The position numbers were made by a program, and so were the translations under genes. From Nocardioides furvisabuli (lineage in GTDB: Bacteria > Actinomycetota > Actinomycetes > Propionibacteriales > Nocardioidaceae), in the NCBI RefSeq assembly GCF_021083185.1, contig NZ_JAIGQB010000001.1, positions 1-64,000 on the forward strand: a DNA stretch of 64,000 nucleotides. The letters run 5' to 3'. Numbering within the stretch: the stretch's first letter is position 1; each line of letters opens with the position of its first letter. This document shows positions 1-64,000 of this stretch, piece after piece. The notes under the pieces were generated by a model. The model searched no databases. It was not told the DNA's origin and saw only the letters and a list, made by a program, of their open reading frames with translations.

Positions 1-290
1 ACCGGCGGGCTGCAGACCGATAGTGAGCCACACCAGAAAAGCCGGTGGGCAGCCGCTTGGAGAGCTGCTCGCCGATCACCTGGACCGAGTCTGGCCAGAC
101 GTCGGTCCTACCGGAATCGTCTAGTAGCCGCCTTTGGGCTCCGTCGTAAGAAGGCCCAAGCCCGATGAGATGGTCCCGCAGCCTCTCGCTGACGTGAGCC
201 GGTGGCCCAAGCCGCTGATCACCCGGCTCAGGCCACCGGACGACAAGGACGCGGTGACCGCGCGATAGTCCGCAGCGCGACCACCACCTA
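1..290 (-). CDS. possible 3'-truncated coding region running off the left edge
   Basis: One minus-strand frame stays open from about base 290 to the window edge and has a balanced protein-like composition, with segments such as VSERLRDHLIGLG and VWPDSVQVIGEQLSKRLP. Its stop codon would lie outside the window. No start codon with a convincing ribosome binding site is visible, and the frame remains open upstream, so the 5' limit is uncertain. I do not recognise the family. High-GC DNA often holds long chance open frames, so confidence is low. Bases 291-535 show no gene I can support. Confidence 0.3.
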
Positions 291-535
291 GAGGCGCCGG
301 CGGTGCCTCTAGATCGCCGACGCAGCGGATGTCACCCAGCCCATCGACGGTACGTCGCCAGCTGGCCTCGTGGGAAGGTGTCGGTACTGAACGGCGTCAG
401 GAACGTTCGATCGACAGACGCCCGTGAGTTCGCGGTGACCGCTCAAGTCGAGCGACGGCAGGGGTGTTTCGAGACGATGAAGGACGTGTGCATCGCTTGC
501 GGTGCCGGTTCGCCGGAGCCTGTCGCTAGAGCAGT

Positions 536-1204
536 TCAAGGGAGAAGGTCCTCGAAATGCTCGAACTGACCCGCCGGTCGCCGGCTGAGGTGAGCCAACG
601 CTACTGATGCGGCGGCCTCGCTGACTTCGAACACAACAGCTGCCCGGAACGTCCGGGCGGACGCCTGCCAGATGCGGCGCAGGGACTGGTCTGCACGCTG
701 ACGCTCACCGTCGTTGGTCTGGCCAAAACAGACGCTGTGCCAGGTCGTGGCCAGTTCCGCAGCGAGGACAGTGCTGGGGGGTCGCAAGTGATCTGCCGGG
801 TGCATGATGTCGGGCGGGGGAAACGCCGCCATGGCAAGCGCAGCAGGCTCGAGGCGATCGTCGATCCATCGAACGGCCAACTCCAGATGGATCTCAAGTA
901 GGCCCTGAAGAACCAGAGACAGGTCCTCGTCGTCCAAACTAGTCACCTCGTGGCGCACGGCGCGAAGGTCGTCAAGCGCGGCAAGTTCCAGGCTTGTAAG
1001 GCGTCCGTCCGTTCCATCGCAGTCCGTCCATGCCAGCACAGCTCTTGCGTCGGCCCAGACAAGGCGCCGCGCGCGGTCGCGAGCAGCGGCGTTGCGCGGA
1101 TGGATCTGGCCGATCCGTGCTGCAGTGGCGAGTACTTGAGAAGCGGCGCTATTCCCGACGGGTGGCACGGGAGTCTTGGTTGAGTTGAACGAGTGGTTGT
1201 GCAC
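536..1204 (-). CDS. hypothetical protein, mobile-element neighbourhood
   Basis: A 222-residue protein. Its GTG start at 1202-1204 is preceded by GAGGAG six bases upstream, a strong ribosome binding site that fixes the start. The N-terminal 25 residues look disordered. The rest is rich in Ala, Leu, Asp and Arg and predicted helical, with acidic stretches (TSLDDEDLSLVLQGLLEIHLEL). No catalytic motif, membrane segment or signal peptide is visible, and I do not recognise the family. It faces away from the ORF at 1672 across a 470-base gap and lies in the recombinase-bearing segment, so it is probably element cargo. Confidence 0.6.
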   Translation of the reverse strand: MHNHSFNSTKTPVPPVGNSAASQVLATAARIGQIHPRNAAARDRARRLVWADARAVLAWTDCDGTDGRLTSLELAALDDLRAVRHEVTSLDDEDLSLVLQGLLEIHLELAVRWIDDRLEPAALAMAAFPPPDIMHPADHLRPPSTVLAAELATTWHSVCFGQTNDGERQRADQSLRRIWQASARTFRAAVVFEVSEAAASVALAHLSRRPAGQFEHFEDLLP

Positions 1205-1457
1205 GTCTTGCTCCTCGGTCGTGTCGTAGCTGTCTCCTTAGTTATCGGCTTGCTTCCCCGTCGACTTGACCTCACGGGGTGTTGGCGGATGCCAGACGTG
1301 AGAGGAGTTGGCGCGTTGGCCGGGGAATGCTCCCGATAAGTAGTGCCGTCAGTGAACGAACGTGGGGCGGCGCGCATCTCCACCATGGGCAGCCGCTTGC
1401 GTACAGCAGTGGACAAGAACGGTCGATGACACTTCCGAGCCCCGAGCCGACACGTTT

Positions 1458-1486
1458 CGTCCGACCCCTCGCAAAGGGGTCGGACG
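1458..1486. repeat. perfect 12-bp inverted repeat with 5-nt loop
   Basis: Arms CGTCCGACCCCT (1458-1469) and AGGGGTCGGACG (1475-1486) pair perfectly around the loop CGCAA. It sits in the 1205-1671 intergenic stretch between divergent genes, about 190 bases before the probable start of the next ORF. There is no T-run, so a classical intrinsic terminator is not indicated. A protein binding site or a single-strand hairpin of a mobile element is as likely. I see no gene in the rest of 1205-1671. Confidence 0.7.
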
Positions 1487-1671
1487 CCCCATCAGCTGCG
1501 GCGTCCCACTAAGGGCGTAGCCCGCGTCTTAGGGGATGCGCCAGCAAGGCACCTTTGTCCGCGGTGCAAAGAGCTGGCGGCGAAAAAAGACCGCGGCGGG
1601 GTGTTCAGGAGTGCGGTGGACCGCCGATAACCGAGTCGTCAACAACCGACCGACCTCGAAGGACCTGTGCC

Positions 1672-2373
1672 GTGACACTTGCACCTAGCCCTCCGCATCG
1701 CCCTCAGAAGACGTCGGGCGGAACACTCCGCGGGCGCTACGTCGACTTGCTCACCGATGGGGTGTCGGCCGACGCCCTGAAACAACGCGGAGACAGGGCG
1801 GTCGACCATGCGTTGATGTCAACGGCGTTGAGCGCAGTCTGCGCAGGCATGGGGGAGCAGGACTGGCTAGCGCTCGTGGTGGATCCGCGACGCAAGTTGG
1901 GTCAGCAGGCGCGTTTCGTTAAGGGACGGCCGCGCAGTCAGAACGAGTACTACCAGTACTTAACGCGGGTGTGGAGCCGAGCCTTGGACCAAGGTCACGC
2001 GGTGGCGCTACGCGATCGGAGTCGCTACCGCGATGAGGCCAGGCTCTTGGTCCGCCGCTGGGATGCGTTCCTGACGCGGGAGATTGTTGCGGAGTTGAAC
2101 CCGGACGAGGCGCTGCTTCTCATGGCCTTCCTGGACAAGATCTCTGACGTCGAGTCGCCTCGAGTGGCGTTCGGTCGTCGCGCGCTACAGGAGACGACCG
2201 GAGTGCCGGAACGGCGACTCCGTACACGCATGGCCAACCTGCAGCGGCGTGGAGTTGTGCGACTCGAGGTCCGCGGTCGGCCTGGAGGGCCCCACGCGAA
2301 GAAGCGACTTGCGAACGTGTACAGCCTGAGTGGTCCTGAGCTATTGGCGGACCAACTGCGCGAGATCACATGA
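1672..2373 (+). CDS. hypothetical protein with winged-helix-like C-terminus
   Basis: The GTG start at 1672 is chosen because GAAGGA lies 8 bases upstream. The frame extends further upstream, to a possible start near 1555, but that part is low complexity. The product is 233 residues. The middle is helical and basic (NEYYQYLTRVWSRAL). The C-terminal third (LLLMAFLDKISDV through RRALQETTGVPERRLRTR to MANLQRRGVVRLEVRG) has the pattern of a winged helix: a recognition-like helix, then a strand-turn-strand with basic residues. This suggests DNA binding, perhaps a replication or regulatory protein of the mobile element. The family was not recognised. Confidence 0.55.
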   Translation: MTLAPSPPHRPQKTSGGTLRGRYVDLLTDGVSADALKQRGDRAVDHALMSTALSAVCAGMGEQDWLALVVDPRRKLGQQARFVKGRPRSQNEYYQYLTRVWSRALDQGHAVALRDRSRYRDEARLLVRRWDAFLTREIVAELNPDEALLLMAFLDKISDVESPRVAFGRRALQETTGVPERRLRTRMANLQRRGVVRLEVRGRPGGPHAKKRLANVYSLSGPELLADQLREIT

Positions 2374-2429
2374 GCCGTACGGCACGACCGTTGCGGCCAG
2401 TGGGGTGGATTGTCCGAGTTCGAGTGGGC

Positions 2430-2828
2430 CTAGCTCGGCTCGGGCGAGTACGCGGTGAGGTGCTCACCCAAGAGTTCGATGCCTGCTGCGACATCATCGC
2501 TGAGGCTCGCCAACATGATGGCCGCGTCCACGACGCCGGCTGGTATCCGGTAGGCCAGGTTGTGGGTCAGGTGATCGGCGAGAGCGCGAAGGACACGGTT
2601 GTGGTCGACGCCCGCAACTGGGTAGGTGGCGAACTCGTCGGTGTAGAACGTGAGGACTTTCCCCGTCACCTGGTCGACGCACTCGAGGCAGCGGACGTTG
2701 AACTCAGGGTCATAGTTGTCGGGGTCGAGGTATCCGTCACCGGTGAGTGCAACCTCGTGGCCGAAGATCTCCCACAGGACTTGTGGCACGGGCGTTGGCA
2801 CCTTTGCGAGGTCAGGTTCGAGGCTCAT
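2430..2828 (-). CDS. hypothetical protein coupled to the integrase gene
   Basis: 132 residues starting MSLEPDLAKVPTPVPQ. The ATG at 2826-2828 overlaps the integrase stop as ATGA, so the gene is probably translationally coupled to it. It is acidic and contains the pair CLEC in the middle (VRCLECVDQVTGKVL) and a C-terminal helical part (AAIMLASLSDDVAAGIELLGEHL). There is no signal peptide or membrane segment. It is the third gene of a minus-strand operon after the HTH protein and integrase. Function is unknown; a small accessory protein of the element is an inference from position only. Confidence 0.6.
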   Translation of the reverse strand: MSLEPDLAKVPTPVPQVLWEIFGHEVALTGDGYLDPDNYDPEFNVRCLECVDQVTGKVLTFYTDEFATYPVAGVDHNRVLRALADHLTHNLAYRIPAGVVDAAIMLASLSDDVAAGIELLGEHLTAYSPEPS

Positions 2829-4261
2829 CCGAGCGAAGTGTCGGTCGAGCGGCGTGCGGCGAGCAGAGCGGCTTCGTCCGCGAAGGACGTGTTGGCCCGG
2901 CCAGCGTAGTAGCGCTTCGACACGTCCTCGGAGTGCCCGGCCCATTCCGCTGCCAAGTAGGGATTGATGTTCGAGTCCAGCCAAAACGTGATAGCAGCCT
3001 TGCGAAGCGTGCTTGGGGACATCACGGCGAGTTCAGCCTTGTCGGTCCCGCCGAAGACCTGCTCGCAGGCGGGGCGCCAATACGTGTCGATGATGTTGTG
3101 CCAGTCGAGACCGGCTGTTCCGGTTGGGCTGGTCCAGGTTCGGTGCGGCGAAGCGTACCCGCGTTCTAGGTGCACACGCAGTGCGTCCGCTACAGCCGCT
3201 AGCGCAGGCACGGCGCGAACATCGGTTGCAACACGGTGCTTGAGGTGACGAACCTCGCGGCCACGCACTCCTTCCTCGGTGTCATAGACGGCGGCCTCCG
3301 TCCTTTCGAACCGCACGATCACTGGGTCACCCCAGTCGATCCATTCAGGTCGATGCGCAGTCAGTTCGCCGGGGCGGGGTGCGAGGGTGCCAGCACACAT
3401 GATGAGTGACCGGAATCGCTCACCGGAAGGTCGACCGTCCGTTCCTCGCGGGCCTAGCTTTGCGATGGCGTCTGCAAGATCGAAGACCTCGTCGATCGAC
3501 GGCACGATCCGGTGACTCAAGCGCGGCTGCTGCGGTTTGGGAGCGCGCTTGGAGGTGCCCAGCAGGGGATTGCGTGGGATCTGCTCGCTGTTGAACGCGG
3601 AGCGCAGAATCATTGCAAGCGTGATGTAGAAGGCTCGCACCGTCGTAGTGGTTGCACGCTCCTCGATCAGTTCGACGTCTTGGACCCCCGACGCGAAGGC
3701 TTTCTCGATACGTCGAGCATTGACGGCGGCAGTGCGTTTGTTGATGAGTTTGCGCGCAGCAATCGCGCGAAGAACGTCGTCCGGGACTATGTCGTTCATG
3801 AACATTGAGTCGCCAGACCTCGCTCCAGCTGCGGCCGCGCGAGGGTCGCGTTCGCCGTAGCGAAGAATTTCGATGGCGAGGCGCATGTTGGCGCGGTGGC
3901 CGATTCGGTTCTTGTGTGACCAATCACTGCCGGCTCGCGCAGAGGGGTACCACACGTCGTTGCAGTAGTGCTCGAAGGTCAGCGCACGGGTTTCTTCGGC
4001 TTGCGGTTCGCTGGTTGGGGCCGCGGCCGCCGGGTCGAGAGGCCACCCGCGCTTGTCCGCCGCCCAACCCATGAGTCGAGCCCTGTTGAGTTGGTCGCGC
4101 CACGTCTTCGCGTGGCCCTTCTGTCGGAAGGTCCGCTTGTGTTCTGCTCCGTTGACGCGCCAGCGCACGAACCATCGGACGCACTGCCGGTGATCGGCAT
4201 CGACGTGAGTCCCGTCGACCAACTTGCCTTGCAGGTTGTAGACACCCCAGACGGTGTTCAT
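2825..4261 (-). CDS. tyrosine recombinase / phage-type integrase
   Basis: 478 residues; start MNTVWG chosen because its ATG overlaps the upstream HTH gene's stop as ATGA. Layout is typical of actinobacterial integrases: an N-terminal Arm-type region, a core-binding helical region around 95-230 and a C-terminal catalytic domain. Visible catalytic positions are Arg296 (APRPGEL), Arg420 (PSTLRK), His443 (WAGHS) and the nucleophile Tyr451 or Tyr452 (KRYYAG). The usual HxLR box has Ser417 where His is normal, a tolerated deviation in some family members. It would catalyse site-specific integration and excision of the element with the adjacent excisionase-like protein. Confidence 0.85.
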   Translation of the reverse strand: MNTVWGVYNLQGKLVDGTHVDADHRQCVRWFVRWRVNGAEHKRTFRQKGHAKTWRDQLNRARLMGWAADKRGWPLDPAAAAPTSEPQAEETRALTFEHYCNDVWYPSARAGSDWSHKNRIGHRANMRLAIEILRYGERDPRAAAAGARSGDSMFMNDIVPDDVLRAIAARKLINKRTAAVNARRIEKAFASGVQDVELIEERATTTTVRAFYITLAMILRSAFNSEQIPRNPLLGTSKRAPKPQQPRLSHRIVPSIDEVFDLADAIAKLGPRGTDGRPSGERFRSLIMCAGTLAPRPGELTAHRPEWIDWGDPVIVRFERTEAAVYDTEEGVRGREVRHLKHRVATDVRAVPALAAVADALRVHLERGYASPHRTWTSPTGTAGLDWHNIIDTYWRPACEQVFGGTDKAELAVMSPSTLRKAAITFWLDSNINPYLAAEWAGHSEDVSKRYYAGRANTSFADEAALLAARRSTDTSLG

Positions 4262-4482
4262 CGGATCTCCTTGCTGTCGAGCCATTCGCGGACGTCGCTC
4301 GGCCGGAAGCGGATCTGGCCGTTGATGCGAAGCATGCGAGGCACCAACCCAGTAGTCGGTCCCTTGGCGGTCCACTTGCGGACGGTGTGCGAACTGACTC
4401 CAATCCACAGCGCGAAGGCGTCGATGGATAGCAGAGATTCGTCCGCAGCATGAGTTGATCGGTCGATGGGGTCAGCGCTCAT
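4258..4482 (-). CDS. excisionase-type helix-turn-helix protein (MerR/Xis-like)
   Basis: 74 residues. LSIDAFALWIGVSSHTVRKW is a helix-turn-helix and RINGQIRFRPSDVREWLDS is the wing and C-terminal helix typical of small DNA-binding excisionase proteins (HTH_17/AlpA-like). It overlaps the integrase start by 4 bases. The pairing with a tyrosine recombinase suggests a recombination directionality factor, although the same fold also serves as a transcriptional regulator. Its ATG at 4480-4482 has no strong ribosome binding site. Confidence 0.75.
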   Translation of the reverse strand: MSADPIDRSTHAADESLLSIDAFALWIGVSSHTVRKWTAKGPTTGLVPRMLRINGQIRFRPSDVREWLDSKEIR

Positions 4483-4564
4483 GCGTGACGTATCGGCAGG
4501 TTTTCGTCATCGCAGGACGTGCCACGAACGCAGCTACGGGTTCGCGGCAGTGGGTCCGGCGGGG

Positions 4565-5719
4565 TTAGTTCGGCGGAGCGAATGCGGCGGCCAAGGCGTC
4601 CTGCATCGTCGTGTGCTCAGTGATCGCCAAGACGTCGGACTGGCGGATCTTGAGAATGCATCGCGGCTGCTGCAGGGCCGCTGCCGCGGGTGGGTCCATG
4701 AAGAAGGAGAACCAGGCATCTTCGCCGTTGTCCGAGTGCAACAGCAGCAGTGACGCCTCCATGGCGAGCGGTAGGCCGACCGGAGCCTCCGACGCGTACC
4801 GCAGGGCGAACCACTTTGCGGGCGTCGGCGCGGTTGCGGGCGGGGAGGCAATGCCCTTCGGTAGGCCGTCCAACAGGATTTCGTTGCGGTCTGCGCTCCA
4901 CGACAACGCGGCAGGACGCCTGCGATCCTTCATAGTCAGCCCACGTGTTGCCGGACAGATCTGAGCAGGCGGAAACTCTTCGTAGGCCTCGACGGTGGGG
5001 GCGTGGTGCTCCCACCACGCGTGTTGCCAGTCCTGGCCCAAGCACGTGTTGCAGCGGTGACAGAGGAGCCCTCGGATCAGCCCCGAATCCTCGTCGTGGT
5101 CGACGTGGACGAACCGCGAGCGGGTGGCGACGGGTAGCCCGGTGGAGCAGATCGCGCAGCGACCTCGTTGCCACAAGAACAGTGAGTGCACGACGGTGTT
5201 GGTGTACGACCACGACTTGGGTTCTGGGACTTCGGTCGGGGCCAGTAGCGAATTGAAGCGCCGCGGTCGACTCTGTAGGCCGAGCCCGGCTGTGGCCGCA
5301 CAGCGCTGAGCGGGAGGGTCGGCAAGGAAACGCGGGAGTCCGCGCACGGCCTTCCCGTCGGGTGCTACCCGCATGGTCTTGTACCTCCGCAAACAGCGAG
5401 CGCAGACCAGGCCCAGCAACAGGCTGTCCTCCACCCACTGCCGCAACGAGCACGCGACCACGCGGTCAGTGTCACCGCCCTCGCTGCTCCACCGGACTTC
5501 TTCCGAGCAGACCGCGCACCTGCCCTTCTGCTCTTCCAGGAGGCCATGCAACGGTCCGTCGTAATGGGCCCATCCTGCGGGGGCCTCGAACGAGTATCGG
5601 GGGAGTGGCACGGCGTGCTCGGCTGGACGGCCGTCGGCCGAGGACGATTTGGGCTGGCTCACAGGAACCCTTCTGAGGCGAATAGTGCATCGCGGGGTGC
5701 GACGTGAACAAAGTACCAT
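4565..5719 (-). CDS. endonuclease VII-type (His-Me finger) nuclease with two Cys-cluster modules
   Basis: 384 residues from the ATG at 5717-5719; an alternative GTG start at 5662 has AGAAGG six bases upstream. Around residues 190-235 lies a complete recombination-endonuclease-VII-like motif: RCAICS, then HVDHDEDSG, then LLCHRCN. That is two CxxC zinc knuckles bracketing the His-Asp-His metal site. A second, degenerate copy occurs near residues 65-115 (RCAVCSEE and LVCARC), in which the HxDHD core is lost. The C-terminal 120 residues match nothing I recognise. A nuclease that cleaves branched or double-stranded DNA fits the element context. The region upstream carries a leaderless-type promoter. 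Confidence 0.75.
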   Translation of the reverse strand: MVLCSRRTPRCTIRLRRVPVSQPKSSSADGRPAEHAVPLPRYSFEAPAGWAHYDGPLHGLLEEQKGRCAVCSEEVRWSSEGGDTDRVVACSLRQWVEDSLLLGLVCARCLRRYKTMRVAPDGKAVRGLPRFLADPPAQRCAATAGLGLQSRPRRFNSLLAPTEVPEPKSWSYTNTVVHSLFLWQRGRCAICSTGLPVATRSRFVHVDHDEDSGLIRGLLCHRCNTCLGQDWQHAWWEHHAPTVEAYEEFPPAQICPATRGLTMKDRRRPAALSWSADRNEILLDGLPKGIASPPATAPTPAKWFALRYASEAPVGLPLAMEASLLLLHSDNGEDAWFSFFMDPPAAAALQQPRCILKIRQSDVLAITEHTTMQDALAAAFAPPN

Positions 5720-5731
5720 CTATAAATGGTA
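5714..5731 (-). promoter_or_regulatory. leaderless promoter and palindrome overlapping the start codon
   Basis: On the minus strand the sequence reads TACCAT, then TTATAG, then ATG. That is a TAnnnT -10 box with exactly 6 bases to the start codon, the spacing of a leaderless transcript. The whole site is an inverted repeat, TACCAT-CTATAA-ATGGTA, so it could also be an operator. TTATAGATGGTA recurs identically before the gene at 9847. No -35 consensus is evident. Confidence 0.55.
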
Positions 5732-5921
5732 GGGGTCGGTGGACTGATGACGACTTGTCCGATCTGGACGCCTACCGACGCAGGTCGTTCCTACGAATGA
5801 GAGCTGAGGACCACGGGCCAGGCCGCTTTCGGACATGCAGGGGGCACGGACTCAAATCCGGCCGATAGACCTCAGACCAGTTGACGCACCGAGCGCCAAC
5901 GCTGACTCAGGTGGTTGTTTC

Positions 5922-6452
5922 GTGCCGAATCAAGATGAAGACCCTTCGACCTATACCCAGACCGAAGTGTGGGAGGTGGCGACCGACTACGGCGTGCTCC
6001 TGTTGGCCGTCGATAAGGACGGGATCAGGGTCACGGTCCGGGGGGCCGTGCCCGGTCAACGCGCACTGCGCGACGAACCCGACAGGGAGGTGGACTGGAA
6101 CGCAACCGATCTGGACGACATACATATCGTCGGCAACAAGGACGGCCTGCGGGTCACGCTTCGCGACGGCGGACGCGCTGAGTCCGTGGCACGCGATCAG
6201 TCCGACGACGATGCAGACTCGACCCGAACGCTGTTCGCCGAGACTTACGAGGCTGGATGGGATGAGGGACGGCAAGCAGGCTGGAAGGAAGCGGACGAGA
6301 TCTTCGGGCGGATCACCGACCGGTTCGAGAAGGCGGTGCGGGACTCGCACGACACTAATCACCATGGTCCCGCCGGATGGTGCGACGACGGTCAGTGTGG
6401 ATCCCTGCTCAGGGCAATCGCGGATGCGCGAGTTCTGATGGACGAACGCTGA
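5922..6452 (+). CDS. hypothetical protein
   Basis: 176 residues from the GTG at 5922, chosen because AGGTGG lies 7 bases upstream. An ATG at 5835 in the same frame lacks a ribosome binding site. Two similar segments, GIRVTVRGAVPGQRALRD and DGLRVTLRDGGRAESVARD, look like a short internal duplication of a beta-hairpin. The C-terminal half is helical and ends near AGWCDDGQCGSLLRAIADAR, with two Cys. No known domain is recognised. It is divergent from the nuclease gene and upstream of the XRE regulator. Confidence 0.5.
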   Translation: MPNQDEDPSTYTQTEVWEVATDYGVLLLAVDKDGIRVTVRGAVPGQRALRDEPDREVDWNATDLDDIHIVGNKDGLRVTLRDGGRAESVARDQSDDDADSTRTLFAETYEAGWDEGRQAGWKEADEIFGRITDRFEKAVRDSHDTNHHGPAGWCDDGQCGSLLRAIADARVLMDER

Positions 6453-6515
6453 AACACTGACCACCGCTCCTGGACTGTTCCGGCTATCTAATCCTTCGTC
6501 GACCGACCGAGGGCC

Positions 6516-6558
6516 CGAACGTCCGTGTGTAGCTCAGCCAGCTACACACGGACGTTCG
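6516..6558. repeat. perfect 19-bp inverted repeat with 5-nt loop
   Basis: The arms at 6516-6534 and 6540-6558 are perfectly complementary over 19 bases around the loop CAGCC. It lies between the hypothetical gene and the XRE regulator, 24 bases before the regulator's -10 box. It could terminate the upstream gene, although no T-run follows, or serve as an autoregulatory operator for the XRE protein. Loop size matches the hairpin at 1458. Confidence 0.85.
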
Positions 6559-6581
6559 CACCAGCACGTTTCGCAACCGCG

Positions 6582-6596
6582 TAGCCTGATCCTGTG
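6582..6596 (+). promoter_or_regulatory. leaderless promoter of the XRE regulator
   Basis: TAGCCT at 6582-6587 fits the actinobacterial TAnnnT -10 box and lies exactly 6 bases before the GTG at 6594. This predicts that transcription begins at the first base of the start codon. There is no Shine-Dalgarno sequence. Confidence 0.55.
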
Positions 6597-7154
6597 ACCG
6601 GTCAGTCAGATATGGCGCACATCATCGGCGTACTCGGCCACAACCTGCGCCACCTTCGCGAAGCCATCGGGCTGAGCCAAGCGGATCTAGGACGCGCGGC
6701 GGGCATATCACGTAATCACTATCAGCTGCTTGAGGTTGGGCGCGCTGCGAACGGCGGCCTAGCCAATCCCAGGCTGAGCACGCTTCGGGCCCTTGCAACC
6801 GTTCTAGGTGTCCGCGCGGAATCTCTCATCATGGAACCGGTTCCCCACAGCGTCTGGCGCTGGTCCGACGTGGACGAAGAGATGCAGGACGACGTCATGG
6901 CCCAGCTTCTCGACGCTCTGCTGGACGCGTCTGCCGCGGAACTTGGGGTCCCCGGCGCTGCCTTCGTCGCAAGCGAGCTGAAGTCACTCACTCTCGGGAT
7001 TGGCGTCTCGGCCCCAGATGAAATATCCGCTGCCGTCGTCGCTGAACCCGTGATCCTGCGGGCGCTACAAGCAGCCGACTTACCGGCACGCCTCACGGCG
7101 GACTCCGAAGTGTCGATAGGCGTCGATGACTTGGCCAGTGAAGCTGACGCCTAG
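6594..7154 (+). CDS. XRE-family transcriptional regulator
   Basis: 186 residues. A Cro/C1-type helix-turn-helix occupies about residues 12-68: LRHLREAIGLSQADLGRAAG, then ISRNHYQLLEVGR, with the usual downstream LSTLRALATVLGV. The C-terminal 110 residues are acidic and helical and of unknown type, possibly a dimerisation or sensing region. The gene has a leaderless promoter and a 19-bp palindrome just upstream, consistent with autoregulation. Its stop overlaps that of the convergent recombinase gene at CTAG. It probably controls element genes; the target sites are not known. Confidence 0.8.
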   Translation: MTGQSDMAHIIGVLGHNLRHLREAIGLSQADLGRAAGISRNHYQLLEVGRAANGGLANPRLSTLRALATVLGVRAESLIMEPVPHSVWRWSDVDEEMQDDVMAQLLDALLDASAAELGVPGAAFVASELKSLTLGIGVSAPDEISAAVVAEPVILRALQAADLPARLTADSEVSIGVDDLASEADA

Positions 7155-8998
7155 GAGGGCTCGACTTTGCGGCGTGCCGTGCGCTCGAGGTCCGCTCGAA
7201 GATACTCGTAGCGACCGGTGACAAGAAGAGTCCGGCTGCTCACGGTGTCACCGTAGATCCTGACGAAACCGTGCTGCGGCAGCCCAACAAGACTTGCAGC
7301 CTCAGCGAGGCTCGCGTAACTGTCGGCATGGTCGCGCTCCTCGGCCAGCGTCTGAGCGACTTTCTCAACGGCTGCACGCTCGTAGCACCACACGCCGCTC
7401 TCCTGCTGGTCTGCGTGCAGAAGTCCGCGCTCGCGCAGCTTCTTCACGTACCAGGTCGCGATGCCAAGTTCCCGCGCAGCGTCCTTCTCGCTCAGCGTGT
7501 TTGCCAGGCGGGCGCGGCGATCCACCTCGGCGTACACACTCGGGCCTGAGATCATCACGCGCGTGCGAGAGCGGTTGACCCCGGCGCGGTGTCGCCACGA
7601 ATCGACCTCGTCCTCTGGCGCGAGGAGGAGATGCCCCTGCCGCACTAGCCAGAGGATGTGACTGTCATGGACCCGCAGAATTGTGGCGGCCTCCTGGATT
7701 GTTGCGTGGGGTGAACTCCACCATTCGTCGGTGATGACCAAGTCGCCCACCGTCTCGCGCAGGACTTCTTCCCACCGATGAGCCACAACGATGAGCTCCT
7801 CGTCAGGAAGGTCGAAGTAGTGCTGCACCGTCGTAAGCGATCCGCCGAACTCGGCTGGCGTGCTGTGGCCCAGGTAGCCGCTCCACAACTTGCCTCGGAT
7901 GTCTCCGACTCCGATCACGGTCGAGCCCGCCTTGCGCAGGAAATGCCGGTTGACGGGGAACCCGAGCGTGTCGAGGTCGAGGCCGGTCTGCCGCAAAGCA
8001 TCGTCCCATCGGTCGACGATCACGGTGTTGCGCGGCCGGGGTATATCGGGTGTGCTGATGAGCCGCCGCCTGAGCCATGCCTCTTCTTTCTCGGGGGAGG
8101 TCGGGCGTGAGCCATGGAACGTGTCGATGTGACGATCGATCGCTTCGGCTAGCACTGGTGCGAGCGGCAGAGTTCGCCGACTGCTCTTGGTCTTGAGCCT
8201 TCCGTCGGCCTCGTCTGGTGCGTACGGATCGCGCTTGCCTTCGTTCTTTCCGGACCCACCTTGTCGACGAATGCGCAAAGTCTGGGTGACGGGGTCCCAG
8301 TCGCGGAGTTCGAGGCCGAAGACTTCGCTCAGCCGAAGGCAGGCGACATACATGAGGAACACCGAGAGCCGGAGCCAAGGGTCGAACTGGGCCGCCAGCG
8401 TCTTGACCTCAGTGGGCGTGAGCGGGCGAGGCTGGACTCGCGCGCGTGGACGAAGAGGATTGTCTTGGTGTCGTCCAGACACACCCTGAGCGACGTTCCC
8501 GCCAGTCAGCCCGAACTCGATTGCTTGAGCGCACGCCATCCTCACCAAGCGGATGTATTCGTTCGCTGTGGAACGCGAGAGACGCGCGGCGTACAGATGA
8601 TCGACGAAGCGATGCACGTCGGCCCGCCTCAGATCGCGGATGTCTGGGTTGCCAAAGTGATGCCCCTGCTTGCGCCACTGGCCACGCATCTTCGTCGGCA
8701 CCCCCTCGGGGTCGAGGTGCTTGTTCTGCTGATGGGTAACGATCGCGTACTCGACGAGGTCGTCCAACCTCGTAGGCACGGCCGGATCGACCTTGACGGT
8801 CATCTTCCGTACGAACCTCTTCTTGAATTCTTGCGCGGCAGGAGGCAACTCGCCGATAGCCCAGGCAGCACTAACCGCCAGCGAGTAGGCGTTGGCTTGT
8901 TCGAGACTGTCGAACGAGGCACGGATGTGCCGCGATCCCTGTTGGCGCTGAACTCGATACCGCTCGCCCGTACGTGTGACTCCAGCCTCGCGCATCAT
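7151..8998 (-). CDS. tyrosine recombinase fused to C-terminal HTH modules
   Basis: 615 residues from the ATG at 8996-8998 (G-rich GGGGGGCGAG upstream); an in-frame GTG at 9040 would add 14 residues. Core-binding domain about 75-175, catalytic domain about 190-400 with Arg222 (CLRLSEV), Lys271 (LKTKSS), His352 and Arg355 (NRHFLRK), His378 (YLGHST) and nucleophile Tyr394 (VQHYFD), a full active site. The last 200 residues hold up to three excisionase-like HTH segments: ATIQEAATILRVHDSHILWL, LSEKDAARELGIATWYVKKL and SLAEAASLVGLPQHGFVRI. This suggests an integrase with its own DNA-binding control module. It is convergent with the XRE gene. Confidence 0.85.
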   Translation of the reverse strand: MMREAGVTRTGERYRVQRQQGSRHIRASFDSLEQANAYSLAVSAAWAIGELPPAAQEFKKRFVRKMTVKVDPAVPTRLDDLVEYAIVTHQQNKHLDPEGVPTKMRGQWRKQGHHFGNPDIRDLRRADVHRFVDHLYAARLSRSTANEYIRLVRMACAQAIEFGLTGGNVAQGVSGRHQDNPLRPRARVQPRPLTPTEVKTLAAQFDPWLRLSVFLMYVACLRLSEVFGLELRDWDPVTQTLRIRRQGGSGKNEGKRDPYAPDEADGRLKTKSSRRTLPLAPVLAEAIDRHIDTFHGSRPTSPEKEEAWLRRRLISTPDIPRPRNTVIVDRWDDALRQTGLDLDTLGFPVNRHFLRKAGSTVIGVGDIRGKLWSGYLGHSTPAEFGGSLTTVQHYFDLPDEELIVVAHRWEEVLRETVGDLVITDEWWSSPHATIQEAATILRVHDSHILWLVRQGHLLLAPEDEVDSWRHRAGVNRSRTRVMISGPSVYAEVDRRARLANTLSEKDAARELGIATWYVKKLRERGLLHADQQESGVWCYERAAVEKVAQTLAEERDHADSYASLAEAASLVGLPQHGFVRIYGDTVSSRTLLVTGRYEYLRADLERTARRKVEPS

Positions 8999-9040
8999 GA
9001 CTCGCCCCCCGGACGCGGGCTGCGCTCCAATAGCGTGCAC

Positions 9041-9496
9041 CAGTCTGCGTCAATGCGCCCTCGCGGTGCCCCAGTTTCGAGGCTCGACCACCGGTGCACA
9101 GGAGCAGTCGTGTGCTGCAAAGTGCCCCAGATCTTGCTTGCATGGCTGCAAGATCGAAGCGGTTTGCCGTCGCGTGACGACGCGTCGGCGGAGGTGCTTG
9201 CGAGCCGCTGACCTGCGCTTTTGGCTCGGATCGCACAGCGGCACCCCTCGGTACCCCGCACCCCAGCCGTTCCAGCATAGATGTAAGCGAAACCCGTTAG
9301 TGAGACAAAGCGGCAGGTCAGAGCGCAGTCGGCGCCACGCACTAGTGCATCCGCGTTCATCCGTGCAAGACGCTGTGCAGGCCGCAGCGCGGATCCCGCG
9401 GGCGACGGCGATTCGGCGAGCGGGCAAGCATCGTCGGGAGGTCCATTTCGCATGGACTTGTTATCGGCAGGACGTCGTGGCCTCTGTACCGGGAAA
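9041..9496. other. intergenic stretch, no supported gene
   Basis: About 455 bases between two minus-strand genes. A nested short inverted repeat (CTTGCA-TGGC-TGCAAG at 9137-9152, within ATCTTGC/GCAAGAT at 9131-9154) is the only structure I can point to. Being next to a recombinase gene, this is where an attachment or recombinase-arm site could lie, but no direct repeat partner was found in the window. Confidence 0.3.
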
Positions 9497-9847
9497 CTAG
9501 GGCTTTGGCGCCCGCTCGCAGGAGCAGGACCTGTTGAGTGCCCGACGCAAGTCGTCGACGTGGCTCCGCAGCAGCCTGGCCTCGGTTTGCGCGATGGCAA
9601 GCTGAGTCTCGAGATCCTGCCCTCGGTCGCGCAGGACGTCCGTGGCGTTTACGGCGAGGCCTGCAGCGATGAGGTCAGTCATTGGAATGCACCACGGCCC
9701 GCCCGGGCCGGAACCCCGCCCGCGGAAGGCGTGAGGGAAAGCGCCGTTTCGTAGGCGGCGCTTGATTGTGTCGCGGGAAACACCCGCCAGCTGCGCCGCT
9801 TCGGCCAGGGTGAGTGCCTCATGGTGACCGGACTCGGAAGATACCAT
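9497..9847 (-). CDS. small HTH protein with C-terminal coiled coil
   Basis: 116 residues. LTLAEAAQLAGVSRDTIKRR is an excisionase/MerR-like helix-turn-helix, followed by a wing region (PHAFRGRGSGPGGPWCIP). Residues 75-108 (VLRDRGQDLETQLAIAQTEA and onward) form a likely coiled coil for dimerisation. The ATG at 9845-9847 sits 6 bases after a TACACT -10 box, so the transcript is probably leaderless. Likely role: regulator or recombination directionality factor of the element. Confidence 0.7.
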   Translation of the reverse strand: MVSSESGHHEALTLAEAAQLAGVSRDTIKRRLRNGAFPHAFRGRGSGPGGPWCIPMTDLIAAGLAVNATDVLRDRGQDLETQLAIAQTEARLLRSHVDDLRRALNRSCSCERAPKP

Positions 9848-9859
9848 CTATAAAGTGTA
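9842..9859 (-). promoter_or_regulatory. leaderless promoter sharing a 12-bp core with the nuclease promoter
   Basis: On the minus strand TACACT, then TTATAG, then ATGGTA. The TAnnnT box is 6 bases from the ATG. TTATAGATGGTA is identical to the sequence at 5714-5725, although the two proteins are unrelated, so the conserved part may be an operator recognised by one regulator. Confidence 0.5.
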
Positions 9860-10569
9860 GCGGGACGCCGGGGCGAGGCCGCGCAATTGCGAAAATGGAG
9901 GTTTGAACACAGCGAAGGCAGGCGCCGACGCAAACCAGCCAATGCCGCCACGGTGTCCGAGGCGGTGTTGCGCGCTTGTTCACGGCCCCGTCGCTCTTGT
10001 CTCTGCGGCTCGCCGTCGCCCGTACCGCAAGAACCGCCCGCGGTCGGGGGCCCATGGGCGATCCTGCGTGTAAGGGGCGTGTCTCCGACTGCTCCAGCCC
10101 AGAGGTTGCGGGCGCGGTCGAGCCATGGCCGGCGCTCGCAATCTCGCCGACGTCAGCGGACTGGTCTACGGGATCAGTGCGCTGACGCTGGTGCGCGAGA
10201 GCCTTCTCTGGCTGAACGAGGCGTCGTCGCATCCGGGGCGGCCGGATTTTGATTCGATAGTTGCCGCTGGCGCACCCGGAAGCCAGCCACCCGACAAGCA
10301 CCTCCTTCACAGTGACGTTACGGATGCGCTTCTTTACACCAAGGACGACCGTGGTTTGTTGAGAAACCCACACCTCGATTCGACAGGGTCCGGCGCTCTT
10401 CTCGCGCATCCCGGCGATGAGCGCGTTTGAGCAACAAAGCCTGCGTGGCCCGAGGTGGGCGCCAGTTAGCCGGTCTGCACAAGCACGGCAGCGTTTTCGT
10501 CGGAACACGCACAGACCGCGACTTCTGGTGCTGCCTAGCGTCGGACAAGACCCATTCGACGGAGGCAAC
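9860..10569. other. 710-base stretch without a supported gene
   Basis: Long frames exist on both strands but none has a ribosome binding site, recognisable motif or coding-like composition. The stretch separates the mobile-element genes from the amino-acid catabolic operon, so it may contain the element boundary and the operon promoter. No terminator hairpin was recognised. Confidence 0.3.
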
Positions 10570-11926
10570 GTGTCGCACCAGCCCGAACAGCGTCGCATCC
10601 TTGCGACCGCCATCCCCGGCCCCAAGTCCCTGAAGCTCCAAGAGCAGCGCGGGGCCGAACTGGCCGCCGGTCTGGGTACCACCATGCCGATCTTCGTGGA
10701 GCGGGCTGGCGGCGGCATCATCGTTGACGTCGACGGCAATCACATCATCGACCTTGCGTCCGGTATCGCCGTTACGAGCGTTGGTGCTTCGGATCCGGAA
10801 GTAGCCCGTCGTGTGGCAGAGCAGGCAGAGCGCTTCACTCACACGTGCTTCCTCGTGACGCAATACGAGGGCTTTGTCGATGTGGCGGCTGCTCTGAACC
10901 GCCTCACGCCCGGCGATCACCCCAAGAAGACTGCTTTGTTTCACCACCGGTGCCGAGGCGGTCGAGAATGCGATCAAGATCGCTAGGGCGGCGACCGGCC
11001 GGCCAGCCGTCGTGGTCCTGGGTCACGCCTATCACGGCCGGACCTTGTTGACGATGTCGATGACGGCGAAGAACGTTCCCTACAAGGAAGGTTTCGGTCC
11101 GTTCGCGCCCGAGGTCTACCGCGTCCCCTCTCCGTACCCCTTCCGCTGGCCCTCGGGAGCCGACAACGCCGCAGAGGAGGCGCTGGCCGCGCTCACCGAC
11201 ACGGTGCTGACCCAAATCGGGGCACACAACGTCGCCGCGATCGTGGCCGAACCCATCCAGGGCGAGGGTGGCTTCATCGTCCCTCCGGCTGGCTACCTCA
11301 AAGCGGTCCAGGAGTTTGCGACCGCTCATGGAATCGTGTTTGTCGCCGACGAGATACAGACGGGCCTCGGCCGTACCGGCGCGATGTTCGCCTGCGAGCA
11401 CGAGGACGTCGTCCCTGACCTCATCACGACTGCCAAGGCGCTGGCCGGAGGCATGCCGCTAGCTGCTGTCACAGGGCGGGCCGAGCTGATGGACGCCGTC
11501 GCGCCGGGCGGCCTCGGTGGTACCTACGCCGGCAACCCCGTGGCGTGCGCCGCGGCCCTCGGCGCGCTTGAGACCATCGAGCGCGACAACCTCGTCGAGC
11601 GTGCCCAGCAGATCGAAGCTCGGGTGATACCGCGCCTCGAGGCGCTGCTGGGCCACGACTCGCCCGTCGGAGACGTCCGGGGCCGCGGAGCGATGCTCGC
11701 CCTCGAGTTCGTGAAGCCAGGGACGACCGACCCCGCACCGGAGGTCGCCAAGTCCGTGGCTGCGTACTGTCACCGTGAGGGCGTGCTGACCCTCGTGTGT
11801 GGAACCTTCGGCAACGTCATCCGACTTCTTCCGCCGCTGGTCATCTCCATGGATCTTCTCGATGAGGCAGTCTCCGTACTCGAGGCTGCGATCTCGACGA
11901 TCCGGGCCTCCTCCGAGGTCGCCTGA
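10570..11926 (+). pseudogene. class III aminotransferase (5-aminovalerate/GABA type), frameshifted
   Basis: PLP-dependent omega-amino acid aminotransferase of the GabT/DavT type. The GTG at 10570 has GGAGG six bases upstream. Recognisable parts are GLGTTMPIFVERAGGG, GHAYHGRTLLTMSMTAKN, VADEIQTGLGRTG and the PLP-lysine segment ITTAKALAGGMP. The frame breaks at TTTCACCACC: one extra C at 10942 shifts it, and removing it restores ALF-TTGAEAVENA and aligns with the intact paralog at 31816 throughout. Either the gene is inactive or this is a sequence error. It starts an operon with a semialdehyde dehydrogenase, CoA-transferase and glutaryl-CoA dehydrogenase, which suggests 5-aminovalerate as substrate. 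Confidence 0.85.
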
Positions 11927-13425
11927 TGAGCGTGGTCTCGCACGATCCGCGTACCGGACTTCCGGCGGAGTCTGCGGAGGAGACGACTACGGCCGAGGTG
12001 CTGAACATCGTGCAGCGTGCCGCAGGTGCCGCTCCGGTACTCGCGGCGACCAGTCCGCACGATCTGCGCGAGTGGCTGCGAGCGATCGCCGACGGTCTTG
12101 AGGCGCATCAGGACGAACTTGCGCGCCTGGCTGACACCGAGACCGCGCTCGGGCTGGATCGGCTGACCGGCGAGGTGAACCGCGCCGCCAACCAACTTCG
12201 CTTCTATGGCGATGTCGCGGTCGAGGGATCGCACCTCGGCGTGACGATCGATCCGCGGACGGACACGACGCCAGAGCTCGTGCGGGTGAATCGTCCCGTC
12301 GGCCCCGTGGCGGTCTTCGGCGCCAGCAACTTCCCATTCGCCTTCAGCGTGCTGGGCAACGACACCGGAGCGGCGCTGGCGGCAGGGTGCCCGGTCGTCG
12401 TCAAGGCGCACCCTGCACACGTGGGGCTGAGCCTGCGACAGGCGGAAATCGCGCACCAGGCGCTGCTGGCTGCTGGGGCACCGACGGGGACATTCGACGT
12501 CGTCGTCGGGCACCAGGCGGGGATCAACCTTGTCCAAGCCCCTGGCATTACAGCCGTCGCGTTCACTGGTTCGCAGAGCGGCGGCCTTGCTCTGTGGCGT
12601 CTGGCCAACGAGCGCGAGACAGTGATCCCGGTCTACGCAGAGATGGGCACCGTAAACCCAGTCGTCGTCACTCGAGATGGTTCCCGCGACATGGGCTCAG
12701 TGGCGGCAGGGTTCGTCGGGTCGTTCACCCTGGGCAGCGGTCAGTTCTGCACCAAACCCGGCATCATGCTGGCTCCCCGGGGGACGCACGCGGCCCAGGA
12801 GGTCGCGGCCGCTCTCCGGGCGTCGTCGCCGACCCCCGTCATGCTGACGCGGGCTATCGCTGACTCGGTCGAGACGGGTCTCCGAGAGATGGAGGACGCT
12901 GGCGCGGTCGTGGTGGACCACGTGGCTGCCTCCGGCGAGGGTTGGTCCGCGCCCGCTGCAGTGCTGCGCGCCGACGTGTCCGCGCTGCGGCCCGGTAGTC
13001 GGCTCCTCGAAGAGTGCTTCGGTGCTGTAGCCCTCGTGTGCGAGTACGACGGTGACGACGAGCTCCGCGAAGCCCTTTGCGCACTTCAGTCGTCGCTTGC
13101 AGCCAGCCTCATCACCGGTGGCGAGGATGACGCGCAGGCGCCCGCATTGATGGAGCTGCTCTCGCGCAAGGTGGGCCGCGTTGCCGTGAATGAGTGGCCT
13201 ACCGGGGTCGCTTTCGCGTGGGCTCAGCAGCATGGAGGTCCGTGGCCGTCGACATCCGTCGCTTCGGCAACCTCTGTCGGGGCAGCAGGTCTCGCCCGCT
13301 TTCTTCGTCCCGTCGCCTTCCAGTCCGCACACGATGCGTGGTTGCCCACCCCGGCGCAGGCCGCCAACCCGTGGCGCGTGCCACGACGTATCGGTGGACG
13401 ACTGGTTCTCGGGACCGACTCGTGA
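11926..13425 (+). CDS. aldehyde dehydrogenase (alpha-ketoglutaric/glutaric semialdehyde type)
   Basis: 499 residues, NAD(P)-dependent aldehyde dehydrogenase superfamily, closest by memory to the ketoglutarate semialdehyde dehydrogenase branch. The motifs VGPVAVFGASNFPFAFS, TGSQSGG, catalytic Glu in YAEMGTVNPVVV and catalytic Cys in GQFCTKPGI are visible. The ATG shares one base with the stop of the aminotransferase (TGATG), so the two are coupled. In context it would oxidise glutarate semialdehyde, the product of 5-aminovalerate transamination, to glutarate. A related C5 substrate is possible. Confidence 0.8.
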   Translation: MSVVSHDPRTGLPAESAEETTTAEVLNIVQRAAGAAPVLAATSPHDLREWLRAIADGLEAHQDELARLADTETALGLDRLTGEVNRAANQLRFYGDVAVEGSHLGVTIDPRTDTTPELVRVNRPVGPVAVFGASNFPFAFSVLGNDTGAALAAGCPVVVKAHPAHVGLSLRQAEIAHQALLAAGAPTGTFDVVVGHQAGINLVQAPGITAVAFTGSQSGGLALWRLANERETVIPVYAEMGTVNPVVVTRDGSRDMGSVAAGFVGSFTLGSGQFCTKPGIMLAPRGTHAAQEVAAALRASSPTPVMLTRAIADSVETGLREMEDAGAVVVDHVAASGEGWSAPAAVLRADVSALRPGSRLLEECFGAVALVCEYDGDDELREALCALQSSLAASLITGGEDDAQAPALMELLSRKVGRVAVNEWPTGVAFAWAQQHGGPWPSTSVASATSVGAAGLARFLRPVAFQSAHDAWLPTPAQAANPWRVPRRIGGRLVLGTDS

Positions 13426-14558
13426 CCCTCCCACTCGACGGGATCCTCGTCGCCGACTTCAGCCGCGTACTCGCCGGCCCCCTCGCAGCCGCAACGCTCG
13501 CGGACCTGGGAGCTCGCGTAGTCAAAGTCGAACGCCCGGGCGTAGGTGACGACACCCGGCACTGGGGTCCGCCCTGGACCGCCTCCTCCAGCAGCTACTT
13601 CGAGTGCGCCAACCGGTCGAAGGAGTCAATCGAACTCGACCTTGCCGACGCGGACGACCTTCGGGTCGCCCATGAGCTCGCCTCGCGCTGCGACGTCTTC
13701 ATCGAGAACTTCCGTACGGGCGCGTTAGCGCGTCGTGGGTTGGGCTATGCGGAGGTCTCCGCAGGCAACCCCGGGGTGGTCTATGCGTCCATCACCGGCT
13801 TCGGCAGCCGCCAGGGCGCGAACATGGCTGGCTACGACTTCCTCGTTCAAGCGCTCGGCGGCCTGATGAGCGTGACCGGCACGGACGATCCCACCAAGGT
13901 CGGCGTGGCACTAGTCGACGTGCTGACGTCGAAAGATGCGGTCACAGCAATCCTCGCCGCCCTGCACGCGCGATCTACTACCGGCCAAGGTCAATGCGTC
14001 GAGGTGAACCTGCTCACCAGCCTGCTCGGTTCCATGGTGAACCAAGCCTCGGCCTACCTCACCACCGGCATCAGTCCGACCCTGATGGGCAACCGTCATC
14101 CGTCCATAGCGCCATACGAAACGCTGCGAGCGAAGGACGGTCACCTCGCCGTGTGCTGCGGCAACGAGCACCAGTTCAAAAAACTCTCTGACGCTATCGG
14201 CGCTCCCGGCCTGACTAACGACCCCCGGTTCGCTACAAATGCTGACCGCGTCGCCAACCGCGAGGACTTGGTCCAATTGATCGAGGCCGCACTCTCAGGT
14301 GACACCGTCGACAACTGGATTGAAAGCCTCACCGCAGTCGGTGTTCCGGCAGGGCGGGTGGGGAGTGTCGCAGACGCGTTCGCGTTGGCGGAGCGTCTTG
14401 GCCTCGAACCCACGGTCGCAGTCGGCAACGGTCGGCCACCGCAGGTACGCAACCCCATCACGTTTTCCAGCACCCCCGTCACGAACTACACCGCGCCCCC
14501 GCTGTTGGGCGAACACAACGACGAGGTCCGTCGTTGGCTGAACGAGGAGACAACCTGA
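13422..14558 (+). CDS. class III CoA-transferase (CaiB/BaiF family), probable glutarate CoA-transferase
   Basis: 378 residues from the GTG at 13422, which overlaps the upstream stop as GTGA. N-terminal LDGILVADFSRVLAGPLAA and the following GARVVKVERPGVGDDTR are hallmark family III sequences. The conserved Asp nucleophile lies in a MAGYDFLVQALGGLMSVTG segment. Immediately downstream is glutaryl-CoA dehydrogenase, so activation of glutarate to glutaryl-CoA with succinyl-CoA as donor, as in mammalian SUGCT, is the most economical role. The substrate is inferred from context. Confidence 0.85.
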   Translation: MTLPLDGILVADFSRVLAGPLAAATLADLGARVVKVERPGVGDDTRHWGPPWTASSSSYFECANRSKESIELDLADADDLRVAHELASRCDVFIENFRTGALARRGLGYAEVSAGNPGVVYASITGFGSRQGANMAGYDFLVQALGGLMSVTGTDDPTKVGVALVDVLTSKDAVTAILAALHARSTTGQGQCVEVNLLTSLLGSMVNQASAYLTTGISPTLMGNRHPSIAPYETLRAKDGHLAVCCGNEHQFKKLSDAIGAPGLTNDPRFATNADRVANREDLVQLIEAALSGDTVDNWIESLTAVGVPAGRVGSVADAFALAERLGLEPTVAVGNGRPPQVRNPITFSSTPVTNYTAPPLLGEHNDEVRRWLNEETT

Positions 14559-14559
14559 G

Positions 14560-15750
14560 ATGAGCACCTCCACCAAGCTGCCGCTTTTTGAGCCCCTGGA
14601 CCCTGCCGGCATCGGCGACTTGCTTACGGCTGACGAGCGGGCTGTCCGAGACACCGTGCGGCAGTTGTGCGCCGAGCGGATCGCCCCCTACGTCGCCGAT
14701 TGGTTCGAGAGCGGTGCCATCGACGACGTCCGGGGGCTGGCCAAGGAGCTCGGGACGCTCGGCGTGCTCGGCATGCACCTCGAGGGCTACGGCTGCGCCG
14801 GCATGTCTGCCACGGAGTATGGACTGGCGTGCCTCGAGCTCGAGGCCACCGACTCGGGCATCAGGTCACTTGTCTCCGTCCAGGGATCACTAGCGATGTT
14901 CGCGATATGGCGCTGGGGCTCGAAGGACCAGAAGAACGAGTGGCTCCCGCGCATGGCTGCTGGTGATGCCATCGGTTGCTTCGGGCTCACCGAGCCGGAC
15001 ATTGGGTCCGACCCCGGCAACATGCGAAGCCGCGCGCGACGCGACGGCAGCGACTGGGTCCTCGACGCACGCAAGATGTGGATCACCAACGGCACCGTCG
15101 CAGACGTGGCGGTTGTGTGGGCCATGACCGACGAAGGCGTTCGTGGTTTCGTCGTCCCCACTGACACCCCAGGCTTCAGCGCACCCGAGATCAAGCACAA
15201 GATGTCGCTGCGCGCTTCGGTGACCAGCGAGCTCGTGTTGGACGGTGTGCGTTTGCCCGAGTCCGCCGTGCTTCCGGAGGTGATTGGGCTCAAGGGCCCT
15301 CTCAGCTGCCTCAATGAAGCGCGATACGGAATCGTGTGGGGTGCCATGGGTGCTGCTCGGTCGTCCATCGAGGCTGCGCTTTCCTACGCAAACGAGCGTG
15401 TCCAGTTCGGCAAGCCGATCTCCGCCTTTCAGTTGACCCAGCAGAAGCTTGTCGACATGAACCTCGAGTACACGAAGGGTGTGCTCCTTGCTCTCCATCT
15501 GGGGCGCCGCAAGGACGCCGGCACTCTGCTACCCGAGCAGGTGAGCCTCGGCAAGCTCAACAACGTCCGCGAAGCGCTCGACATCTGCCGCACAGCGCGC
15601 ACCATCCTTGGCGCTAACGGCATCTCCCTTGAGTATCCGGTCATCCGGCACATGAACAACCTCGAATCGGTCCTCACGTACGAAGGAACCGTCGAGATGC
15701 ACACCCTCGTGGTGGGTCAAGCAATGACCGGGCACGAGGCATTCCGTTGA
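14560..15750 (+). CDS. gcdH: glutaryl-CoA dehydrogenase
   Basis: 396 residues, FAD acyl-CoA dehydrogenase. The sequences GCFGLTEPDIGSDPGNMRSR, KMWITNGTVADVAVVWA and catalytic Glu in VLTYEGTVEMHTLV match the glutaryl-CoA branch, which oxidises and decarboxylates glutaryl-CoA to crotonyl-CoA. Electrons go to electron transfer flavoprotein, whose genes are at 17603 and 18562. It starts 2 bases after the CoA-transferase stop with GAGGAG upstream. Confidence 0.88.
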   Translation: MSTSTKLPLFEPLDPAGIGDLLTADERAVRDTVRQLCAERIAPYVADWFESGAIDDVRGLAKELGTLGVLGMHLEGYGCAGMSATEYGLACLELEATDSGIRSLVSVQGSLAMFAIWRWGSKDQKNEWLPRMAAGDAIGCFGLTEPDIGSDPGNMRSRARRDGSDWVLDARKMWITNGTVADVAVVWAMTDEGVRGFVVPTDTPGFSAPEIKHKMSLRASVTSELVLDGVRLPESAVLPEVIGLKGPLSCLNEARYGIVWGAMGAARSSIEAALSYANERVQFGKPISAFQLTQQKLVDMNLEYTKGVLLALHLGRRKDAGTLLPEQVSLGKLNNVREALDICRTARTILGANGISLEYPVIRHMNNLESVLTYEGTVEMHTLVVGQAMTGHEAFR

Positions 15751-15784
15751 GAACAAGCAAGTCAGGTCAAGGACGACTTACACG

Positions 15785-15870
15785 ATGAAGACGATCGAGC
15801 GAGTTGGAGTAGTCGGTGCCGGCCAGACGAACGCCGCCATTGCAGGGGTCTGCGACCGCGCGGAAACACG
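15785..15870 (+). pseudogene. 5' remnant of a 3-hydroxyacyl-CoA dehydrogenase gene
   Basis: An ATG reads MKTIERVGVVGAGQ, then an AIAGVCDRA segment. That is the dinucleotide-binding N-terminus of 3-hydroxybutyryl-CoA dehydrogenase with the usual GAGQMGAGIA altered to GAGQTNAAIA, after which similarity ends. The full enzyme would be the expected next step after crotonyl-CoA hydration. Its loss here marks an insertion or deletion junction between the glutarate operon and the following block. Confidence 0.55.
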
Positions 15871-15982
15871 TCCTTGTCATAGCAATCGACCACGCGAGGT
15901 TGCACGACCTGACACTTCGCACCGCCGCCGCCGCGTTGGCGTCATGACCGTTGCAAGCCCACCGACCGAGAAAGCTCTACCG

Positions 15983-16380
15983 ATGAGCACCACCGACTGC
16001 CGCGAACGCACGTCCAACAGCGTTGTCGTCACACCATCCGATTGCCCGTTGGGTGTTAGCGAAGTGCTGCGCACCTTCGACGCCTGCCGGCGAGAGCTAT
16101 CCAAGAAGGTCGCTGGCACCGAGGGGAGTGGGGCCGGCTACGACGGGCTGCGGGTCGACCACGCATCGCTGGCAGCAGTCAGCGAAGGCGATGTCGTCAC
16201 CGTCACTGCAATCGTCAGCAGTAGACGACACGGCGGACACCTCGTCGATTACATCGCCACCGCCTCCAATGCAGGCGGACGGTGCGTCGTGCTTGTTCAG
16301 GCACACGGTTGGACCTTGGCACGCCAAACCACCGAGTCGGTCGCTGGCGTCCGCCGCCGATCGCACGAGGAGGTGCGCTC

Positions 16381-16384
<4 letters not shown>
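15983..16384 (+). CDS. small hypothetical protein, possible hot-dog fold
   Basis: 133 residues from MSTTDCRE (an ATG at 15944 is an alternative; neither has a strong ribosome binding site). The C-terminal half, [19 protein letters not shown], then [20 protein letters not shown], has the beta-strand rhythm of hot-dog thioesterase or dehydratase proteins, but no catalytic residue is certain. Its stop overlaps the pdxS start as GTGA, implying coupling. It may itself be a rearranged gene, since a broken dehydrogenase start lies in the same frame just upstream. Confidence 0.4.
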
Positions 16385-17267
<883 letters not shown>

Positions 17268-17271
<4 letters not shown>

Positions 17272-17606
17272 CGATGTCGACACACAGGTGGTTTGTCGTA
17301 GCTCAATTCGGCGAGAACGCCGAACCCGGGCTCGACGGCAGCCCAACCTCTCTGGCCCACGCCAAGGAGATGGGAACCGCGCGCACGGCGTGCGGTCTTG
17401 ACTGTTCGACCTGGGTGAAGTGGTGGGGCCAAGCGTTTCCCGTGCCGTCAGCAACCTCCTGCCGTCAGTGCCTCCTAGTCGTTACAACCCCCTCGAGCGC
17501 GCCAGCCAAGTGCGAGTCCGTATGGCACCGTCGGAAGCGAAAGTCCGACGTCGCGGTCAGCAATCCTGTCGACCCCCTCAATGCGAAGAAGGTGCGGATC
17601 AGGTGA
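17268..17606 (+). CDS. small Cys-rich protein, zinc-ribbon-like (paralog of the gene at 37116)
   Basis: 112 residues from GTG 17268 (overlapping the pdxS stop as GTGA); ATG 17265 and ATG 17274 are alternatives. RWFVVAQ is followed by HAKEMGT, then [19 protein letters not shown] and SCRQC. The arrangement CGxxC ... CxxC suggests a single zinc-binding ribbon. A second copy with the same motif order lies at 37116-37349. The 45 residues after SCRQC have no counterpart there and may be a fused or decayed tail. Its stop overlaps etfB, placing it in the pdxS-etfB operon. Function unknown. Confidence 0.65.
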
Positions 17607-18403
17607 ACATCGTTGTGTGTGTGAAGTACGTGCCGGACGCCACGGCCGACCGCAAGTTCGAGGACGACAACACCGTCGACCGCGTCGGTGTCGACGGCCT
17701 GTTGTCCGAGCTGGACGAGTACGCCGTCGAGCAGGCGCTGCAGTTCCGCGAGAAGCGCGAGGGCGAGGACATCACCGTCACCGCGCTCACCGTCGGCCCC
17801 GAGAAGGCCGTCGACGCGGTCCGCAAGGCGCTCCAGATGGGTGCCGACTCCGGCGTCCACGTGGTCGACGACGCGATCGCGGGCTCCGACTACCTCGGCA
17901 CCTCGCTCGTGCTGGCCAAGGCGATCGAGAAGATCAAGGCCGACACCGGCGCCGACCTCGTCATGTGCGGCATGGCCTCGACCGACGCCTCCGGCTCGGT
18001 CGTCCCGGCCATGCTCGCCGAGCGCCTCGGCCTGCCGCAGGTCACACTGGCCTCCGTGGTCGAGTCGCAAGGCGACCAGGTCCGCATCAAGCGCGACAAC
18101 GAGGGCTCGACCGAGGTCATCGGCGCGACCCTCCCGATCGTGCTGAGCGTGACCGACCAGTCGGGCGAGGCCCGCTACCCGTCGTTCAAGGGCATCATGG
18201 CCGCCAAGAAGAAGCCACTCGAGACCTGGTCGCTCACCGACCTCGGCCTCGACGCCGAGCAGGTCGGCCTGTCGGTGGCCTACACGCAGGTCGAGGACAC
18301 CACCGCCCGCCCGCCGCGCACCGCCGGCGAGGTCGTCACGGACGAGGACGGATCGGGCGCCACTGCGCTTGTCGAGTTCCTCGCGTCCAAGAAGTTCATC
18401 TGA
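17603..18403 (+). CDS. etfB: electron transfer flavoprotein subunit beta
   Basis: 266 residues. [18 protein letters not shown] at the N-terminus and the AMP-binding GADLVMCGMASTDASGSVVP region are typical. The C-terminal SFKGIMAAKKKPLETWSL segment matches the family. ETF takes electrons from acyl-CoA dehydrogenases and trimethylamine-dehydrogenase-type flavoproteins, both present in this window, and passes them to the quinone pool. GTG start overlaps the small upstream gene as GTGA. Confidence 0.95.
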   Translation: MNIVVCVKYVPDATADRKFEDDNTVDRVGVDGLLSELDEYAVEQALQFREKREGEDITVTALTVGPEKAVDAVRKALQMGADSGVHVVDDAIAGSDYLGTSLVLAKAIEKIKADTGADLVMCGMASTDASGSVVPAMLAERLGLPQVTLASVVESQGDQVRIKRDNEGSTEVIGATLPIVLSVTDQSGEARYPSFKGIMAAKKKPLETWSLTDLGLDAEQVGLSVAYTQVEDTTARPPRTAGEVVTDEDGSGATALVEFLASKKFI

Positions 18404-18561
18404 CAGGACCGGGCCGCCAAGAGCGGCCGTTACCCGAACCGCCGGGCGCCATTGCGTCGACTCTTGGCCGTCACTCACACCGACCCTCGTGATACGCCGC
18501 AATGGCGTCCGGCTCACCACAAGGCTGAAACGCCGCCTCCCAAACAAGAGGATCAGAAGCC

Positions 18562-19545
18562 ATGTCCGAAGTTCTTGTCGTCATCGACCACGCCGAGGGC
18601 GAGGTCAAGAAGCCGACCTACGAGCTGCTCACGATCGCGCGCCGACTCGGCGCGCCGTCGGCCGTGTTCTTCGGCTCGCCCGACCAGGGCGACGCCGTGG
18701 CCGAGAAGGTCAAGAGGTACGGCGCCGCGAAGGTCTATGTCATCGACGACGCCCCGATCAAGGGCTTCCTCGTGGCTCCGAAGGCCGAGGCGCTCCAGCA
18801 GCTCGTCGAGCAGGCGAGCTCGAACGGAGACCTGGCCGCGATCCTGCTGCCGTCGACCTTCGAGAACAAGGAGGTCGCCGCCCGCCTGGCGATCAAGATC
18901 GGCTCCGGCCTGATCACCGACGCGGTCGACGTCTCCGCTGGATCGGATGGGTCGGCGGTGACCACCCAGAGCGTCTTTGCCGGCAACTACACGGTGCAGG
19001 CGAAGGTCACCACCGGCACGCCGATCATCACGGTGAAGCCCAACTCGGCCGCGCCCGAGGAGGCCGAGGGCGCCGGTGCCGTCGAGGCGTTCGCCGCGAC
19101 GATCTCCGACGCCGCCAAGGGTGCGCAGGTCGTGGCCACACAGCCGCGTCAGTCCACCGGCCGTCCCGAGCTGACCGAGGCCGCGATCGTGGTCTCGGGC
19201 GGTCGTGGCACCGGCGGCAACTTCGAGCCGGTCGAGGGCTTCGCCGACTCGCTCGGTGCGGCCGTGGGCGCGTCCCGCGCAGCGGTCGACTCCGGCTGGA
19301 TGCCGCACGCGTTCCAGGTCGGCCAGACCGGCAAGACCGTGTCGCCGCAGCTCTACGTCGCCAACGGCATCTCCGGTGCGATCCAGCACCGCGCCGGCAT
19401 GCAGACGTCGAAGACGATCGTCGCGGTCAACAAGGACCCCGAGGCCCCGATCTTCGAGCTCGTCGACTTCGGTGTGGTGGGCGACCTCCACACCGTCCTG
19501 CCAGCGGCACGCCAACAGATCACCGACAGATCCGCCGCTCACTAG
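18562..19545 (+). CDS. etfA: electron transfer flavoprotein subunit alpha
   Basis: 327 residues. The FAD-binding C-terminal domain is clear ([53 protein letters not shown]). It pairs with etfB to form the FAD and AMP containing heterodimer. The 158-base spacer after etfB is longer than the usual few bases and contains no gene I can support. The ATG at 18562 follows AAGAGGATCAGAAGCC. Confidence 0.95.
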
Positions 19546-19610
19546 GAGACGTTGATGCCGACGATGTTCCTAATCCTGACCCGTGCCAGCGCGCCGATAC
19601 ACCGGCAGCC

Positions 19611-20600
19611 ATGACGACACCCCTGGCGGACCGCTTCGGCCGCGTGGCCACGGACCTGCGCGTGTCCCTGACCGACCGGTGCAACCTGCGGTGCAACTAC
19701 TGCATGCCGGCCGAGGGCCTCGACTGGCTCCCGACGGAGCAGACGCTGACCGACGACGAGATCGTCCGACTCATCACCATCGGTGTCAAGCGGCTCGGCA
19801 TCCGCGAGGTCCGCTTCACGGGCGGGGAGCCCCTGCTGCGCCGCGGGCTGGTCGACATCGTCAGCCGCACGCACGCCCTGGGCGTGGAGACGTCGCTCAC
19901 GACCAACGCCCTCGGCCTGTCGCGCACCGCGCAGGCCCTCGCCGACGCCGGCCTCGACCGGATCAACGCCAGCATCGACTCCGTGCGGCCCGAGACGTTC
20001 GCGACGATCACCCGCCGCGACCGGCTCAAGGACGTCGTCGCCGGCCTGGAGGCGGCCAAGGCCGCCGGCCTCGGACCGATCAAGCTCAACGCCGTGCTGC
20101 TGCGCGGGACCAACGACGACCAGGCGGCCGAGCTGCTGCGCTGGAGCATCGAGCACGGCTACGAGCTGCGCTTCATCGAGCAGATGCCGCTCGACGCCCA
20201 GCACGACTGGAGCCGCGCCGCGATGGTGACGGCCGACGAGATCTTCGACCAGCTGTCCGCGGAGTTCGCGCTCACCCCGCACGGCGAGCCGCGGGGGAGC
20301 GCCCCCGCCGAGCTGTTCGACGTCGACGGCGGCCCGGCCACGGTCGGCATCATCGCCTCGGTCACCCGCCCGTTCTGCGGTGACTGCGACCGGGTCCGCC
20401 TCACCGCGGACGGCCAGGTCCGCAACTGCCTCTTCGCGCGCGAGGAGTCCGACCTGCGTGCGGCGCTGCGCTCCGGCGCGACCGACGGAGAGATCGCCGA
20501 GCGCTGGGTCATCGCGATGCTAGGCAAGCGGGCCGGCCACGGCATCGACGACGTGACCTTCCTCCAGCCCGACCGCCCGATGTCCGCCATCGGCGGCTGA
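19611..20600 (+). CDS. moaA: GTP 3',8-cyclase MoaA (molybdenum cofactor biosynthesis)
   Basis: 329 residues, radical SAM enzyme. The N-terminal cluster motif is RCNLRCNYCMPAEG, and the second 4Fe-4S site at the C-terminus is FCGDCDRVRLTADGQVRNCL. The protein ends in Gly-Gly as full MoaA does. It catalyses the first step of molybdopterin synthesis from GTP. The remaining moa genes are absent here. The molybdenum hydroxylases at 49-58 kb and 63 kb are the local users of the cofactor, and pAO1 also carries moa genes beside its nicotine genes. Confidence 0.95.
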   Translation: MTTPLADRFGRVATDLRVSLTDRCNLRCNYCMPAEGLDWLPTEQTLTDDEIVRLITIGVKRLGIREVRFTGGEPLLRRGLVDIVSRTHALGVETSLTTNALGLSRTAQALADAGLDRINASIDSVRPETFATITRRDRLKDVVAGLEAAKAAGLGPIKLNAVLLRGTNDDQAAELLRWSIEHGYELRFIEQMPLDAQHDWSRAAMVTADEIFDQLSAEFALTPHGEPRGSAPAELFDVDGGPATVGIIASVTRPFCGDCDRVRLTADGQVRNCLFAREESDLRAALRSGATDGEIAERWVIAMLGKRAGHGIDDVTFLQPDRPMSAIGG

Positions 20601-20675
20601 CTGAGCCGGCCCGCCCCCGAATCGCGCTCTGATTACTACACCCCGAAGACGGCTACGTTCAGGGGCCGATGGTTT

Positions 20676-22608
20676 TCACGCGTCCATCAGGTCCATGAGG
20701 TCGGCGATGAAGGTCTCGTAGTCCGTCCCGGGCGTCGCCAGCCTCTGCACCCGACTCGACTCGGACAGCGTGACGATCATCTGGTCGAACACCTCGCGGA
20801 AGAGCCGCCGCTCATCGGCGTTGAACGCGACGAGCAGCACGAGCTTGACCTCACTCCCGCCCCATGCGATCGGCGCTTCGCTGATGTAGGCCGCGATGGC
20901 GGAGCGGTGGGCGTCCATCGTCATCGCGTGCGGCACGGCGAGTCCCTTGCTGAACGACGTGGGTGACATGGCCTCACGCTCGAGGACCTGGCCGAGGAAG
21001 GCGTCTCCCACCACACCCTGCGCCTGCATCGCCGCCACCAGGTGGGTGATGACCTCGTCGCGCTCCCGCCATGGCCCCCCGCTGAAGAAGAGCTCGCGGT
21101 CCACGAGCTGACGCAGCTGGTGGACTGCCCTCAGCCAGGAGGACCGACGACGGGCGGCCTGGACAGCCCCATGGATCGTGTCGAGGTCGTGCTGGGTGAG
21201 GAGCGGGCTCACGACCACCTGGCGCGCGGGATGCAGGTGCGGGATCTCGATGGGCGTGATGATGAGGTCTGCGTCGACACGCGACCAGTCCTGGTCGGCG
21301 GAGGTGTACGTCGCCACCACCCGTGCGCGGTCCCCGAGGCTCATGGCCAGCGCCTTCGACTGGTCCTCGTGCATCCGGTAGTACTTCGGCACCACGAGGG
21401 CCACGCTCGTCTGGTCCATGCGTTCGCGCTGGCGCTCGAGGCAGCCGCCGATGTGCAGCGCGATGAAGCTGATCTCGTCCTCGGAGACCGGCACGTCGAA
21501 CGCGAGCTCGACGTGCTGTGCGAAGTAGATCGCGAGCTCGTGCACGAGCGGATGGGCCTGCTTGATCTGAGCAGCCAGCGGGTTGCTGACCGGGCGACCG
21601 GCCGAGGCGCGCACCACGAGGTTGCGGATGTGCAGGCCGAGACCGGCAACCAGGGCTTCGTCCTCGATGTCGACGAGATAGTGCTTGCTGAGCTCCCTGC
21701 AGATCGTCCGCACCAGGACGACGTACCGCGCCGACCGCCGACATGACTGCGTCGCTGTCCACCACGTCGCCGAGGCGCAACGTGCTCTTGCTGGCGACCA
21801 CGGCCACGAGGGCCGCGGTCTCCCGCGGGTCGACCTCGACGCCGTACTGCGTCTCGGCGTACCTCACCAGGTCCTGCACAGCGCTGTTGATCCGATCGTC
21901 CGCCGCGGCGTGCACAGGGGCCGTGGTCACGGTGCGGTCCTCGGTGATCCGGTCGATCGCGATGACCAGATGGAGGACGAGGGTGTTGATCGCGTACTCG
22001 TTCACTTCAAGGCTGTAGCGGGAGAGCGACTGCAGCACGACCCGTTTGAGCTCGGCGACGTCGTACGAGGGGTAGGCCGCCTGTACGGCGTCGAGCTGCA
22101 GCAGCCGGGTCTGCGTGGTGGCCTGCGTGAGCGTGTGCCGGATGAGACGGCGCTTGTCGACCTCGGCGCCCTCGATGCGCAGCGACTCGCGGTCGCGGAC
22201 GAGGACGAGCCGGTACTGGGGGAGGAGGACGCGAGCCCGGCCGAGGTCGCTCTCGATCGTCGACGAGCTGACCTTGAGGCTCTCGGCGAGTTGGTGGACG
22301 TCGACGGCGGTCCCCGCCGACACCAGATCACGCAGCACCTGGTGCAGGCGCTCGGGCGCCCTCAGGGCTTTCGGCGGGTGGGAGAGCGGCACGAGCGTGG
22401 TCGGCGCCGACCGGGCAGCGGTCCCCAGCCGGTAGCCCCGGTGCGACGCCTCGACGAAGCCGGAACCGGTCGCTTCGTTGAGTGCCGTGACGTAGTTGCG
22501 CACGCTGCGCGTCGTAACGCCGAGGTCGGAGGCCAGGTCAGCGGCAGACACCCACGTGCCCGCCCCGCGCAGCCGAGCGACCAGTCGCTCGTGCCTATCC
22601 ATCGCCAC
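20676..22608 (-). pseudogene. PRD-type PTS-linked transcriptional regulator (MtlR/LicR-like), frameshifted
   Basis: Full length would be about 643 residues. N-terminal DeoR-type HTH (WVSAADLASDLGVTTRSVRN), a second HTH (VDVHQLAESLKVSSSTIESD), two PRD domains (second with HPLVHELAIYFAQHV and FIALHIGG), a IIB-like part and a C-terminal IIA-like domain with GLAVPHAM. One extra base in CC at 21726-21727 breaks the frame; deleting it joins AVMSAVGA to YVVLVRTICREL. It diverges from the PTS operon it probably controls in response to PTS phosphorylation. Either inactive or a sequence error; both halves look otherwise intact. Confidence 0.8.
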
Positions 22609-22784
22609 CTGACCTTCATCGCGCCCCGTCGTGGCACCAGTGTGGCGCGACAGTGCGGCGCAGGCGTCGTGTCGGCGTTCCGCAATCGCGGAAAGTGGTG
22701 TGGTGGTCGCCGGGCGGAGGTGGCCGCACGCTCATGACAGCAGGCTGGCCCTCCGAGGGTCACCACCTATGTCTAGGAGTGAGC

Positions 22785-23111
22785 ATGTCGCTGAGGATCC
22801 TCATCGTCTGCGGCGGGGGCGCTTCCAGCGGCTTCCTCGCGCAGGGAATGCGCAAGGCCGCCAAGAAGGACGGTGTTGACCTGACGGTCGAGGCGCGCAG
22901 CGAGACCGAGGTCGAGGAATACGTGGGCAAGGTCGATGTCGTGCTGGTCGGCCCGCACCTCGCGTTCATGTTCGACAGCATCCGCTCGCTCGTCGAGCCG
23001 CACGGGATCCAGGTGGCCCTCGTCCCCCAACAGGTCTACGGCCGCCTCGACGGCGCCGCCGCGTACAAGCTGGCGCAGGGTCTCGTCACCACGGAAGGGG
23101 TCCAGTCGTGA
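22785..23111 (+). CDS. PTS lactose/cellobiose-type component IIB
   Basis: 108 residues. ATG 22785 has TAGGAG seven bases upstream. The N-terminal ILIVCGGGASSGFLAQGM contains the phosphoryl-accepting Cys of the chitobiose/cellobiose IIB family. It receives phosphate from IIA and passes it to the sugar during transport through IIC. Its stop overlaps the IIC start by 4 bases. Confidence 0.88.
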   Translation: MSLRILIVCGGGASSGFLAQGMRKAAKKDGVDLTVEARSETEVEEYVGKVDVVLVGPHLAFMFDSIRSLVEPHGIQVALVPQQVYGRLDGAAAYKLAQGLVTTEGVQS

Positions 23112-24396
23112 ACCGCCTCGTGAACTACATGAACGACAGCTTCGCGCCGAAGGTCAACCGGCTCACCCGCAACGACTGGGTGCGCTCGATCCAGGACTCG
23201 ATCATGGCGGTGATGCCGCTGATCCTCATCGGCTCCCTGATCACGCTGATCTCGATCCTCAACGAGTACGCCGACTGGTGGCCGGACTTCTCGGGCATCA
23301 ACCGGTTCTCGTTCGGACTCATCGGGCTGTTCATCGCCTTCTTGGTGCCCTTCTACATGATGGAGCGCAGGGGGCACCGGGACCGTCGCCTCGTCGCCAG
23401 CGCCACCGGTGCGGCGGTCTTCCTCTATCTGCTGTCGCCGACGTTCAGCGAGGCCGGTGAGATCATCTTCCTCTTCGAGCGCTTCGGTGCCACCGGCATC
23501 TTCGCCGGCCTGATCGCGGGGCTCGCGGTGTCCGCCGTGATGGTCCTATCCGCGCGGCTCTCCCTGTTCAAGAAGTCGACCACGATGCCCGACTTCATCA
23601 TCGTGTGGTTCGACTCAATCCTGCCGATCATGGCCTGCCTTGTGGGCGCGTGGCTCACGGTGGACGTCTTCGGCGGCGACGTGTTCGCCGGACTGGTCAC
23701 CGCGTTCGAGCCGCTCACCGCGATCGCTCAGAGCTTCTGGGGCTTCGTGCTGATCTACTTCATCGGTGCGTTCCTCTACTCCTTCGGCATGAGCGCGTGG
23801 ATTATGTTCCCGCTGATCTACCCGCTGCAGCTGCAGGGCATTCAGGAGAACGTGGAGCTCGTGGCGTCGGGGCAGGACCCCACCAACTTCAACACCTATG
23901 AGGTGCTGTACTCGGGGTGGGTTGCCATTGGTGGCGTCGGGGCGACCCTGCCGTTGGTCATCATGATGGCCTTCATGGCGCGGTCCCAGCGCCTCAAGGC
24001 CATCGGTCGCGTCTCGCTGGTACCTTCGGTCTTCAACATCAACGAGCCCGTGGTCTTCGGCGCCCCGATCGCGTTCAACCCGATCCTGATGGTGCCGTTC
24101 TGGATCAACAGCATTCTCCCCCCGGCGCTGGTCTACGGCGCCTTGTCCTGGGGCCTGGCAGACATTCCGAGCAAGGTCTACCAACTCTGGTACACCCCGT
24201 TCCCCATCTCCACGTGGATCGTGTCCCCTGGCGTCGCTGGCCTGCTCCTGTTCGCCGTCATCTTCGCCCTTTCCACCGCCGTGTGGCTGCCGTTCCTGCG
24301 CGTCTACGACCTCCAGGTGCTCGACGAGGAGCGAGCTGAAGCCGCCGCGGCTGGTCTGACCCGTGTCGACGGATCAGTCCCTGCAGCAGAGTCCCT

Positions 24397-24400
<4 letters not shown>
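23108..24400 (+). CDS. PTS lactose/cellobiose-type permease IIC
   Basis: 430 residues with about ten hydrophobic membrane segments. The conserved family segment FNINEPVVFGAPIAFNPILM near residue 305 forms the sugar site, and the early SIMAVMPLILIGSLITLI helix is typical of CelB proteins. It imports a beta-disaccharide or beta-glucoside with phosphorylation. It overlaps both neighbours by 4 bases (GTGA). Confidence 0.92.
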
Positions 24401-26248
<1,848 letters not shown>

Positions 26249-26307
26249 ACCTGAGCTCGGTCTTGCCGGGACCGTCGACTGATGTCGAGCCGGCGTGCCG
26301 GAGATTC

Positions 26308-26439
26308 CTAGTTGACGCGAGGACGCCCGGCCACGGCTCGATCGAGGGCCGGAAGTTCGTCGCTGCCATGCCCCAGCGCGATCGCCTGGTCGAGAAGCCT
26401 GGCCACTGACCGGGGGACGCCGGGGCTGTCGTGCTGCTG
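26308..26439 (-). pseudogene. possible C-terminal remnant of an NAD(P)-dependent oxidoreductase
   Basis: About 43 minus-strand codons end in a stop and read VARLLDQAIALGHGSDELPALDRAV, which resembles the C-terminal helices of the hydroxyisobutyrate-dehydrogenase/imine-reductase superfamily (A-x-x-x-GHG-x-x-D-x-x-AL). A stop codon lies immediately upstream in frame, so no complete gene exists. The call rests on one short motif. The rest of 26249-26546 shows no gene. Confidence 0.3.
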
Positions 26440-26546
26440 CTCACTGTCGGTACTGCGTCAATCGCCGCACCCCGCTTCTGCGGATTTGGGCAAAAGCCCC
26501 ACGCCGTTGTCAGGGCACTGTCGGTTCCTCAACCTGAGGAGGAACG

Positions 26547-26663
26547 ATGTCGGAGATCGACAACTCGAATACCGCGGGCGAGGACGAGCAGCTTGAGCCG
26601 CCGGCCAAGCCGCCGGGCCCGCCGGGTCCCCCCGTGCCGGACCCAGACCAGCACGACGACTGA
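26547..26663 (+). CDS. 38-residue acidic proline-rich peptide
   Basis: The ATG is preceded by GAGGAGGAAC, one of the best Shine-Dalgarno sequences in the window. The peptide begins MSEIDNSNTAGEDEQLEPP and continues with PPGPPGPP before an acidic end PDQHDD. There is no Cys, no signal peptide and no membrane segment. It lies 60 bases before the NmrA-SnoaL gene and could be its leader, a small accessory peptide, or a ribosomally made precursor. I do not recognise it. Confidence 0.5.
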   Translation: MSEIDNSNTAGEDEQLEPPAKPPGPPGPPVPDPDQHDD

Positions 26664-26723
26664 TTCACCGATCGCACGAACCGTGTCGCGCTTGAGCTCG
26701 CAGACACGACGAGAGGGCCCAAT

Positions 26724-28031
26724 ATGAGCCAGGTACTGGTAATTGGCGCGCGAGGCAAGACGGGACGACACGTGGTGTCCGGGCTCGTCTCGCGTGGTGT
26801 GTCGGTAAAGGCGGCATCCCGCAATCCAGATGAGTTCGACGGCGGACACGGCGTCCCTACCAGATTCGAATGGCACGATGACTCGACCTGGGGGTCGGCT
26901 CTTAACGGCGTAGACGCCGTGTACTTGGTGAAGCCTGAGTCTGAGGATGTCGTCGATGTCGTGTCGCAGTTCGTGAGTCGAATGCAGGACGCCGGCGTAC
27001 GCCGACTCGTCTTGCTCTCCGAATGCGCGACTCAGACCCGCACCGACGACGTAGCGGAGCGTCGTGCAGAACTAGCGGTGGAGGCCACGAGTCTCGACTG
27101 GACCATTCTCCGCCCGAGCTGGTTCATGCAAGACATCATCGATGATGACTTCTTCGGGCCCATGATCCGCGACGACGGCATCATGGTCATGACCACCGGC
27201 GGGTCTGCTACTGCCTGGATCGACGCCCGAGACATCGCCCAGGTAGCTGTCGAATTGCTCATCTCTGGCGGCTACAGTCAGCAGGCGCTCGACCTGACGG
27301 GCCCGCAAGCGCTCACGCTGAGCGAGCTTGCTGACCACATCAGTGCCGCAAAGGGGACTCCCGTGCTGGGCGTCGAAGAGACGGTCGCCGACGCTGAGAG
27401 TCGTATGCGCCAAGACGGGTATGACGAGGACACCATCGCGTACCTGACCCGGATCGCTGTCAGCATCATCGATGGACACACCTCTACCGTCACGGGCCAC
27501 GTCGAGAGCATCACCGGGCACGCCCCTCGCACCCTCGAGTCCTTCTTGGCCGAGAACGAAGCACAGCTTCAGCCCTCGGCACCCACAGACACCTCCGAGA
27601 GTGCCGAGCAGAACCTCGCTGCAAAGAACGAGGCCCTCTTCAGGCGTCTGGTCGCTGCTTGGGCCAGGAGTGACTTCGACGCACTGCTCGACTGCTTCGC
27701 CGACGACATGATTTACACCGACATGCCCTTCCACGACGCACCCGTTGTGGGCAAACCCGCTTTCCGGCGACATGTCACCGACTACAACGCCCTGTTCGCC
27801 CACGGACACGTAGACGCCGAACTCGTGACAGTGGTCTCCACCGATTCGCACGTGGTCGGCGAGCTGTCATGTCGCGCCGTGTATGTCGGTCCCGGCGCGC
27901 CGACCGACGGAGTACCGGTCCATTGGTACGCCACACTCGTCGACACCGTTGTGGACGGCAAGGTGACCTCCGAGCACGCGTACTTCGACCCGACGGTATT
28001 CGCCAACGCTGTCCAGCACGTCACAGCGTGA
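26724..28031 (+). CDS. NmrA-type NAD(P)-binding protein fused to a SnoaL/NTF2-like domain
   Basis: 435 residues. Residues 1-285 form an atypical short-chain dehydrogenase of the NmrA/HSCARG group: Rossmann motif VIGARGKTGRHV, then VKAASRNPDEF, WTILRPSWFMQDI and DARDIAQVAVELL. After a Ser/Glu-rich linker, residues 305-430 form a SnoaL-like domain (ALFRRLVAAWARSDFDALLDC, VVGKPAFRRHVTDYNALF). The fusion suggests a reductase or redox sensor with a small-molecule pocket. GAGAGGGCCCAAT precedes the ATG. It heads the amine-catabolic stretch; the substrate is unknown. Confidence 0.75.
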   Translation: MSQVLVIGARGKTGRHVVSGLVSRGVSVKAASRNPDEFDGGHGVPTRFEWHDDSTWGSALNGVDAVYLVKPESEDVVDVVSQFVSRMQDAGVRRLVLLSECATQTRTDDVAERRAELAVEATSLDWTILRPSWFMQDIIDDDFFGPMIRDDGIMVMTTGGSATAWIDARDIAQVAVELLISGGYSQQALDLTGPQALTLSELADHISAAKGTPVLGVEETVADAESRMRQDGYDEDTIAYLTRIAVSIIDGHTSTVTGHVESITGHAPRTLESFLAENEAQLQPSAPTDTSESAEQNLAAKNEALFRRLVAAWARSDFDALLDCFADDMIYTDMPFHDAPVVGKPAFRRHVTDYNALFAHGHVDAELVTVVSTDSHVVGELSCRAVYVGPGAPTDGVPVHWYATLVDTVVDGKVTSEHAYFDPTVFANAVQHVTA

Positions 28032-28180
28032 CGATCTGCATCGCGAGGAGTCGTCTGGGAGAAACGGGGCGACCCCTCCTGCGTGACGTGACAGCGATTG
28101 TCGGATGACCGACATCCCAGACCTCAACTTAGCCGTCTTGGGTGGAAGTAGCTGTGAGCCGCTGAATCTACGTTGGCGAG

Positions 28181-30346
28181 ATGACGATGGACCCTCGCCA
28201 CGCGCCGCTGTTCGAACCGATCCGCGTGGGACCGAAGACCTTCCGCAACCGGTTCTACGTCGCGCCCCACTGTTCCGGTCTCGGGGTGGAGTATCCGGGT
28301 GCGCAGGCATACCTGCGAGGGATGCGGGCAGAAGGCGGATGGGCCGCCGTCAACACCGAGTACTGCGCGGTCGACCCCGAGAGCGACGACTCTCCGTGGG
28401 TCCAAGCACGACTTCTCGATGAACGCGACGAAGCCAACCTGCGCCTCATGGTCGAGCGCGTTCACGAGTTCGATGCCCTCGCCGGCGTCCAGCTCGTATA
28501 CATGGGCGCCGACCACACCGGATACGTCACGCGCCTTCCCGCCGGCGGACCGTCCCAGGTTGCCAGCGCGATGTCGGGCCACTCGTGCTACGCCATGGAC
28601 AAGTCCGACATCCGTCGCATCCAACAGTCCTACGTCGCTGCAGCAATTCGCGCCCGAAACGTCGGATTCGACCTGATCCAGGTCGCCGCACGTGAAGGGT
28701 TCTCCCTCCCGCTGCAGTTCCTGTGGCGCTACTGGAACCACCGCACCGACGAGTACGGCGGGTCTCTCGAGAACCGGACGCGATTCTGGCGGGAAACGCT
28801 GGAGCAGGTACGCGAAGCGGTGGGTGACGACTGCGCCATCGTGGCCGGGTTCTGCTTGGACTCCTTCAACGACACTTCGGACAGAGCATTCAAGGTCAGC
28901 GACGACGGGGTGGGTGTCGTCGAACTGCTCGATGACATCGTCGATCTCTGGGACATGCAGGTCGGTCACCTCGAGGACGACGTCAGCTCGTCACGGTTCT
29001 TCGAACCGTTCTGGCAGCGCGGCTACATCGAGCAAGTCCGGCCCTACGCCAAAAAGCCCATCGCTGCCGTCGGACGGTTCACAGACCCCGAACTGATGGC
29101 CCGGGCGGTAGGTGACGGGGTCATCGACATCATCGGTGCCGCTCGCCCAGCAATTTCTGACCCGTTCATCCCCATCAAGATCCAAGAGGGTCGAGCCGAA
29201 GACATCCGCGAATGTATCGGTTGCAACATGTGCGTCTCGCGGTTCAACAATGGCGGCGGTCGCATCGTCTGCACCCAGAACGCCACCGTCGGTGAGGAGT
29301 ACCGTCGCGGCTGGCATCCCGAGAGGTTCAATACCTCCGACCGCGCCGAAGAGCCCATCCTCATCATCGGCGCCGGACCCGCCGGCATGGAATGCGCACG
29401 TGTACTGGGCGAGCGCGGTTTCGAAGCAGTCCACCTCGCGGAGGCCGACGCGGAGATCGGCGGTCACGTCAACTGGGTGTCGCAGCTGCCCGGATTGCGT
29501 ACGTGGCGACGAGTGGTGGAATACCGCGAAGCTCAGTTGGCCAAGATGTCGAATGTTACCGTCCTCACCGGCAAGCACTTCGACCTCGAAGACGTCCTGG
29601 ACTACGGGGCCTCGACGGTCATCGTCGCAACAGGCGCGAGCTGGGATCGTACGGGGACGAGCCCTCTGACCCACGTTCCCGTCGCTGGCGCGGACGCGTA
29701 CCCGACCATGGTGTTCACGCCAGAGGACGTCATGCTCGAGAAGCGCGCAGTCGACGCCGACCGGGTTCTGGTCTACGACTGCGACGGCTACTTCATGGGG
29801 TCGAGCCTGGCGCAGAAGCTCGCAATCGAAGGCAAGAAGGTCACCCTCGTCACGCCCGCCGACCAGGTCGGGTCCTACCTGTTCCACACCGACGAAGGAG
29901 GGCACGTGATGCACGCGTTGCTCGACCTCGGCGTAGAGCTCGTGACGAGTCACACGCTCGACGGCATCGAGCCGGGGACGGTTACGGGGCACAACGTCTA
30001 CCACTCGGCCAAGGAGATCAGTTGGTCTGTCGACGCCGTCGTACTGGTCACGCAGCGTCGGTCCCGCAACGATCTCTACGAGCAGTTGACTGCTGCGCCG
30101 GATCGACTCCGCTCCGCAGAAATCAACCAGGTACTACGCATCGGTGATTGCGTTGAGCCGCGTGTCATCGCCGAGGCAGTCTTCGACGGCCACCGCCTGG
30201 GCCGTGAGATCGACACCCCTGACCCGGCCACGCCGCTTCCATTCATTCGGGAGCAGCGCATCCTGGGGTGGCGAGAAGAGGACTACGACGGGATCCTGCG
30301 GCACGTGCTGCCGTTGACACCGGTGTCCCGTACGTCGCTCCGATGA
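28181..30346 (+). CDS. trimethylamine/histamine-dehydrogenase-type iron-sulfur flavoprotein
   Basis: 721 residues. N-terminal TIM barrel of the old-yellow-enzyme type (LFEPIRVGPKTFRNRFYVAP), 4Fe-4S cluster motif ECIGCNMCVSRFNNGGG ending in VCTQNA, then an ADP-binding flavoprotein domain (ILIIGAGPAGMECARVL). Cys31 in APHCSG aligns with Cys30 of trimethylamine dehydrogenase, which binds FMN covalently. So the protein has the full cofactor set of the TMADH/DMADH/histamine dehydrogenase group, which oxidise amines and donate electrons to ETF; etfBA are nearby. The amine is not predictable; N-demethylation of N-methyl-GABA is one contextual option. Confidence 0.85.
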   Translation: MTMDPRHAPLFEPIRVGPKTFRNRFYVAPHCSGLGVEYPGAQAYLRGMRAEGGWAAVNTEYCAVDPESDDSPWVQARLLDERDEANLRLMVERVHEFDALAGVQLVYMGADHTGYVTRLPAGGPSQVASAMSGHSCYAMDKSDIRRIQQSYVAAAIRARNVGFDLIQVAAREGFSLPLQFLWRYWNHRTDEYGGSLENRTRFWRETLEQVREAVGDDCAIVAGFCLDSFNDTSDRAFKVSDDGVGVVELLDDIVDLWDMQVGHLEDDVSSSRFFEPFWQRGYIEQVRPYAKKPIAAVGRFTDPELMARAVGDGVIDIIGAARPAISDPFIPIKIQEGRAEDIRECIGCNMCVSRFNNGGGRIVCTQNATVGEEYRRGWHPERFNTSDRAEEPILIIGAGPAGMECARVLGERGFEAVHLAEADAEIGGHVNWVSQLPGLRTWRRVVEYREAQLAKMSNVTVLTGKHFDLEDVLDYGASTVIVATGASWDRTGTSPLTHVPVAGADAYPTMVFTPEDVMLEKRAVDADRVLVYDCDGYFMGSSLAQKLAIEGKKVTLVTPADQVGSYLFHTDEGGHVMHALLDLGVELVTSHTLDGIEPGTVTGHNVYHSAKEISWSVDAVVLVTQRRSRNDLYEQLTAAPDRLRSAEINQVLRIGDCVEPRVIAEAVFDGHRLGREIDTPDPATPLPFIREQRILGWREEDYDGILRHVLPLTPVSRTSLR

Positions 30347-30379
30347 CGCAATCTCGACGACAGAACAGGAAGGACTGAG

Positions 30380-30814
30380 ATGACCTTGTCGTTGGACACG
30401 GGACGACGGATTGCGCGGTCCGTCCACGCTGCGGCACACCGACTGCAATTGCGGCCGCTCACGATCGTCGTGCTCGACAGTGGGGGGCACGTCGTCGTAG
30501 CGGAAAGGTCGGACGCCTCGCCGATCGGTCGATTTGAGATCGCGCGAGGCAAGGCCTACGGCGCATTGGCGCTCGGCATGAACTCCCGCGCGATCATGGA
30601 GCGAGGCGAACGCCAGCCACAGTTCGTGGCTTCGGCCACAGCAGCTCTCGACGGACGCGTGATTCCCGTACCGGGCGGCGTTCTGGTCGACGATGCCAGC
30701 GGACGGCTCGTCGGGGCGGTGGGCGTGTCCGGGGACACGTCCGACAATGACGAATTGGTGGCGATGGAAGCCATTACTGCAGCGGGCCTCGCGCCCCGAG
30801 GCGCATGGGCATAG
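30380..30814 (+). CDS. GlcG/HbpS-type (DUF336) protein
   Basis: 144 residues with the typical pattern LTIVVLDSGGHVVVAERSD, then SPIGRFEIARGKAYGALALG and the glycine-rich IPVPGGVLVDDASGRLVGAVGVSG. Family members bind haem or small cofactors in oligomers, and often sit beside oxidoreductase genes. GGAAGGACTGAG precedes the ATG and the gene follows the flavoprotein gene by 33 bases, so they are likely cotranscribed. The precise role is unknown. Confidence 0.85.
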   Translation: MTLSLDTGRRIARSVHAAAHRLQLRPLTIVVLDSGGHVVVAERSDASPIGRFEIARGKAYGALALGMNSRAIMERGERQPQFVASATAALDGRVIPVPGGVLVDDASGRLVGAVGVSGDTSDNDELVAMEAITAAGLAPRGAWA

Positions 30815-30867
30815 CGCGACCGACCGTCTCCGAGTCGGCTATCAAGCGAGGTTGAGCGCGCCACGTT

Positions 30868-31749
30868 TTAGTCGATGCCGCCGTAGCGACCAGCGCAGAA
30901 CGACCGGAGACGGTCGGCGAGGATGTGTAGCTCAGCCGCCGCGTGATGCTCACGGTCCCAGGCGGCGTGCAGGTTGATGCTGAGTCGACCGGCGGGCGTT
31001 CGGATGGCCACGGGTACGAGATCGAATCTCGGATCGTCCGACACCACAGCGACTCCGCGACGAGCCGCTGCAAGCGCCTGTGCGACTCGCGGGTGTGCGC
31101 ACTCGATGGGTTCATGGTGGGCGAGGCAAGCAGCAACCATGGCGTCGTCGAGCAGAAGACGAGGCCGAGCGGACCGGTCGAGCACGATCAAACGTTCCCT
31201 CGCAAGATCCTCAAGGTCCACCTCGTGGCTGGCTGCGAACCGGTGATCAGAAGAGACGTAGGCCCACACCGGAAGTTCCGCGACGAGCCTGCCAGCGAGC
31301 TCCCGCGGCGGTGGTGCAGTCAGTATCGCCATGTCGACGCGCGTCCCGATCGCGGCAAGGGCCTGCGGGTAGTTGCATTCTTCGACAGTGATGAGTGGAT
31401 CGTCAGGAGACAGTTCGGCCAGGAATGGGGCCAGTACGTCCGACAGCGTGGTGGTGGGTGCCGCCATGCGGACGCGAGTCAGTTGGCCGGCGGCTAGGGA
31501 GGAGGCAATCGACGCCGCACCGTCCACGGCAGAGGCCACGGAGTCGGCGGCCGTGAGGAACTGACGCCCTGCGGCGGTGAGTTCCAACCTACGGCCGGTA
31601 CGCGTGAAGAGCACGAGCCCCAGGTCGCGCTCAAGCTGCTGAATCTGGCGCGACAACGCAGGCTGCGATACCAGCAGTTCACCTGCCGCGGCCGAGATGG
31701 TGCCGAGACGGGCGACGGCTCGGAATGTCTCCAACAAGCGCAATTCCAT
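30868..31749 (-). CDS. LysR-family transcriptional regulator
   Basis: 293 residues from MELRLLETF; longer in-frame starts upstream (31770, 31833) lack support. N-terminal winged HTH AAGELLVSQPALSRQIQQLE is canonical, followed by an effector-binding domain. It is divergent from the aminotransferase gene at 31816, and the 66-base gap presumably holds the shared regulated promoter. Its likely effector is an omega-amino acid or its semialdehyde. Confidence 0.88.
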   Translation of the reverse strand: MELRLLETFRAVARLGTISAAAGELLVSQPALSRQIQQLERDLGLVLFTRTGRRLELTAAGRQFLTAADSVASAVDGAASIASSLAAGQLTRVRMAAPTTTLSDVLAPFLAELSPDDPLITVEECNYPQALAAIGTRVDMAILTAPPPRELAGRLVAELPVWAYVSSDHRFAASHEVDLEDLARERLIVLDRSARPRLLLDDAMVAACLAHHEPIECAHPRVAQALAAARRGVAVVSDDPRFDLVPVAIRTPAGRLSINLHAAWDREHHAAAELHILADRLRSFCAGRYGGID

Positions 31750-31815
31750 GGCCGCAAGCGTCTCATGCATATGTGCCAAGCGCATACCACTGTAGCCGAA
31801 ACAGCATTGGACGAC

Positions 31816-33183
31816 ATGAGCATGGTAGCGCACGCTGAGTGGGTGACCACCTACGCACCTGACGCAATGACTGCTCGCCGCCTCCTTACCGAACTACCTG
31901 GTCCCCGCTCGATCGAGCTTGCCCAGCGCAAGGCAGGCGCCGTTGCAGACGGCGTTGGGACGACCATGCCGGTCTACGCCGTTCGCGCAAACGGTGGAAC
32001 CGTTGAGGACGTCGACGGCAATGTGTTGATCGACCTGGGCTCCGGCATCGCCGTCACGACCGTGGGCTCAAGTGCTCCCCGCGTCATTGACGCCGTTCGT
32101 CGTCAGGTCGAGGAGTTCACGCACACCTGTTTCATGGTCACCCCCTACGAGCCTTACGTTGAGGTCGCGGAGCGACTCAACCAGCTCACCCCGGGTGCCC
32201 ACGACAAGCGGACCGTCCTCTTCAACTCAGGCGCTGAGGCAGTCGAGAATGCGGTGAAGATCGCTCGCGCGCACACCGGTCGGCAGGCCGTCGTGGTGTT
32301 CGACCACGCCTATCACGGGCGTACGAACCTGACGATGGCGATGACCGCCAAGTCGATGCCCTACAAGCACGGCTTCGGACCCTTCGCGCCCGAGGTGTAC
32401 CGCGCCCCCCTGTCGTACCCCTTCCGGGACTCCGGTCTGGACGGACCGGAAGCGGCGCGGCGCGCGATCGACGTCATTGAGAAGCAAGTCGGCGCAGACA
32501 ACCTCGCGGCTCTCGTCATCGAGCCCATCCAGGGCGAAGGGGGATTCATCGTCCCCGCTCGTGGGTTCCTTGCCGGGCTCGCGGACTGGTGTCGCCGCGA
32601 GGGAGTCGTCTTCGTCGCAGACGAGGTCCAGAGTGGCTTCGCGCGCACCGGCAAGATGTTCGCCTCGGAGCACGACGGCGTGGTACCCGATCTCATCGTG
32701 AGCGCCAAGGGCATCGCCGGCGGGTTGCCCCTGTCCGCCGTCACCGGGCGCACCGAGATGATGAACGCCGTGCACGCCGGAGGACTCGGCGGCACCTACG
32801 GCGGCAACCCGCTCGCATGCGCCGCCGCGCTCGCCGTCATCGACACCATCCTCGAGGACGACCTGATCGATCGGGCTGTCCAGGTCGAACACCTCATCAA
32901 GGGCCGGCTCGAGAAGCTGCGTGCCCGCGACGACCGGATCGGCGACGTTCGCGGTCGCGGGGCGATGGTCGCCGCCGAGCTCGTCCTTGCCGGCACCACC
33001 GAACCCGACCCCGGCCTGGCCAAGCAGATCGCCACCTATGCGCACCAGCAGGGCGTCATCGTCCTGACCTGCGGGACCTACGGCAATGTTCTGCGTTTCC
33101 TCCCGCCGCTCGTCATCAGTGACGCCGAACTGCACGAAGCATTCGACGTCCTCGACGAGGCATTCGCAGGAGTGGCGCGGTGA
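31816..33183 (+). CDS. gabT: class III aminotransferase, 4-aminobutyrate type
   Basis: 455 residues from ATG 31816 (GGACGAC just upstream); in-frame ATGs at 31765 and 31867 are alternatives. The motifs GVGTTMPVYAVRANGGT, FNSGAEAVENAVKIAR, DHAYHGRTNLTMAMTAKS, VADEVQSGFARTG and PLP-lysine IVSAKGIAGGLPL are intact. It is the intact paralog of the frameshifted gene at 10570. Followed by a semialdehyde dehydrogenase, it would convert GABA to succinate semialdehyde with 2-oxoglutarate as acceptor. GABA is the expected product after demethylating the N-methyl-GABA released from nicotine. Confidence 0.88.
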   Translation: MSMVAHAEWVTTYAPDAMTARRLLTELPGPRSIELAQRKAGAVADGVGTTMPVYAVRANGGTVEDVDGNVLIDLGSGIAVTTVGSSAPRVIDAVRRQVEEFTHTCFMVTPYEPYVEVAERLNQLTPGAHDKRTVLFNSGAEAVENAVKIARAHTGRQAVVVFDHAYHGRTNLTMAMTAKSMPYKHGFGPFAPEVYRAPLSYPFRDSGLDGPEAARRAIDVIEKQVGADNLAALVIEPIQGEGGFIVPARGFLAGLADWCRREGVVFVADEVQSGFARTGKMFASEHDGVVPDLIVSAKGIAGGLPLSAVTGRTEMMNAVHAGGLGGTYGGNPLACAAALAVIDTILEDDLIDRAVQVEHLIKGRLEKLRARDDRIGDVRGRGAMVAAELVLAGTTEPDPGLAKQIATYAHQQGVIVLTCGTYGNVLRFLPPLVISDAELHEAFDVLDEAFAGVAR

Positions 33184-33406
33184 GAGGCATCAGCGTCACT
33201 CGTGCCCGGATCGTCGTCGGTGGCGACCCATCGGCTCGGGCCCTCACGCAGCTCGTCGCCTCACGCACGCACCTTGGCCGGGACAACAGCTGACCCGTCA
33301 TCGCGTCAGCCCCTCTACCGACAGTCATCGACTCATCCTCCGCGAATCGACCACAGGCGTCCCCGTCGCAACCGCCCCAAGCACACCACCAGAGAGGCCC
33401 CTGCCC

Positions 33407-34894
33407 GTGAGCAAGCTTGACCCCATCTTGACCCGACTGGACCCCGAGGCAGGGATCTTGATCGGCGGGCAGTGGAGAAGGGGAAGTCGTTCGTTCGACG
33501 TCGACAATCCCGCAGACAAGACGATCCTGGCCCGAGTCGCAGACGGCGACAAGACACAAGCGCTCGCGGCCGTCTCGGCTGCCGTGGCAGCTGCCGCTGG
33601 CTGGCGCGACACAAGTCCGCGGAGTCGCTCGGAGATCTTGTACCGCACGTTCGAGGCGATGCGGCGCGACGCCGACGAGTTCGTCGCGCTCATCTGTGCC
33701 GAGAACGGGAAGTCCGAAGCTGACGCTCGCGCCGAGGTCGGCTATGCGGCCGAGTTCTTCCGCTGGTTCGCCGAGGAGGCCGTCCGAACCGGGGGGCAGT
33801 ACGGCGAGGCGCCGGCCGGCGGGGTGCGCACTGTCGTCACTCATCGTCCCGTTGGCGTCGCGGCGCTCATCACGCCGTGGAACTTTCCGGCAGCCATGGC
33901 AACGCGCAAGCTCGCGCCAGCGCTCGCGGCGGGCTGCACGGTCGTTCTCAAGCCCGCTGCCGAGACGCCCCTGACGGCGCTGGCGGTGGCTCGCGCGCTC
34001 GAAGCCGCGGGACTCCCCGACGGTGTTGTGAACGTCGTGCCCACCACTGACCCGGCTGAGGTGGTGACGACGTGGATGGAGTCGCCGCAGGTGCGGAAGG
34101 TGTCCTTCACTGGATCCACCGGCGTCGGTCGGCACCTGCTCCGTCAGGCCTCGGAACGAATCGTCAACGCTTCGATGGAACTCGGTGGCAACGCGCCGTT
34201 CGTCGTTGCGGCAGACGCCGACCTCGAGGCGGCCGTCGACGGGGCGATGATCGCGAAGTTCCGCGGCGGGGGACAGGCGTGCACCGCAGCCAACCGAATC
34301 TACGTCCACGACTCGCGGGCTTTCGATTTTACCGCGATGCTCGCGGCCCGTGTTCGAGCGCTCCGCGTCGGTCCCGGCACTGACGCCCGTTCAGAGATTG
34401 GACCCTTAATCAGCTCCCGAGCGGTGGAGAACGTTCAGGGTCTCGTCGACGATGCCCTCAGCCGCGGTGCTCGTATCGCGGCAGTAGCCGAGATCCCGGA
34501 CAACCTGAGCGGCTACTTCTACGCACCCACCGTCCTGGGCGACGTCGCTCCTGACGCGGCCGCAGTCCAGAACGAAATCTTCGCGCCCGTCGCGCCCGTA
34601 GTGACCTGGAACGACGAGTCCGAACTCCTCGACATGGTCAACGGACCCGAAATGGGTCTGGCCGCGTACATCTATTCGCGAGACCTCAAGTGGGCAATGC
34701 AGATCGGCGAGCGTGTGGACGCTGGAATGGTCGCGCTGAACCGCGGCCTCGTTTCCGACCCTTCCGCTCCCTTCGGAGGACTCAAGCAGAGCGGACTCGG
34801 ACGCGAAGGTGCTCGCGAAGGCCTCGCGGAGTATCAAGAGACTCAGTACCTCAGCATCGACTGGAGCCCGGTTGAACGGGCGGTGTCGACGTAA
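33407..34894 (+). CDS. gabD: succinate/glutarate semialdehyde dehydrogenase
   Basis: 495 residues from GTG 33407 with AGAGAGG nine bases upstream; the frame is open further upstream but not coding-like. ITPWNFPAAMATRKLAPALA, the SFTGSTGVGRHLL segment, catalytic Glu in ELGGNAPFVV and catalytic Cys in GGGQACTAANRIYV are typical of the GabD branch. It completes GABA conversion to succinate with the preceding gene; the 223-base gap between them holds no other gene. Confidence 0.9.
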   Translation: MSKLDPILTRLDPEAGILIGGQWRRGSRSFDVDNPADKTILARVADGDKTQALAAVSAAVAAAAGWRDTSPRSRSEILYRTFEAMRRDADEFVALICAENGKSEADARAEVGYAAEFFRWFAEEAVRTGGQYGEAPAGGVRTVVTHRPVGVAALITPWNFPAAMATRKLAPALAAGCTVVLKPAAETPLTALAVARALEAAGLPDGVVNVVPTTDPAEVVTTWMESPQVRKVSFTGSTGVGRHLLRQASERIVNASMELGGNAPFVVAADADLEAAVDGAMIAKFRGGGQACTAANRIYVHDSRAFDFTAMLAARVRALRVGPGTDARSEIGPLISSRAVENVQGLVDDALSRGARIAAVAEIPDNLSGYFYAPTVLGDVAPDAAAVQNEIFAPVAPVVTWNDESELLDMVNGPEMGLAAYIYSRDLKWAMQIGERVDAGMVALNRGLVSDPSAPFGGLKQSGLGREGAREGLAEYQETQYLSIDWSPVERAVST

Positions 34895-35398
34895 CCTGCG
34901 GTGATTGCGGCCCGAGGTTGCCAGACGCAGCCGGGAGCCAAGTAGGGGGCGGCACTCCTGTGCACAGTTTCCTGCGCCCCGAATCTGGTTGGCGGCGACA
35001 TGTCCCGCTGCGAACTCGCAGACAAGCTGCGCGAGATAGGTGTTCGGGCTCTGGGTCCAGGACCTCACATCCCGAGCGCGTAATTGTTGCCCGCCCGCCT
35101 GACGGAATCCGTTGGGCAGGACCGCAGACCCTGGCAGCTCGCACGCCTTCCGTTGGACTGATGACCGTGGCGGTCCTTCTCCACGCGCAGCCGTCCTATG
35201 GCTCGTATGCCATCGATGGGGCGGTTGTCGCTTCCACGCATCGCCACGTGTTCCGGACAACTCACTTCGAGCCATGATCGCGACGAATCAAGCGGCTCGG
35301 GCTCGCACTCGGCGCTTGGCTTGGCGCTTGAGGAATGAGCGGCTCCGCTGATTACCGACCCGGCGTGCTCTTCGCCAGAGTGGGTCCAGCGCGGTCAG
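34895..35398. other. 500-base convergent intergenic region
   Basis: It lies between the dehydrogenase (plus) and the oxidase (minus). Open frames here have arginine-rich, non-coding-like composition and no start signals. A short palindrome AGCGGCTCCGCT near 35338 is too small to call a terminator with confidence. Confidence 0.3.
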
Positions 35399-36790
35399 TC
35401 AGTGACCCAGCAGGCTCCAGAACGAGGACGCGAGGCGCGACGGCTTGCCGGAAGCGGCCTCGGTCTGGTCCGCGATCGAGAACGCCATGGTGCCTGCGTT
35501 GACGCCCAGCCAGCGAAACGGCTCCGGCTCCCACTTGCGTGACTGCCGACCGGCCCATGGAAGTGCGCGGACGCTGTCCTCGCGGTCGCCGATCTCGGCA
35601 GCAAGGGTTCGTCCGGCGAGGTGCGCTGTTGCGACGCCGTCTCCGACGTAACCGCCTGCGTGAGCCAGTCCTGTCCGTCGGTCGTAGCCCACCGATGGGT
35701 ACCAGTCGCGAGGAATGCCCAGATTGCCGCCCCACGCATGGGTGAATTCGACGCCGTCGATGACCGGGAAGATCTCGGTCAGGATGCTGCGCAGCTTCGC
35801 GTGAACGCCTTCGTCGTTGTCGTACTCGGGTTTGATACGAGAGCCGAAGTGGTAGGGAGCCCCACGTCCGCCGAATGCGAGCCGCCCGTCGGCCGTGCGC
35901 TGACCATAGATTCGCAAGTGGCGCTTGTCGCTAAAGGTCTCGCGTCGGTGAAGCCCGATCTCATTCCACTGTTCGTCGCTCAATGGTGCGGTCGCGACCA
36001 TGAGCGAGTACATCGGCACCAGGTCGCGCTTGGCGCCCGGCAGGTCGGCGGTGTAGCCCTCGGTGGCTCTGACGATGACATCAGCACGCACTGAACCCCG
36101 CGACGTCGTCAGACGCCGATCGCCGATCTCCAGTACCGCCGTGTCCTCGTAGATCTTGACGCCGAGGTCGCGGACCACGCGGGCCAGCCCGCCTGCGAGT
36201 TTGGCGGGATGGAGAACAGCGCAATGCGGGGTATAGGTGGCTCCAAGTAGATCCGAGGCTGCCACTCGACGGCTGGCCTCTTCGCGGGTCAGTAGTTGCA
36301 TGTCGTCGGCAGCGAACCCCCAATCTCGCCAAACCTGCACCTCGCGTTGTGCACGAGCCCACTGCGCGGCGTTGCGCGCGGTCGAGATGTAGCCGGCTTG
36401 CTCGAAGTCACAGTCGATTGCTTCTGCGGCTACGACCGCGCCGATTTCGCGCACGGTCGAGAACATCGCTCGCTGCATCTGTGTCGCGTCGAGGCGGCTG
36501 CTGCTGGACTCAACCTTCCTGAGACTGGCGGGGAAGATCGCGGAGCACCAACCGCCGTTGCGACCCGACGCCCCGAACCCGACAAATTCCTTTTCGAGGA
36601 TGCCAATCCGCAGCGTGGGGTCGGCCTTGATCAGGTAGTAGGCCGTCCACAGCCCTGTGTAGCCAGCACCGACGATGGCGACATCAACGTTCGTGTCACC
36701 GGGCAGTTCGCTGCCAGGGGTTCTGCCCAAGTTGGCGTCTTGATGCCAGAAGCTGATCGCAGCAGGGTCCGGGCTGTGCGTGGGCGTCAT
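35399..36790 (-). CDS. FAD-dependent amine oxidoreductase (DAO/OrdL, gamma-glutamylputrescine oxidase type)
   Basis: 463 residues from MTPTHSPDPAAISFW. N-terminal FAD site VDVAIVGAGYTGLWTAYYL and GILEKEFVGFGASGRNGGW are the hallmarks of PuuB/OrdL enzymes, and the C-terminal GYVGDGVATAHLAGRTLA closes the FAD site. These oxidise secondary or gamma-glutamyl amines to aldehydes with hydrogen peroxide release. Beside GABA genes it may act on N-methyl-GABA, replacing the larger MABO enzyme of pAO1, or on a polyamine derivative. A weak GGAAGAAAAG lies 7 bases upstream of the ATG. Confidence 0.82.
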   Translation of the reverse strand: MTPTHSPDPAAISFWHQDANLGRTPGSELPGDTNVDVAIVGAGYTGLWTAYYLIKADPTLRIGILEKEFVGFGASGRNGGWCSAIFPASLRKVESSSSRLDATQMQRAMFSTVREIGAVVAAEAIDCDFEQAGYISTARNAAQWARAQREVQVWRDWGFAADDMQLLTREEASRRVAASDLLGATYTPHCAVLHPAKLAGGLARVVRDLGVKIYEDTAVLEIGDRRLTTSRGSVRADVIVRATEGYTADLPGAKRDLVPMYSLMVATAPLSDEQWNEIGLHRRETFSDKRHLRIYGQRTADGRLAFGGRGAPYHFGSRIKPEYDNDEGVHAKLRSILTEIFPVIDGVEFTHAWGGNLGIPRDWYPSVGYDRRTGLAHAGGYVGDGVATAHLAGRTLAAEIGDREDSVRALPWAGRQSRKWEPEPFRWLGVNAGTMAFSIADQTEAASGKPSRLASSFWSLLGH

Positions 36791-37115
36791 CGGGCTACTT
36801 TTCTTCCGCTCGGTGGGAGTGAGGAGCTCGAAGGGCAACTCGCATCGCCAATCGAACGTGCATCAGTCTCGTTGTGGCTAGCACGTCGACGCCATTGGAC
36901 CGTCGACCAAACTCCGCACCCTCTGCTGGACGCACGTACGAGCGGTTCAGGATCCGGCTTGTCCGTCGGTCGGGGCGGTGCTGGCCTTCAATGACGTCAC
37001 GCAGCTGATCCGGGCCACGGCCGCTGGAGCGACGCATGTCGGAGCGGTCGGCGAGGCCGTCCTTATGTGTCACTGCCGGAGCCGTCGCGGAAGGGCCGAA
37101 CGGTCCTGCTCGACA
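36791..37115. other. intergenic region between two minus-strand genes
   Basis: About 325 bases. It presumably contains the promoter for the oxidase gene. I see no gene, terminator or repeat that I can support. Confidence 0.3.
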
Positions 37116-37349
37116 TCAGGCTTGACTATTGCGTGACGCGATTTCTCGACAACGTGGACAGCTGTCCTGCTCAGAATCGAGAGGGAATGACTGATCCCAC
37201 CACTTGGTCCAGGACTCGCACCTGATGCCACACGCCGTGGTCATCGTGCCCATCTCCTTGGCGTGGATCCTTGACGTCGGCACCATGACGACTTCTCGGG
37301 TCTCCTCTTGGCGTCGACTCGACTCAGCGACGACGAACCACCTGTTCAC
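37116..37349 (-). CDS. small Cys-rich zinc-ribbon-like protein (paralog of 17268)
   Basis: 77 residues from the GTG beginning VNRWFVVAES; a longer frame to 37394 lacks a ribosome binding site. It shares with the 17268 protein, in the same order, [17 protein letters not shown] followed by C-x-SW-x-KWW, FP and a terminal CxxC (SCPRC). The spacing of CGxxC to CxxC is suited to one zinc site. Two copies 20 kb apart, each at the end of a catabolic block, suggest duplication with the blocks or a shared role. Function unknown. Confidence 0.65.
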   Translation of the reverse strand: MNRWFVVAESSRRQEETREVVMVPTSRIHAKEMGTMTTACGIRCESWTKWWDQSFPLDSEQDSCPRCREIASRNSQA

Positions 37350-37650
37350 GCAATCACCGACTTTGGGCTCCGAAGCTGGCGGCCGTTGCAACATGCAAGG
37401 AGGACCGCCGTAACGCGGCTCGCCGTCGGCGCGCCTGATCCATCCGGCCCGGTCGAACTGTAGGACGACGCGTTGCGGTCGGCCTGTCGGTGATCAGAGA
37501 ACTTTGCGGAAGCTTCTGTCGGAATCATGGCCTCAGGGAGTGAGGGTGGCGGGATCAGCGAGGCCCAGAACACGCCTCTGGCCCTGACCGGTCGACGGTG
37601 AGCGGACGACGAGATGCCGGTTCGTGAGGTGTTGCGCAGGACGGCCTACG
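37350..37650. other. intergenic region upstream of the small Cys-rich gene
   Basis: 300 bases with no supported gene. A small repeat TTGCA-ACA-TGCAA at 37385-37397 is the only notable structure. It separates the second flavoprotein gene from the small gene, both on the minus strand. Confidence 0.3.
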
Positions 37651-39741
37651 TCAGTCCACCAGCCGCAGTGACTCGCGCTTGTAGGGCAGGGGTGACGACG
37701 GGTCGGGCGACTCGAACTCGCGTGCCAGACGATGACCGTCGAACATCACCTCGGCCAGCGGGCGCGGCGACAGTGCGTCGCCGATGCAGTAGACGGCATC
37801 GATCCCCGAAGCATCCAGTGCTTGGCGATCGGCCATCAGTTGCTGGTACAGATCGTCGACCGGGGACCGCATCGTCACGAGCACCGCTGCGTCCGTCTCC
37901 AGCGAGAAAGGCACCTCGAATTCGCCCACGCCCCGAAGCACTCCTAGGCCGGCTTCCGTCAGAAGGACGTCTCGATACATGGCTACGCCGCTGGCGTGGA
38001 GGGATGATCGAACGGCGGGCCCGTCCAGCGTCAGGTCCCCTTCCGCGGCAACGCTGGCGTGCGGCGTCACGATCGAAACGTTGTACCCCTCGTTTGCAAG
38101 CAGCTGAGCGAGGCTTGACCCCAGGTAACCGCCCTCAGCGTCGTAGACGCTCACCCGGCACCCGGGGGTGGGCCGCTCGCCCCCGAGGAGCAGTTGTTCC
38201 GGCGTGAACACCCACTTCAGACCATCAAGTCCTGGTAGCGCCGCGTGTGTGCTTGGCGTGAGGCCGTTGCGCAGCCATCGGGCGCCTGTCGCTATGACCA
38301 CGTGCGAGGCCCCGTAGTCGAGAATGGCGTCTGCGTCCAGGGTGGTCGCCGGAATGAACTGTAGGTTCGAGAGTTTGTCGACCTGGATGAGCCTGTGGTC
38401 GATGAATCGTCCCCACTCTCGCAGTCCCGGTAGCTCGACCACGGGACGGAGATGTCCACCGACCTGGTCGGCGGAGTCCACAAGGTGCACCATCTCGGCT
38501 CCCCGTTTCGCGAGTCCGATGGCTGCTTCCAAACCAGCTGGTCCGGCGCCGACGACGAGGATGCTGGCGTTCTTGTCTTCGAGTGGTTCGAACCGTTCAG
38601 GGTGCCAGCCACGCCTGTATTCCTCGCCGGCAGTGGCGTTTTGCGCACACGCCATGTTGCCACGATCAAGACTGCTGATGCAGTGGTTGATACCCATGCA
38701 TTCCCGGATGTCCTCGGTCCGCCCCTCGTAGAGCTTCTGGGGAAAGAAGGGGTCAGCGATCGATTGACGCGCCGATCCGATGATGTCAATGACGCCGGAC
38801 CGCACGGCCTGTGCCATCGAGTCAGGGCTCGTCCATCGGGAAACTCCGACGATGGGCTTCTCGGTAGCACCGCGTATACGCGTGAAGAGATCCATGTTGC
38901 GCCCCTCGGGGATGACTCGCGAGGGACTGATGTCGCTTCCCCAGTCCAAGACGGACCCGACATTGAGATCCCACAGGTCGACGAGTGGATCGGCCATCTC
39001 TATCAAGGCCGCGCTCTCCTCAAGCGTGTGCCCCCAGGGACCTTGCGTCTGGACTGACATGCGAGTCGCGATGGCGCAGTCGGCACCGACTGCGTCCCGG
39101 ACTCGGCTGAGCGTCTCGACCCAGAACCTGGCCCTGTTCTCGAGCGACCCTCCGTACCTGTCGTTGCGGTGGTTGTGGAACGGTGACAAGAACTGCGCGA
39201 AGAGGTATCCATATCCGGCCAGCACGTCCACGATGTCGTAGCCCGCGTTGCGGCCGCGCACGGCCGCGTCGACGAAGGACTGTTCGACGCGGTCTATGTC
39301 CTCAACAGTCATGATCTTGGGAGTCCCGAGCGGCCCCGCGGGCGGCGGCAGCTCGCCTGCCAGGCCGGATGGGGATAGAGCATGCTCGCGGGACAGCCGC
39401 CGCATGGCGTGGGCGCCACCGTGGTGCAGTTCGATGCTCGCAAGCGCCCCATGGTCATGGACGGCGTCCACCATCAGCTTGTGTCGTCGTTCGTCTTCGT
39501 CGTCCCAGATGTCGCTGGAGTGCAAGGGGAACTCGTCGCTGCTGGGTCCGACGCTGGAGAACTCTGTCGAGACTGCGGCCCAACCACCTTCAGCGCGAAC
39601 TGCACGGTATGAGGCCCAGGTGGACGGACGCAGCACTCCATAGGCAGTTCCATGAGGAACGTTGAAGAACCGGTTACGCAGGGTCTTGGGACCAATGGTG
39701 ATCGGCTGGAACAAGACCTTGTGATGATCAGCTGGGGGCAC
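37651..39741 (-). CDS. trimethylamine-dehydrogenase-like flavoprotein lacking two cofactor-binding Cys
   Basis: 696 residues; the GTG at 39739-39741 is preceded by GAGGTTGG. Same architecture as the 28181 protein: TIM barrel (LFQPITIGPKTLRNRFFNVP), iron-sulfur region (ECMGINHCISSLDRGN ending in ACAQNA) and ADP-binding domain (VVGAGPAGLEAAIGLAKRG). The covalent-FMN Cys is replaced by Gly31 in VPHGTAYG, and the second cluster Cys by Ile in GINHC. So FMN is probably non-covalent and the cluster altered or absent. Likely a diverged amine dehydrogenase or an ene-reductase-like enzyme. Confidence 0.82.
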   Translation of the reverse strand: MPPADHHKVLFQPITIGPKTLRNRFFNVPHGTAYGVLRPSTWASYRAVRAEGGWAAVSTEFSSVGPSSDEFPLHSSDIWDDEDERRHKLMVDAVHDHGALASIELHHGGAHAMRRLSREHALSPSGLAGELPPPAGPLGTPKIMTVEDIDRVEQSFVDAAVRGRNAGYDIVDVLAGYGYLFAQFLSPFHNHRNDRYGGSLENRARFWVETLSRVRDAVGADCAIATRMSVQTQGPWGHTLEESAALIEMADPLVDLWDLNVGSVLDWGSDISPSRVIPEGRNMDLFTRIRGATEKPIVGVSRWTSPDSMAQAVRSGVIDIIGSARQSIADPFFPQKLYEGRTEDIRECMGINHCISSLDRGNMACAQNATAGEEYRRGWHPERFEPLEDKNASILVVGAGPAGLEAAIGLAKRGAEMVHLVDSADQVGGHLRPVVELPGLREWGRFIDHRLIQVDKLSNLQFIPATTLDADAILDYGASHVVIATGARWLRNGLTPSTHAALPGLDGLKWVFTPEQLLLGGERPTPGCRVSVYDAEGGYLGSSLAQLLANEGYNVSIVTPHASVAAEGDLTLDGPAVRSSLHASGVAMYRDVLLTEAGLGVLRGVGEFEVPFSLETDAAVLVTMRSPVDDLYQQLMADRQALDASGIDAVYCIGDALSPRPLAEVMFDGHRLAREFESPDPSSPLPYKRESLRLVD

Positions 39742-40236
39742 GGAAGATCCAACCTCGCTTCAGAGATCACTGGACGGCCGCCAGGACGGCTTGCACAACG
39801 CCTGCTTGCTCGGCGACGCGATCATCGGCGAGGACGTCGTGTGTCGCGACCTGGGCCTTGCGAGAAGTCCGCTGGCTAGCCAGAGGTCTTCCTTGGTGCA
39901 CTCTTTTGCGGGTCCGACGCTAACCAGCGAACTGAGGGCCTGTTTTGTGAAGATCGCCAAAGGCGTGGACCATCCTTCGACGGATAGTTCTAAATCAGCG
40001 GGCTCCCGTGACGCTTCGAATGCCGATCCTCGATGAACGAGGTTGTCGCGATCACTGCTGCGATGTCCGTGAATCGCCAGCGTTCTGACCCGGAGCACGG
40101 CTGCAAGCCCACGAACGTCGTGCCTCCCAGCGATCGCGTCGCGTACGCGGACAAGCTGTGTCACCGCGCGCTCGGGGGAGCCGAGTGCTCGAGTCCCCCG
40201 CGGGGTCGCCACGCTGGCTCTCGAACGGACCTCGCG
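39742..40236. other. intergenic region, no supported gene
   Basis: About 495 bases upstream of the minus-strand flavoprotein gene. Frames on both strands are open for 80-150 codons but lack start signals and recognisable motifs. It should include the promoter of the flavoprotein gene. Confidence 0.3.
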
Positions 40237-40689
40237 TCAAGCAGTCGTCACCCACTCATAGCTCAACTGCACGAGGTCCCACACGACCTCCAGCTCCTGA
40301 CGATCCCTGGGACCGAACACCAGCAGGGCATCCTGCACTGGATGAGGGAGGCCCCATCGGGCGTCCTCCACCTCCTTCATCACCGACCCGGGGACCGAGA
40401 GGTGGAGGCTCCCGTCGTGATGAGGATGCAGGTGCGCGAACTCGCGTCCCCGCTGAAATCTCTCCGGCGGAGCCGACCCGAAGCCTTCCGCGAGGTGGAG
40501 AGCCCGTGCGTGCGACACCGACACCAAGGTCGGGGCCATGTAGGTAAAGGGAAGCGCACGCATGCGGAACCAGAGCTCTTCCTGCACCATCACCGGAGCG
40601 ATCTGGGAGCGTTGACCGTGCGGGGCTGGACCGATCACGTCCGGCAGCGAACCTTGGCGGCGGGGCAGGGCGAACGCGTGGAATGTCAT
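40237..40689 (-). CDS. DUF5519/luciferase-like family protein
   Basis: 150 residues; ATG 40687-40689 has GAGAGG six bases upstream. The C-terminal part EFAHLHPHHDGSLHL, then a GWGLPHPV-like segment (RWGLPHPVQDALLVFGPRD) and ELEVVWDLVQLSYEW match the small DUF5519 family as I remember it. No catalytic function is established. It is preceded by a short overlapping ORF and lies between the flavoprotein genes and the amine oxidase, so a role in the same pathway is possible but unproven. Confidence 0.7.
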   Translation of the reverse strand: MTFHAFALPRRQGSLPDVIGPAPHGQRSQIAPVMVQEELWFRMRALPFTYMAPTLVSVSHARALHLAEGFGSAPPERFQRGREFAHLHPHHDGSLHLSVPGSVMKEVEDARWGLPHPVQDALLVFGPRDRQELEVVWDLVQLSYEWVTTA

Positions 40690-40985
40690 CGCCGACCTCT
40701 CAGCGCTGACGACGCGCCAGCAACGAGTGGGTGTCTGCTAGAGATCGCTTGTCCCACCATGAGGTAGTCGAGGTCTGCGTCCTCGAGGGCCGAGAACACA
40801 GGTCCGGCTGGATGGAATGACCAGTCGCAGAAGCGGTCTCTTGCCGACATCGCCGCTGGCGCGGGATCTGCGACGCGGGAAATATGAAGGGTCACCCGTT
40901 GAGCGTAGGCAGAGTGCACGGCCGCCGTCATTAGTCGTGCCGTATGAAACTCGATGCGCCACCGTTCGTTCGTACAGCACCTCAA
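40686..40985 (-). CDS. small hypothetical protein coupled to the DUF5519 gene
   Basis: Up to 99 residues; a later start at 40847 (MSARDRFCDWSF) would give 53. Its stop overlaps the next ATG as ATGA, the coupling seen throughout this genome, which is the main support. It contains DWSFHPAGPVFSALEDAD and no known motif. No ribosome binding site decides the start. Confidence 0.35.
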   Translation of the reverse strand: MRCCTNERWRIEFHTARLMTAAVHSAYAQRVTLHISRVADPAPAAMSARDRFCDWSFHPAGPVFSALEDADLDYLMVGQAISSRHPLVAGASSALRGRR

Positions 40986-41168
40986 GGGTCGGCCAGAGCG
41001 CTCGGGGGTGCCGTCACGCCGTTCGTCCCAACAACGTCCCCGCGCACGGGGCGCCTACGCGCTTGCCGGAAGGTGATAGAGGTCACCTGTCTTTCGTCGG
41101 ATCGGGGTAACAGGGCACGTGACGACAACTCGCCAAGATGAGCACCAAGTGGACGAGAGGGAAACAGC

Positions 41169-42452
41169 ATGGTCGACAGCGTCGAGATCGCAGTCGTCGG
41201 AGCCGGCTTCGCCGGACTCCGAGTAGCGCGGGATCTGAGCGCGGATGGCCACTCGGTCGTGCTGCTCGAAGCAGCCGGACGAGTCGGCGGCCGCGCATTT
41301 AGTCGAGAGTCCTCGACTGACCCCGGGACCACGGTGGAAGTGGGAGGAGCCTACTTCCACCGGCACCACCACGCCCGCCTCGCAGCAGAGGTCGACCGCT
41401 ACAACGTTGAGACGCAACCTGCGGCCCCGTTCAAGGTCTTTCGGAACAAGCTTGCGCCTGGGGGACAGGATTCTGCGTTCCCCATTCCGTTCGACGAATT
41501 CCTTGAGGCCGAGAGAGTCCTCTACTGCCTCATCCGCGACGCACGCCGGATCGATCCTCACGCAGGTCTTGAGAACCAGGACCTCAAAGACCTGGACATC
41601 TCCGCGCACCACTACCTGAACGAACTGAACCCCCCGCCGGTCACCAACCAGCTGCTGCGATCGTGGATCTGGAACATGATGGGCCAGCGCGTCGAGGACG
41701 CTTCAGCCCTGTGGGTTCTCCAACTGATCGCGTCGCACGACTACTCCGTACTCGGCGTACTGCTGTCGTTGGACGAAGTCATGGCTAGCGGCACCGCAAC
41801 ACTGACGACCGCGATGGCCAACGACGTGGCCGATCTCCGGCTTGGTGAGTCGGTGCACTCCATCCATCAGCAGGCGGACCGGGTCGACGTCACGTACGGC
41901 GCGGAGCGTCGGTTGCATGCCCGACACGTGGTTGTCGCGACGCCCCTGAACTGCATGCGAGACCTGCGGTTCGAACCTCCCTTGGCGGGCCCGCGGGCGG
42001 AAGTCGTTGCGGAAGGACACGGAGGTCGGGGCCTCAAACTTCTCATCCACGTGCATGACGTGCCGGAAGGCATCTCGTGCACCGGTGACGGCATCTTCCC
42101 GACCTTGTATGACTACCTACCCGCTTCCGACGGCGGGCGGATCCTTGTCGGCTTCACCGACCGGGATTCCTTCGACCCCACGGATAGCGACGCGATTGAA
42201 GCTGCGGTTCACCACTATCTGCCTGAGGCCGTCGTCGTCGGAACGGATTATCACGACTGGTGCGCGGATCCACATGTCCGTGCGCCGTGGGTTTCCCCGC
42301 GGATCGGCCAGGTGACGCGCGCCCACAAGTCGCTCGGTGAGCCACACGGTCGCGTGCACTTCGCGGGCTCCGACGTATCCCTACTCTTCCCGGGCTATAT
42401 CGAGGGCGCGCTAGAGACCGCCGACCGGGTGCGGTCAGAGATTCGCGGCTGA
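41169..42452 (+). CDS. 6-hlno: flavin amine oxidase, 6-hydroxy-L-nicotine oxidase type
   Basis: 427 residues, ATG preceded by GAGAGGGAAAC. FAD site AVVGAGFAGLRVARDL and RVGGRAFSRES. The stretches VGGAYFHRHHHARLAAEVDR, SALWVLQLIASHDYSVLGV, GDGIFPTLYDY, YHDWCADP and FAGSDVSLLFPGYIEGALET match, as I recall it, the pAO1 6-hydroxy-L-nicotine oxidase much better than generic monoamine oxidases. That enzyme oxidises the pyrrolidine C-N bond of 6-hydroxynicotine; the product opens to 6-hydroxypseudooxynicotine. Alternative: a related cyclic-amine oxidase, for example for an anabasine derivative. Confidence 0.82.
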   Translation: MVDSVEIAVVGAGFAGLRVARDLSADGHSVVLLEAAGRVGGRAFSRESSTDPGTTVEVGGAYFHRHHHARLAAEVDRYNVETQPAAPFKVFRNKLAPGGQDSAFPIPFDEFLEAERVLYCLIRDARRIDPHAGLENQDLKDLDISAHHYLNELNPPPVTNQLLRSWIWNMMGQRVEDASALWVLQLIASHDYSVLGVLLSLDEVMASGTATLTTAMANDVADLRLGESVHSIHQQADRVDVTYGAERRLHARHVVVATPLNCMRDLRFEPPLAGPRAEVVAEGHGGRGLKLLIHVHDVPEGISCTGDGIFPTLYDYLPASDGGRILVGFTDRDSFDPTDSDAIEAAVHHYLPEAVVVGTDYHDWCADPHVRAPWVSPRIGQVTRAHKSLGEPHGRVHFAGSDVSLLFPGYIEGALETADRVRSEIRG

Positions 42453-42539
42453 GAAGCCTCACCTGGCTTTCACTCGCCCGGGCGGAAGTCGCTCGACACC
42501 CCTGATAGGCACGGTGGCCTCACCCGTGGCGTAGTTCCG

Positions 42540-42860
42540 CGCAACGCTGCTCGTGCGGCTTGCAGACCTCATGGACTGGGAGTCGTCTGTGTACGACGGC
42601 GAGTACGAGCCGGCCGAATTTCAGGAACGTATCCGTCGCAGGCACAGCCTTCCCCGCCAACGTCGACCTTGTCGGCGACGACCAGGGCCCAGGACGCCGA
42701 CTTCCTAGACCAGACCGGTACGTGGGTGGTCGTCACTCCATGGAGGACTGCCAGCAACAGCGCGAGCGGCGGTTGCAGGAAGGTGACAGGGATCACGACA
42801 ACTTCGTCGAATATCAGCAACGCATGCTGCCCGGCTTGCCGCCCAAGATGTCCCTCACTC
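42540..42860 (+). pseudogene. decayed copy of the ABC substrate-binding protein gene
   Basis: Two fragments align with the intact binding protein that starts at 43137. First, 42555-42630 reads ADLMDWESSVYDGEYEPAEF, then QERIR, against AELLGWDLSIYDGKYEPSEY, then QEGIR. Second, 42655-42720 reads ANVDLVGDDQG and, after a frame change, QDADF, against ANIDLVRQNKGQDAGW. The middle of the gene is deleted and frameshifts follow. It is therefore a tandem duplicate in decay. Confidence 0.65.
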
Positions 42861-42875
42861 TCACAAGGAGGGGCC

Positions 42876-43106
42876 ATGAGCAGCATCGTCCGAGGCCACG
42901 ACCCTACTGCAACAAGGTGTGCCACCTCGGGAACAGCTCCTGTCCCACTCACGCAACTCAGGCCCGCGCGCACTACCCACCCGCGCTGCTGGACGGAGCT
43001 CGGCAACACCGCCCGCTCCTTGCCGACGTGCTTCTCGGACTGCAGTAACAGCGGCACCACCCGGGCGTACGTCTCGCCGCTGCATCCGCAAGGTGTTCGC
43101 ACCTGA
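42876..43106 (+). CDS. doubtful 76-residue Cys-containing ORF
   Basis: An ATG with AAGGAGG at ideal spacing opens a frame beginning MSSIVRGHDPTATRCATSGT with four to five Cys. Composition is not convincingly protein-like, and it lies in the decayed stretch before the binding-protein gene. It may be the preserved start of a lost gene. Listed only for its strong ribosome binding site. Confidence 0.25.
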   Translation: MSSIVRGHDPTATRCATSGTAPVPLTQLRPARTTHPRCWTELGNTARSLPTCFSDCSNSGTTRAYVSPLHPQGVRT

Positions 43107-43136
43107 TCCCGCTCACCGTTCGAAGGAAGAAACGAC

Positions 43137-44315
43137 ATGTACCTGACAACTGCTTCACGGATTCGCCGACTCACCGGCGCGGTCCTGGTGCTGGCGGTGA
43201 TGGGAGCCGCCAGCGGCTGCAGCACCGAATCCGGTGGTCAGTCCACTACTGCTACGACGTCCAACGACGACGAAGTGGCGCAGAACGCGACCGCCGCCAT
43301 TGAGAAGCTGTACGGCAACGGGACGTTCGCCGAACCGGCATCGACCGGCCCCAAGGCACAACCTGGCTACAGGGTCGCGATGGTGAGCTCGGGGACTCAG
43401 TCTCCGACAGGCACGTCCACGGCGAACGGGGCCAAGGAGGCCGCCGAGCTCCTTGGTTGGGATCTCTCCATCTATGACGGGAAGTACGAGCCCTCTGAGT
43501 ACCAAGAAGGCATCCGTCAGGCCGTCTCGCAGAACGTGGACGCGATCTGGCTCTACTCGATCGACTGCCCGCTAGTGAAGACGGCACTCGAAGAGGCCAA
43601 GAAGGCAGGCATCCCGGTCTTCTCCCAAGAGGCCGCCGACTGCAGTGATGTCGACCCCAGCGAGACGTCGTACTACGAGCGGAGCCTCGAGTTCTCCGAA
43701 GGTAGCTTCATCGAGTGGGGCGAGGGTCTCGGTGCATCGGAGGCTACGTGGCTGCTTTCCAAGCTCGGGTCCAAGGCCGACGTCATCGAGGTCAGCAACA
43801 CCGAGCTCGTCATCACCAAGGCTGTGCATGACGGCTTCCAGAAGGCCATGAAAGAGCAGTGCCCTGAGTGCAAGGTCACGACCCTCCCGATTCGTTTGGC
43901 GGACTTCGGGCCCGCCCTGCAGGAGAAGGTCTCGACCGCACTCCTCCGGAACCCCGAGGCGAATGGGCTGGCCTTTTCCTACGACGACCTCGTAACGGCT
44001 GGCGGTGCAGCAGCGGTCATGGCATCAGGACGGAACGACTCGCTGGAGGTCGTAGCCGGCAGCGGCTATGCGGCCAATATCGACCTCGTCCGGCAGAACA
44101 AGGGCCAGGACGCTGGGTGGACCTACGACGGCGCATATGAGGCCTGGTCGACAGCGGACATGATCAACCGGTACTTCGCTGGCGAGGACAGTGTTCCGTC
44201 AGGGGTGGGCATCTCGATGTTCGACCACGACCACGACCTTCCCCCCGAGGGCGAAGCTTGGTCGACCAGCATCGATTACCAGCCGGTTTTCAAGAAGGTA
44301 TGGGGCGTCTCCTGA
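43137..44315 (+). CDS. ABC transporter substrate-binding lipoprotein
   Basis: 392 residues, GAAGGAAG upstream. Signal peptide with hydrophobic core VLVLAVMGAA and lipobox ASGC, so it is membrane-anchored outside the cell. The body is a periplasmic-binding-protein type 1 fold of the sugar/ribose class (VAMVSSGTQSPTGTSTANGA, DAIWLYSIDCP, AGIPVFSQEA). The matching ATPase and permease are at 58498 and 60099. Its location between the amine oxidase and the PucR gene suggests uptake of the alkaloid or a breakdown product. A hairpin terminator follows. Confidence 0.85.
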   Translation: MYLTTASRIRRLTGAVLVLAVMGAASGCSTESGGQSTTATTSNDDEVAQNATAAIEKLYGNGTFAEPASTGPKAQPGYRVAMVSSGTQSPTGTSTANGAKEAAELLGWDLSIYDGKYEPSEYQEGIRQAVSQNVDAIWLYSIDCPLVKTALEEAKKAGIPVFSQEAADCSDVDPSETSYYERSLEFSEGSFIEWGEGLGASEATWLLSKLGSKADVIEVSNTELVITKAVHDGFQKAMKEQCPECKVTTLPIRLADFGPALQEKVSTALLRNPEANGLAFSYDDLVTAGGAAAVMASGRNDSLEVVAGSGYAANIDLVRQNKGQDAGWTYDGAYEAWSTADMINRYFAGEDSVPSGVGISMFDHDHDLPPEGEAWSTSIDYQPVFKKVWGVS

Positions 44316-44324
44316 TCCGTTCCA

Positions 44325-44356
44325 CCAGGGGGAGGACGTCCGCGCCCTCCCCCTGG
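44325..44356 (+). terminator. GC-rich stem-loop after the binding-protein gene
   Basis: CCAGGGGGAGG (44325-44335) and CCTCCCCCTGG (44346-44356) pair perfectly over 11 bases with a 10-nt loop, 9 bases after the stop codon. There is no T-run, which is common for actinobacterial terminators. Confidence 0.75.
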
Positions 44357-44423
44357 ATTGGACTCACCCGCCCGGTCTCGGTCCAGGGGTCAGGACACCG
44401 CTCGGACGTGTCACTGAGAGCCG

Positions 44424-44438
44424 TACAATCCAGTCATG
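44424..44438 (+). promoter_or_regulatory. leaderless promoter of the first PucR gene
   Basis: TACAAT at 44424-44429 is a near-consensus -10 box ending 6 bases before the ATG at 44436, with no Shine-Dalgarno sequence. Same geometry as at 61972. Confidence 0.6.
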
Positions 44439-45662
44439 TCGATCGAGCACGACCTGCGGGCCGTCGCAGATGAGCTCATCCTCAAGATCCCCGCTATCGG
44501 TGAGGAAGTCCGGGAACGCTGCCGCTCCGGCGCGCCCAATTACTACCGACGCAACGACCCGATGCTGCTTGAAACCGAACTTCCTAGCATCACTGGCGCA
44601 CTCACCAGCGTCATCCACGGCCTCCGCAACGCCCGACAGCTTCCGGAGGGTGCCTCCGAAGGCGCCTTGGAGGAAGCGAGAGTTGCAGCGCAGGCCGGCG
44701 TGGAGCTCACCGACCTTCTTCTGACCCGCCGGATCGGCCAAGTGGTCCTGTGGAACTGGATCCTCGAGACGGCCGTACGCATCGTCCCCGCGGGCCCGCG
44801 TCAGATCGCCGTCTTGAAGCAAGCCGCGGAGTATCACTTCGCGTGGAACGATCGCATCACGCATGACGTAGTAGCGACATACGAGCAGGAGAAGTCGGCG
44901 TACTTCTTCCACAGCCGGGACCGACAGCGTCGAGCAATCGTGACGGATCTTCTCAACGGAGTACCGACAGATACTGAGCAGCTCGGCTACAACCTGAAGG
45001 TCGACCATCTGGCCGTCGTCGTCTGGGGCGGTACTTCCAGGGTCGCGTTGAAGTCCTTGGCGGCGCTCTACGACGCGTCCCTCCTCGTGGTCGAAGGCAC
45101 AGGCGGGACATCCCTGGCTTGGTTGGGCAACAGCCGGCTCTGCGAATCCTTCGAGCGGAAGTTCGCAACCTTCCAGCCGCCGGCGGCCACCTTCGTTGCG
45201 GTCGGGGGGCCGCTCAACGGAATCGAGGGATTCCGTCGGGCACACAGGCAGGCGTGGCAGGCTTGCCGCGTAGGACGCCTCAGATCCGAACCGATCACCC
45301 GCTACCGCGATGTCGCTCTCGAAAGCGTCGTATTGCGCGACGCGCCCGCCGCTCGCGACTTCATGACGAGCGAGCTGGGGCCGATCGGAGAGGACGACGC
45401 GCGCACGCAACTGTTGCGCGAAACGCTGCGGGCCTACTTCGACACGGGGCAGAACGCAGCCGCTACCGCAGTCCGCATTCGCGTGCATGAACGAACCGTG
45501 GCGTACCGACTCAAGTCGATCGAGGAGCGCCTGGGGTTCCCGATCAACGACCGCCGCGACGAGCTCGCCGTTGCCCTACGTCTAGCCGACGTCCTCCACG
45601 ACACCAGCGATCGTCAACTGTCCATCCTCGGCGAAAGCAGCCAAGGCGAGACGGGCATCTGA
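44436..45662 (+). CDS. PucR/CdaR-family transcriptional regulator
   Basis: 408 residues. N-terminal helical sensor region (about 1-165), a middle GGDEF-like/CdaR region and a C-terminal HTH_30 domain: LLRETLRAYFDTGQNAAATA, then VRIRVHERTVAYRLKSIEER. Paralog of the regulator at 61984, sharing motifs along the whole length (RRAIVTDLLNGVP, HLAVVVWG, HRQAWQA). It sits between the binding protein and the dihydroxypyridine operon and is the prime candidate activator for that operon, as PucR-type PmfR is for pAO1 side-chain genes. Confidence 0.9.
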   Translation: MSIEHDLRAVADELILKIPAIGEEVRERCRSGAPNYYRRNDPMLLETELPSITGALTSVIHGLRNARQLPEGASEGALEEARVAAQAGVELTDLLLTRRIGQVVLWNWILETAVRIVPAGPRQIAVLKQAAEYHFAWNDRITHDVVATYEQEKSAYFFHSRDRQRRAIVTDLLNGVPTDTEQLGYNLKVDHLAVVVWGGTSRVALKSLAALYDASLLVVEGTGGTSLAWLGNSRLCESFERKFATFQPPAATFVAVGGPLNGIEGFRRAHRQAWQACRVGRLRSEPITRYRDVALESVVLRDAPAARDFMTSELGPIGEDDARTQLLRETLRAYFDTGQNAAATAVRIRVHERTVAYRLKSIEERLGFPINDRRDELAVALRLADVLHDTSDRQLSILGESSQGETGI

Positions 45663-45837
45663 AGCGACTCATACACCTCCGCGCCGGCCCCACCGCCAGA
45701 CCCGAGACGCTCGGCACGTCAGCAATCCCACAAAGACCACCCCCATCTTGTCGGAGCATGCAGAGGCGATCGGAATGGTCGGCTCCCAAACTGACGCAGC
45801 GCAGTCGCGCACCCGAGCGTTAGTAAAGGAGTTCCCC

Positions 45838-46137
45838 ATGATTCGCCACGTCTTTTCCTGGCGGGTGGCCGAGGGCCACAGCAACGACGACGTCATCGAG
45901 CTGTTGAACACCCTTCGTGAGCCGTACCCCTACATCAAGTACTGGGAGCTCGGCGCACATGAAGGCGACCCGGGCGACAACGGCCAGCCCTTCAGCGGTG
46001 TGCTGATCAACGACTTCGAGTCCTGGGATGACCTGCAGAAGTACTCGATCGACGAGTTCCACCTCGAGGTCGTGGCTAAGCTCAAGCCGAAGCTGGCCGA
46101 GCGCGCCGTAGTGGACTTCGTGCGTGAGGAGTCCTGA
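45838..46137 (+). CDS. Dabb/EthD-type ferredoxin-like small protein
   Basis: 99 residues starting MIRHVFSWRVAEG, with AAAGGAG six bases upstream. MIRHVFxW, the NGQPFSGVLINDFESWDDLQ segment and YSIDEFHLEVVAKLKP are typical of stress-responsive alpha/beta barrel (Dabb) proteins, dimeric ferredoxin-like folds that include olivetolic acid cyclase and related enzymes. It overlaps the cyclase-family gene by one base and heads the operon containing the dihydroxypyridine hydroxylase. It may act on the unstable trihydroxypyridine product or assist the hydrolase. Known members have no common reaction, so this is inference. Confidence 0.8.
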   Translation: MIRHVFSWRVAEGHSNDDVIELLNTLREPYPYIKYWELGAHEGDPGDNGQPFSGVLINDFESWDDLQKYSIDEFHLEVVAKLKPKLAERAVVDFVREES

Positions 46138-47066
46138 TGGGCGAAAGGGCAGGCATCAAGGTCGCTACCAGTCCCTGGGGCCCCGATGACCAACTCGGTG
46201 CTCTCAACCACCTGAGCCCTGAGGGCTCCGCGTCAATCCTGGCGCGCGTCGACGGTTCCAAGAGCTACGACCTCAGCATTGACTACTTCGTTGGAATGCC
46301 CAGCTTCCAGGCGGCAGGCGACCCGAGCTACCAGCTCTTCATGAGCCACACACCCAGCGGTACCGTCGTCGACAACATGAACGGGGTGGGGGAGACCGGC
46401 AATCGGCACGTCTGCTACTCCGGCGACGTCGTCTTCATGTACACCCATACAGGGACGCACATCGACTCCCTGAGTCACTTCGGAGTCGACGGACATATCT
46501 ACAACGGGTTCTCGGTCGAGGACAATCTTGGAAGCCGCGGCTGGACCAAGGGCGGGGCCGAGGTCATCCCGCCTATCATCACCCGTGGCGTCCTTCTCGA
46601 CGTAGCCAAGAGCCACCAGGTCGAGTGTCTGCCCGATTCATACGCGATCACCATCGAGGACTGTCAAAAGGTCCTAGACAATGTGGGCATCACCCTGCAG
46701 GCCGGTGACGTCGCGATGGTCCGGACGGGACGCATGGGTTTTTGGCCCGACGGTTCAAGGGTCCTGGGCAATCCTCCCGGGCTCAGCCTGGAAGCGGCCA
46801 AGTGGCTTACCGCTCAGGGCATCTCGGCCATCGCTGCCGACCAGGAGTGCGTCGAAGTCGGGCCGTCCCAGCACGAGGACAACTGGCTGCCTGGGCACTG
46901 TCACTTCCTTGCCGAGGCCGGAGTTCCGATGATCGAACTGGTCAACTTGGAGGACCTGTCGCGGGACGACGTCAACGAGTTCTGTCTGATCGCCGCCCCC
47001 ATCCGTTTGCGCGGCGCGAGCGGCGCACCGCTTCGCCCCATCGCGCTGCCGCTGCGCGCCAGTTAA
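46137..47066 (+). CDS. cyclase-family metal-dependent hydrolase, candidate trihydroxypyridine ring opener
   Basis: 309 residues. The metal motif HTGTHIDSLSHF at about residues 102-113 (HxGTHxDxxxH) defines the PF04199 cyclase/kynurenine formamidase/isatin hydrolase family; WGPDDQLGALNHLSPE and the C-terminal CHFLAEAGVPMIELVNLEDL are also typical. Family members hydrolyse amide bonds, including the ring amide of isatin. The gene shares one base with the Dabb gene and lies 33 bases before the dihydroxypyridine hydroxylase. A role in opening the trihydroxypyridine ring to 2-oxoglutaramate is inferred. Confidence 0.85.
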   Translation: MGERAGIKVATSPWGPDDQLGALNHLSPEGSASILARVDGSKSYDLSIDYFVGMPSFQAAGDPSYQLFMSHTPSGTVVDNMNGVGETGNRHVCYSGDVVFMYTHTGTHIDSLSHFGVDGHIYNGFSVEDNLGSRGWTKGGAEVIPPIITRGVLLDVAKSHQVECLPDSYAITIEDCQKVLDNVGITLQAGDVAMVRTGRMGFWPDGSRVLGNPPGLSLEAAKWLTAQGISAIAADQECVEVGPSQHEDNWLPGHCHFLAEAGVPMIELVNLEDLSRDDVNEFCLIAAPIRLRGASGAPLRPIALPLRAS

Positions 47067-47099
47067 GCGCGACGAGAGCCACGGACAAGGAGGAACGGG

Positions 47100-48284
47100 A
47101 TGACCATGCCGAAGGTAGCTGTCGTCGGCGGATCGATCGCCGGTCTGACAGCGGCGAACGTGCTGCGTGACGCCGGTTGCGACGTCGACGTCTACGAACG
47201 CAGCGACACACTGCTGTCTGGTTTTGGCACCGGGATCGTGGTTCAACCCGAGCTCGTCCGATACCTGCTGGAGCGCACCTCGACAACACTGGAAGACATC
47301 AGCGTCCCCAGTCACGAGATGCGGTACTTCGACGCTGCTTCTGGAGAGAGCACGGGCAATGTTGAAGCCGGATGGCGCTTCACGGCCTACAACGCCGTCT
47401 ACCAGAAGCTGCTCGACTCCTTCGGGGAGCAGCGGTACCACCTGGGCAAGGAACTCGTTAGCGTGACCCCCGGGACAGACAACTCCTCAGCCGTCTTCGC
47501 CGACGGCAGCGAAGTCGTTGCCGACCTCATCGTATGTGCGGACGGCGGCGGTTCTGTCGCGAGATCCCAACTGCTCGGTAGGACCCCCGACTACGCCGGC
47601 TACGTGACGTGGCGTGGGATGGTGGACGAACGTGACGTCTCGGCCGAAACGTGGGAATTCTTCCAGGGCGCCTTCACCTACGGGCTGCTTCCTGACGGAC
47701 ACATCATCGCGTATCCCATCAGTCAGGTGTCTTCCGAAGGTGTGGTGACGGGCGAAACCCGGCTCAACTTCCAGTGGTACTGGAACGTTGAGGCCGGAGC
47801 GGCACTCGACGAACTGATGACGGCGAACGACGGCAGCAGGCGTCCCGTTTCCGTTCACTTCCCGGCGCTGCCGAAGTCCAGCCTCGAAACCTTCCACGGC
47901 CGCGCGACCACCCAGCTGGCGTCCGTCTTCCGTGACCTCATCACCGGGGCTCCCCAGCCGTTCGTCACCATCGTCGCCGACGCCGATGTCCCGCGGATGG
48001 CGTTCGACCGAGTCGTTCTCATCGGTGATGCCGCGTTCACGCCACGGCCACACGCCGCGGCCGGAGCTGCGAAGGCGGCTGCGGATGCATGGACGCTCGC
48101 CGATCGGCTCGTCGAAGCGGACGGGGACGTCCGTCAGGCGTTGACGTCGTGGGAACCCGAGCGATTGATCGTAGGGCAGGCCTACCTGGCCAAGGTGCGA
48201 GCCATGGCCGCTGTTCTGCAGCACGGGGGAGAGTTCCCCCCAGGGGCGTCCGAGTACCGATTCGGTCTCCCCCAACCCGCGTAA
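47100..48284 (+). CDS. dhph: 2,6-dihydroxypyridine 3-hydroxylase homolog (FAD monooxygenase)
   Basis: 394 residues, AAGGAGGAAC before the ATG. Class A flavin monooxygenase: GxGxxG-type VVGGSIAGLTAANVLRDAG, then VYERSDTLLSGFGTGIVVQ, and the second FAD motif VVLIGDAAFTPRPHAAAG. The segments GYVTWRGMV, FTYGLLPDGHIIAYPI, RLNFQWYWNV and LQHGGEFPPG closely track the pAO1 enzyme DHPH as I recall its sequence. It converts 2,6-dihydroxypyridine to 2,3,6-trihydroxypyridine with NADH and oxygen. Confidence 0.88.
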   Translation: MTMPKVAVVGGSIAGLTAANVLRDAGCDVDVYERSDTLLSGFGTGIVVQPELVRYLLERTSTTLEDISVPSHEMRYFDAASGESTGNVEAGWRFTAYNAVYQKLLDSFGEQRYHLGKELVSVTPGTDNSSAVFADGSEVVADLIVCADGGGSVARSQLLGRTPDYAGYVTWRGMVDERDVSAETWEFFQGAFTYGLLPDGHIIAYPISQVSSEGVVTGETRLNFQWYWNVEAGAALDELMTANDGSRRPVSVHFPALPKSSLETFHGRATTQLASVFRDLITGAPQPFVTIVADADVPRMAFDRVVLIGDAAFTPRPHAAAGAAKAAADAWTLADRLVEADGDVRQALTSWEPERLIVGQAYLAKVRAMAAVLQHGGEFPPGASEYRFGLPQPA

Positions 48285-48361
48285 TACGGGGCACGTCCCC
48301 GCCTGCCCGCGTTGCGACTGACGCAATATTGGAACGGCGCCCAGCCGAATAGGAGAAACCG

Positions 48362-49120
48362 ATGCAGTTGCTCAACGAGTTCGAAGTAGCGCTTCCGCCC
48401 AAGAAGACGTGGACCCTGCTCACAGACCTGGAGAAGGTCGCACCGTGTCTTCCCGGGGCCTCGATCACCTCGGTCGACGGCGACGACTACCACGGCCGCG
48501 CCAAGATCAAGGTTGGTCCGATCACCGCCGAGTACAAGGGCGTCGCACAGTTCAAGGAACTTGACGAGAGCGCGCACACGGCCGTTCTCCTGGCACGCGG
48601 CAAGGACGCCCGCGGGCAAGGAGATGCCACCGCAAACGTTAGGGCGACACTCCATCCGAAGGGCGGAGGTACCCGCGTCGTCGTCGAGACGGAGCTCGCG
48701 CTCACCGGCAAGGTCGCTCAGTTCGGACGAGGAGTGCTCGCCGACGTGAGCGGGGCACTCATGACCATGTTCGCGCAGCGGCTGCAAGAGATGGTGGCGG
48801 CCGAAGGCGGGTCCGACTCGATCGCGTCCTCGGACACCGTTGCATTGGCCGGCGCCCAGGCACCTTCGGAGACCGCGGCGACGCCCGCCCCGACGGCGTC
48901 CACCCAGTCGACCCAGACGTCGACCCAGACGTCCGGCGTGGCGGGCTCGCGTGGCAGCGAGCGCGATGACGAGGTGCTGGACGTCCTCGCGTTGGCCGGC
49001 GGCATGTCGTGGGCCAAGGCTCTTCCGACCGGTGGGGCGCTCGTCAGCGTCGTAGCCGCACTGATCAGTGTCTTCGCCGCGGGATACGCGTCGGCGCGGG
49101 CACGGTCCGCCAATCGTTGA
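48362..49120 (+). CDS. CoxG-type SRPBCC protein with C-terminal membrane anchor
   Basis: 252 residues, AGGAGAAACC upstream. Residues 1-145 are a CoxG-like SRPBCC domain (NEFEVALPPKKTWTLLTDLE, VAPCLPGASITSV, KVGPITAEYKG). A Ser/Thr/Gln-rich linker with repeated STQ units follows, then a hydrophobic segment (ALVSVVAALISVFAAGYASA) that probably anchors it in the membrane. In CO dehydrogenase operons CoxG helps recruit the enzyme to the membrane. Its place before the M-S-L genes suggests the same for this molybdenum hydroxylase. Confidence 0.85.
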   Translation: MQLLNEFEVALPPKKTWTLLTDLEKVAPCLPGASITSVDGDDYHGRAKIKVGPITAEYKGVAQFKELDESAHTAVLLARGKDARGQGDATANVRATLHPKGGGTRVVVETELALTGKVAQFGRGVLADVSGALMTMFAQRLQEMVAAEGGSDSIASSDTVALAGAQAPSETAATPAPTASTQSTQTSTQTSGVAGSRGSERDDEVLDVLALAGGMSWAKALPTGGALVSVVAALISVFAAGYASARARSANR

Positions 49121-49154
49121 TGTCGCAACTCACCGCTGATTGAGGGAGCATGCC

Positions 49155-50006
49155 GTGAAGCCACCGAAGTTTCGTTATGTCGCACCGAGGACGCTGGACG
49201 AGGCTGTCGAGCATCTGGCGGCTGACCCGGACGCGAAAGTGCTGTCGGGTGGTCAGAGCTTGATGCCGCTCTTGGCGATGCGACTGGCCGCGCCCTCGAT
49301 CCTGGTCGACCTACAGCATGTGCCCGGCCTCGATGGCATCGAGGACCAGGGCTCATCTGTCCTGATCGGAGCGGGCGTGACGCACCGAGAGATCGAGCGC
49401 TCAGATGTGATCGCACAGCGTCTACCGATCTTGTCGTCGGCAGTGGTCCACATTGCCCACCCGCAGATCCGGTCACGCGGCACCTTCGGCGGAAGCACTG
49501 CGCATGCCGACCCATCCGGAGAGTGGCCGACCGTCCTGCTCGCTCTTGGCGCCACCATGCACGCGGTGGGTCCTCGTGGACGGAGGACGATCGAGGCCGA
49601 CGACTTCTTCGTTGGCCCTTTCACCTCCACGCTCGACGAGGACGAGATCCTGACTCACGTCTCGGTGCCCACCACCCGCACTGCCTGGTCGTTCCAGGAA
49701 GCGGCGGTCAAGCGGGGCGACTACGGACTTGCGCTTGTCGCTGCCACCGGCATCCCTCGCGATGGACAGCTTGCCGAGGCCAGGGTCAGCGTCGGCGCGG
49801 CGGTTGGCTCGGTCCGACGCCTCACGGACGTCGAACGTCTTCTGTCTCGCGGCCCCGTGACCGACGCTCTCGCCGAGGAGGCAGCCCTGACCGCAGCTGC
49901 GTCGGTCGACCCGATCTCGGACATCCATGGGAATAGCGAGTATCGCCGGAAGCTGGTCGCCTCACTCGTAAGGCGTGCCGTGCTCGAACTCAAGAACGGA
50001 GCGTGA
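49155..50006 (+). CDS. molybdenum hydroxylase FAD subunit (CoxM/NdhM/KdhM type)
   Basis: 283 residues from GTG 49155 (GAGGGAG upstream). KVLSGGQSLMPLLAMRLA and the IRSRGTFGGSTAHADPSGEW segment are the two FAD-binding signatures of the xanthine-dehydrogenase medium subunit. It passes electrons from the 2Fe-2S subunit to the acceptor. First of a contiguous M-S-L set, as for nicotine dehydrogenase of pAO1. A second M gene begins at 63404. Confidence 0.9.
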   Translation: MKPPKFRYVAPRTLDEAVEHLAADPDAKVLSGGQSLMPLLAMRLAAPSILVDLQHVPGLDGIEDQGSSVLIGAGVTHREIERSDVIAQRLPILSSAVVHIAHPQIRSRGTFGGSTAHADPSGEWPTVLLALGATMHAVGPRGRRTIEADDFFVGPFTSTLDEDEILTHVSVPTTRTAWSFQEAAVKRGDYGLALVAATGIPRDGQLAEARVSVGAAVGSVRRLTDVERLLSRGPVTDALAEEAALTAAASVDPISDIHGNSEYRRKLVASLVRRAVLELKNGA

Positions 50007-50007
50007 C

Positions 50008-50517
50008 GTGTCCACCACCCCCGAGGAGCGCCTGGACGTCTCCATGACGATCAATGGCCGCCGCTACCGCTCAACGGTAGAAGCACGCCGAACGCTGGCG
50101 GACTTCATCCGCGAGGATGCGCAACTGCCCGGCACCAAGCTCGGCTGCGAGCACGGAGTGTGCGGCGCATGTACGGTGCTGCTCGACGACTTGCCGGCGC
50201 GATCGTGCCTCACCCTCGCCGTGCAGGCGGAGGGTCGCCAGATCCGCACCGTCGAGAGCCTCGCCGAGGGCCAGGAGCTGAACACCCTTCAGCGCGCGTT
50301 CCGTGAGCAGCACGGACTCCAGTGCGGCTTCTGCACGGCCGGCTTCCTCATGACGGCAACGGCGTTGCTGGAGGAGAACCCCACCCCGACACGAGACGAC
50401 ATCGTCGAGACGGTTTCGGGCTCGCTGTGTCGGTGTACCGGCTACCAGACCATCGTCTCGGCGATCGAACAGGCGGCGGCCGAGGGTCAGAACGTCACGA
50501 ACGGAGGCGACCAGTGA
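50008..50517 (+). CDS. molybdenum hydroxylase 2Fe-2S subunit (CoxS type)
   Basis: 169 residues from GTG 50008, two bases after the M-subunit stop. Plant-ferredoxin-type cluster LGCEHGVCGACTVLLDD with the fourth Cys in RSCLT, and the second cluster GLQCGFCTAGFLM with SLCRCTGYQTI. Both 2Fe-2S clusters are complete. The stop overlaps the L-subunit start as GTGA. Confidence 0.92.
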   Translation: MSTTPEERLDVSMTINGRRYRSTVEARRTLADFIREDAQLPGTKLGCEHGVCGACTVLLDDLPARSCLTLAVQAEGRQIRTVESLAEGQELNTLQRAFREQHGLQCGFCTAGFLMTATALLEENPTPTRDDIVETVSGSLCRCTGYQTIVSAIEQAAAEGQNVTNGGDQ

Positions 50518-52919
50518 AGAAGCTCGACAAGCACCAGCACATGAGCACGCCGGCCGTGGCTGCTCGATCCGTCGGAACCCGGGTGCTGCGGTCCGAAGAC
50601 CCTCGCCTTCTCACCGGGCGTGGCGAGTTCATCGCCGACATCGACCTGCCACGCCAACTGCACGTGGCGTTCGTACGCAGTCCTGTGGCACACGCGCGCA
50701 TCACCAACATCGACTTGTCCGCGATCCGTGACGCGGATGGTGTCGCACTGGCGTGGTCCGGGAAGGACGTGGCCGCATTCTGCGAGGGCCTGGTCGGTGA
50801 GATGGCAGTCGAAGGCTGCGTCCCAACCACGATGCCGCTGCTTGCGGGCGACGAAGTGCTGTACGTCGGTGAGCCTGTCGCCGTGGTCGTCGCTGAATCG
50901 CGCTACGCGGCAGAGGATGCCTGCGAGCTGATCGACTGGGACTTCGAGGAGCTGCCTGCCGTCATCAACATGGACGCGGCGGCCGCCGGCGGGCCTGTGG
51001 CAAACCCGCAACTGCCCGACAACCTCGGACTCAACGGGGGCGCCAGCTTTGGCGATGTCTCAGCGGCATTCGACCAGGCCGCTCAAATCGTGGAGGGGCG
51101 GTTCTACACCTGCCGGGTGTCGGCGGCACCCATGGAGACTCGCGGCGTCATCGCCGACTACGAGTGGGCGTCGAAGACGCTTCGCCTGTGGTCGAACACT
51201 CAGATGCCGCATTACCTCAAGTACATGCTGACCGCCTACCTCGGTTTCCCGGAGCAGAGCGTCGAAGTCATCACTCCCGACACCGGCGGCGGGTTCGGCA
51301 TGAAAGCACACGTCTATCCCGAAGAGATGTTGCTGCCGCTCCTCGCGAGAGAAGTCGGCCGGCCCGTCAAGTGGATCGAGGACCGACGAGAGAACCTCAT
51401 CGCCGGCGCCCATGCACACGAGCAATACGTCGACATCGCCTATGCGCTCGACGCTGAGGGAAAAATCACCGGAGTCCGTACGCACGCTCTTGGTGACGGA
51501 GGCGCCTACCACATGCCCCCGTGGTCCATGGCCGTAGAGCCCTGGTGCGCCGTGGTCATGACACCCACCGGTATCTATGACGTGCCCGCTGCGGAGTACA
51601 CCTACAAGGCCGCAGCCACCAACAAGACGCCTGTCGGCGCTTACCGCGGCGTCGGCTACATGGCAGGGACATTCGCCCGCGAGTGTCTCGCCGACGATGC
51701 CGCCCGTGCGCTGGGAATGTCGCCCTTCGATTTCCGCCGACACAACGTCGTGCGTGAGTTCCCGTGGACCAATCCGCAGGGCATCGTCTACCAGGAGGGA
51801 AGCTGGCGGCAGACGATCGACGCGCTCGAGGAGATGGTCGACTACCCGGCTTTCCTGCATCGCCAGGCCCAACTGCGCGAGCAGGGCCGATACATCGGAC
51901 TTGGCCTCAGCTGCTTCGTGGAGAGCAGCGGCGAGAGTTCGGCGACCAGTCTCGAGCATGGGCTCGGCGACGTCTACCACGACACAGCGACGGTCCGTCT
52001 GAATCCCAACGGGACCGCCAACGTGACCATCGGTCTCTCCGCGCAGGGCCAGGGGCTCGCAACGACGATGGCTCAGATGGCAGCCGACACCTTGGGGATC
52101 AAGGTTGAGGACGTCAGCGTCCAGACAGCGCGGTCGACGGACCATGCCTACGGCTCGGGCACCATTGGCAGCCGTGGCGCAGTCGTCGCGGGTGGGGCCG
52201 TGGCACGAGCCGCAGATGTCGTCAGGGAAAAGGTGCGGCAGGTAGCCGCCCACATGTTGGAAGCGGCGACTGACGACATCGAGTTGGTCGACGGTCTCGC
52301 GTCGGTCAAGGGCGTGTCAGACGCATCCGTGTCCATCGCCGACGTGGCCACCGCTATCTACTTCGACCTCGACTCCTGGCCCAAGGACTTTGAGCCGAGC
52401 CTCGAGGCGACGCAGGCCTACGACCCGTCTCAGGCGATGTTCAGCAACGGGGGCCACGCGATCCTGGTCGAACTCGAAGCCGAGACCGGGTTTGTGCGTT
52501 TCGAGAAGATCTACTCCGTCGAGGACTGCGGCACAGTCATCAACCCCAACATCGTTGAGGGACAGATCCGAGGTGGGGTCTTGCAGGGCATCGGCGCATC
52601 GGTGTTCGAGGAACTCGCGTACGACGAGTCAGGTCAGATCCTCACGACCACTTTCCTCGACTATGGGCTGCCCACCATGGACGTCGCGCCGCCGTTCGAG
52701 ATTCACCATCTCGAGACGCCTTCCTCACACTCGGCTTCGGGTGTGAAGGGGATGGGTGAGTCGGGTCTGATCGCGGCTCCAGCGGCCGTCCTGAACGCTG
52801 TCAACGACGCCCTCTCCCCGTTCGGCGTGGTGCTGCGCGACCTGCCTCTGACGCCCGAGAAGGTGCTGGATGCGATGTCAGTTGCAACGACTGCCTCCGG
52901 TCCGGACGAAGGTCTGTGA
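50514..52919 (+). CDS. molybdenum hydroxylase large (molybdopterin) subunit, first set
   Basis: 801 residues from GTG 50514. It is a xanthine-dehydrogenase/CO-dehydrogenase type large subunit: TRVLRSEDPRLLTGRGEFI at the N-terminus, TGGGFGMKAHVYPEE for molybdopterin contact, AYRGVGYMAG in place of the CO-dehydrogenase active-site loop AYRCSFR, and the catalytic Glu in GVKGMGESGLIAAP. So it hydroxylates a heteroaromatic ring, not CO. The contiguous M-S-L order suggests nicotine dehydrogenase (position 6), but ketone dehydrogenase (position 2) cannot be excluded. Confidence 0.88.
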   Translation: MKKLDKHQHMSTPAVAARSVGTRVLRSEDPRLLTGRGEFIADIDLPRQLHVAFVRSPVAHARITNIDLSAIRDADGVALAWSGKDVAAFCEGLVGEMAVEGCVPTTMPLLAGDEVLYVGEPVAVVVAESRYAAEDACELIDWDFEELPAVINMDAAAAGGPVANPQLPDNLGLNGGASFGDVSAAFDQAAQIVEGRFYTCRVSAAPMETRGVIADYEWASKTLRLWSNTQMPHYLKYMLTAYLGFPEQSVEVITPDTGGGFGMKAHVYPEEMLLPLLAREVGRPVKWIEDRRENLIAGAHAHEQYVDIAYALDAEGKITGVRTHALGDGGAYHMPPWSMAVEPWCAVVMTPTGIYDVPAAEYTYKAAATNKTPVGAYRGVGYMAGTFARECLADDAARALGMSPFDFRRHNVVREFPWTNPQGIVYQEGSWRQTIDALEEMVDYPAFLHRQAQLREQGRYIGLGLSCFVESSGESSATSLEHGLGDVYHDTATVRLNPNGTANVTIGLSAQGQGLATTMAQMAADTLGIKVEDVSVQTARSTDHAYGSGTIGSRGAVVAGGAVARAADVVREKVRQVAAHMLEAATDDIELVDGLASVKGVSDASVSIADVATAIYFDLDSWPKDFEPSLEATQAYDPSQAMFSNGGHAILVELEAETGFVRFEKIYSVEDCGTVINPNIVEGQIRGGVLQGIGASVFEELAYDESGQILTTTFLDYGLPTMDVAPPFEIHHLETPSSHSASGVKGMGESGLIAAPAAVLNAVNDALSPFGVVLRDLPLTPEKVLDAMSVATTASGPDEGL

Positions 52920-53758
52920 CCGGAGTGGTTGGGACGGGCCCCCACAGGCTGCGCGTCGCCCTACTCCAGGTGGCGTACGGCGACGACGAGCCCTTGGCTG
53001 ATCGGGTCGAGCGCGTCAGCCAGTGGATTCGTGGACTCGAACGCGCAGACTTGGTGGTGCTTCCGGAGCTCTGGGCTCATGGCGGATTTGCCTCTGCAAC
53101 GTGGGAAACGACGGCCGAGCCGATCAACGGTCCCATCATCGAGCAGATGACCGCGGTCGCCCGCGATGCTGGCGTCTGGCTCCACGCCGGATCGATCATC
53201 GAAAGAGCGGCAGAGAACGGCGATCAAGGCGCCGAGGGACGCGGACTGTGGAACACCTCTGTGCTGCTCTCGCCACACGGAACCGTCCACAAGACGTATC
53301 GCAAGATCCACCGTTTCGGTTTCGGTGACGGCGAACCGCGCCTGCTGGAGGCGGGGACGGAACTCGCCGTCGCCGAGCTCGCGCACGCCGGCAGAGCCGA
53401 CCGCATCGGCCTAGCGACCTGCTACGACCTCCGGTTCCCAGAACTCTTCCGTGAGCTGGGCAACCTCGGTGTCGACGTCATCGTCCTCCCGGCGGCCTGG
53501 CCGATGCCCAGGGTCGAGCACTGGAGGCTGCTGGGGCGAGCCCGAGCTCTCGAGAATCAGACGTGGGTGCTGCAGTGCAATACCGCAGGAACTCACAGCG
53601 GTATCGAGATGGGAGGCCACTCCCAGGTCGTCTCGCCGACAGGCGAGGTCGTAGCCGAGCTGGGCGCCGACGAGGGCGTCCTGTTCGCCGATATCGATCT
53701 GAGTCTCGTCGCGTCAGTCAGGGCGAACTTCCCGGTCTTGGCCGACCGCCGGATGTGA
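52916..53758 (+). CDS. nit: carbon-nitrogen hydrolase, omega-amidase (2-oxoglutaramate) type
   Basis: 280 residues; GTG overlaps the large-subunit stop. The nitrilase triad is present: Glu in VVLPELWAHGG, Lys in YRKIHRFGF and Cys in ATCYDLRFPEL. The Nit2/omega-amidase-like signature fits hydrolysis of 2-oxoglutaramate to 2-oxoglutarate and ammonia, the last step of pyridine-ring catabolism in pAO1-type clusters. Operon position supports this. Confidence 0.85.
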   Translation: MTGVVGTGPHRLRVALLQVAYGDDEPLADRVERVSQWIRGLERADLVVLPELWAHGGFASATWETTAEPINGPIIEQMTAVARDAGVWLHAGSIIERAAENGDQGAEGRGLWNTSVLLSPHGTVHKTYRKIHRFGFGDGEPRLLEAGTELAVAELAHAGRADRIGLATCYDLRFPELFRELGNLGVDVIVLPAAWPMPRVEHWRLLGRARALENQTWVLQCNTAGTHSGIEMGGHSQVVSPTGEVVAELGADEGVLFADIDLSLVASVRANFPVLADRRM

Positions 53759-54155
53759 GCAGTCGGCGCATCTTGTCGGGTCGGTAACGTGGCGCTGGCG
53801 GCACGATGTGGGCGCGTGCGTGCCACGAGCGGCTGTGAGCCCTACTTGTTGACCTGGCGGTTCGTCCATGTTGTGGCTTCATGAGGGTCTCGTGCCGCCC
53901 GCGAAGGAACACCTGAGTCACTGACCGCCCGCAGTTCGCGCGAGCAAGGCGTCATAGCGGTCGCGGGTGGATCGGAGTCGGCAGAGCGCCGGCATGGCGT
54001 GGCCTGACTGCGCCGCTACCCGCGGCGTGCGCTGTCGTGGTGCGCGGCCACGCCGATGCGGGGCCGACTGGTGTAGCAACGATCCAGGCGCATCCCCCGT
54101 TGACCCCTCTCCTGCGATTGTCCCCAGGGCCGGTGGTTTGGTCGCCCGACGGCAG
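53759..54155. other. convergent intergenic region before a terminator
   Basis: About 400 bases between the nitrilase (plus) and the cupin (minus). No gene is supported; frames here have Arg/Ser/Pro-rich chance composition. It ends at the hairpin at 54156. Confidence 0.3.
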
Positions 54156-54186
54156 CCGCCCCGGTCACCTGTGATGACCGGGGCGG
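54156..54186. terminator. bidirectional stem-loop terminator
   Basis: CCGCCCCGGTCA (54156-54167) pairs perfectly with TGACCGGGGCGG (54175-54186) around a 7-nt loop. Placed between convergent genes, 19 bases from the cupin stop. Confidence 0.8.
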
Positions 54187-54205
54187 CGAGGATGCGCGGT
54201 GCCGT

Positions 54206-54556
54206 TCAGTCCGCGAGAACCCAGACCTCACGGAACTTCGTGTGGAAGGTCCAGGTAGAGACGTGACCGGCAGGGAGGAAGGCCTGCATGCCTGCCTTCA
54301 GGTCGACGCGCGAGCCGTTCTCGAGCTCGATGGTGACCTCGCCCTCAAGGACGTAGATGATCTCGTTGTACTCCAGCTCGTAGGTCGTCTTTGAGGGCTC
54401 ACACTCGAAGACGCCGGTCGCCCGAGCGCCGCCTTCGTAGTTCTCGAAGAGGGTGAACCCGCGACCCTCGGGATCTCCTTCATGAATAGTGACGCCGTCG
54501 GGCTGCCACGTCTCAAGCTCGACGGTCCCCGACTCGACAGCCTTGATCTCATCCAT
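54206..54556 (-). CDS. cupin protein
   Basis: 116 residues from MDEIKAVESGTVELE (TAGGA five bases before the ATG). Single cupin barrel of the DUF861/(S)-ureidoglycine aminohydrolase-like group: YELEYNEIIYVLEGEVTIEL, then DLKAGMQAFLPAGHVSTW. Only a few His are placed for metal binding, so catalysis is uncertain. It follows the 2,6-dihydroxypseudooxynicotine hydrolase gene on the same strand and is probably cotranscribed with it. Confidence 0.82.
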   Translation of the reverse strand: MDEIKAVESGTVELETWQPDGVTIHEGDPEGRGFTLFENYEGGARATGVFECEPSKTTYELEYNEIIYVLEGEVTIELENGSRVDLKAGMQAFLPAGHVSTWTFHTKFREVWVLAD

Positions 54557-54648
54557 TCTGGTCCTACCGTTCTGCAGCCTCGTGCTGCTGTGATGGGTGT
54601 GGTGTGGCCCGCGCGGCGCTGCGGTCGCGAACGCCGCGCGGAGCCGGC

Positions 54649-55719
54649 TCAAAGGCGGAGCTGGTTAGCGAGCCAGTCCGCCATGCGTAGACGCGGGGCG
54701 GGGCCGAGGTTGTGGCAGCAGTGATCGCCCTCAGGCTCGAGATCGATGACGATCTCGGCGTTGACTGCGTACTCCTGGAGGAGGTCCAGTTCCGTGATGG
54801 GCGTCTCGTCCTTAGCGCCGTGCATGACGTAGGTGGGGACCTTCAGCCCGGCCAGTACGGGGCGCACGTCGATGTGCTCCCGGACGCGGGCCTGCGCGGT
54901 GTCGAGATCGGGCGACTTGGTGACGTACTGCCAGCTGAGCTTCGTCATGGGGTACTCGAAGTCCCAGTCGTCCATCTGGACGAAACCCCCCCAGGTGACA
55001 CACGCACGGAAACGGTCGTCCATCGAGGCAGCGCGGAGCGCGTAATGTCCACCGAGGCTGCGACCCAGAACGCCAATCCGGTCCCGGTCGATTTTCGCCT
55101 CCAGCGTCTCGAGGTAGTCGACTACCCGTGAGGTGTAGCGGTGATAGTCACCGGCCAGCGCTACGTCTTCGAACATCTCACCCTGGCCGGGGCCGTCGAA
55201 GGTGAAGGTGGCGACGCCACGCTCGAGGAGTAGATTCTCGAACATGTAGCTCTCCTCCTTCGTGCTTTCGAGGCCGCCGAGCAGCACCGCGCACGGGACC
55301 GGGCCGTCAGCTCCCTTAGGCAGGCGCAGGTAGCCGATGATCACGGTGTCGTCGATCGGCAGGTCGACGCGCTCGGCCGGCGGGTCGAGCAGGGGAGCGG
55401 CTCGGTGGTAGAGGCCCGCCTTTCGGAGTTGGCCCCTCGGGCGTCGCTCGTCGAACCACAGGAACTGTGCGTACTGAGCGGCCATCGATCCGACCCAGAA
55501 CCAGTAGCCTGCGGTGAGGTCGTTGCCCTCCTCGAGGGCCGTATCGCCCATGGCCTCGTACTCGTCGGCCTTCGCCATCCAGAAGTCGAACCACGACGTG
55601 GCCGCGTCCCGACGCTGCGCGGCCAAGAGGTCGGCGAACGGCAGACCGTCCATCAGTAGGCGGCCCCAGTTCAGCATCTCTTCTTCTGCCGTCGGGACAT
55701 GCGGGGTCTCGGTCGTCAT
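54649..55719 (-). CDS. dhponh: 2,6-dihydroxypseudooxynicotine hydrolase homolog (alpha/beta hydrolase, C-C bond cleaving)
   Basis: 356 residues from MTTETPHVPTAEEEM (GGAGAAGAG upstream). Nucleophile Ser in VLGRSLGGHYAL, Asp in VMHGAKDETPI and His in the distinctive EGDHCCHNLG, a sequence I recall from the pAO1 enzyme. The N-terminal helical cap (FDFWMAKADEYEAMGD) is also as in that family. The enzyme cleaves 2,6-dihydroxypseudooxynicotine to 2,6-dihydroxypyridine and N-methyl-GABA. Divergent from the second large subunit. Confidence 0.87.
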   Translation of the reverse strand: MTTETPHVPTAEEEMLNWGRLLMDGLPFADLLAAQRRDAATSWFDFWMAKADEYEAMGDTALEEGNDLTAGYWFWVGSMAAQYAQFLWFDERRPRGQLRKAGLYHRAAPLLDPPAERVDLPIDDTVIIGYLRLPKGADGPVPCAVLLGGLESTKEESYMFENLLLERGVATFTFDGPGQGEMFEDVALAGDYHRYTSRVVDYLETLEAKIDRDRIGVLGRSLGGHYALRAASMDDRFRACVTWGGFVQMDDWDFEYPMTKLSWQYVTKSPDLDTAQARVREHIDVRPVLAGLKVPTYVMHGAKDETPITELDLLQEYAVNAEIVIDLEPEGDHCCHNLGPAPRLRMADWLANQLRL

Positions 55720-55775
55720 CTCTTCTCCATAGGTCGGGAGCCAGCATCCTCCCGACTGCACGAACGCCAGCCGTC

Positions 55776-55848
55776 TACATGTTCCGCGAAACCTGAGCAA
55801 TTCTTTGCCGCCCACCTAGCAACTGGAGGTCACATGTACATGTTCTGC
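55776..55848. promoter_or_regulatory. repeated TACATGTTCYGC boxes in the divergent promoter region
   Basis: TACATGTTCCGC at 55776-55787 and TACATGTTCTGC at 55837-55848, 61 bases apart, lie between the divergent hydrolase and large-subunit genes. The core ACATGT is palindromic. They may be operator sites for one of the PucR regulators. Confidence 0.4.
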
Positions 55849-55949
55849 CCATAGTGCGGTTGCGCTTGTCCCGCCTGCGAGCAGCGCAAGCGTTCCGTGC
55901 GTGGCGACACTTCGTGTCTCGATACATCGCACACGAGTGAGGACGAGCA

Positions 55950-58322
55950 GTGAGTAGACCTGGCGCTTCCGGCGGCCTCGGCCCTTCAGCTAAGCGATAC
56001 GTGGGACAGCCAGTGCGTCGCCGCGAGGACCCTCGCCTCCTGCGGGGTGATGCACGATTCGTGGACGACGTGGACCTCCATGGGCAGCTGTACATGAGCG
56101 TGGTGCGTTCATCTGAGGCGCATGCGCTCGTTGTCTCTGTGGACGCCTCTGCTGCCAGACGCGCACCGGGCGTGCGGCTCGTCATCACGGCCGAGGACAT
56201 CGACGCTGAGGTCCCGCTCGAACAAATCGGGTATCACGAGGTCTACCCCCAGATCGATGACTATCTGCACCCGGTCTTCGCGGGTGACCGCGTCCGATAC
56301 GTAGGACAACCGGTTGCCGCAGTCATCGCTGACACGCCTTACCTGGCGGAGGATGCCGCCGGCTTGGTGGAGGTGACCTACGACCTTCTGCCTCCTGTGC
56401 TCGATCCGCAGTACGCGATGACCGACGAGGCCGAACCGCTCTTCGAAGGGCAGTCGAACGAGGCTGTGCGGATCGTGAAGCAGTACGGCGACGTTGCCGG
56501 CGCCTTCGGGAAGGCTGCGCACATCGTCGAGGGCCGATACGTGGTCGGGCGCCATTCTGGTGTCCCGATGGAGACCAGGGGTTGTATCGCTGAGCCCGAC
56601 CGTGGACGCAAGCAGCTGTTCATGTGGGGCCCGGTCCACACCCACGACTGTCAGCGCCTGATCGCTCAGGTCCTTGAGCTGCCGCTCGCTGACCTGCGAA
56701 TGAAGCATGTCGACATCGGAGGCAACTTCGGTGTGAAGGGTGGGGTCTTCCCTGAATACATCATGGTCGGTTGGGCAGCGATGCGATTGGGACGCCCGGT
56801 CAAATGGACCGAAGACCGTCTCGAGCACATGGTGGCGAACGCGCACGCTCGCGAACAGGTCCATGAGATGTCCGCAGCCTTCGACGCCGACGGCGTCCTC
56901 CTGGCGTTGAAGGACGAGATCTGGCACAACCACGGTGCCTTCATCCGACAGGCGGAGCCCCTCGTCAGTGACATCACTGTCGGGATGGTCCCGGGCCCCT
57001 ACCGCGTGCCGGCCTATGACGGTCTCTTGCACGTCGTGGTCTCGAACAAGACACCTCTGTCCGCATACCGTGCCCCAGGCAGGTTCGAAGGAACCTTCGC
57101 GCGCGAGCGACTGTTCGACCTCGCTGCCGAGCAGATCGGCATCTCCCAGGTCGAGATCCGCCGACGCAACCTGTTGACCGAAGCCGACCTCCCGTTCACG
57201 CCGGGCATGGACATCTGTTTTGAGCCGTACCACTTCGACTCGGGTGACGTCGTCGACCACTTGGACAAGGCACTTGCATCGGCACACTTCGACGAATGGG
57301 AGAAGGAGGCCGCGGAACTACGAGCGCAGGGCCGACTCGTCGGCAACGGCATCGGCATGCTGATGGACAAGGCCGGCCTCGGCTTGTACGAGACCAGCGC
57401 CATCGACGTGGACGCGTCGGGACGGATCCGAGTTCGAACAGGCGCCTCATCCGTCGGCCAGGGCATCGAAACCGTCTTGGCGCAGATCGTTGCGGAGGAG
57501 CTCCAAGTTGACCCGCAGCTGATCGATGTCATCCATGGCGATACCGAGCTCGTACCAGAGGGCGTCGGTTCATGGTCCAGTCGGTCCACCGTCCTGGCCG
57601 GAGGAGCCGCGCGCCAGGCTGCTCTCGACACGCTTGCCAAGGCCAAGCGGCTCGCCAGCGAGATGCTTGAGGCGAACGTTGACGACCTGGTCCTCATCGA
57701 CGGCCGCATCGTGGTGTCCGGTCTGGAGCAGGAGGGCTTGAGTCTGGCGCAGATCGCCGAGCGTTGGGATGGGTGGTCGGCCAGGTTGGCCAACGACGAG
57801 CCGGGTCTCGGCGCGCAGGCGGTCTACCTGGATGAGCACATGAACTACCCATACGGGGTCACGCTCGTTCAGATCGAGATCGACCCGGCGACCGGCGGTC
57901 ACACCCTGAGGCGCTTCCTCACCAGCACCGAAGCCGGACGAGCCATCAATCCGATGACCACCCGCGGCCAAGTGATCGGCGCAGCGGCACAAGGCATCGG
58001 CGGCGCCCTCTATGAGGAGTTCCTCTACGACGATGCCGGTCAGCCGCTGGCGACGTCCTTCATGGACTACCTTCTGCCGACCTCCCTCGACGTGCCTGAC
58101 GTCGACTTCTTCATGACAGAGGACGCTCCGACGCCCAACAACCCGTTCGGAGCAAAGGGGTTGGGTGAGGTCGGCCTCATCGCTGTGGGCGCAGCCGTGG
58201 CCGGTGCCATCGACGACGCCTTCGGCGAGGGAGTACGCACGATCAAGGTGCCCGTCCCGCCGGAAACGCTCTGGCGGCGGACCCACCCCACGCCGCCCGC
58301 CGACGAAGCGGACACGGTGTGA
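55950..58322 (+). CDS. molybdenum hydroxylase large subunit, second set (ketone-dehydrogenase candidate)
   Basis: 790 residues from GTG 55950 (GAGGACGAG upstream). QPVRRREDPRLLRGDARFVD, DIGGNFGVKGGVFPEYI, AYRAPGRFEGTFARERL and catalytic Glu in GAKGLGEVGLIAVG mark a full large subunit with a complete Mo site. It is separate from M and S genes and lies opposite the 2,6-dihydroxypseudooxynicotine hydrolase, whose substrate is made by the ketone dehydrogenase in pAO1. This suggests KdhL, but the assignment against the first set needs alignment. Confidence 0.87.
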   Translation: MSRPGASGGLGPSAKRYVGQPVRRREDPRLLRGDARFVDDVDLHGQLYMSVVRSSEAHALVVSVDASAARRAPGVRLVITAEDIDAEVPLEQIGYHEVYPQIDDYLHPVFAGDRVRYVGQPVAAVIADTPYLAEDAAGLVEVTYDLLPPVLDPQYAMTDEAEPLFEGQSNEAVRIVKQYGDVAGAFGKAAHIVEGRYVVGRHSGVPMETRGCIAEPDRGRKQLFMWGPVHTHDCQRLIAQVLELPLADLRMKHVDIGGNFGVKGGVFPEYIMVGWAAMRLGRPVKWTEDRLEHMVANAHAREQVHEMSAAFDADGVLLALKDEIWHNHGAFIRQAEPLVSDITVGMVPGPYRVPAYDGLLHVVVSNKTPLSAYRAPGRFEGTFARERLFDLAAEQIGISQVEIRRRNLLTEADLPFTPGMDICFEPYHFDSGDVVDHLDKALASAHFDEWEKEAAELRAQGRLVGNGIGMLMDKAGLGLYETSAIDVDASGRIRVRTGASSVGQGIETVLAQIVAEELQVDPQLIDVIHGDTELVPEGVGSWSSRSTVLAGGAARQAALDTLAKAKRLASEMLEANVDDLVLIDGRIVVSGLEQEGLSLAQIAERWDGWSARLANDEPGLGAQAVYLDEHMNYPYGVTLVQIEIDPATGGHTLRRFLTSTEAGRAINPMTTRGQVIGAAAQGIGGALYEEFLYDDAGQPLATSFMDYLLPTSLDVPDVDFFMTEDAPTPNNPFGAKGLGEVGLIAVGAAVAGAIDDAFGEGVRTIKVPVPPETLWRRTHPTPPADEADTV

Positions 58323-58497
58323 GGCACGACACCCGGAACACGTCAAAGGGTCCTCTCGCATTGTCTGAAACCAACTAGTCCAACTCGGCGTAAAAGGTCC
58401 ACAGTGGCTCGTCTTCGCGGCCCGCAAGGCCCCGACGGCGTTGAAGGCCGAACCACGCAGCGGACCCAGGTGCACAGCTGCCACCTCAGGAGTGCCA

Positions 58498-60102
58498 ATG
58501 AACGAACAGACTGCGACGAACCTCACGGAGGTCGAGCGAGCGAGGAGAGTTGCGCTCGCTGTGCAGGACGTCAGCAAGACCTACGGAGCCACCCGTGCTC
58601 TCGACAGGGTCTCCCTGGAGGTGACGGGTGGCGCGATCCACGGCCTGATGGGCGGCAACGGGTCAGGGAAGTCGACGTTGATCAAGATGCTGGCCGGCGT
58701 CGTCACCCCCGACGAGGGGAGACTGTCGCTGAAGGGTGGATGGATCGATGCACGGTCGCACACGCCTGCGCGTGCCAAGGCATCCGGGCTCCACTTCGTC
58801 CACCAGCAGAACTCGACCTTCCCGGACCTCACGGTCGCGGAGAACCTCGCGCTTGGTCGCGGCTTCGAGTCGACCGCCGTCAAGTCCATCAATTGGCACG
58901 CTCAGAAGGCGCGGGCCAGGCAGGTCCTGGACCGGTTCGAGATCGACGTCGCCGCCGACGCCCACCTGGTCCGCCTGTCACCGGCAGCGCAGATGATGGT
59001 CGCCATCGCTCGGGCGCTCCAGGATCAAGATGACACCGACGAGCGCGGCGTGCTGGTCCTGGACGAGCCGACCGCCAGTCTGCCGAAGCACGAGGTCGAC
59101 GTTCTCCTCACGGCCCTGCGACGGTACGCCGCCGACGGCCAGACGATCATCTACGTCTCGCACCGCCTCGAAGAGGTCACAGCCATCACCAACGAGGTGA
59201 CGGTTCTGCGCAATGGCTGTGTTGCCTCGCGCCTGACCGGCGCGGAGATCAGCCACGACACCCTGGTTGCGGGAATCACCGGATCATCTCCCTCATCCAA
59301 GCAGGGAGGTTCGCGGCGCAGCAACGATGTGATCGCGAGCCGGGTCCACCTGTCGCAGAGCGCAGGCTTCCGAGAGACGGCGCTTACTCTCAGTCGTCGG
59401 ACGCCGAACGGTACTACCGACGAGAGGTTGCTGGTCCGCGCCGGCGAGATCGTCGGGATCGCAGGGCTCCTCGGGTCGGGTCGCTCGCGCATGCTCAAGC
59501 AGATCTTCGGCGCGACTCCCCGAGATGACTTCGACGTGACGGTCCGATCTGGCACGGTGCCGCCCTCCGACATGAGGACTGCAATGAAGCGCGGTCTGGC
59601 CTTCGTGCCGGAGAACCGCTTGCGCGAAGCTGCCTTGCCCGAGCTCAGCATCGCAGAGAACCTGTCGATCACCTCGCTCAGCGAACACTCCCGAGTGGGT
59701 TGGATCCGTCCTGCGCGGGAGCGCAAGGCTGCCCAGCGGCTGATCAACGAGTTCGGTGTTCGTGCCCCGAGCACCAGAGCCCCCTTGACGGCTCTGTCAG
59801 GTGGAAACCAACAGAAGGTGATCCTCGCAAGGTGGCTGCAACGTCGTCCCGACGTCCTGCTGCTCGACGAGCCGACCCAGGGCGTCGACATCGGTGCTCG
59901 CAACGAGATCCATGAGCTGGTGCGCGCAGCTGCGTCGGCTGGGACGGCCGTGCTGGTGGTCTCATCCGATTTCGGAGAGCTGGCAGCGCTGGCTCAACGA
60001 GCCGTAGTCGTCAGCGGCGGCGAGGTCGTCGACAGCGTCGACGGGCCCCTGACCGAGGACATCCTCAACGACATCGTGTACGCACAGGAGAAGGCACTAT
60101 GA
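58498..60102 (+). CDS. ABC transporter ATPase with two nucleotide-binding domains (sugar/ribose class)
   Basis: 534 residues, CAGGAG upstream of ATG 58498. First Walker A GLMGGNGSGKSTL, with signature RLSPAAQMMVAIARAL and Walker B VLVLDEPTAS. The second domain has a degenerate Walker A (GIAGLLGSGRSRM), signature LSGGNQQKVILARW and Walker B VLLLDEPTQG. This is the RbsA/MglA layout. It powers the permease it overlaps (ATGA). The cognate binding protein is probably the one at 43137, 15 kb away. Confidence 0.9.
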   Translation: MNEQTATNLTEVERARRVALAVQDVSKTYGATRALDRVSLEVTGGAIHGLMGGNGSGKSTLIKMLAGVVTPDEGRLSLKGGWIDARSHTPARAKASGLHFVHQQNSTFPDLTVAENLALGRGFESTAVKSINWHAQKARARQVLDRFEIDVAADAHLVRLSPAAQMMVAIARALQDQDDTDERGVLVLDEPTASLPKHEVDVLLTALRRYAADGQTIIYVSHRLEEVTAITNEVTVLRNGCVASRLTGAEISHDTLVAGITGSSPSSKQGGSRRSNDVIASRVHLSQSAGFRETALTLSRRTPNGTTDERLLVRAGEIVGIAGLLGSGRSRMLKQIFGATPRDDFDVTVRSGTVPPSDMRTAMKRGLAFVPENRLREAALPELSIAENLSITSLSEHSRVGWIRPARERKAAQRLINEFGVRAPSTRAPLTALSGGNQQKVILARWLQRRPDVLLLDEPTQGVDIGARNEIHELVRAAASAGTAVLVVSSDFGELAALAQRAVVVSGGEVVDSVDGPLTEDILNDIVYAQEKAL

Positions 60103-61175
60103 GTCACACCCAAGACACCGCCAACGTGCCCGCTGCGTCTCCGGACGCAGAGGCGCTGCCCGCTCCTGTCGGCACCGCCGAGGCGGAGCAGAAGCGGAAG
60201 GCCGCCCGCGCACGCACGGGCAAGGCACGCTTCGTCGACTTCCTCGAGTCCTACGCCCTGTTGGTCATTCTGGTCGTGATCGCGTTGTTCTTCTGCTTCT
60301 GGCCCGAGACGTCGTCAACATTCCCGACGTTGGCCAACATGCGGATCCTGCTCGCGAGCCAGGCCGTCATCGGAGTCATCTCGCTGGGGACGCTGCTCCC
60401 GCTCCTCTGCCAGGAGTTCGACCTCTCGGTCGGCAACATCGCCGGGCTGTCCGCGATCATGGTCGCTGCGTCAGTTTCCTCCAACGGAAGCGTGCTCGGC
60501 GCGGTGGCGGTCGTTCTTGCGATCGGAGTGGTGGTCGGGGGAGCCAACGCCCTCGTCGTCACGCGCCTTCACGTCAACGGCGTCATCACCACGTTGGGCA
60601 TGTCGACGATTCTCGGTGGCATCATCTTGCAGCGGACCGGCGGCCTGGCACCAGCGAGCGACATCCCGCAGTCCCTGACCAACTTCGGAACCGGACTCGT
60701 CGCCGGTGTCCCGGTCATCTTCATCACCCTGCTCGTCATTGCCGCGATCACCTACTTCGTCCTCAATCACACGTCCCTCGGCCGTCAGATCTACGCGGTC
60801 GGGTCGAACATGGACGCTGCGAAGCTGGTGGGTCTGCGGACCGACGGGCTGCGCGCAGCGACGTTTGTCGTCGGGGCGCTCCTGTGCGCGCTGGGCGGAC
60901 TTCTGTACGTCTCGCGCGCCGGCGGCGCGTCGCCCAACGTCGGAGCGACGTTCCTCCTGCCCGCCTTCGCGGCTGCCTTCCTCAGCGCGGCCTCGGTGCG
61001 ACCGGGCCGGTTCAACGTGTGGGGCACGATCATCGCCGTCTACTTCCTGGCGGTGCTCAACAACGGGCTCAGCCTGGCCGGGGTCGATCCTTATGTGAAC
61101 GACTACGTGAACGGTGGCGCGCTCATCGCCGGGGTCGCGCTGGCCACCGTGCTGTACCGCCGACGGACTACCTGA
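60099..61175 (+). CDS. ABC transporter permease (RbsC-like)
   Basis: 358 residues with an extended hydrophilic N-terminus of about 50 residues and 8-10 membrane helices. LPLLCQEFDLSVGNIAGLSAIM, the VTRLHVNGVITTLGM segment and GRQIYAVGSNMDAAKLVGL are typical of ribose-class permeases. It forms the channel for the ATPase encoded just upstream. Confidence 0.9.
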   Translation: MSHTQDTANVPAASPDAEALPAPVGTAEAEQKRKAARARTGKARFVDFLESYALLVILVVIALFFCFWPETSSTFPTLANMRILLASQAVIGVISLGTLLPLLCQEFDLSVGNIAGLSAIMVAASVSSNGSVLGAVAVVLAIGVVVGGANALVVTRLHVNGVITTLGMSTILGGIILQRTGGLAPASDIPQSLTNFGTGLVAGVPVIFITLLVIAAITYFVLNHTSLGRQIYAVGSNMDAAKLVGLRTDGLRAATFVVGALLCALGGLLYVSRAGGASPNVGATFLLPAFAAAFLSAASVRPGRFNVWGTIIAVYFLAVLNNGLSLAGVDPYVNDYVNGGALIAGVALATVLYRRRTT

Positions 61176-61177
61176 CC

Positions 61178-61915
61178 ATGACGGCCACGAGTGCAGCCGA
61201 GAATCCTGGGGACCCCTTCCAGGATCCGACGCTGGTCAACGCGACCGATGGCGTCATCACGGTCTGGTCGGACATCGGCTGTCCGTGGGCCAGCCTCGCC
61301 TTGCACACGTTGCGTTCCCGAGTGCTGCAACGAGACATCGACGTGGCCATCGACCATCGCGCATTCCCGTTGGAGCTCTTCAACAAGCGCGGTACGCCGA
61401 AAGGGATCATCGATGTCGAGGTGACTGCCATCGCTGGACTGGTGCCAGCCCTCGGCTGGCAGCCCTGGACTGCGCCCGACTGGCAGTATGTGGTCTCGAC
61501 GGTGCCAGCCATGGCAGCCGTCCAGGCGGCGAAGAAGCTCAGCGTCGGGGGACTGCGCGCCAGCGACGAGCTGGACCACGCGCTGCGGCAGGCGTTCTAC
61601 ATCCACGGCCGGTCGATCAGCGTCCACTCCGAGATCCTCGCGGCTGCTGCAGGATGTCCTTCCCTATACCTGCCTGCACTGGAGTCGGCGCTCGAGCAGG
61701 GCAGAGGCTATGCAGAGGTATTCACTCACTGGCATACGGCGGCAGCGCTACCCGTGCAGGGCAGTCCCCACCTCTTCGTCAAGGACCACTACGCCGAACA
61801 CAATCCCGGCGTGCGCTACCACTGGACCGCGCGCCCAGGTGAGGGTTTCCCCCGCTTCGAGGAGTACGACGAGAAGTGGGCGGACGAGGCCATCGACGCT
61901 GTCCTAGCGTCTTGA
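61178..61915 (+). CDS. DsbA-family (FrnE/HCCA isomerase-like) protein with CPWA active site
   Basis: 245 residues, starting 2 bases after the permease stop. VWSDIGCPWASLALH corresponds to the CPWC thioredoxin-fold motif, but the second Cys is Ala, so disulfide exchange is unlikely. HRAFPLELFNKRGTPKG and the C-terminal QGSPHLFVKDHY (cis-Pro region) confirm the fold. Such single-Cys members can act as glutathione-type isomerases of aromatic ring-cleavage products. It is coupled to the transporter operon. Confidence 0.8.
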   Translation: MTATSAAENPGDPFQDPTLVNATDGVITVWSDIGCPWASLALHTLRSRVLQRDIDVAIDHRAFPLELFNKRGTPKGIIDVEVTAIAGLVPALGWQPWTAPDWQYVVSTVPAMAAVQAAKKLSVGGLRASDELDHALRQAFYIHGRSISVHSEILAAAAGCPSLYLPALESALEQGRGYAEVFTHWHTAAALPVQGSPHLFVKDHYAEHNPGVRYHWTARPGEGFPRFEEYDEKWADEAIDAVLAS

Positions 61916-61971
61916 GGCGTTGTGCGAATCCTCGTGTTCCGCAGCTCCGGTACGCTCGTGAAGTCGGCGCC

Positions 61972-61986
61972 TAGGATTCATGCATG
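61972..61986 (+). promoter_or_regulatory. leaderless promoter of the second PucR gene
   Basis: TAGGAT at 61972-61977 is followed by exactly 6 bases and the ATG at 61984. There is no Shine-Dalgarno sequence. Geometry is identical to that before the first PucR gene. Confidence 0.55.
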
Positions 61987-63234
61987 ACGATCGAGACCGA
62001 CCTGCAGGTCGTGGCGAACGCGGTCCGTGCGCGTATCCCCGAGCTCGTTTCGGCGATCGAGAGGACATCAGCGCAAGAAGTCCCCGAGATCTATGAGAAG
62101 GACGATCCGGTCTACAACGAAGCCGAGCGGTCCAGCGTCCTCTCAGCTCTGACCAGCATCGTCGACGGCCTCGCCGACGGGCGACGGCCGCCCGACCGTC
62201 CTTCGGATGCAGCACTCCAAGAGGCTCGGATTGCTGCTCAGGCCGGAATCGACCTCCACTCGTTGCTGCGCACCTACAGGGTCGGTCAGTCGATTCTGTG
62301 GGACGTCATCCTGGAAGAAACCCTGCGTGTAGTCGAAGTCGACGAAAGACGTATGGCTGTCCTTCGACAGGCATCGGATTATCAGTACGGCTGGAACAAC
62401 AAGGTGACCGAAGCGGTCATCGCGGCCTACCAGGCTGAACACAACGCCTACTTCTTCCGGAGTCAAGACAGGAAGCGGCGCGCAGTGGTCAGCGACATCC
62501 TGCGTGGGATGCCGGCTGACGTTCAGCAGCTCGGCTACAGCCTGCGCACAGAACATCTTGCGGTGGTGGCGTGGGGGCGCTCGCCCGAAGCAAACATCCG
62601 AGCGCTGGCGGTCAGTCTGGACGCAAGGCATCTGACGGTGAGCGGAACGTCCGGGACGTACCTCGGCTGGTTGGGTTCATCATCGTTGAAGCGAGTCCTC
62701 GATGAGCGACCTGAGGCCGCCCGGGCGATGCGCGAGACTCACCTTGCCTTGGGCGAGGTGTCACACGGGGTCGATGGCTTCCGGCTGAGTCATCGACAGG
62801 CCTGGCAGGCGTACAGGGTAGGCAAGCTGCGGTCCGCAGATGTCGTCGCGTACGGCGATGTGGCACTCGAGGCATTGATGCTCAAAGACCGGCAGGCCGT
62901 TCAGGACTTCGTGTCGCGCGAGCTAGGCCCGCTCCACGACGATGACGATCCGCGGGGGGAGCTGCTCAAGTCCACCTTGCGTGCCTACTTCCGGTCTGGA
63001 CAGAACGCGGCCTCGACGGCGCAGGCCATCCATGTCCACGAACGGACGGTCGCGTATCGACTTCGCTCGATCGAGTCCCGACTCGGCGTGACCATCAGCG
63101 CTCGCCGCGACGAGCTGGCCGTTGCGCTTCGGCTGGCCGACCTTCTGAGTCAGGTGTCGAGTGCGGACCTGCGTGATCTCGACGTCCACGCGGACGCCGG
63201 GCTGGGACCAGACCCCGAGGCCGCCGCCCCGTAG
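61984..63234 (+). CDS. PucR/CdaR-family transcriptional regulator (second copy)
   Basis: 416 residues, paralog of the 44436 regulator along its full length: EARIAAQAGIDLHSLLRTYR, YFFRSQDRKRRAVVSDILRG, LSHRQAWQAYRVGKLR and the C-terminal HTH in AFRSGQNAAS-type sequence followed by HVHERTVAYRLRSIESRLG. It stands between the transporter operon and the second FAD-subunit gene, which it may activate. Conserved leaderless promoters suggest both copies are expressed at low basal level independent of Shine-Dalgarno signals. Confidence 0.9.
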   Translation: MTIETDLQVVANAVRARIPELVSAIERTSAQEVPEIYEKDDPVYNEAERSSVLSALTSIVDGLADGRRPPDRPSDAALQEARIAAQAGIDLHSLLRTYRVGQSILWDVILEETLRVVEVDERRMAVLRQASDYQYGWNNKVTEAVIAAYQAEHNAYFFRSQDRKRRAVVSDILRGMPADVQQLGYSLRTEHLAVVAWGRSPEANIRALAVSLDARHLTVSGTSGTYLGWLGSSSLKRVLDERPEAARAMRETHLALGEVSHGVDGFRLSHRQAWQAYRVGKLRSADVVAYGDVALEALMLKDRQAVQDFVSRELGPLHDDDDPRGELLKSTLRAYFRSGQNAASTAQAIHVHERTVAYRLRSIESRLGVTISARRDELAVALRLADLLSQVSSADLRDLDVHADAGLGPDPEAAAP

Positions 63235-63403
63235 GTCGATCGCCACCGTCCCTTGTCGTTGTCGACCAAGCGGGCGCCCTCCTTTGTCCTGACTGCGCAA
63301 TGGGCACGCGGTGACGAAGTGATCAGACTGTTCGGACAGTCGGAACAGGCGTCGTGCCGGACCCGCACCAGCGGTGGGATCCGATCGACGCTCTACGAGA
63401 GGG

Positions 63404-64000
63404 ATGACCGTGAAGCCACCGCCGTTCGAGTACGTGGTCGCCACATCGGTGGACCACGCCATCAATCTCGTCAGCCAGGACGAGGACGCGAAGTTCCTCG
63501 CGGGCGGCCAGAGTCTCATCCCGCTGCTCAGTCTGCGGTTTGCGAGCCCGACTCTGTTGGTCGACATCTCTCGCCTCGCCGAGCTTCGAGACGTTCACCG
63601 GGCCGGCGACGTGCTCCACATCGGTGCACTCACCCGTCACTCAGACATTCACCAGCTTCCGCTCGTCAAGCAGGACGCTCCACTCCTCTCCGAAGCGGCG
63701 GGATGGGTCGCTCATTCACAGGTCCGCAATCGAGGGACGTTTGGCGGTGCGATTGCGCACAGCGACAGCGCCGCCGAGTTCCCGGCGGTCCTCCTCGCTG
63801 TCGGAGCAACCATCGTCACCAGGTCCGCAGACGGCGAGCGACGCATCCCGTGCCGAGACTTCTTCGGCTCACACTTCCAGACCGCTCTCAGACACGGCGA
63901 ACTCCTGACAGGTGTGGAGCTGCCCCGGCACGCCCACTTCAACAGGTGGGGGTTCTCGGAATTCGCGCGCCGTAAGGGCGACTACGCCATCGGGGGCGCA
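63404..64000 (+). CDS. molybdenum hydroxylase FAD subunit, second set (runs off the right edge)
   Basis: 199 residues visible, frame open to the window end. ATG 63404 follows GAGAGGG. FLAGGQSLIPLLSLRFA and the VRNRGTFGGAIAHSDSAAEF segment are the FAD-binding signatures; the start VKPPPFEY resembles VKPPKFRY of the first set. Its S subunit should lie just beyond the edge. With the large subunit at 55950 it would complete the second hydroxylase. Confidence 0.9.
   Translation, partial: MTVKPPPFEYVVATSVDHAINLVSQDEDAKFLAGGQSLIPLLSLRFASPTLLVDISRLAELRDVHRAGDVLHIGALTRHSDIHQLPLVKQDAPLLSEAAGWVAHSQVRNRGTFGGAIAHSDSAAEFPAVLLAVGATIVTRSADGERRIPCRDFFGSHFQTALRHGELLTGVELPRHAHFNRWGFSEFARRKGDYAIGGA

Follow-up and report, generated by a model that had tools for sequence, protein, structure and literature searches.

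By its gene content, the 64-kb window (the whole stretch of DNA analysed here, 64,000 nucleotides) holds a nicotine cluster of the pyridine-pathway type, similar to that of pAO1. The cyclase-family protein encoded at 46137-47066 is predicted to be the Nocardioides orthologue of pAO1 PKC and a relative of HpoH. It would be a metal-dependent hydrolase that opens 2,3,6-trihydroxypyridine (THP) to 2-oxoglutaramate, a reading to which we assign a probability of about 0.87. This function is well supported, yet the hypothesis and a precedent have already been published and it is not new. What looks new is the Dabb-family gene that precedes the cyclase gene and, beside it, a correction of the bond that is broken (N1-C2). 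The Dabb protein possibly assists the cyclase in opening the ring, perhaps by acting as a tautomerase. The assignment would close the pyridine pathway of nicotine in another genus and place a single ring-opening hydrolase in several different upstream contexts.

Table 1. Features of the nicotine cluster in the 64-kb window.
Feature	Position	Strand	Evidence
6-hydroxynicotine oxidase-like protein	41169..42452	+	56.4% to pAO1 6HLNO; PF01593
Dabb-family gene, candidate cyclase partner	45838..46137	+	PF07876; start and stop read directly; 61% identity to pAO1 Dabb
Cyclase-family hydrolase, pAO1 PKC orthologue, probable THP ring opener	46137..47066	+	PF04199; 74% identity to pAO1 PKC
Predicted metal-binding motif HTGTHIDSLSH, codons H104 to H114	46446..46478	+	H104, H108, D110 and H114 invariant in 51/51
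Codons H254 to E267, invariant His and Glu aligned with kynurenine formamidase	46896..46937	+	51/51; profile alignment
2,6-dihydroxypyridine 3-hydroxylase (DHPH)	47100..48284	+	54.6% identity to pAO1 DHPH
CoxG-like protein	48362..49120	+	PF06240; 58% to pAO1 over its first 141 residues
NdhA, NdhB, NdhC-like molybdenum hydroxylase subunits	49140..52919	+	47, 59 and 61% to pAO1; Pfam domains
NIT-like amidase (2-oxoglutaramate amidase type)	52916..53758	+	PF00795; 44.6% to pAO1 NIT
Cupin gene	near 54209-54556		53% to pAO1 cupin
2,6-dihydroxypseudooxynicotine hydrolase (DHPONH)-like protein	54649..55815	-	52.8% to pAO1
KdhC-like ketone dehydrogenase subunit	55950..58322	+	61.9% to pAO1; Pfam

The cyclase gene is an ORF of 309 residues on the forward strand. 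Its product matches PF04199 (putative cyclase) with 86.9 bits (E 1.9e-24), above the curated cutoff of 23.1 bits. A preliminary description of this DNA had placed the gene 33 bases ahead of the DHPH gene and given it a one-base overlap with a Dabb gene. The start and stop codons confirm this layout: the TGA stop of the Dabb gene and the ATG of the cyclase gene have one base in common (TGATG at 46135-46139), and the cyclase stop codon (47064-47066) is followed, after the 33-base gap, by the ATG of DHPH at 47100. The amidase that had also been placed downstream is present. It is located 5.85 kb away, behind CoxG and three NdhABC-like genes, and is not an immediate neighbor. The order Dabb, cyclase, dhpH, SRPBCC (CoxG) and carbon-nitrogen hydrolase is also present on pAO1, so the arrangement around the cyclase is not due to chance.

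Among 12 cluster proteins compared with pAO1, the cyclase/PKC pair is the most conserved. The window end cuts KdhA, and KdhB-, MoxR-, XdhC-, FolD-, MABO- and PurU-like genes come next, within 16 kb. A sugar-type ABC system lies on either side of the nicotine genes, with a binding protein at 43137-44315 and ATPase and permease genes at 58441-61175. It is a possible nicotine uptake system. The binding protein has no meaningful match (E 0.068) with the one found at locus L011, another cyclase locus. Two OYE/FMN-type oxidoreductases of about 700 residues are encoded close to the cluster (28181-30346 and 37651-39741). The best match in the genome to pAO1 nicotine blue oxidoreductase has 41% identity and is found about 0.5 Mb from the cluster (G000:C1:551572-552111, L134). 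A promoter and terminator scan of region 43000-56200 was uninformative, with 0 promoter-like and 3 terminator-like sites versus shuffle means of 1.2 and 5.4.

The HxGTHxDxxxH motif of the cyclase corresponds to residues 104-114. In an alignment of 51 relatives (35 close and 16 distant cyclases), residues H104, H108, D110, H114, D235, E240, H254 and E267 are invariant in all sequences. H104, H108, D110 and H114 are the counterparts of isatin hydrolase His69, His73, Asp75 and His79, whose roles have been described (PMC6117287). The kinship with isatin hydrolase put forward in the preliminary description thus holds for the metal residues, which match by alignment. It does not extend to the GLQC/GLAS signature, which is absent; the region reads GVPMIELVN. 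On this ground, isatin hydrolase proper was rejected as an identity for the cyclase. Kynurenine formamidase was also rejected, the arylformamidase model giving 29.5 bits for a cutoff of 223.05. In a profile alignment, E267 falls on the glutamate of the I(L/I)E motif of kynurenine formamidase, where the cyclase reads MIE. Because of this alignment, a two-metal site is possible in the cyclase. The formamidase motif is stated to be absent in HpoH (PMC6117287); read literally, this agrees with the MIE of the cyclase at the I(L/I)E position. Residues E237, P204, G211 and H256 are fixed in 35/35 close relatives and found in at most 2/16 distant ones, which makes them candidates for substrate choice. 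With its identity to PKC and with DHPH, amidase and Dabb neighbors in the same order as on pAO1, the protein would fall within the PKC/HpoH subfamily.

In the proposed reaction, THP produced by DHPH would be taken by the cyclase as its keto tautomer, piperidine-2,3,6-trione. A metal-activated water molecule would attack the C2 carbonyl beside the ketone and N1-C2 would be broken. By analogy with isatin hydrolase and kynurenine formamidase, the predicted metal ligands are H104, H108 and D110, H114 and H254 with D235 or E240 may form a proton relay, and E267 would perhaps complete a second metal site. The NIT-type amidase would then turn 2-oxoglutaramate into 2-oxoglutarate and ammonia. We recomputed the formula balance given earlier for this step (THP plus water equals 2-oxoglutaramate) and it holds. 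Atom counting shows that the nitrogen stays on THP C6 in 2-oxoglutaramate, so that N1-C2 must break; this is the bond to which the isatin analogy of the preliminary description had pointed. In the accessible parts of PMC6214936, N1-C6 cleavage by PKC is written in both the abstract and the text. We find it scarcely credible that the cyclase breaks N1-C6 as worded there: by atom counting this cleavage would yield the other amide, and the numbering used in that article may differ. The bond printed for pAO1 PKC deserves checking against the amidase substrate.

The preliminary description had presented this ring opening as a step with no settled enzyme. This part does not stand. The abstract of the primary HpoH paper (2016) reportedly names HpoH as the THP ring-opening enzyme. 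For pAO1, the accessible text of a 2018 article reports nicotine-dependent expression of PKC, puts forward hydrolysis of THP to alpha-ketoglutaramate as its reaction, and states that HpoH is 77% similar to PKC (PMC6214936). The activity of HpoH is cited as confirmed at one place and as 'proposed' at another in the accessible text of PMC6117287. C-N opening of THP by a polyketide cyclase in Rhodococcus and Arthrobacter is described in the part of PMC9304392 that was available. No assay of pAO1 PKC itself was found in the literature searched, as far as its accessible text goes.

A different route was also considered, in which a dioxygenase opens THP on the way to maleamate and the cyclase works on a later product. 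The maleamate route is mentioned as an older proposal in the accessible text of a 2018 review (PMC6122326), where THP catabolism is called unclear, and C-C opening of THP is described for another bacterium in the available part of PMC9304392. However, no ring-cleaving dioxygenase family was found among the cluster proteins scanned, which are a part of the ORFs and of the genome, and the amidase homologue in the cluster suits 2-oxoglutaramate. We set the dioxygenase route aside as very unlikely on the basis of the family scan. Hydrolytic opening of THP to 2-oxoglutaramate, as first suggested for this gene, is supported by homology, gene neighborhood and the literature.

The cyclase gene is not absent from most DHPH operons, and linkage agrees with what had been proposed: a close DHPH adjoins the cyclase in 7/7 Nocardioides genomes and 10/10 plasmids. 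A search of 215 Nocardioides genomes, including that of the window, gave 13 DHPH-like matches, 7 of them at 65% identity or above and all 7 beside the cyclase. The other 6 (36-43%) were taken as paralogues and left out of the count; none adjoins a close cyclase. The plasmid count comes from 10 records with DHPH, and several of these plasmids are near copies of pAO1 according to the accessible text of PMC10494377. DHPH matches were also sought across the phylum, in a sample of 396 genomes, and occurred in 11 of them. All except the window's own are 41-46% identical and were not counted as DHPH. In three further Nocardioides genomes (G124, G166 and G171), the close cyclase adjoins an amidase, and that site has no DHPH.

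A cyclase scan of named genomes returned 80 of 81 confirmed loci, 40 close (at least 59% identity) and 40 distant (at most 56%), with near duplicates among them (L005/L006, L017/L018, L023/L036 and L032/L035). The contexts of the close loci are DHPH (17), Rieske dioxygenase with SDR and reductase (6), LLM monooxygenase (5), other Rieske (2) and none of these (10). The last group includes L009 (SDR and reductase, cut) and L038, and some of its loci are from cut contigs. In all, 23/40 close loci are without a DHPH call, which makes THP a less certain substrate for those members. L038, from Arthrobacter nitrophenolicus, is pAO1-like, with a broken cyclase reading frame and a partial DHPH match, due to decay or sequencing error. 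In a quick tree, 35 close cyclases with mixed contexts form one clade (SH-aLRT 99). Among the Rieske-type loci, L010 has the order Rieske ferredoxin, dioxygenase alpha subunit, small ORF, SDR, reductase, Dabb, cyclase, amidase. We take the hpo names to be HpoBCDF for the dioxygenase, HpoE for the enzyme oxidising its product, then HpoH and HpoI. If these names hold, the L010 order would run from B to I, with Dabb in the hpoG slot. The hpo-like Rieske-dioxygenase clusters with the same cyclase are probably a second route to THP. Should these clusters convert 2-hydroxypyridine into THP, the cyclase would serve two unrelated routes to this compound, and this would be the best argument from sequence for THP as the substrate.

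Other contexts were also observed. At L002, L011, L024, L029, L030 and L031, the Dabb-cyclase pair is accompanied by genes for an LLM flavin monooxygenase and for an amidase. These clusters probably represent another pyridine-type pathway. Several Rieske-type clusters (L012, L014, L016, L019, L025 and L027) encode a DSBA-like protein near the cyclase, and in some of these no NIT-type amidase was found. In the distant clade (L041-L075, L077 and L079-L082; 45-56% identity; Bacteroidota, Massilia relatives and others), every metal ligand is retained and no Dabb gene lies nearby. Within 5 kb, the 40 distant cyclases have for the most part regulators and mixed genes as neighbors.

The Dabb protein matches PF07876 with 49.6 bits (curated cutoff 25). 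Its gene immediately precedes the cyclase gene in 39/40 close loci; near the distant cyclases, none was found at 40 loci (tblastn E 1e-4; profile E 0.01). The stop of Dabb and the start of the cyclase share 1 or 4 bases in 33/39 cases and are within 10 bases of each other in 39/39, spacing being counted from the first possible start. L076 has a close cyclase and no Dabb within 10 kb, L083 has a partial Dabb copy at a contig end, and in G166 the Dabb gene is split by a contig break. A profile of the Dabb subfamily (E at most 1e-12) matches exactly 10 of the 215 Nocardioides genomes, the same 10 that have a close cyclase; the 6 genomes whose cyclase is distant give no match. The chance of such a coincidence is 2e-17 if genomes are independent, which they are not within one genus. 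The window's Dabb also matches 11 plasmids, all of which carry the cyclase. Dabb and cyclase distances correlate (r = 0.765 over 33 pairs, with 0/2000 permutations as high; r = 0.643 without L032, L037 and L039). Since common descent can give such a correlation, r was not used as evidence for contact.

The structure model of Dabb (pLDDT 94.9) resembles hydroxynitrile lyase, olivetolic acid cyclase and 4-methylmuconolactone methylisomerase; its fold matches also include proteins of unknown function. H4, Y69 and H75 are invariant in 33/33 sequences. According to the accessible text of PMC7962319, olivetolic acid cyclase has Tyr72 and His78 as catalytic residues. They have the same spacing as Y69 and H75, and the two pairs are likened by spacing and fold, not by residue alignment. 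Among the matches listed in the literature searched, which left most subscription papers outside, none describes a role for a cyclase-linked Dabb gene. The words Dabb and barrel are absent from the text of PMC6214936.

These data can be read as a two-component system, in which Dabb does a required step and the cyclase by itself works slowly or not at all. Such a step would be, for example, acid-base tautomerisation that turns aromatic THP into the trione, or protection of THP against autoxidation. The near-constant position of Dabb upstream of close cyclases but not of distant ones, the overlapping stop and start codons, the shared distribution in genomes and plasmids, a fold like that of proton-moving enzymes and the three invariant residues are consistent with it. 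On the other hand, L076 lacks Dabb, tight linkage indicates shared use and not a reaction, and H, Y and H at these positions may be general in Dabb proteins. We propose the two-component system tentatively, with the odds somewhat against it. It extends the single-hydrolase explanation, so that the confidences of the two overlap. By the same token, it is conceivable, with the odds somewhat against it, that a Dabb-cyclase module, with a co-translated tautomerase or shielding Dabb handing the trione on, is common to nicotine, 2-hydroxypyridine-type and other pyridine pathways. If true, these pathways share a two-gene function rather than a lone hydrolase. Through the near-constant Dabb partner it can be tested directly whether a helper, for instance a tautomerase, must act on aromatic pyridinetriols before they are hydrolysed.

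Returning to the cyclase, its structure model has a pLDDT of 84.6, with values below 50 at 51-71 and at 101-103, the latter right before the motif. The closest structure is 5ibz, solved as a 'novel cyclase (pfam04199)' (Z 30.9 over 253 residues, 32% identity). However, 5ibz reads QGSTQWD where the cyclase has HTGTHID, so that both histidine ligands are missing, which counts against the function proposed for the cyclase. Isatin hydrolases come next (Z 20.1-20.6). They have the metal ligands and the His79 equivalent in common with the cyclase and cut a cyclic alpha-keto amide beside the ketone, which we count as a likeness, but identity is about 20% and their signature is the one missing here. 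Kynurenine formamidases follow (Z 17.1-18.2), and KynB has the metal ligands in common; its glutamate is the one aligned with E267. HpoH of Rhodococcus rhodochrous PY11 is known by description: per the accessible text of PMC6214936, it acts on THP, with the amidase HpoI. It differs in belonging to a 2-hydroxypyridine pathway. The nearest system is PKC (Q93NG4) of pAO1 from Paenarthrobacter nicotinovorans, with Dabb, DHPH, CoxG and amidase neighbors in common. There, the start of dhpH overlaps the cyclase end by 4 bases instead of the gap seen in the window, and the amidase gene comes directly after CoxG, whereas in the window the NdhABC genes are located between the two.
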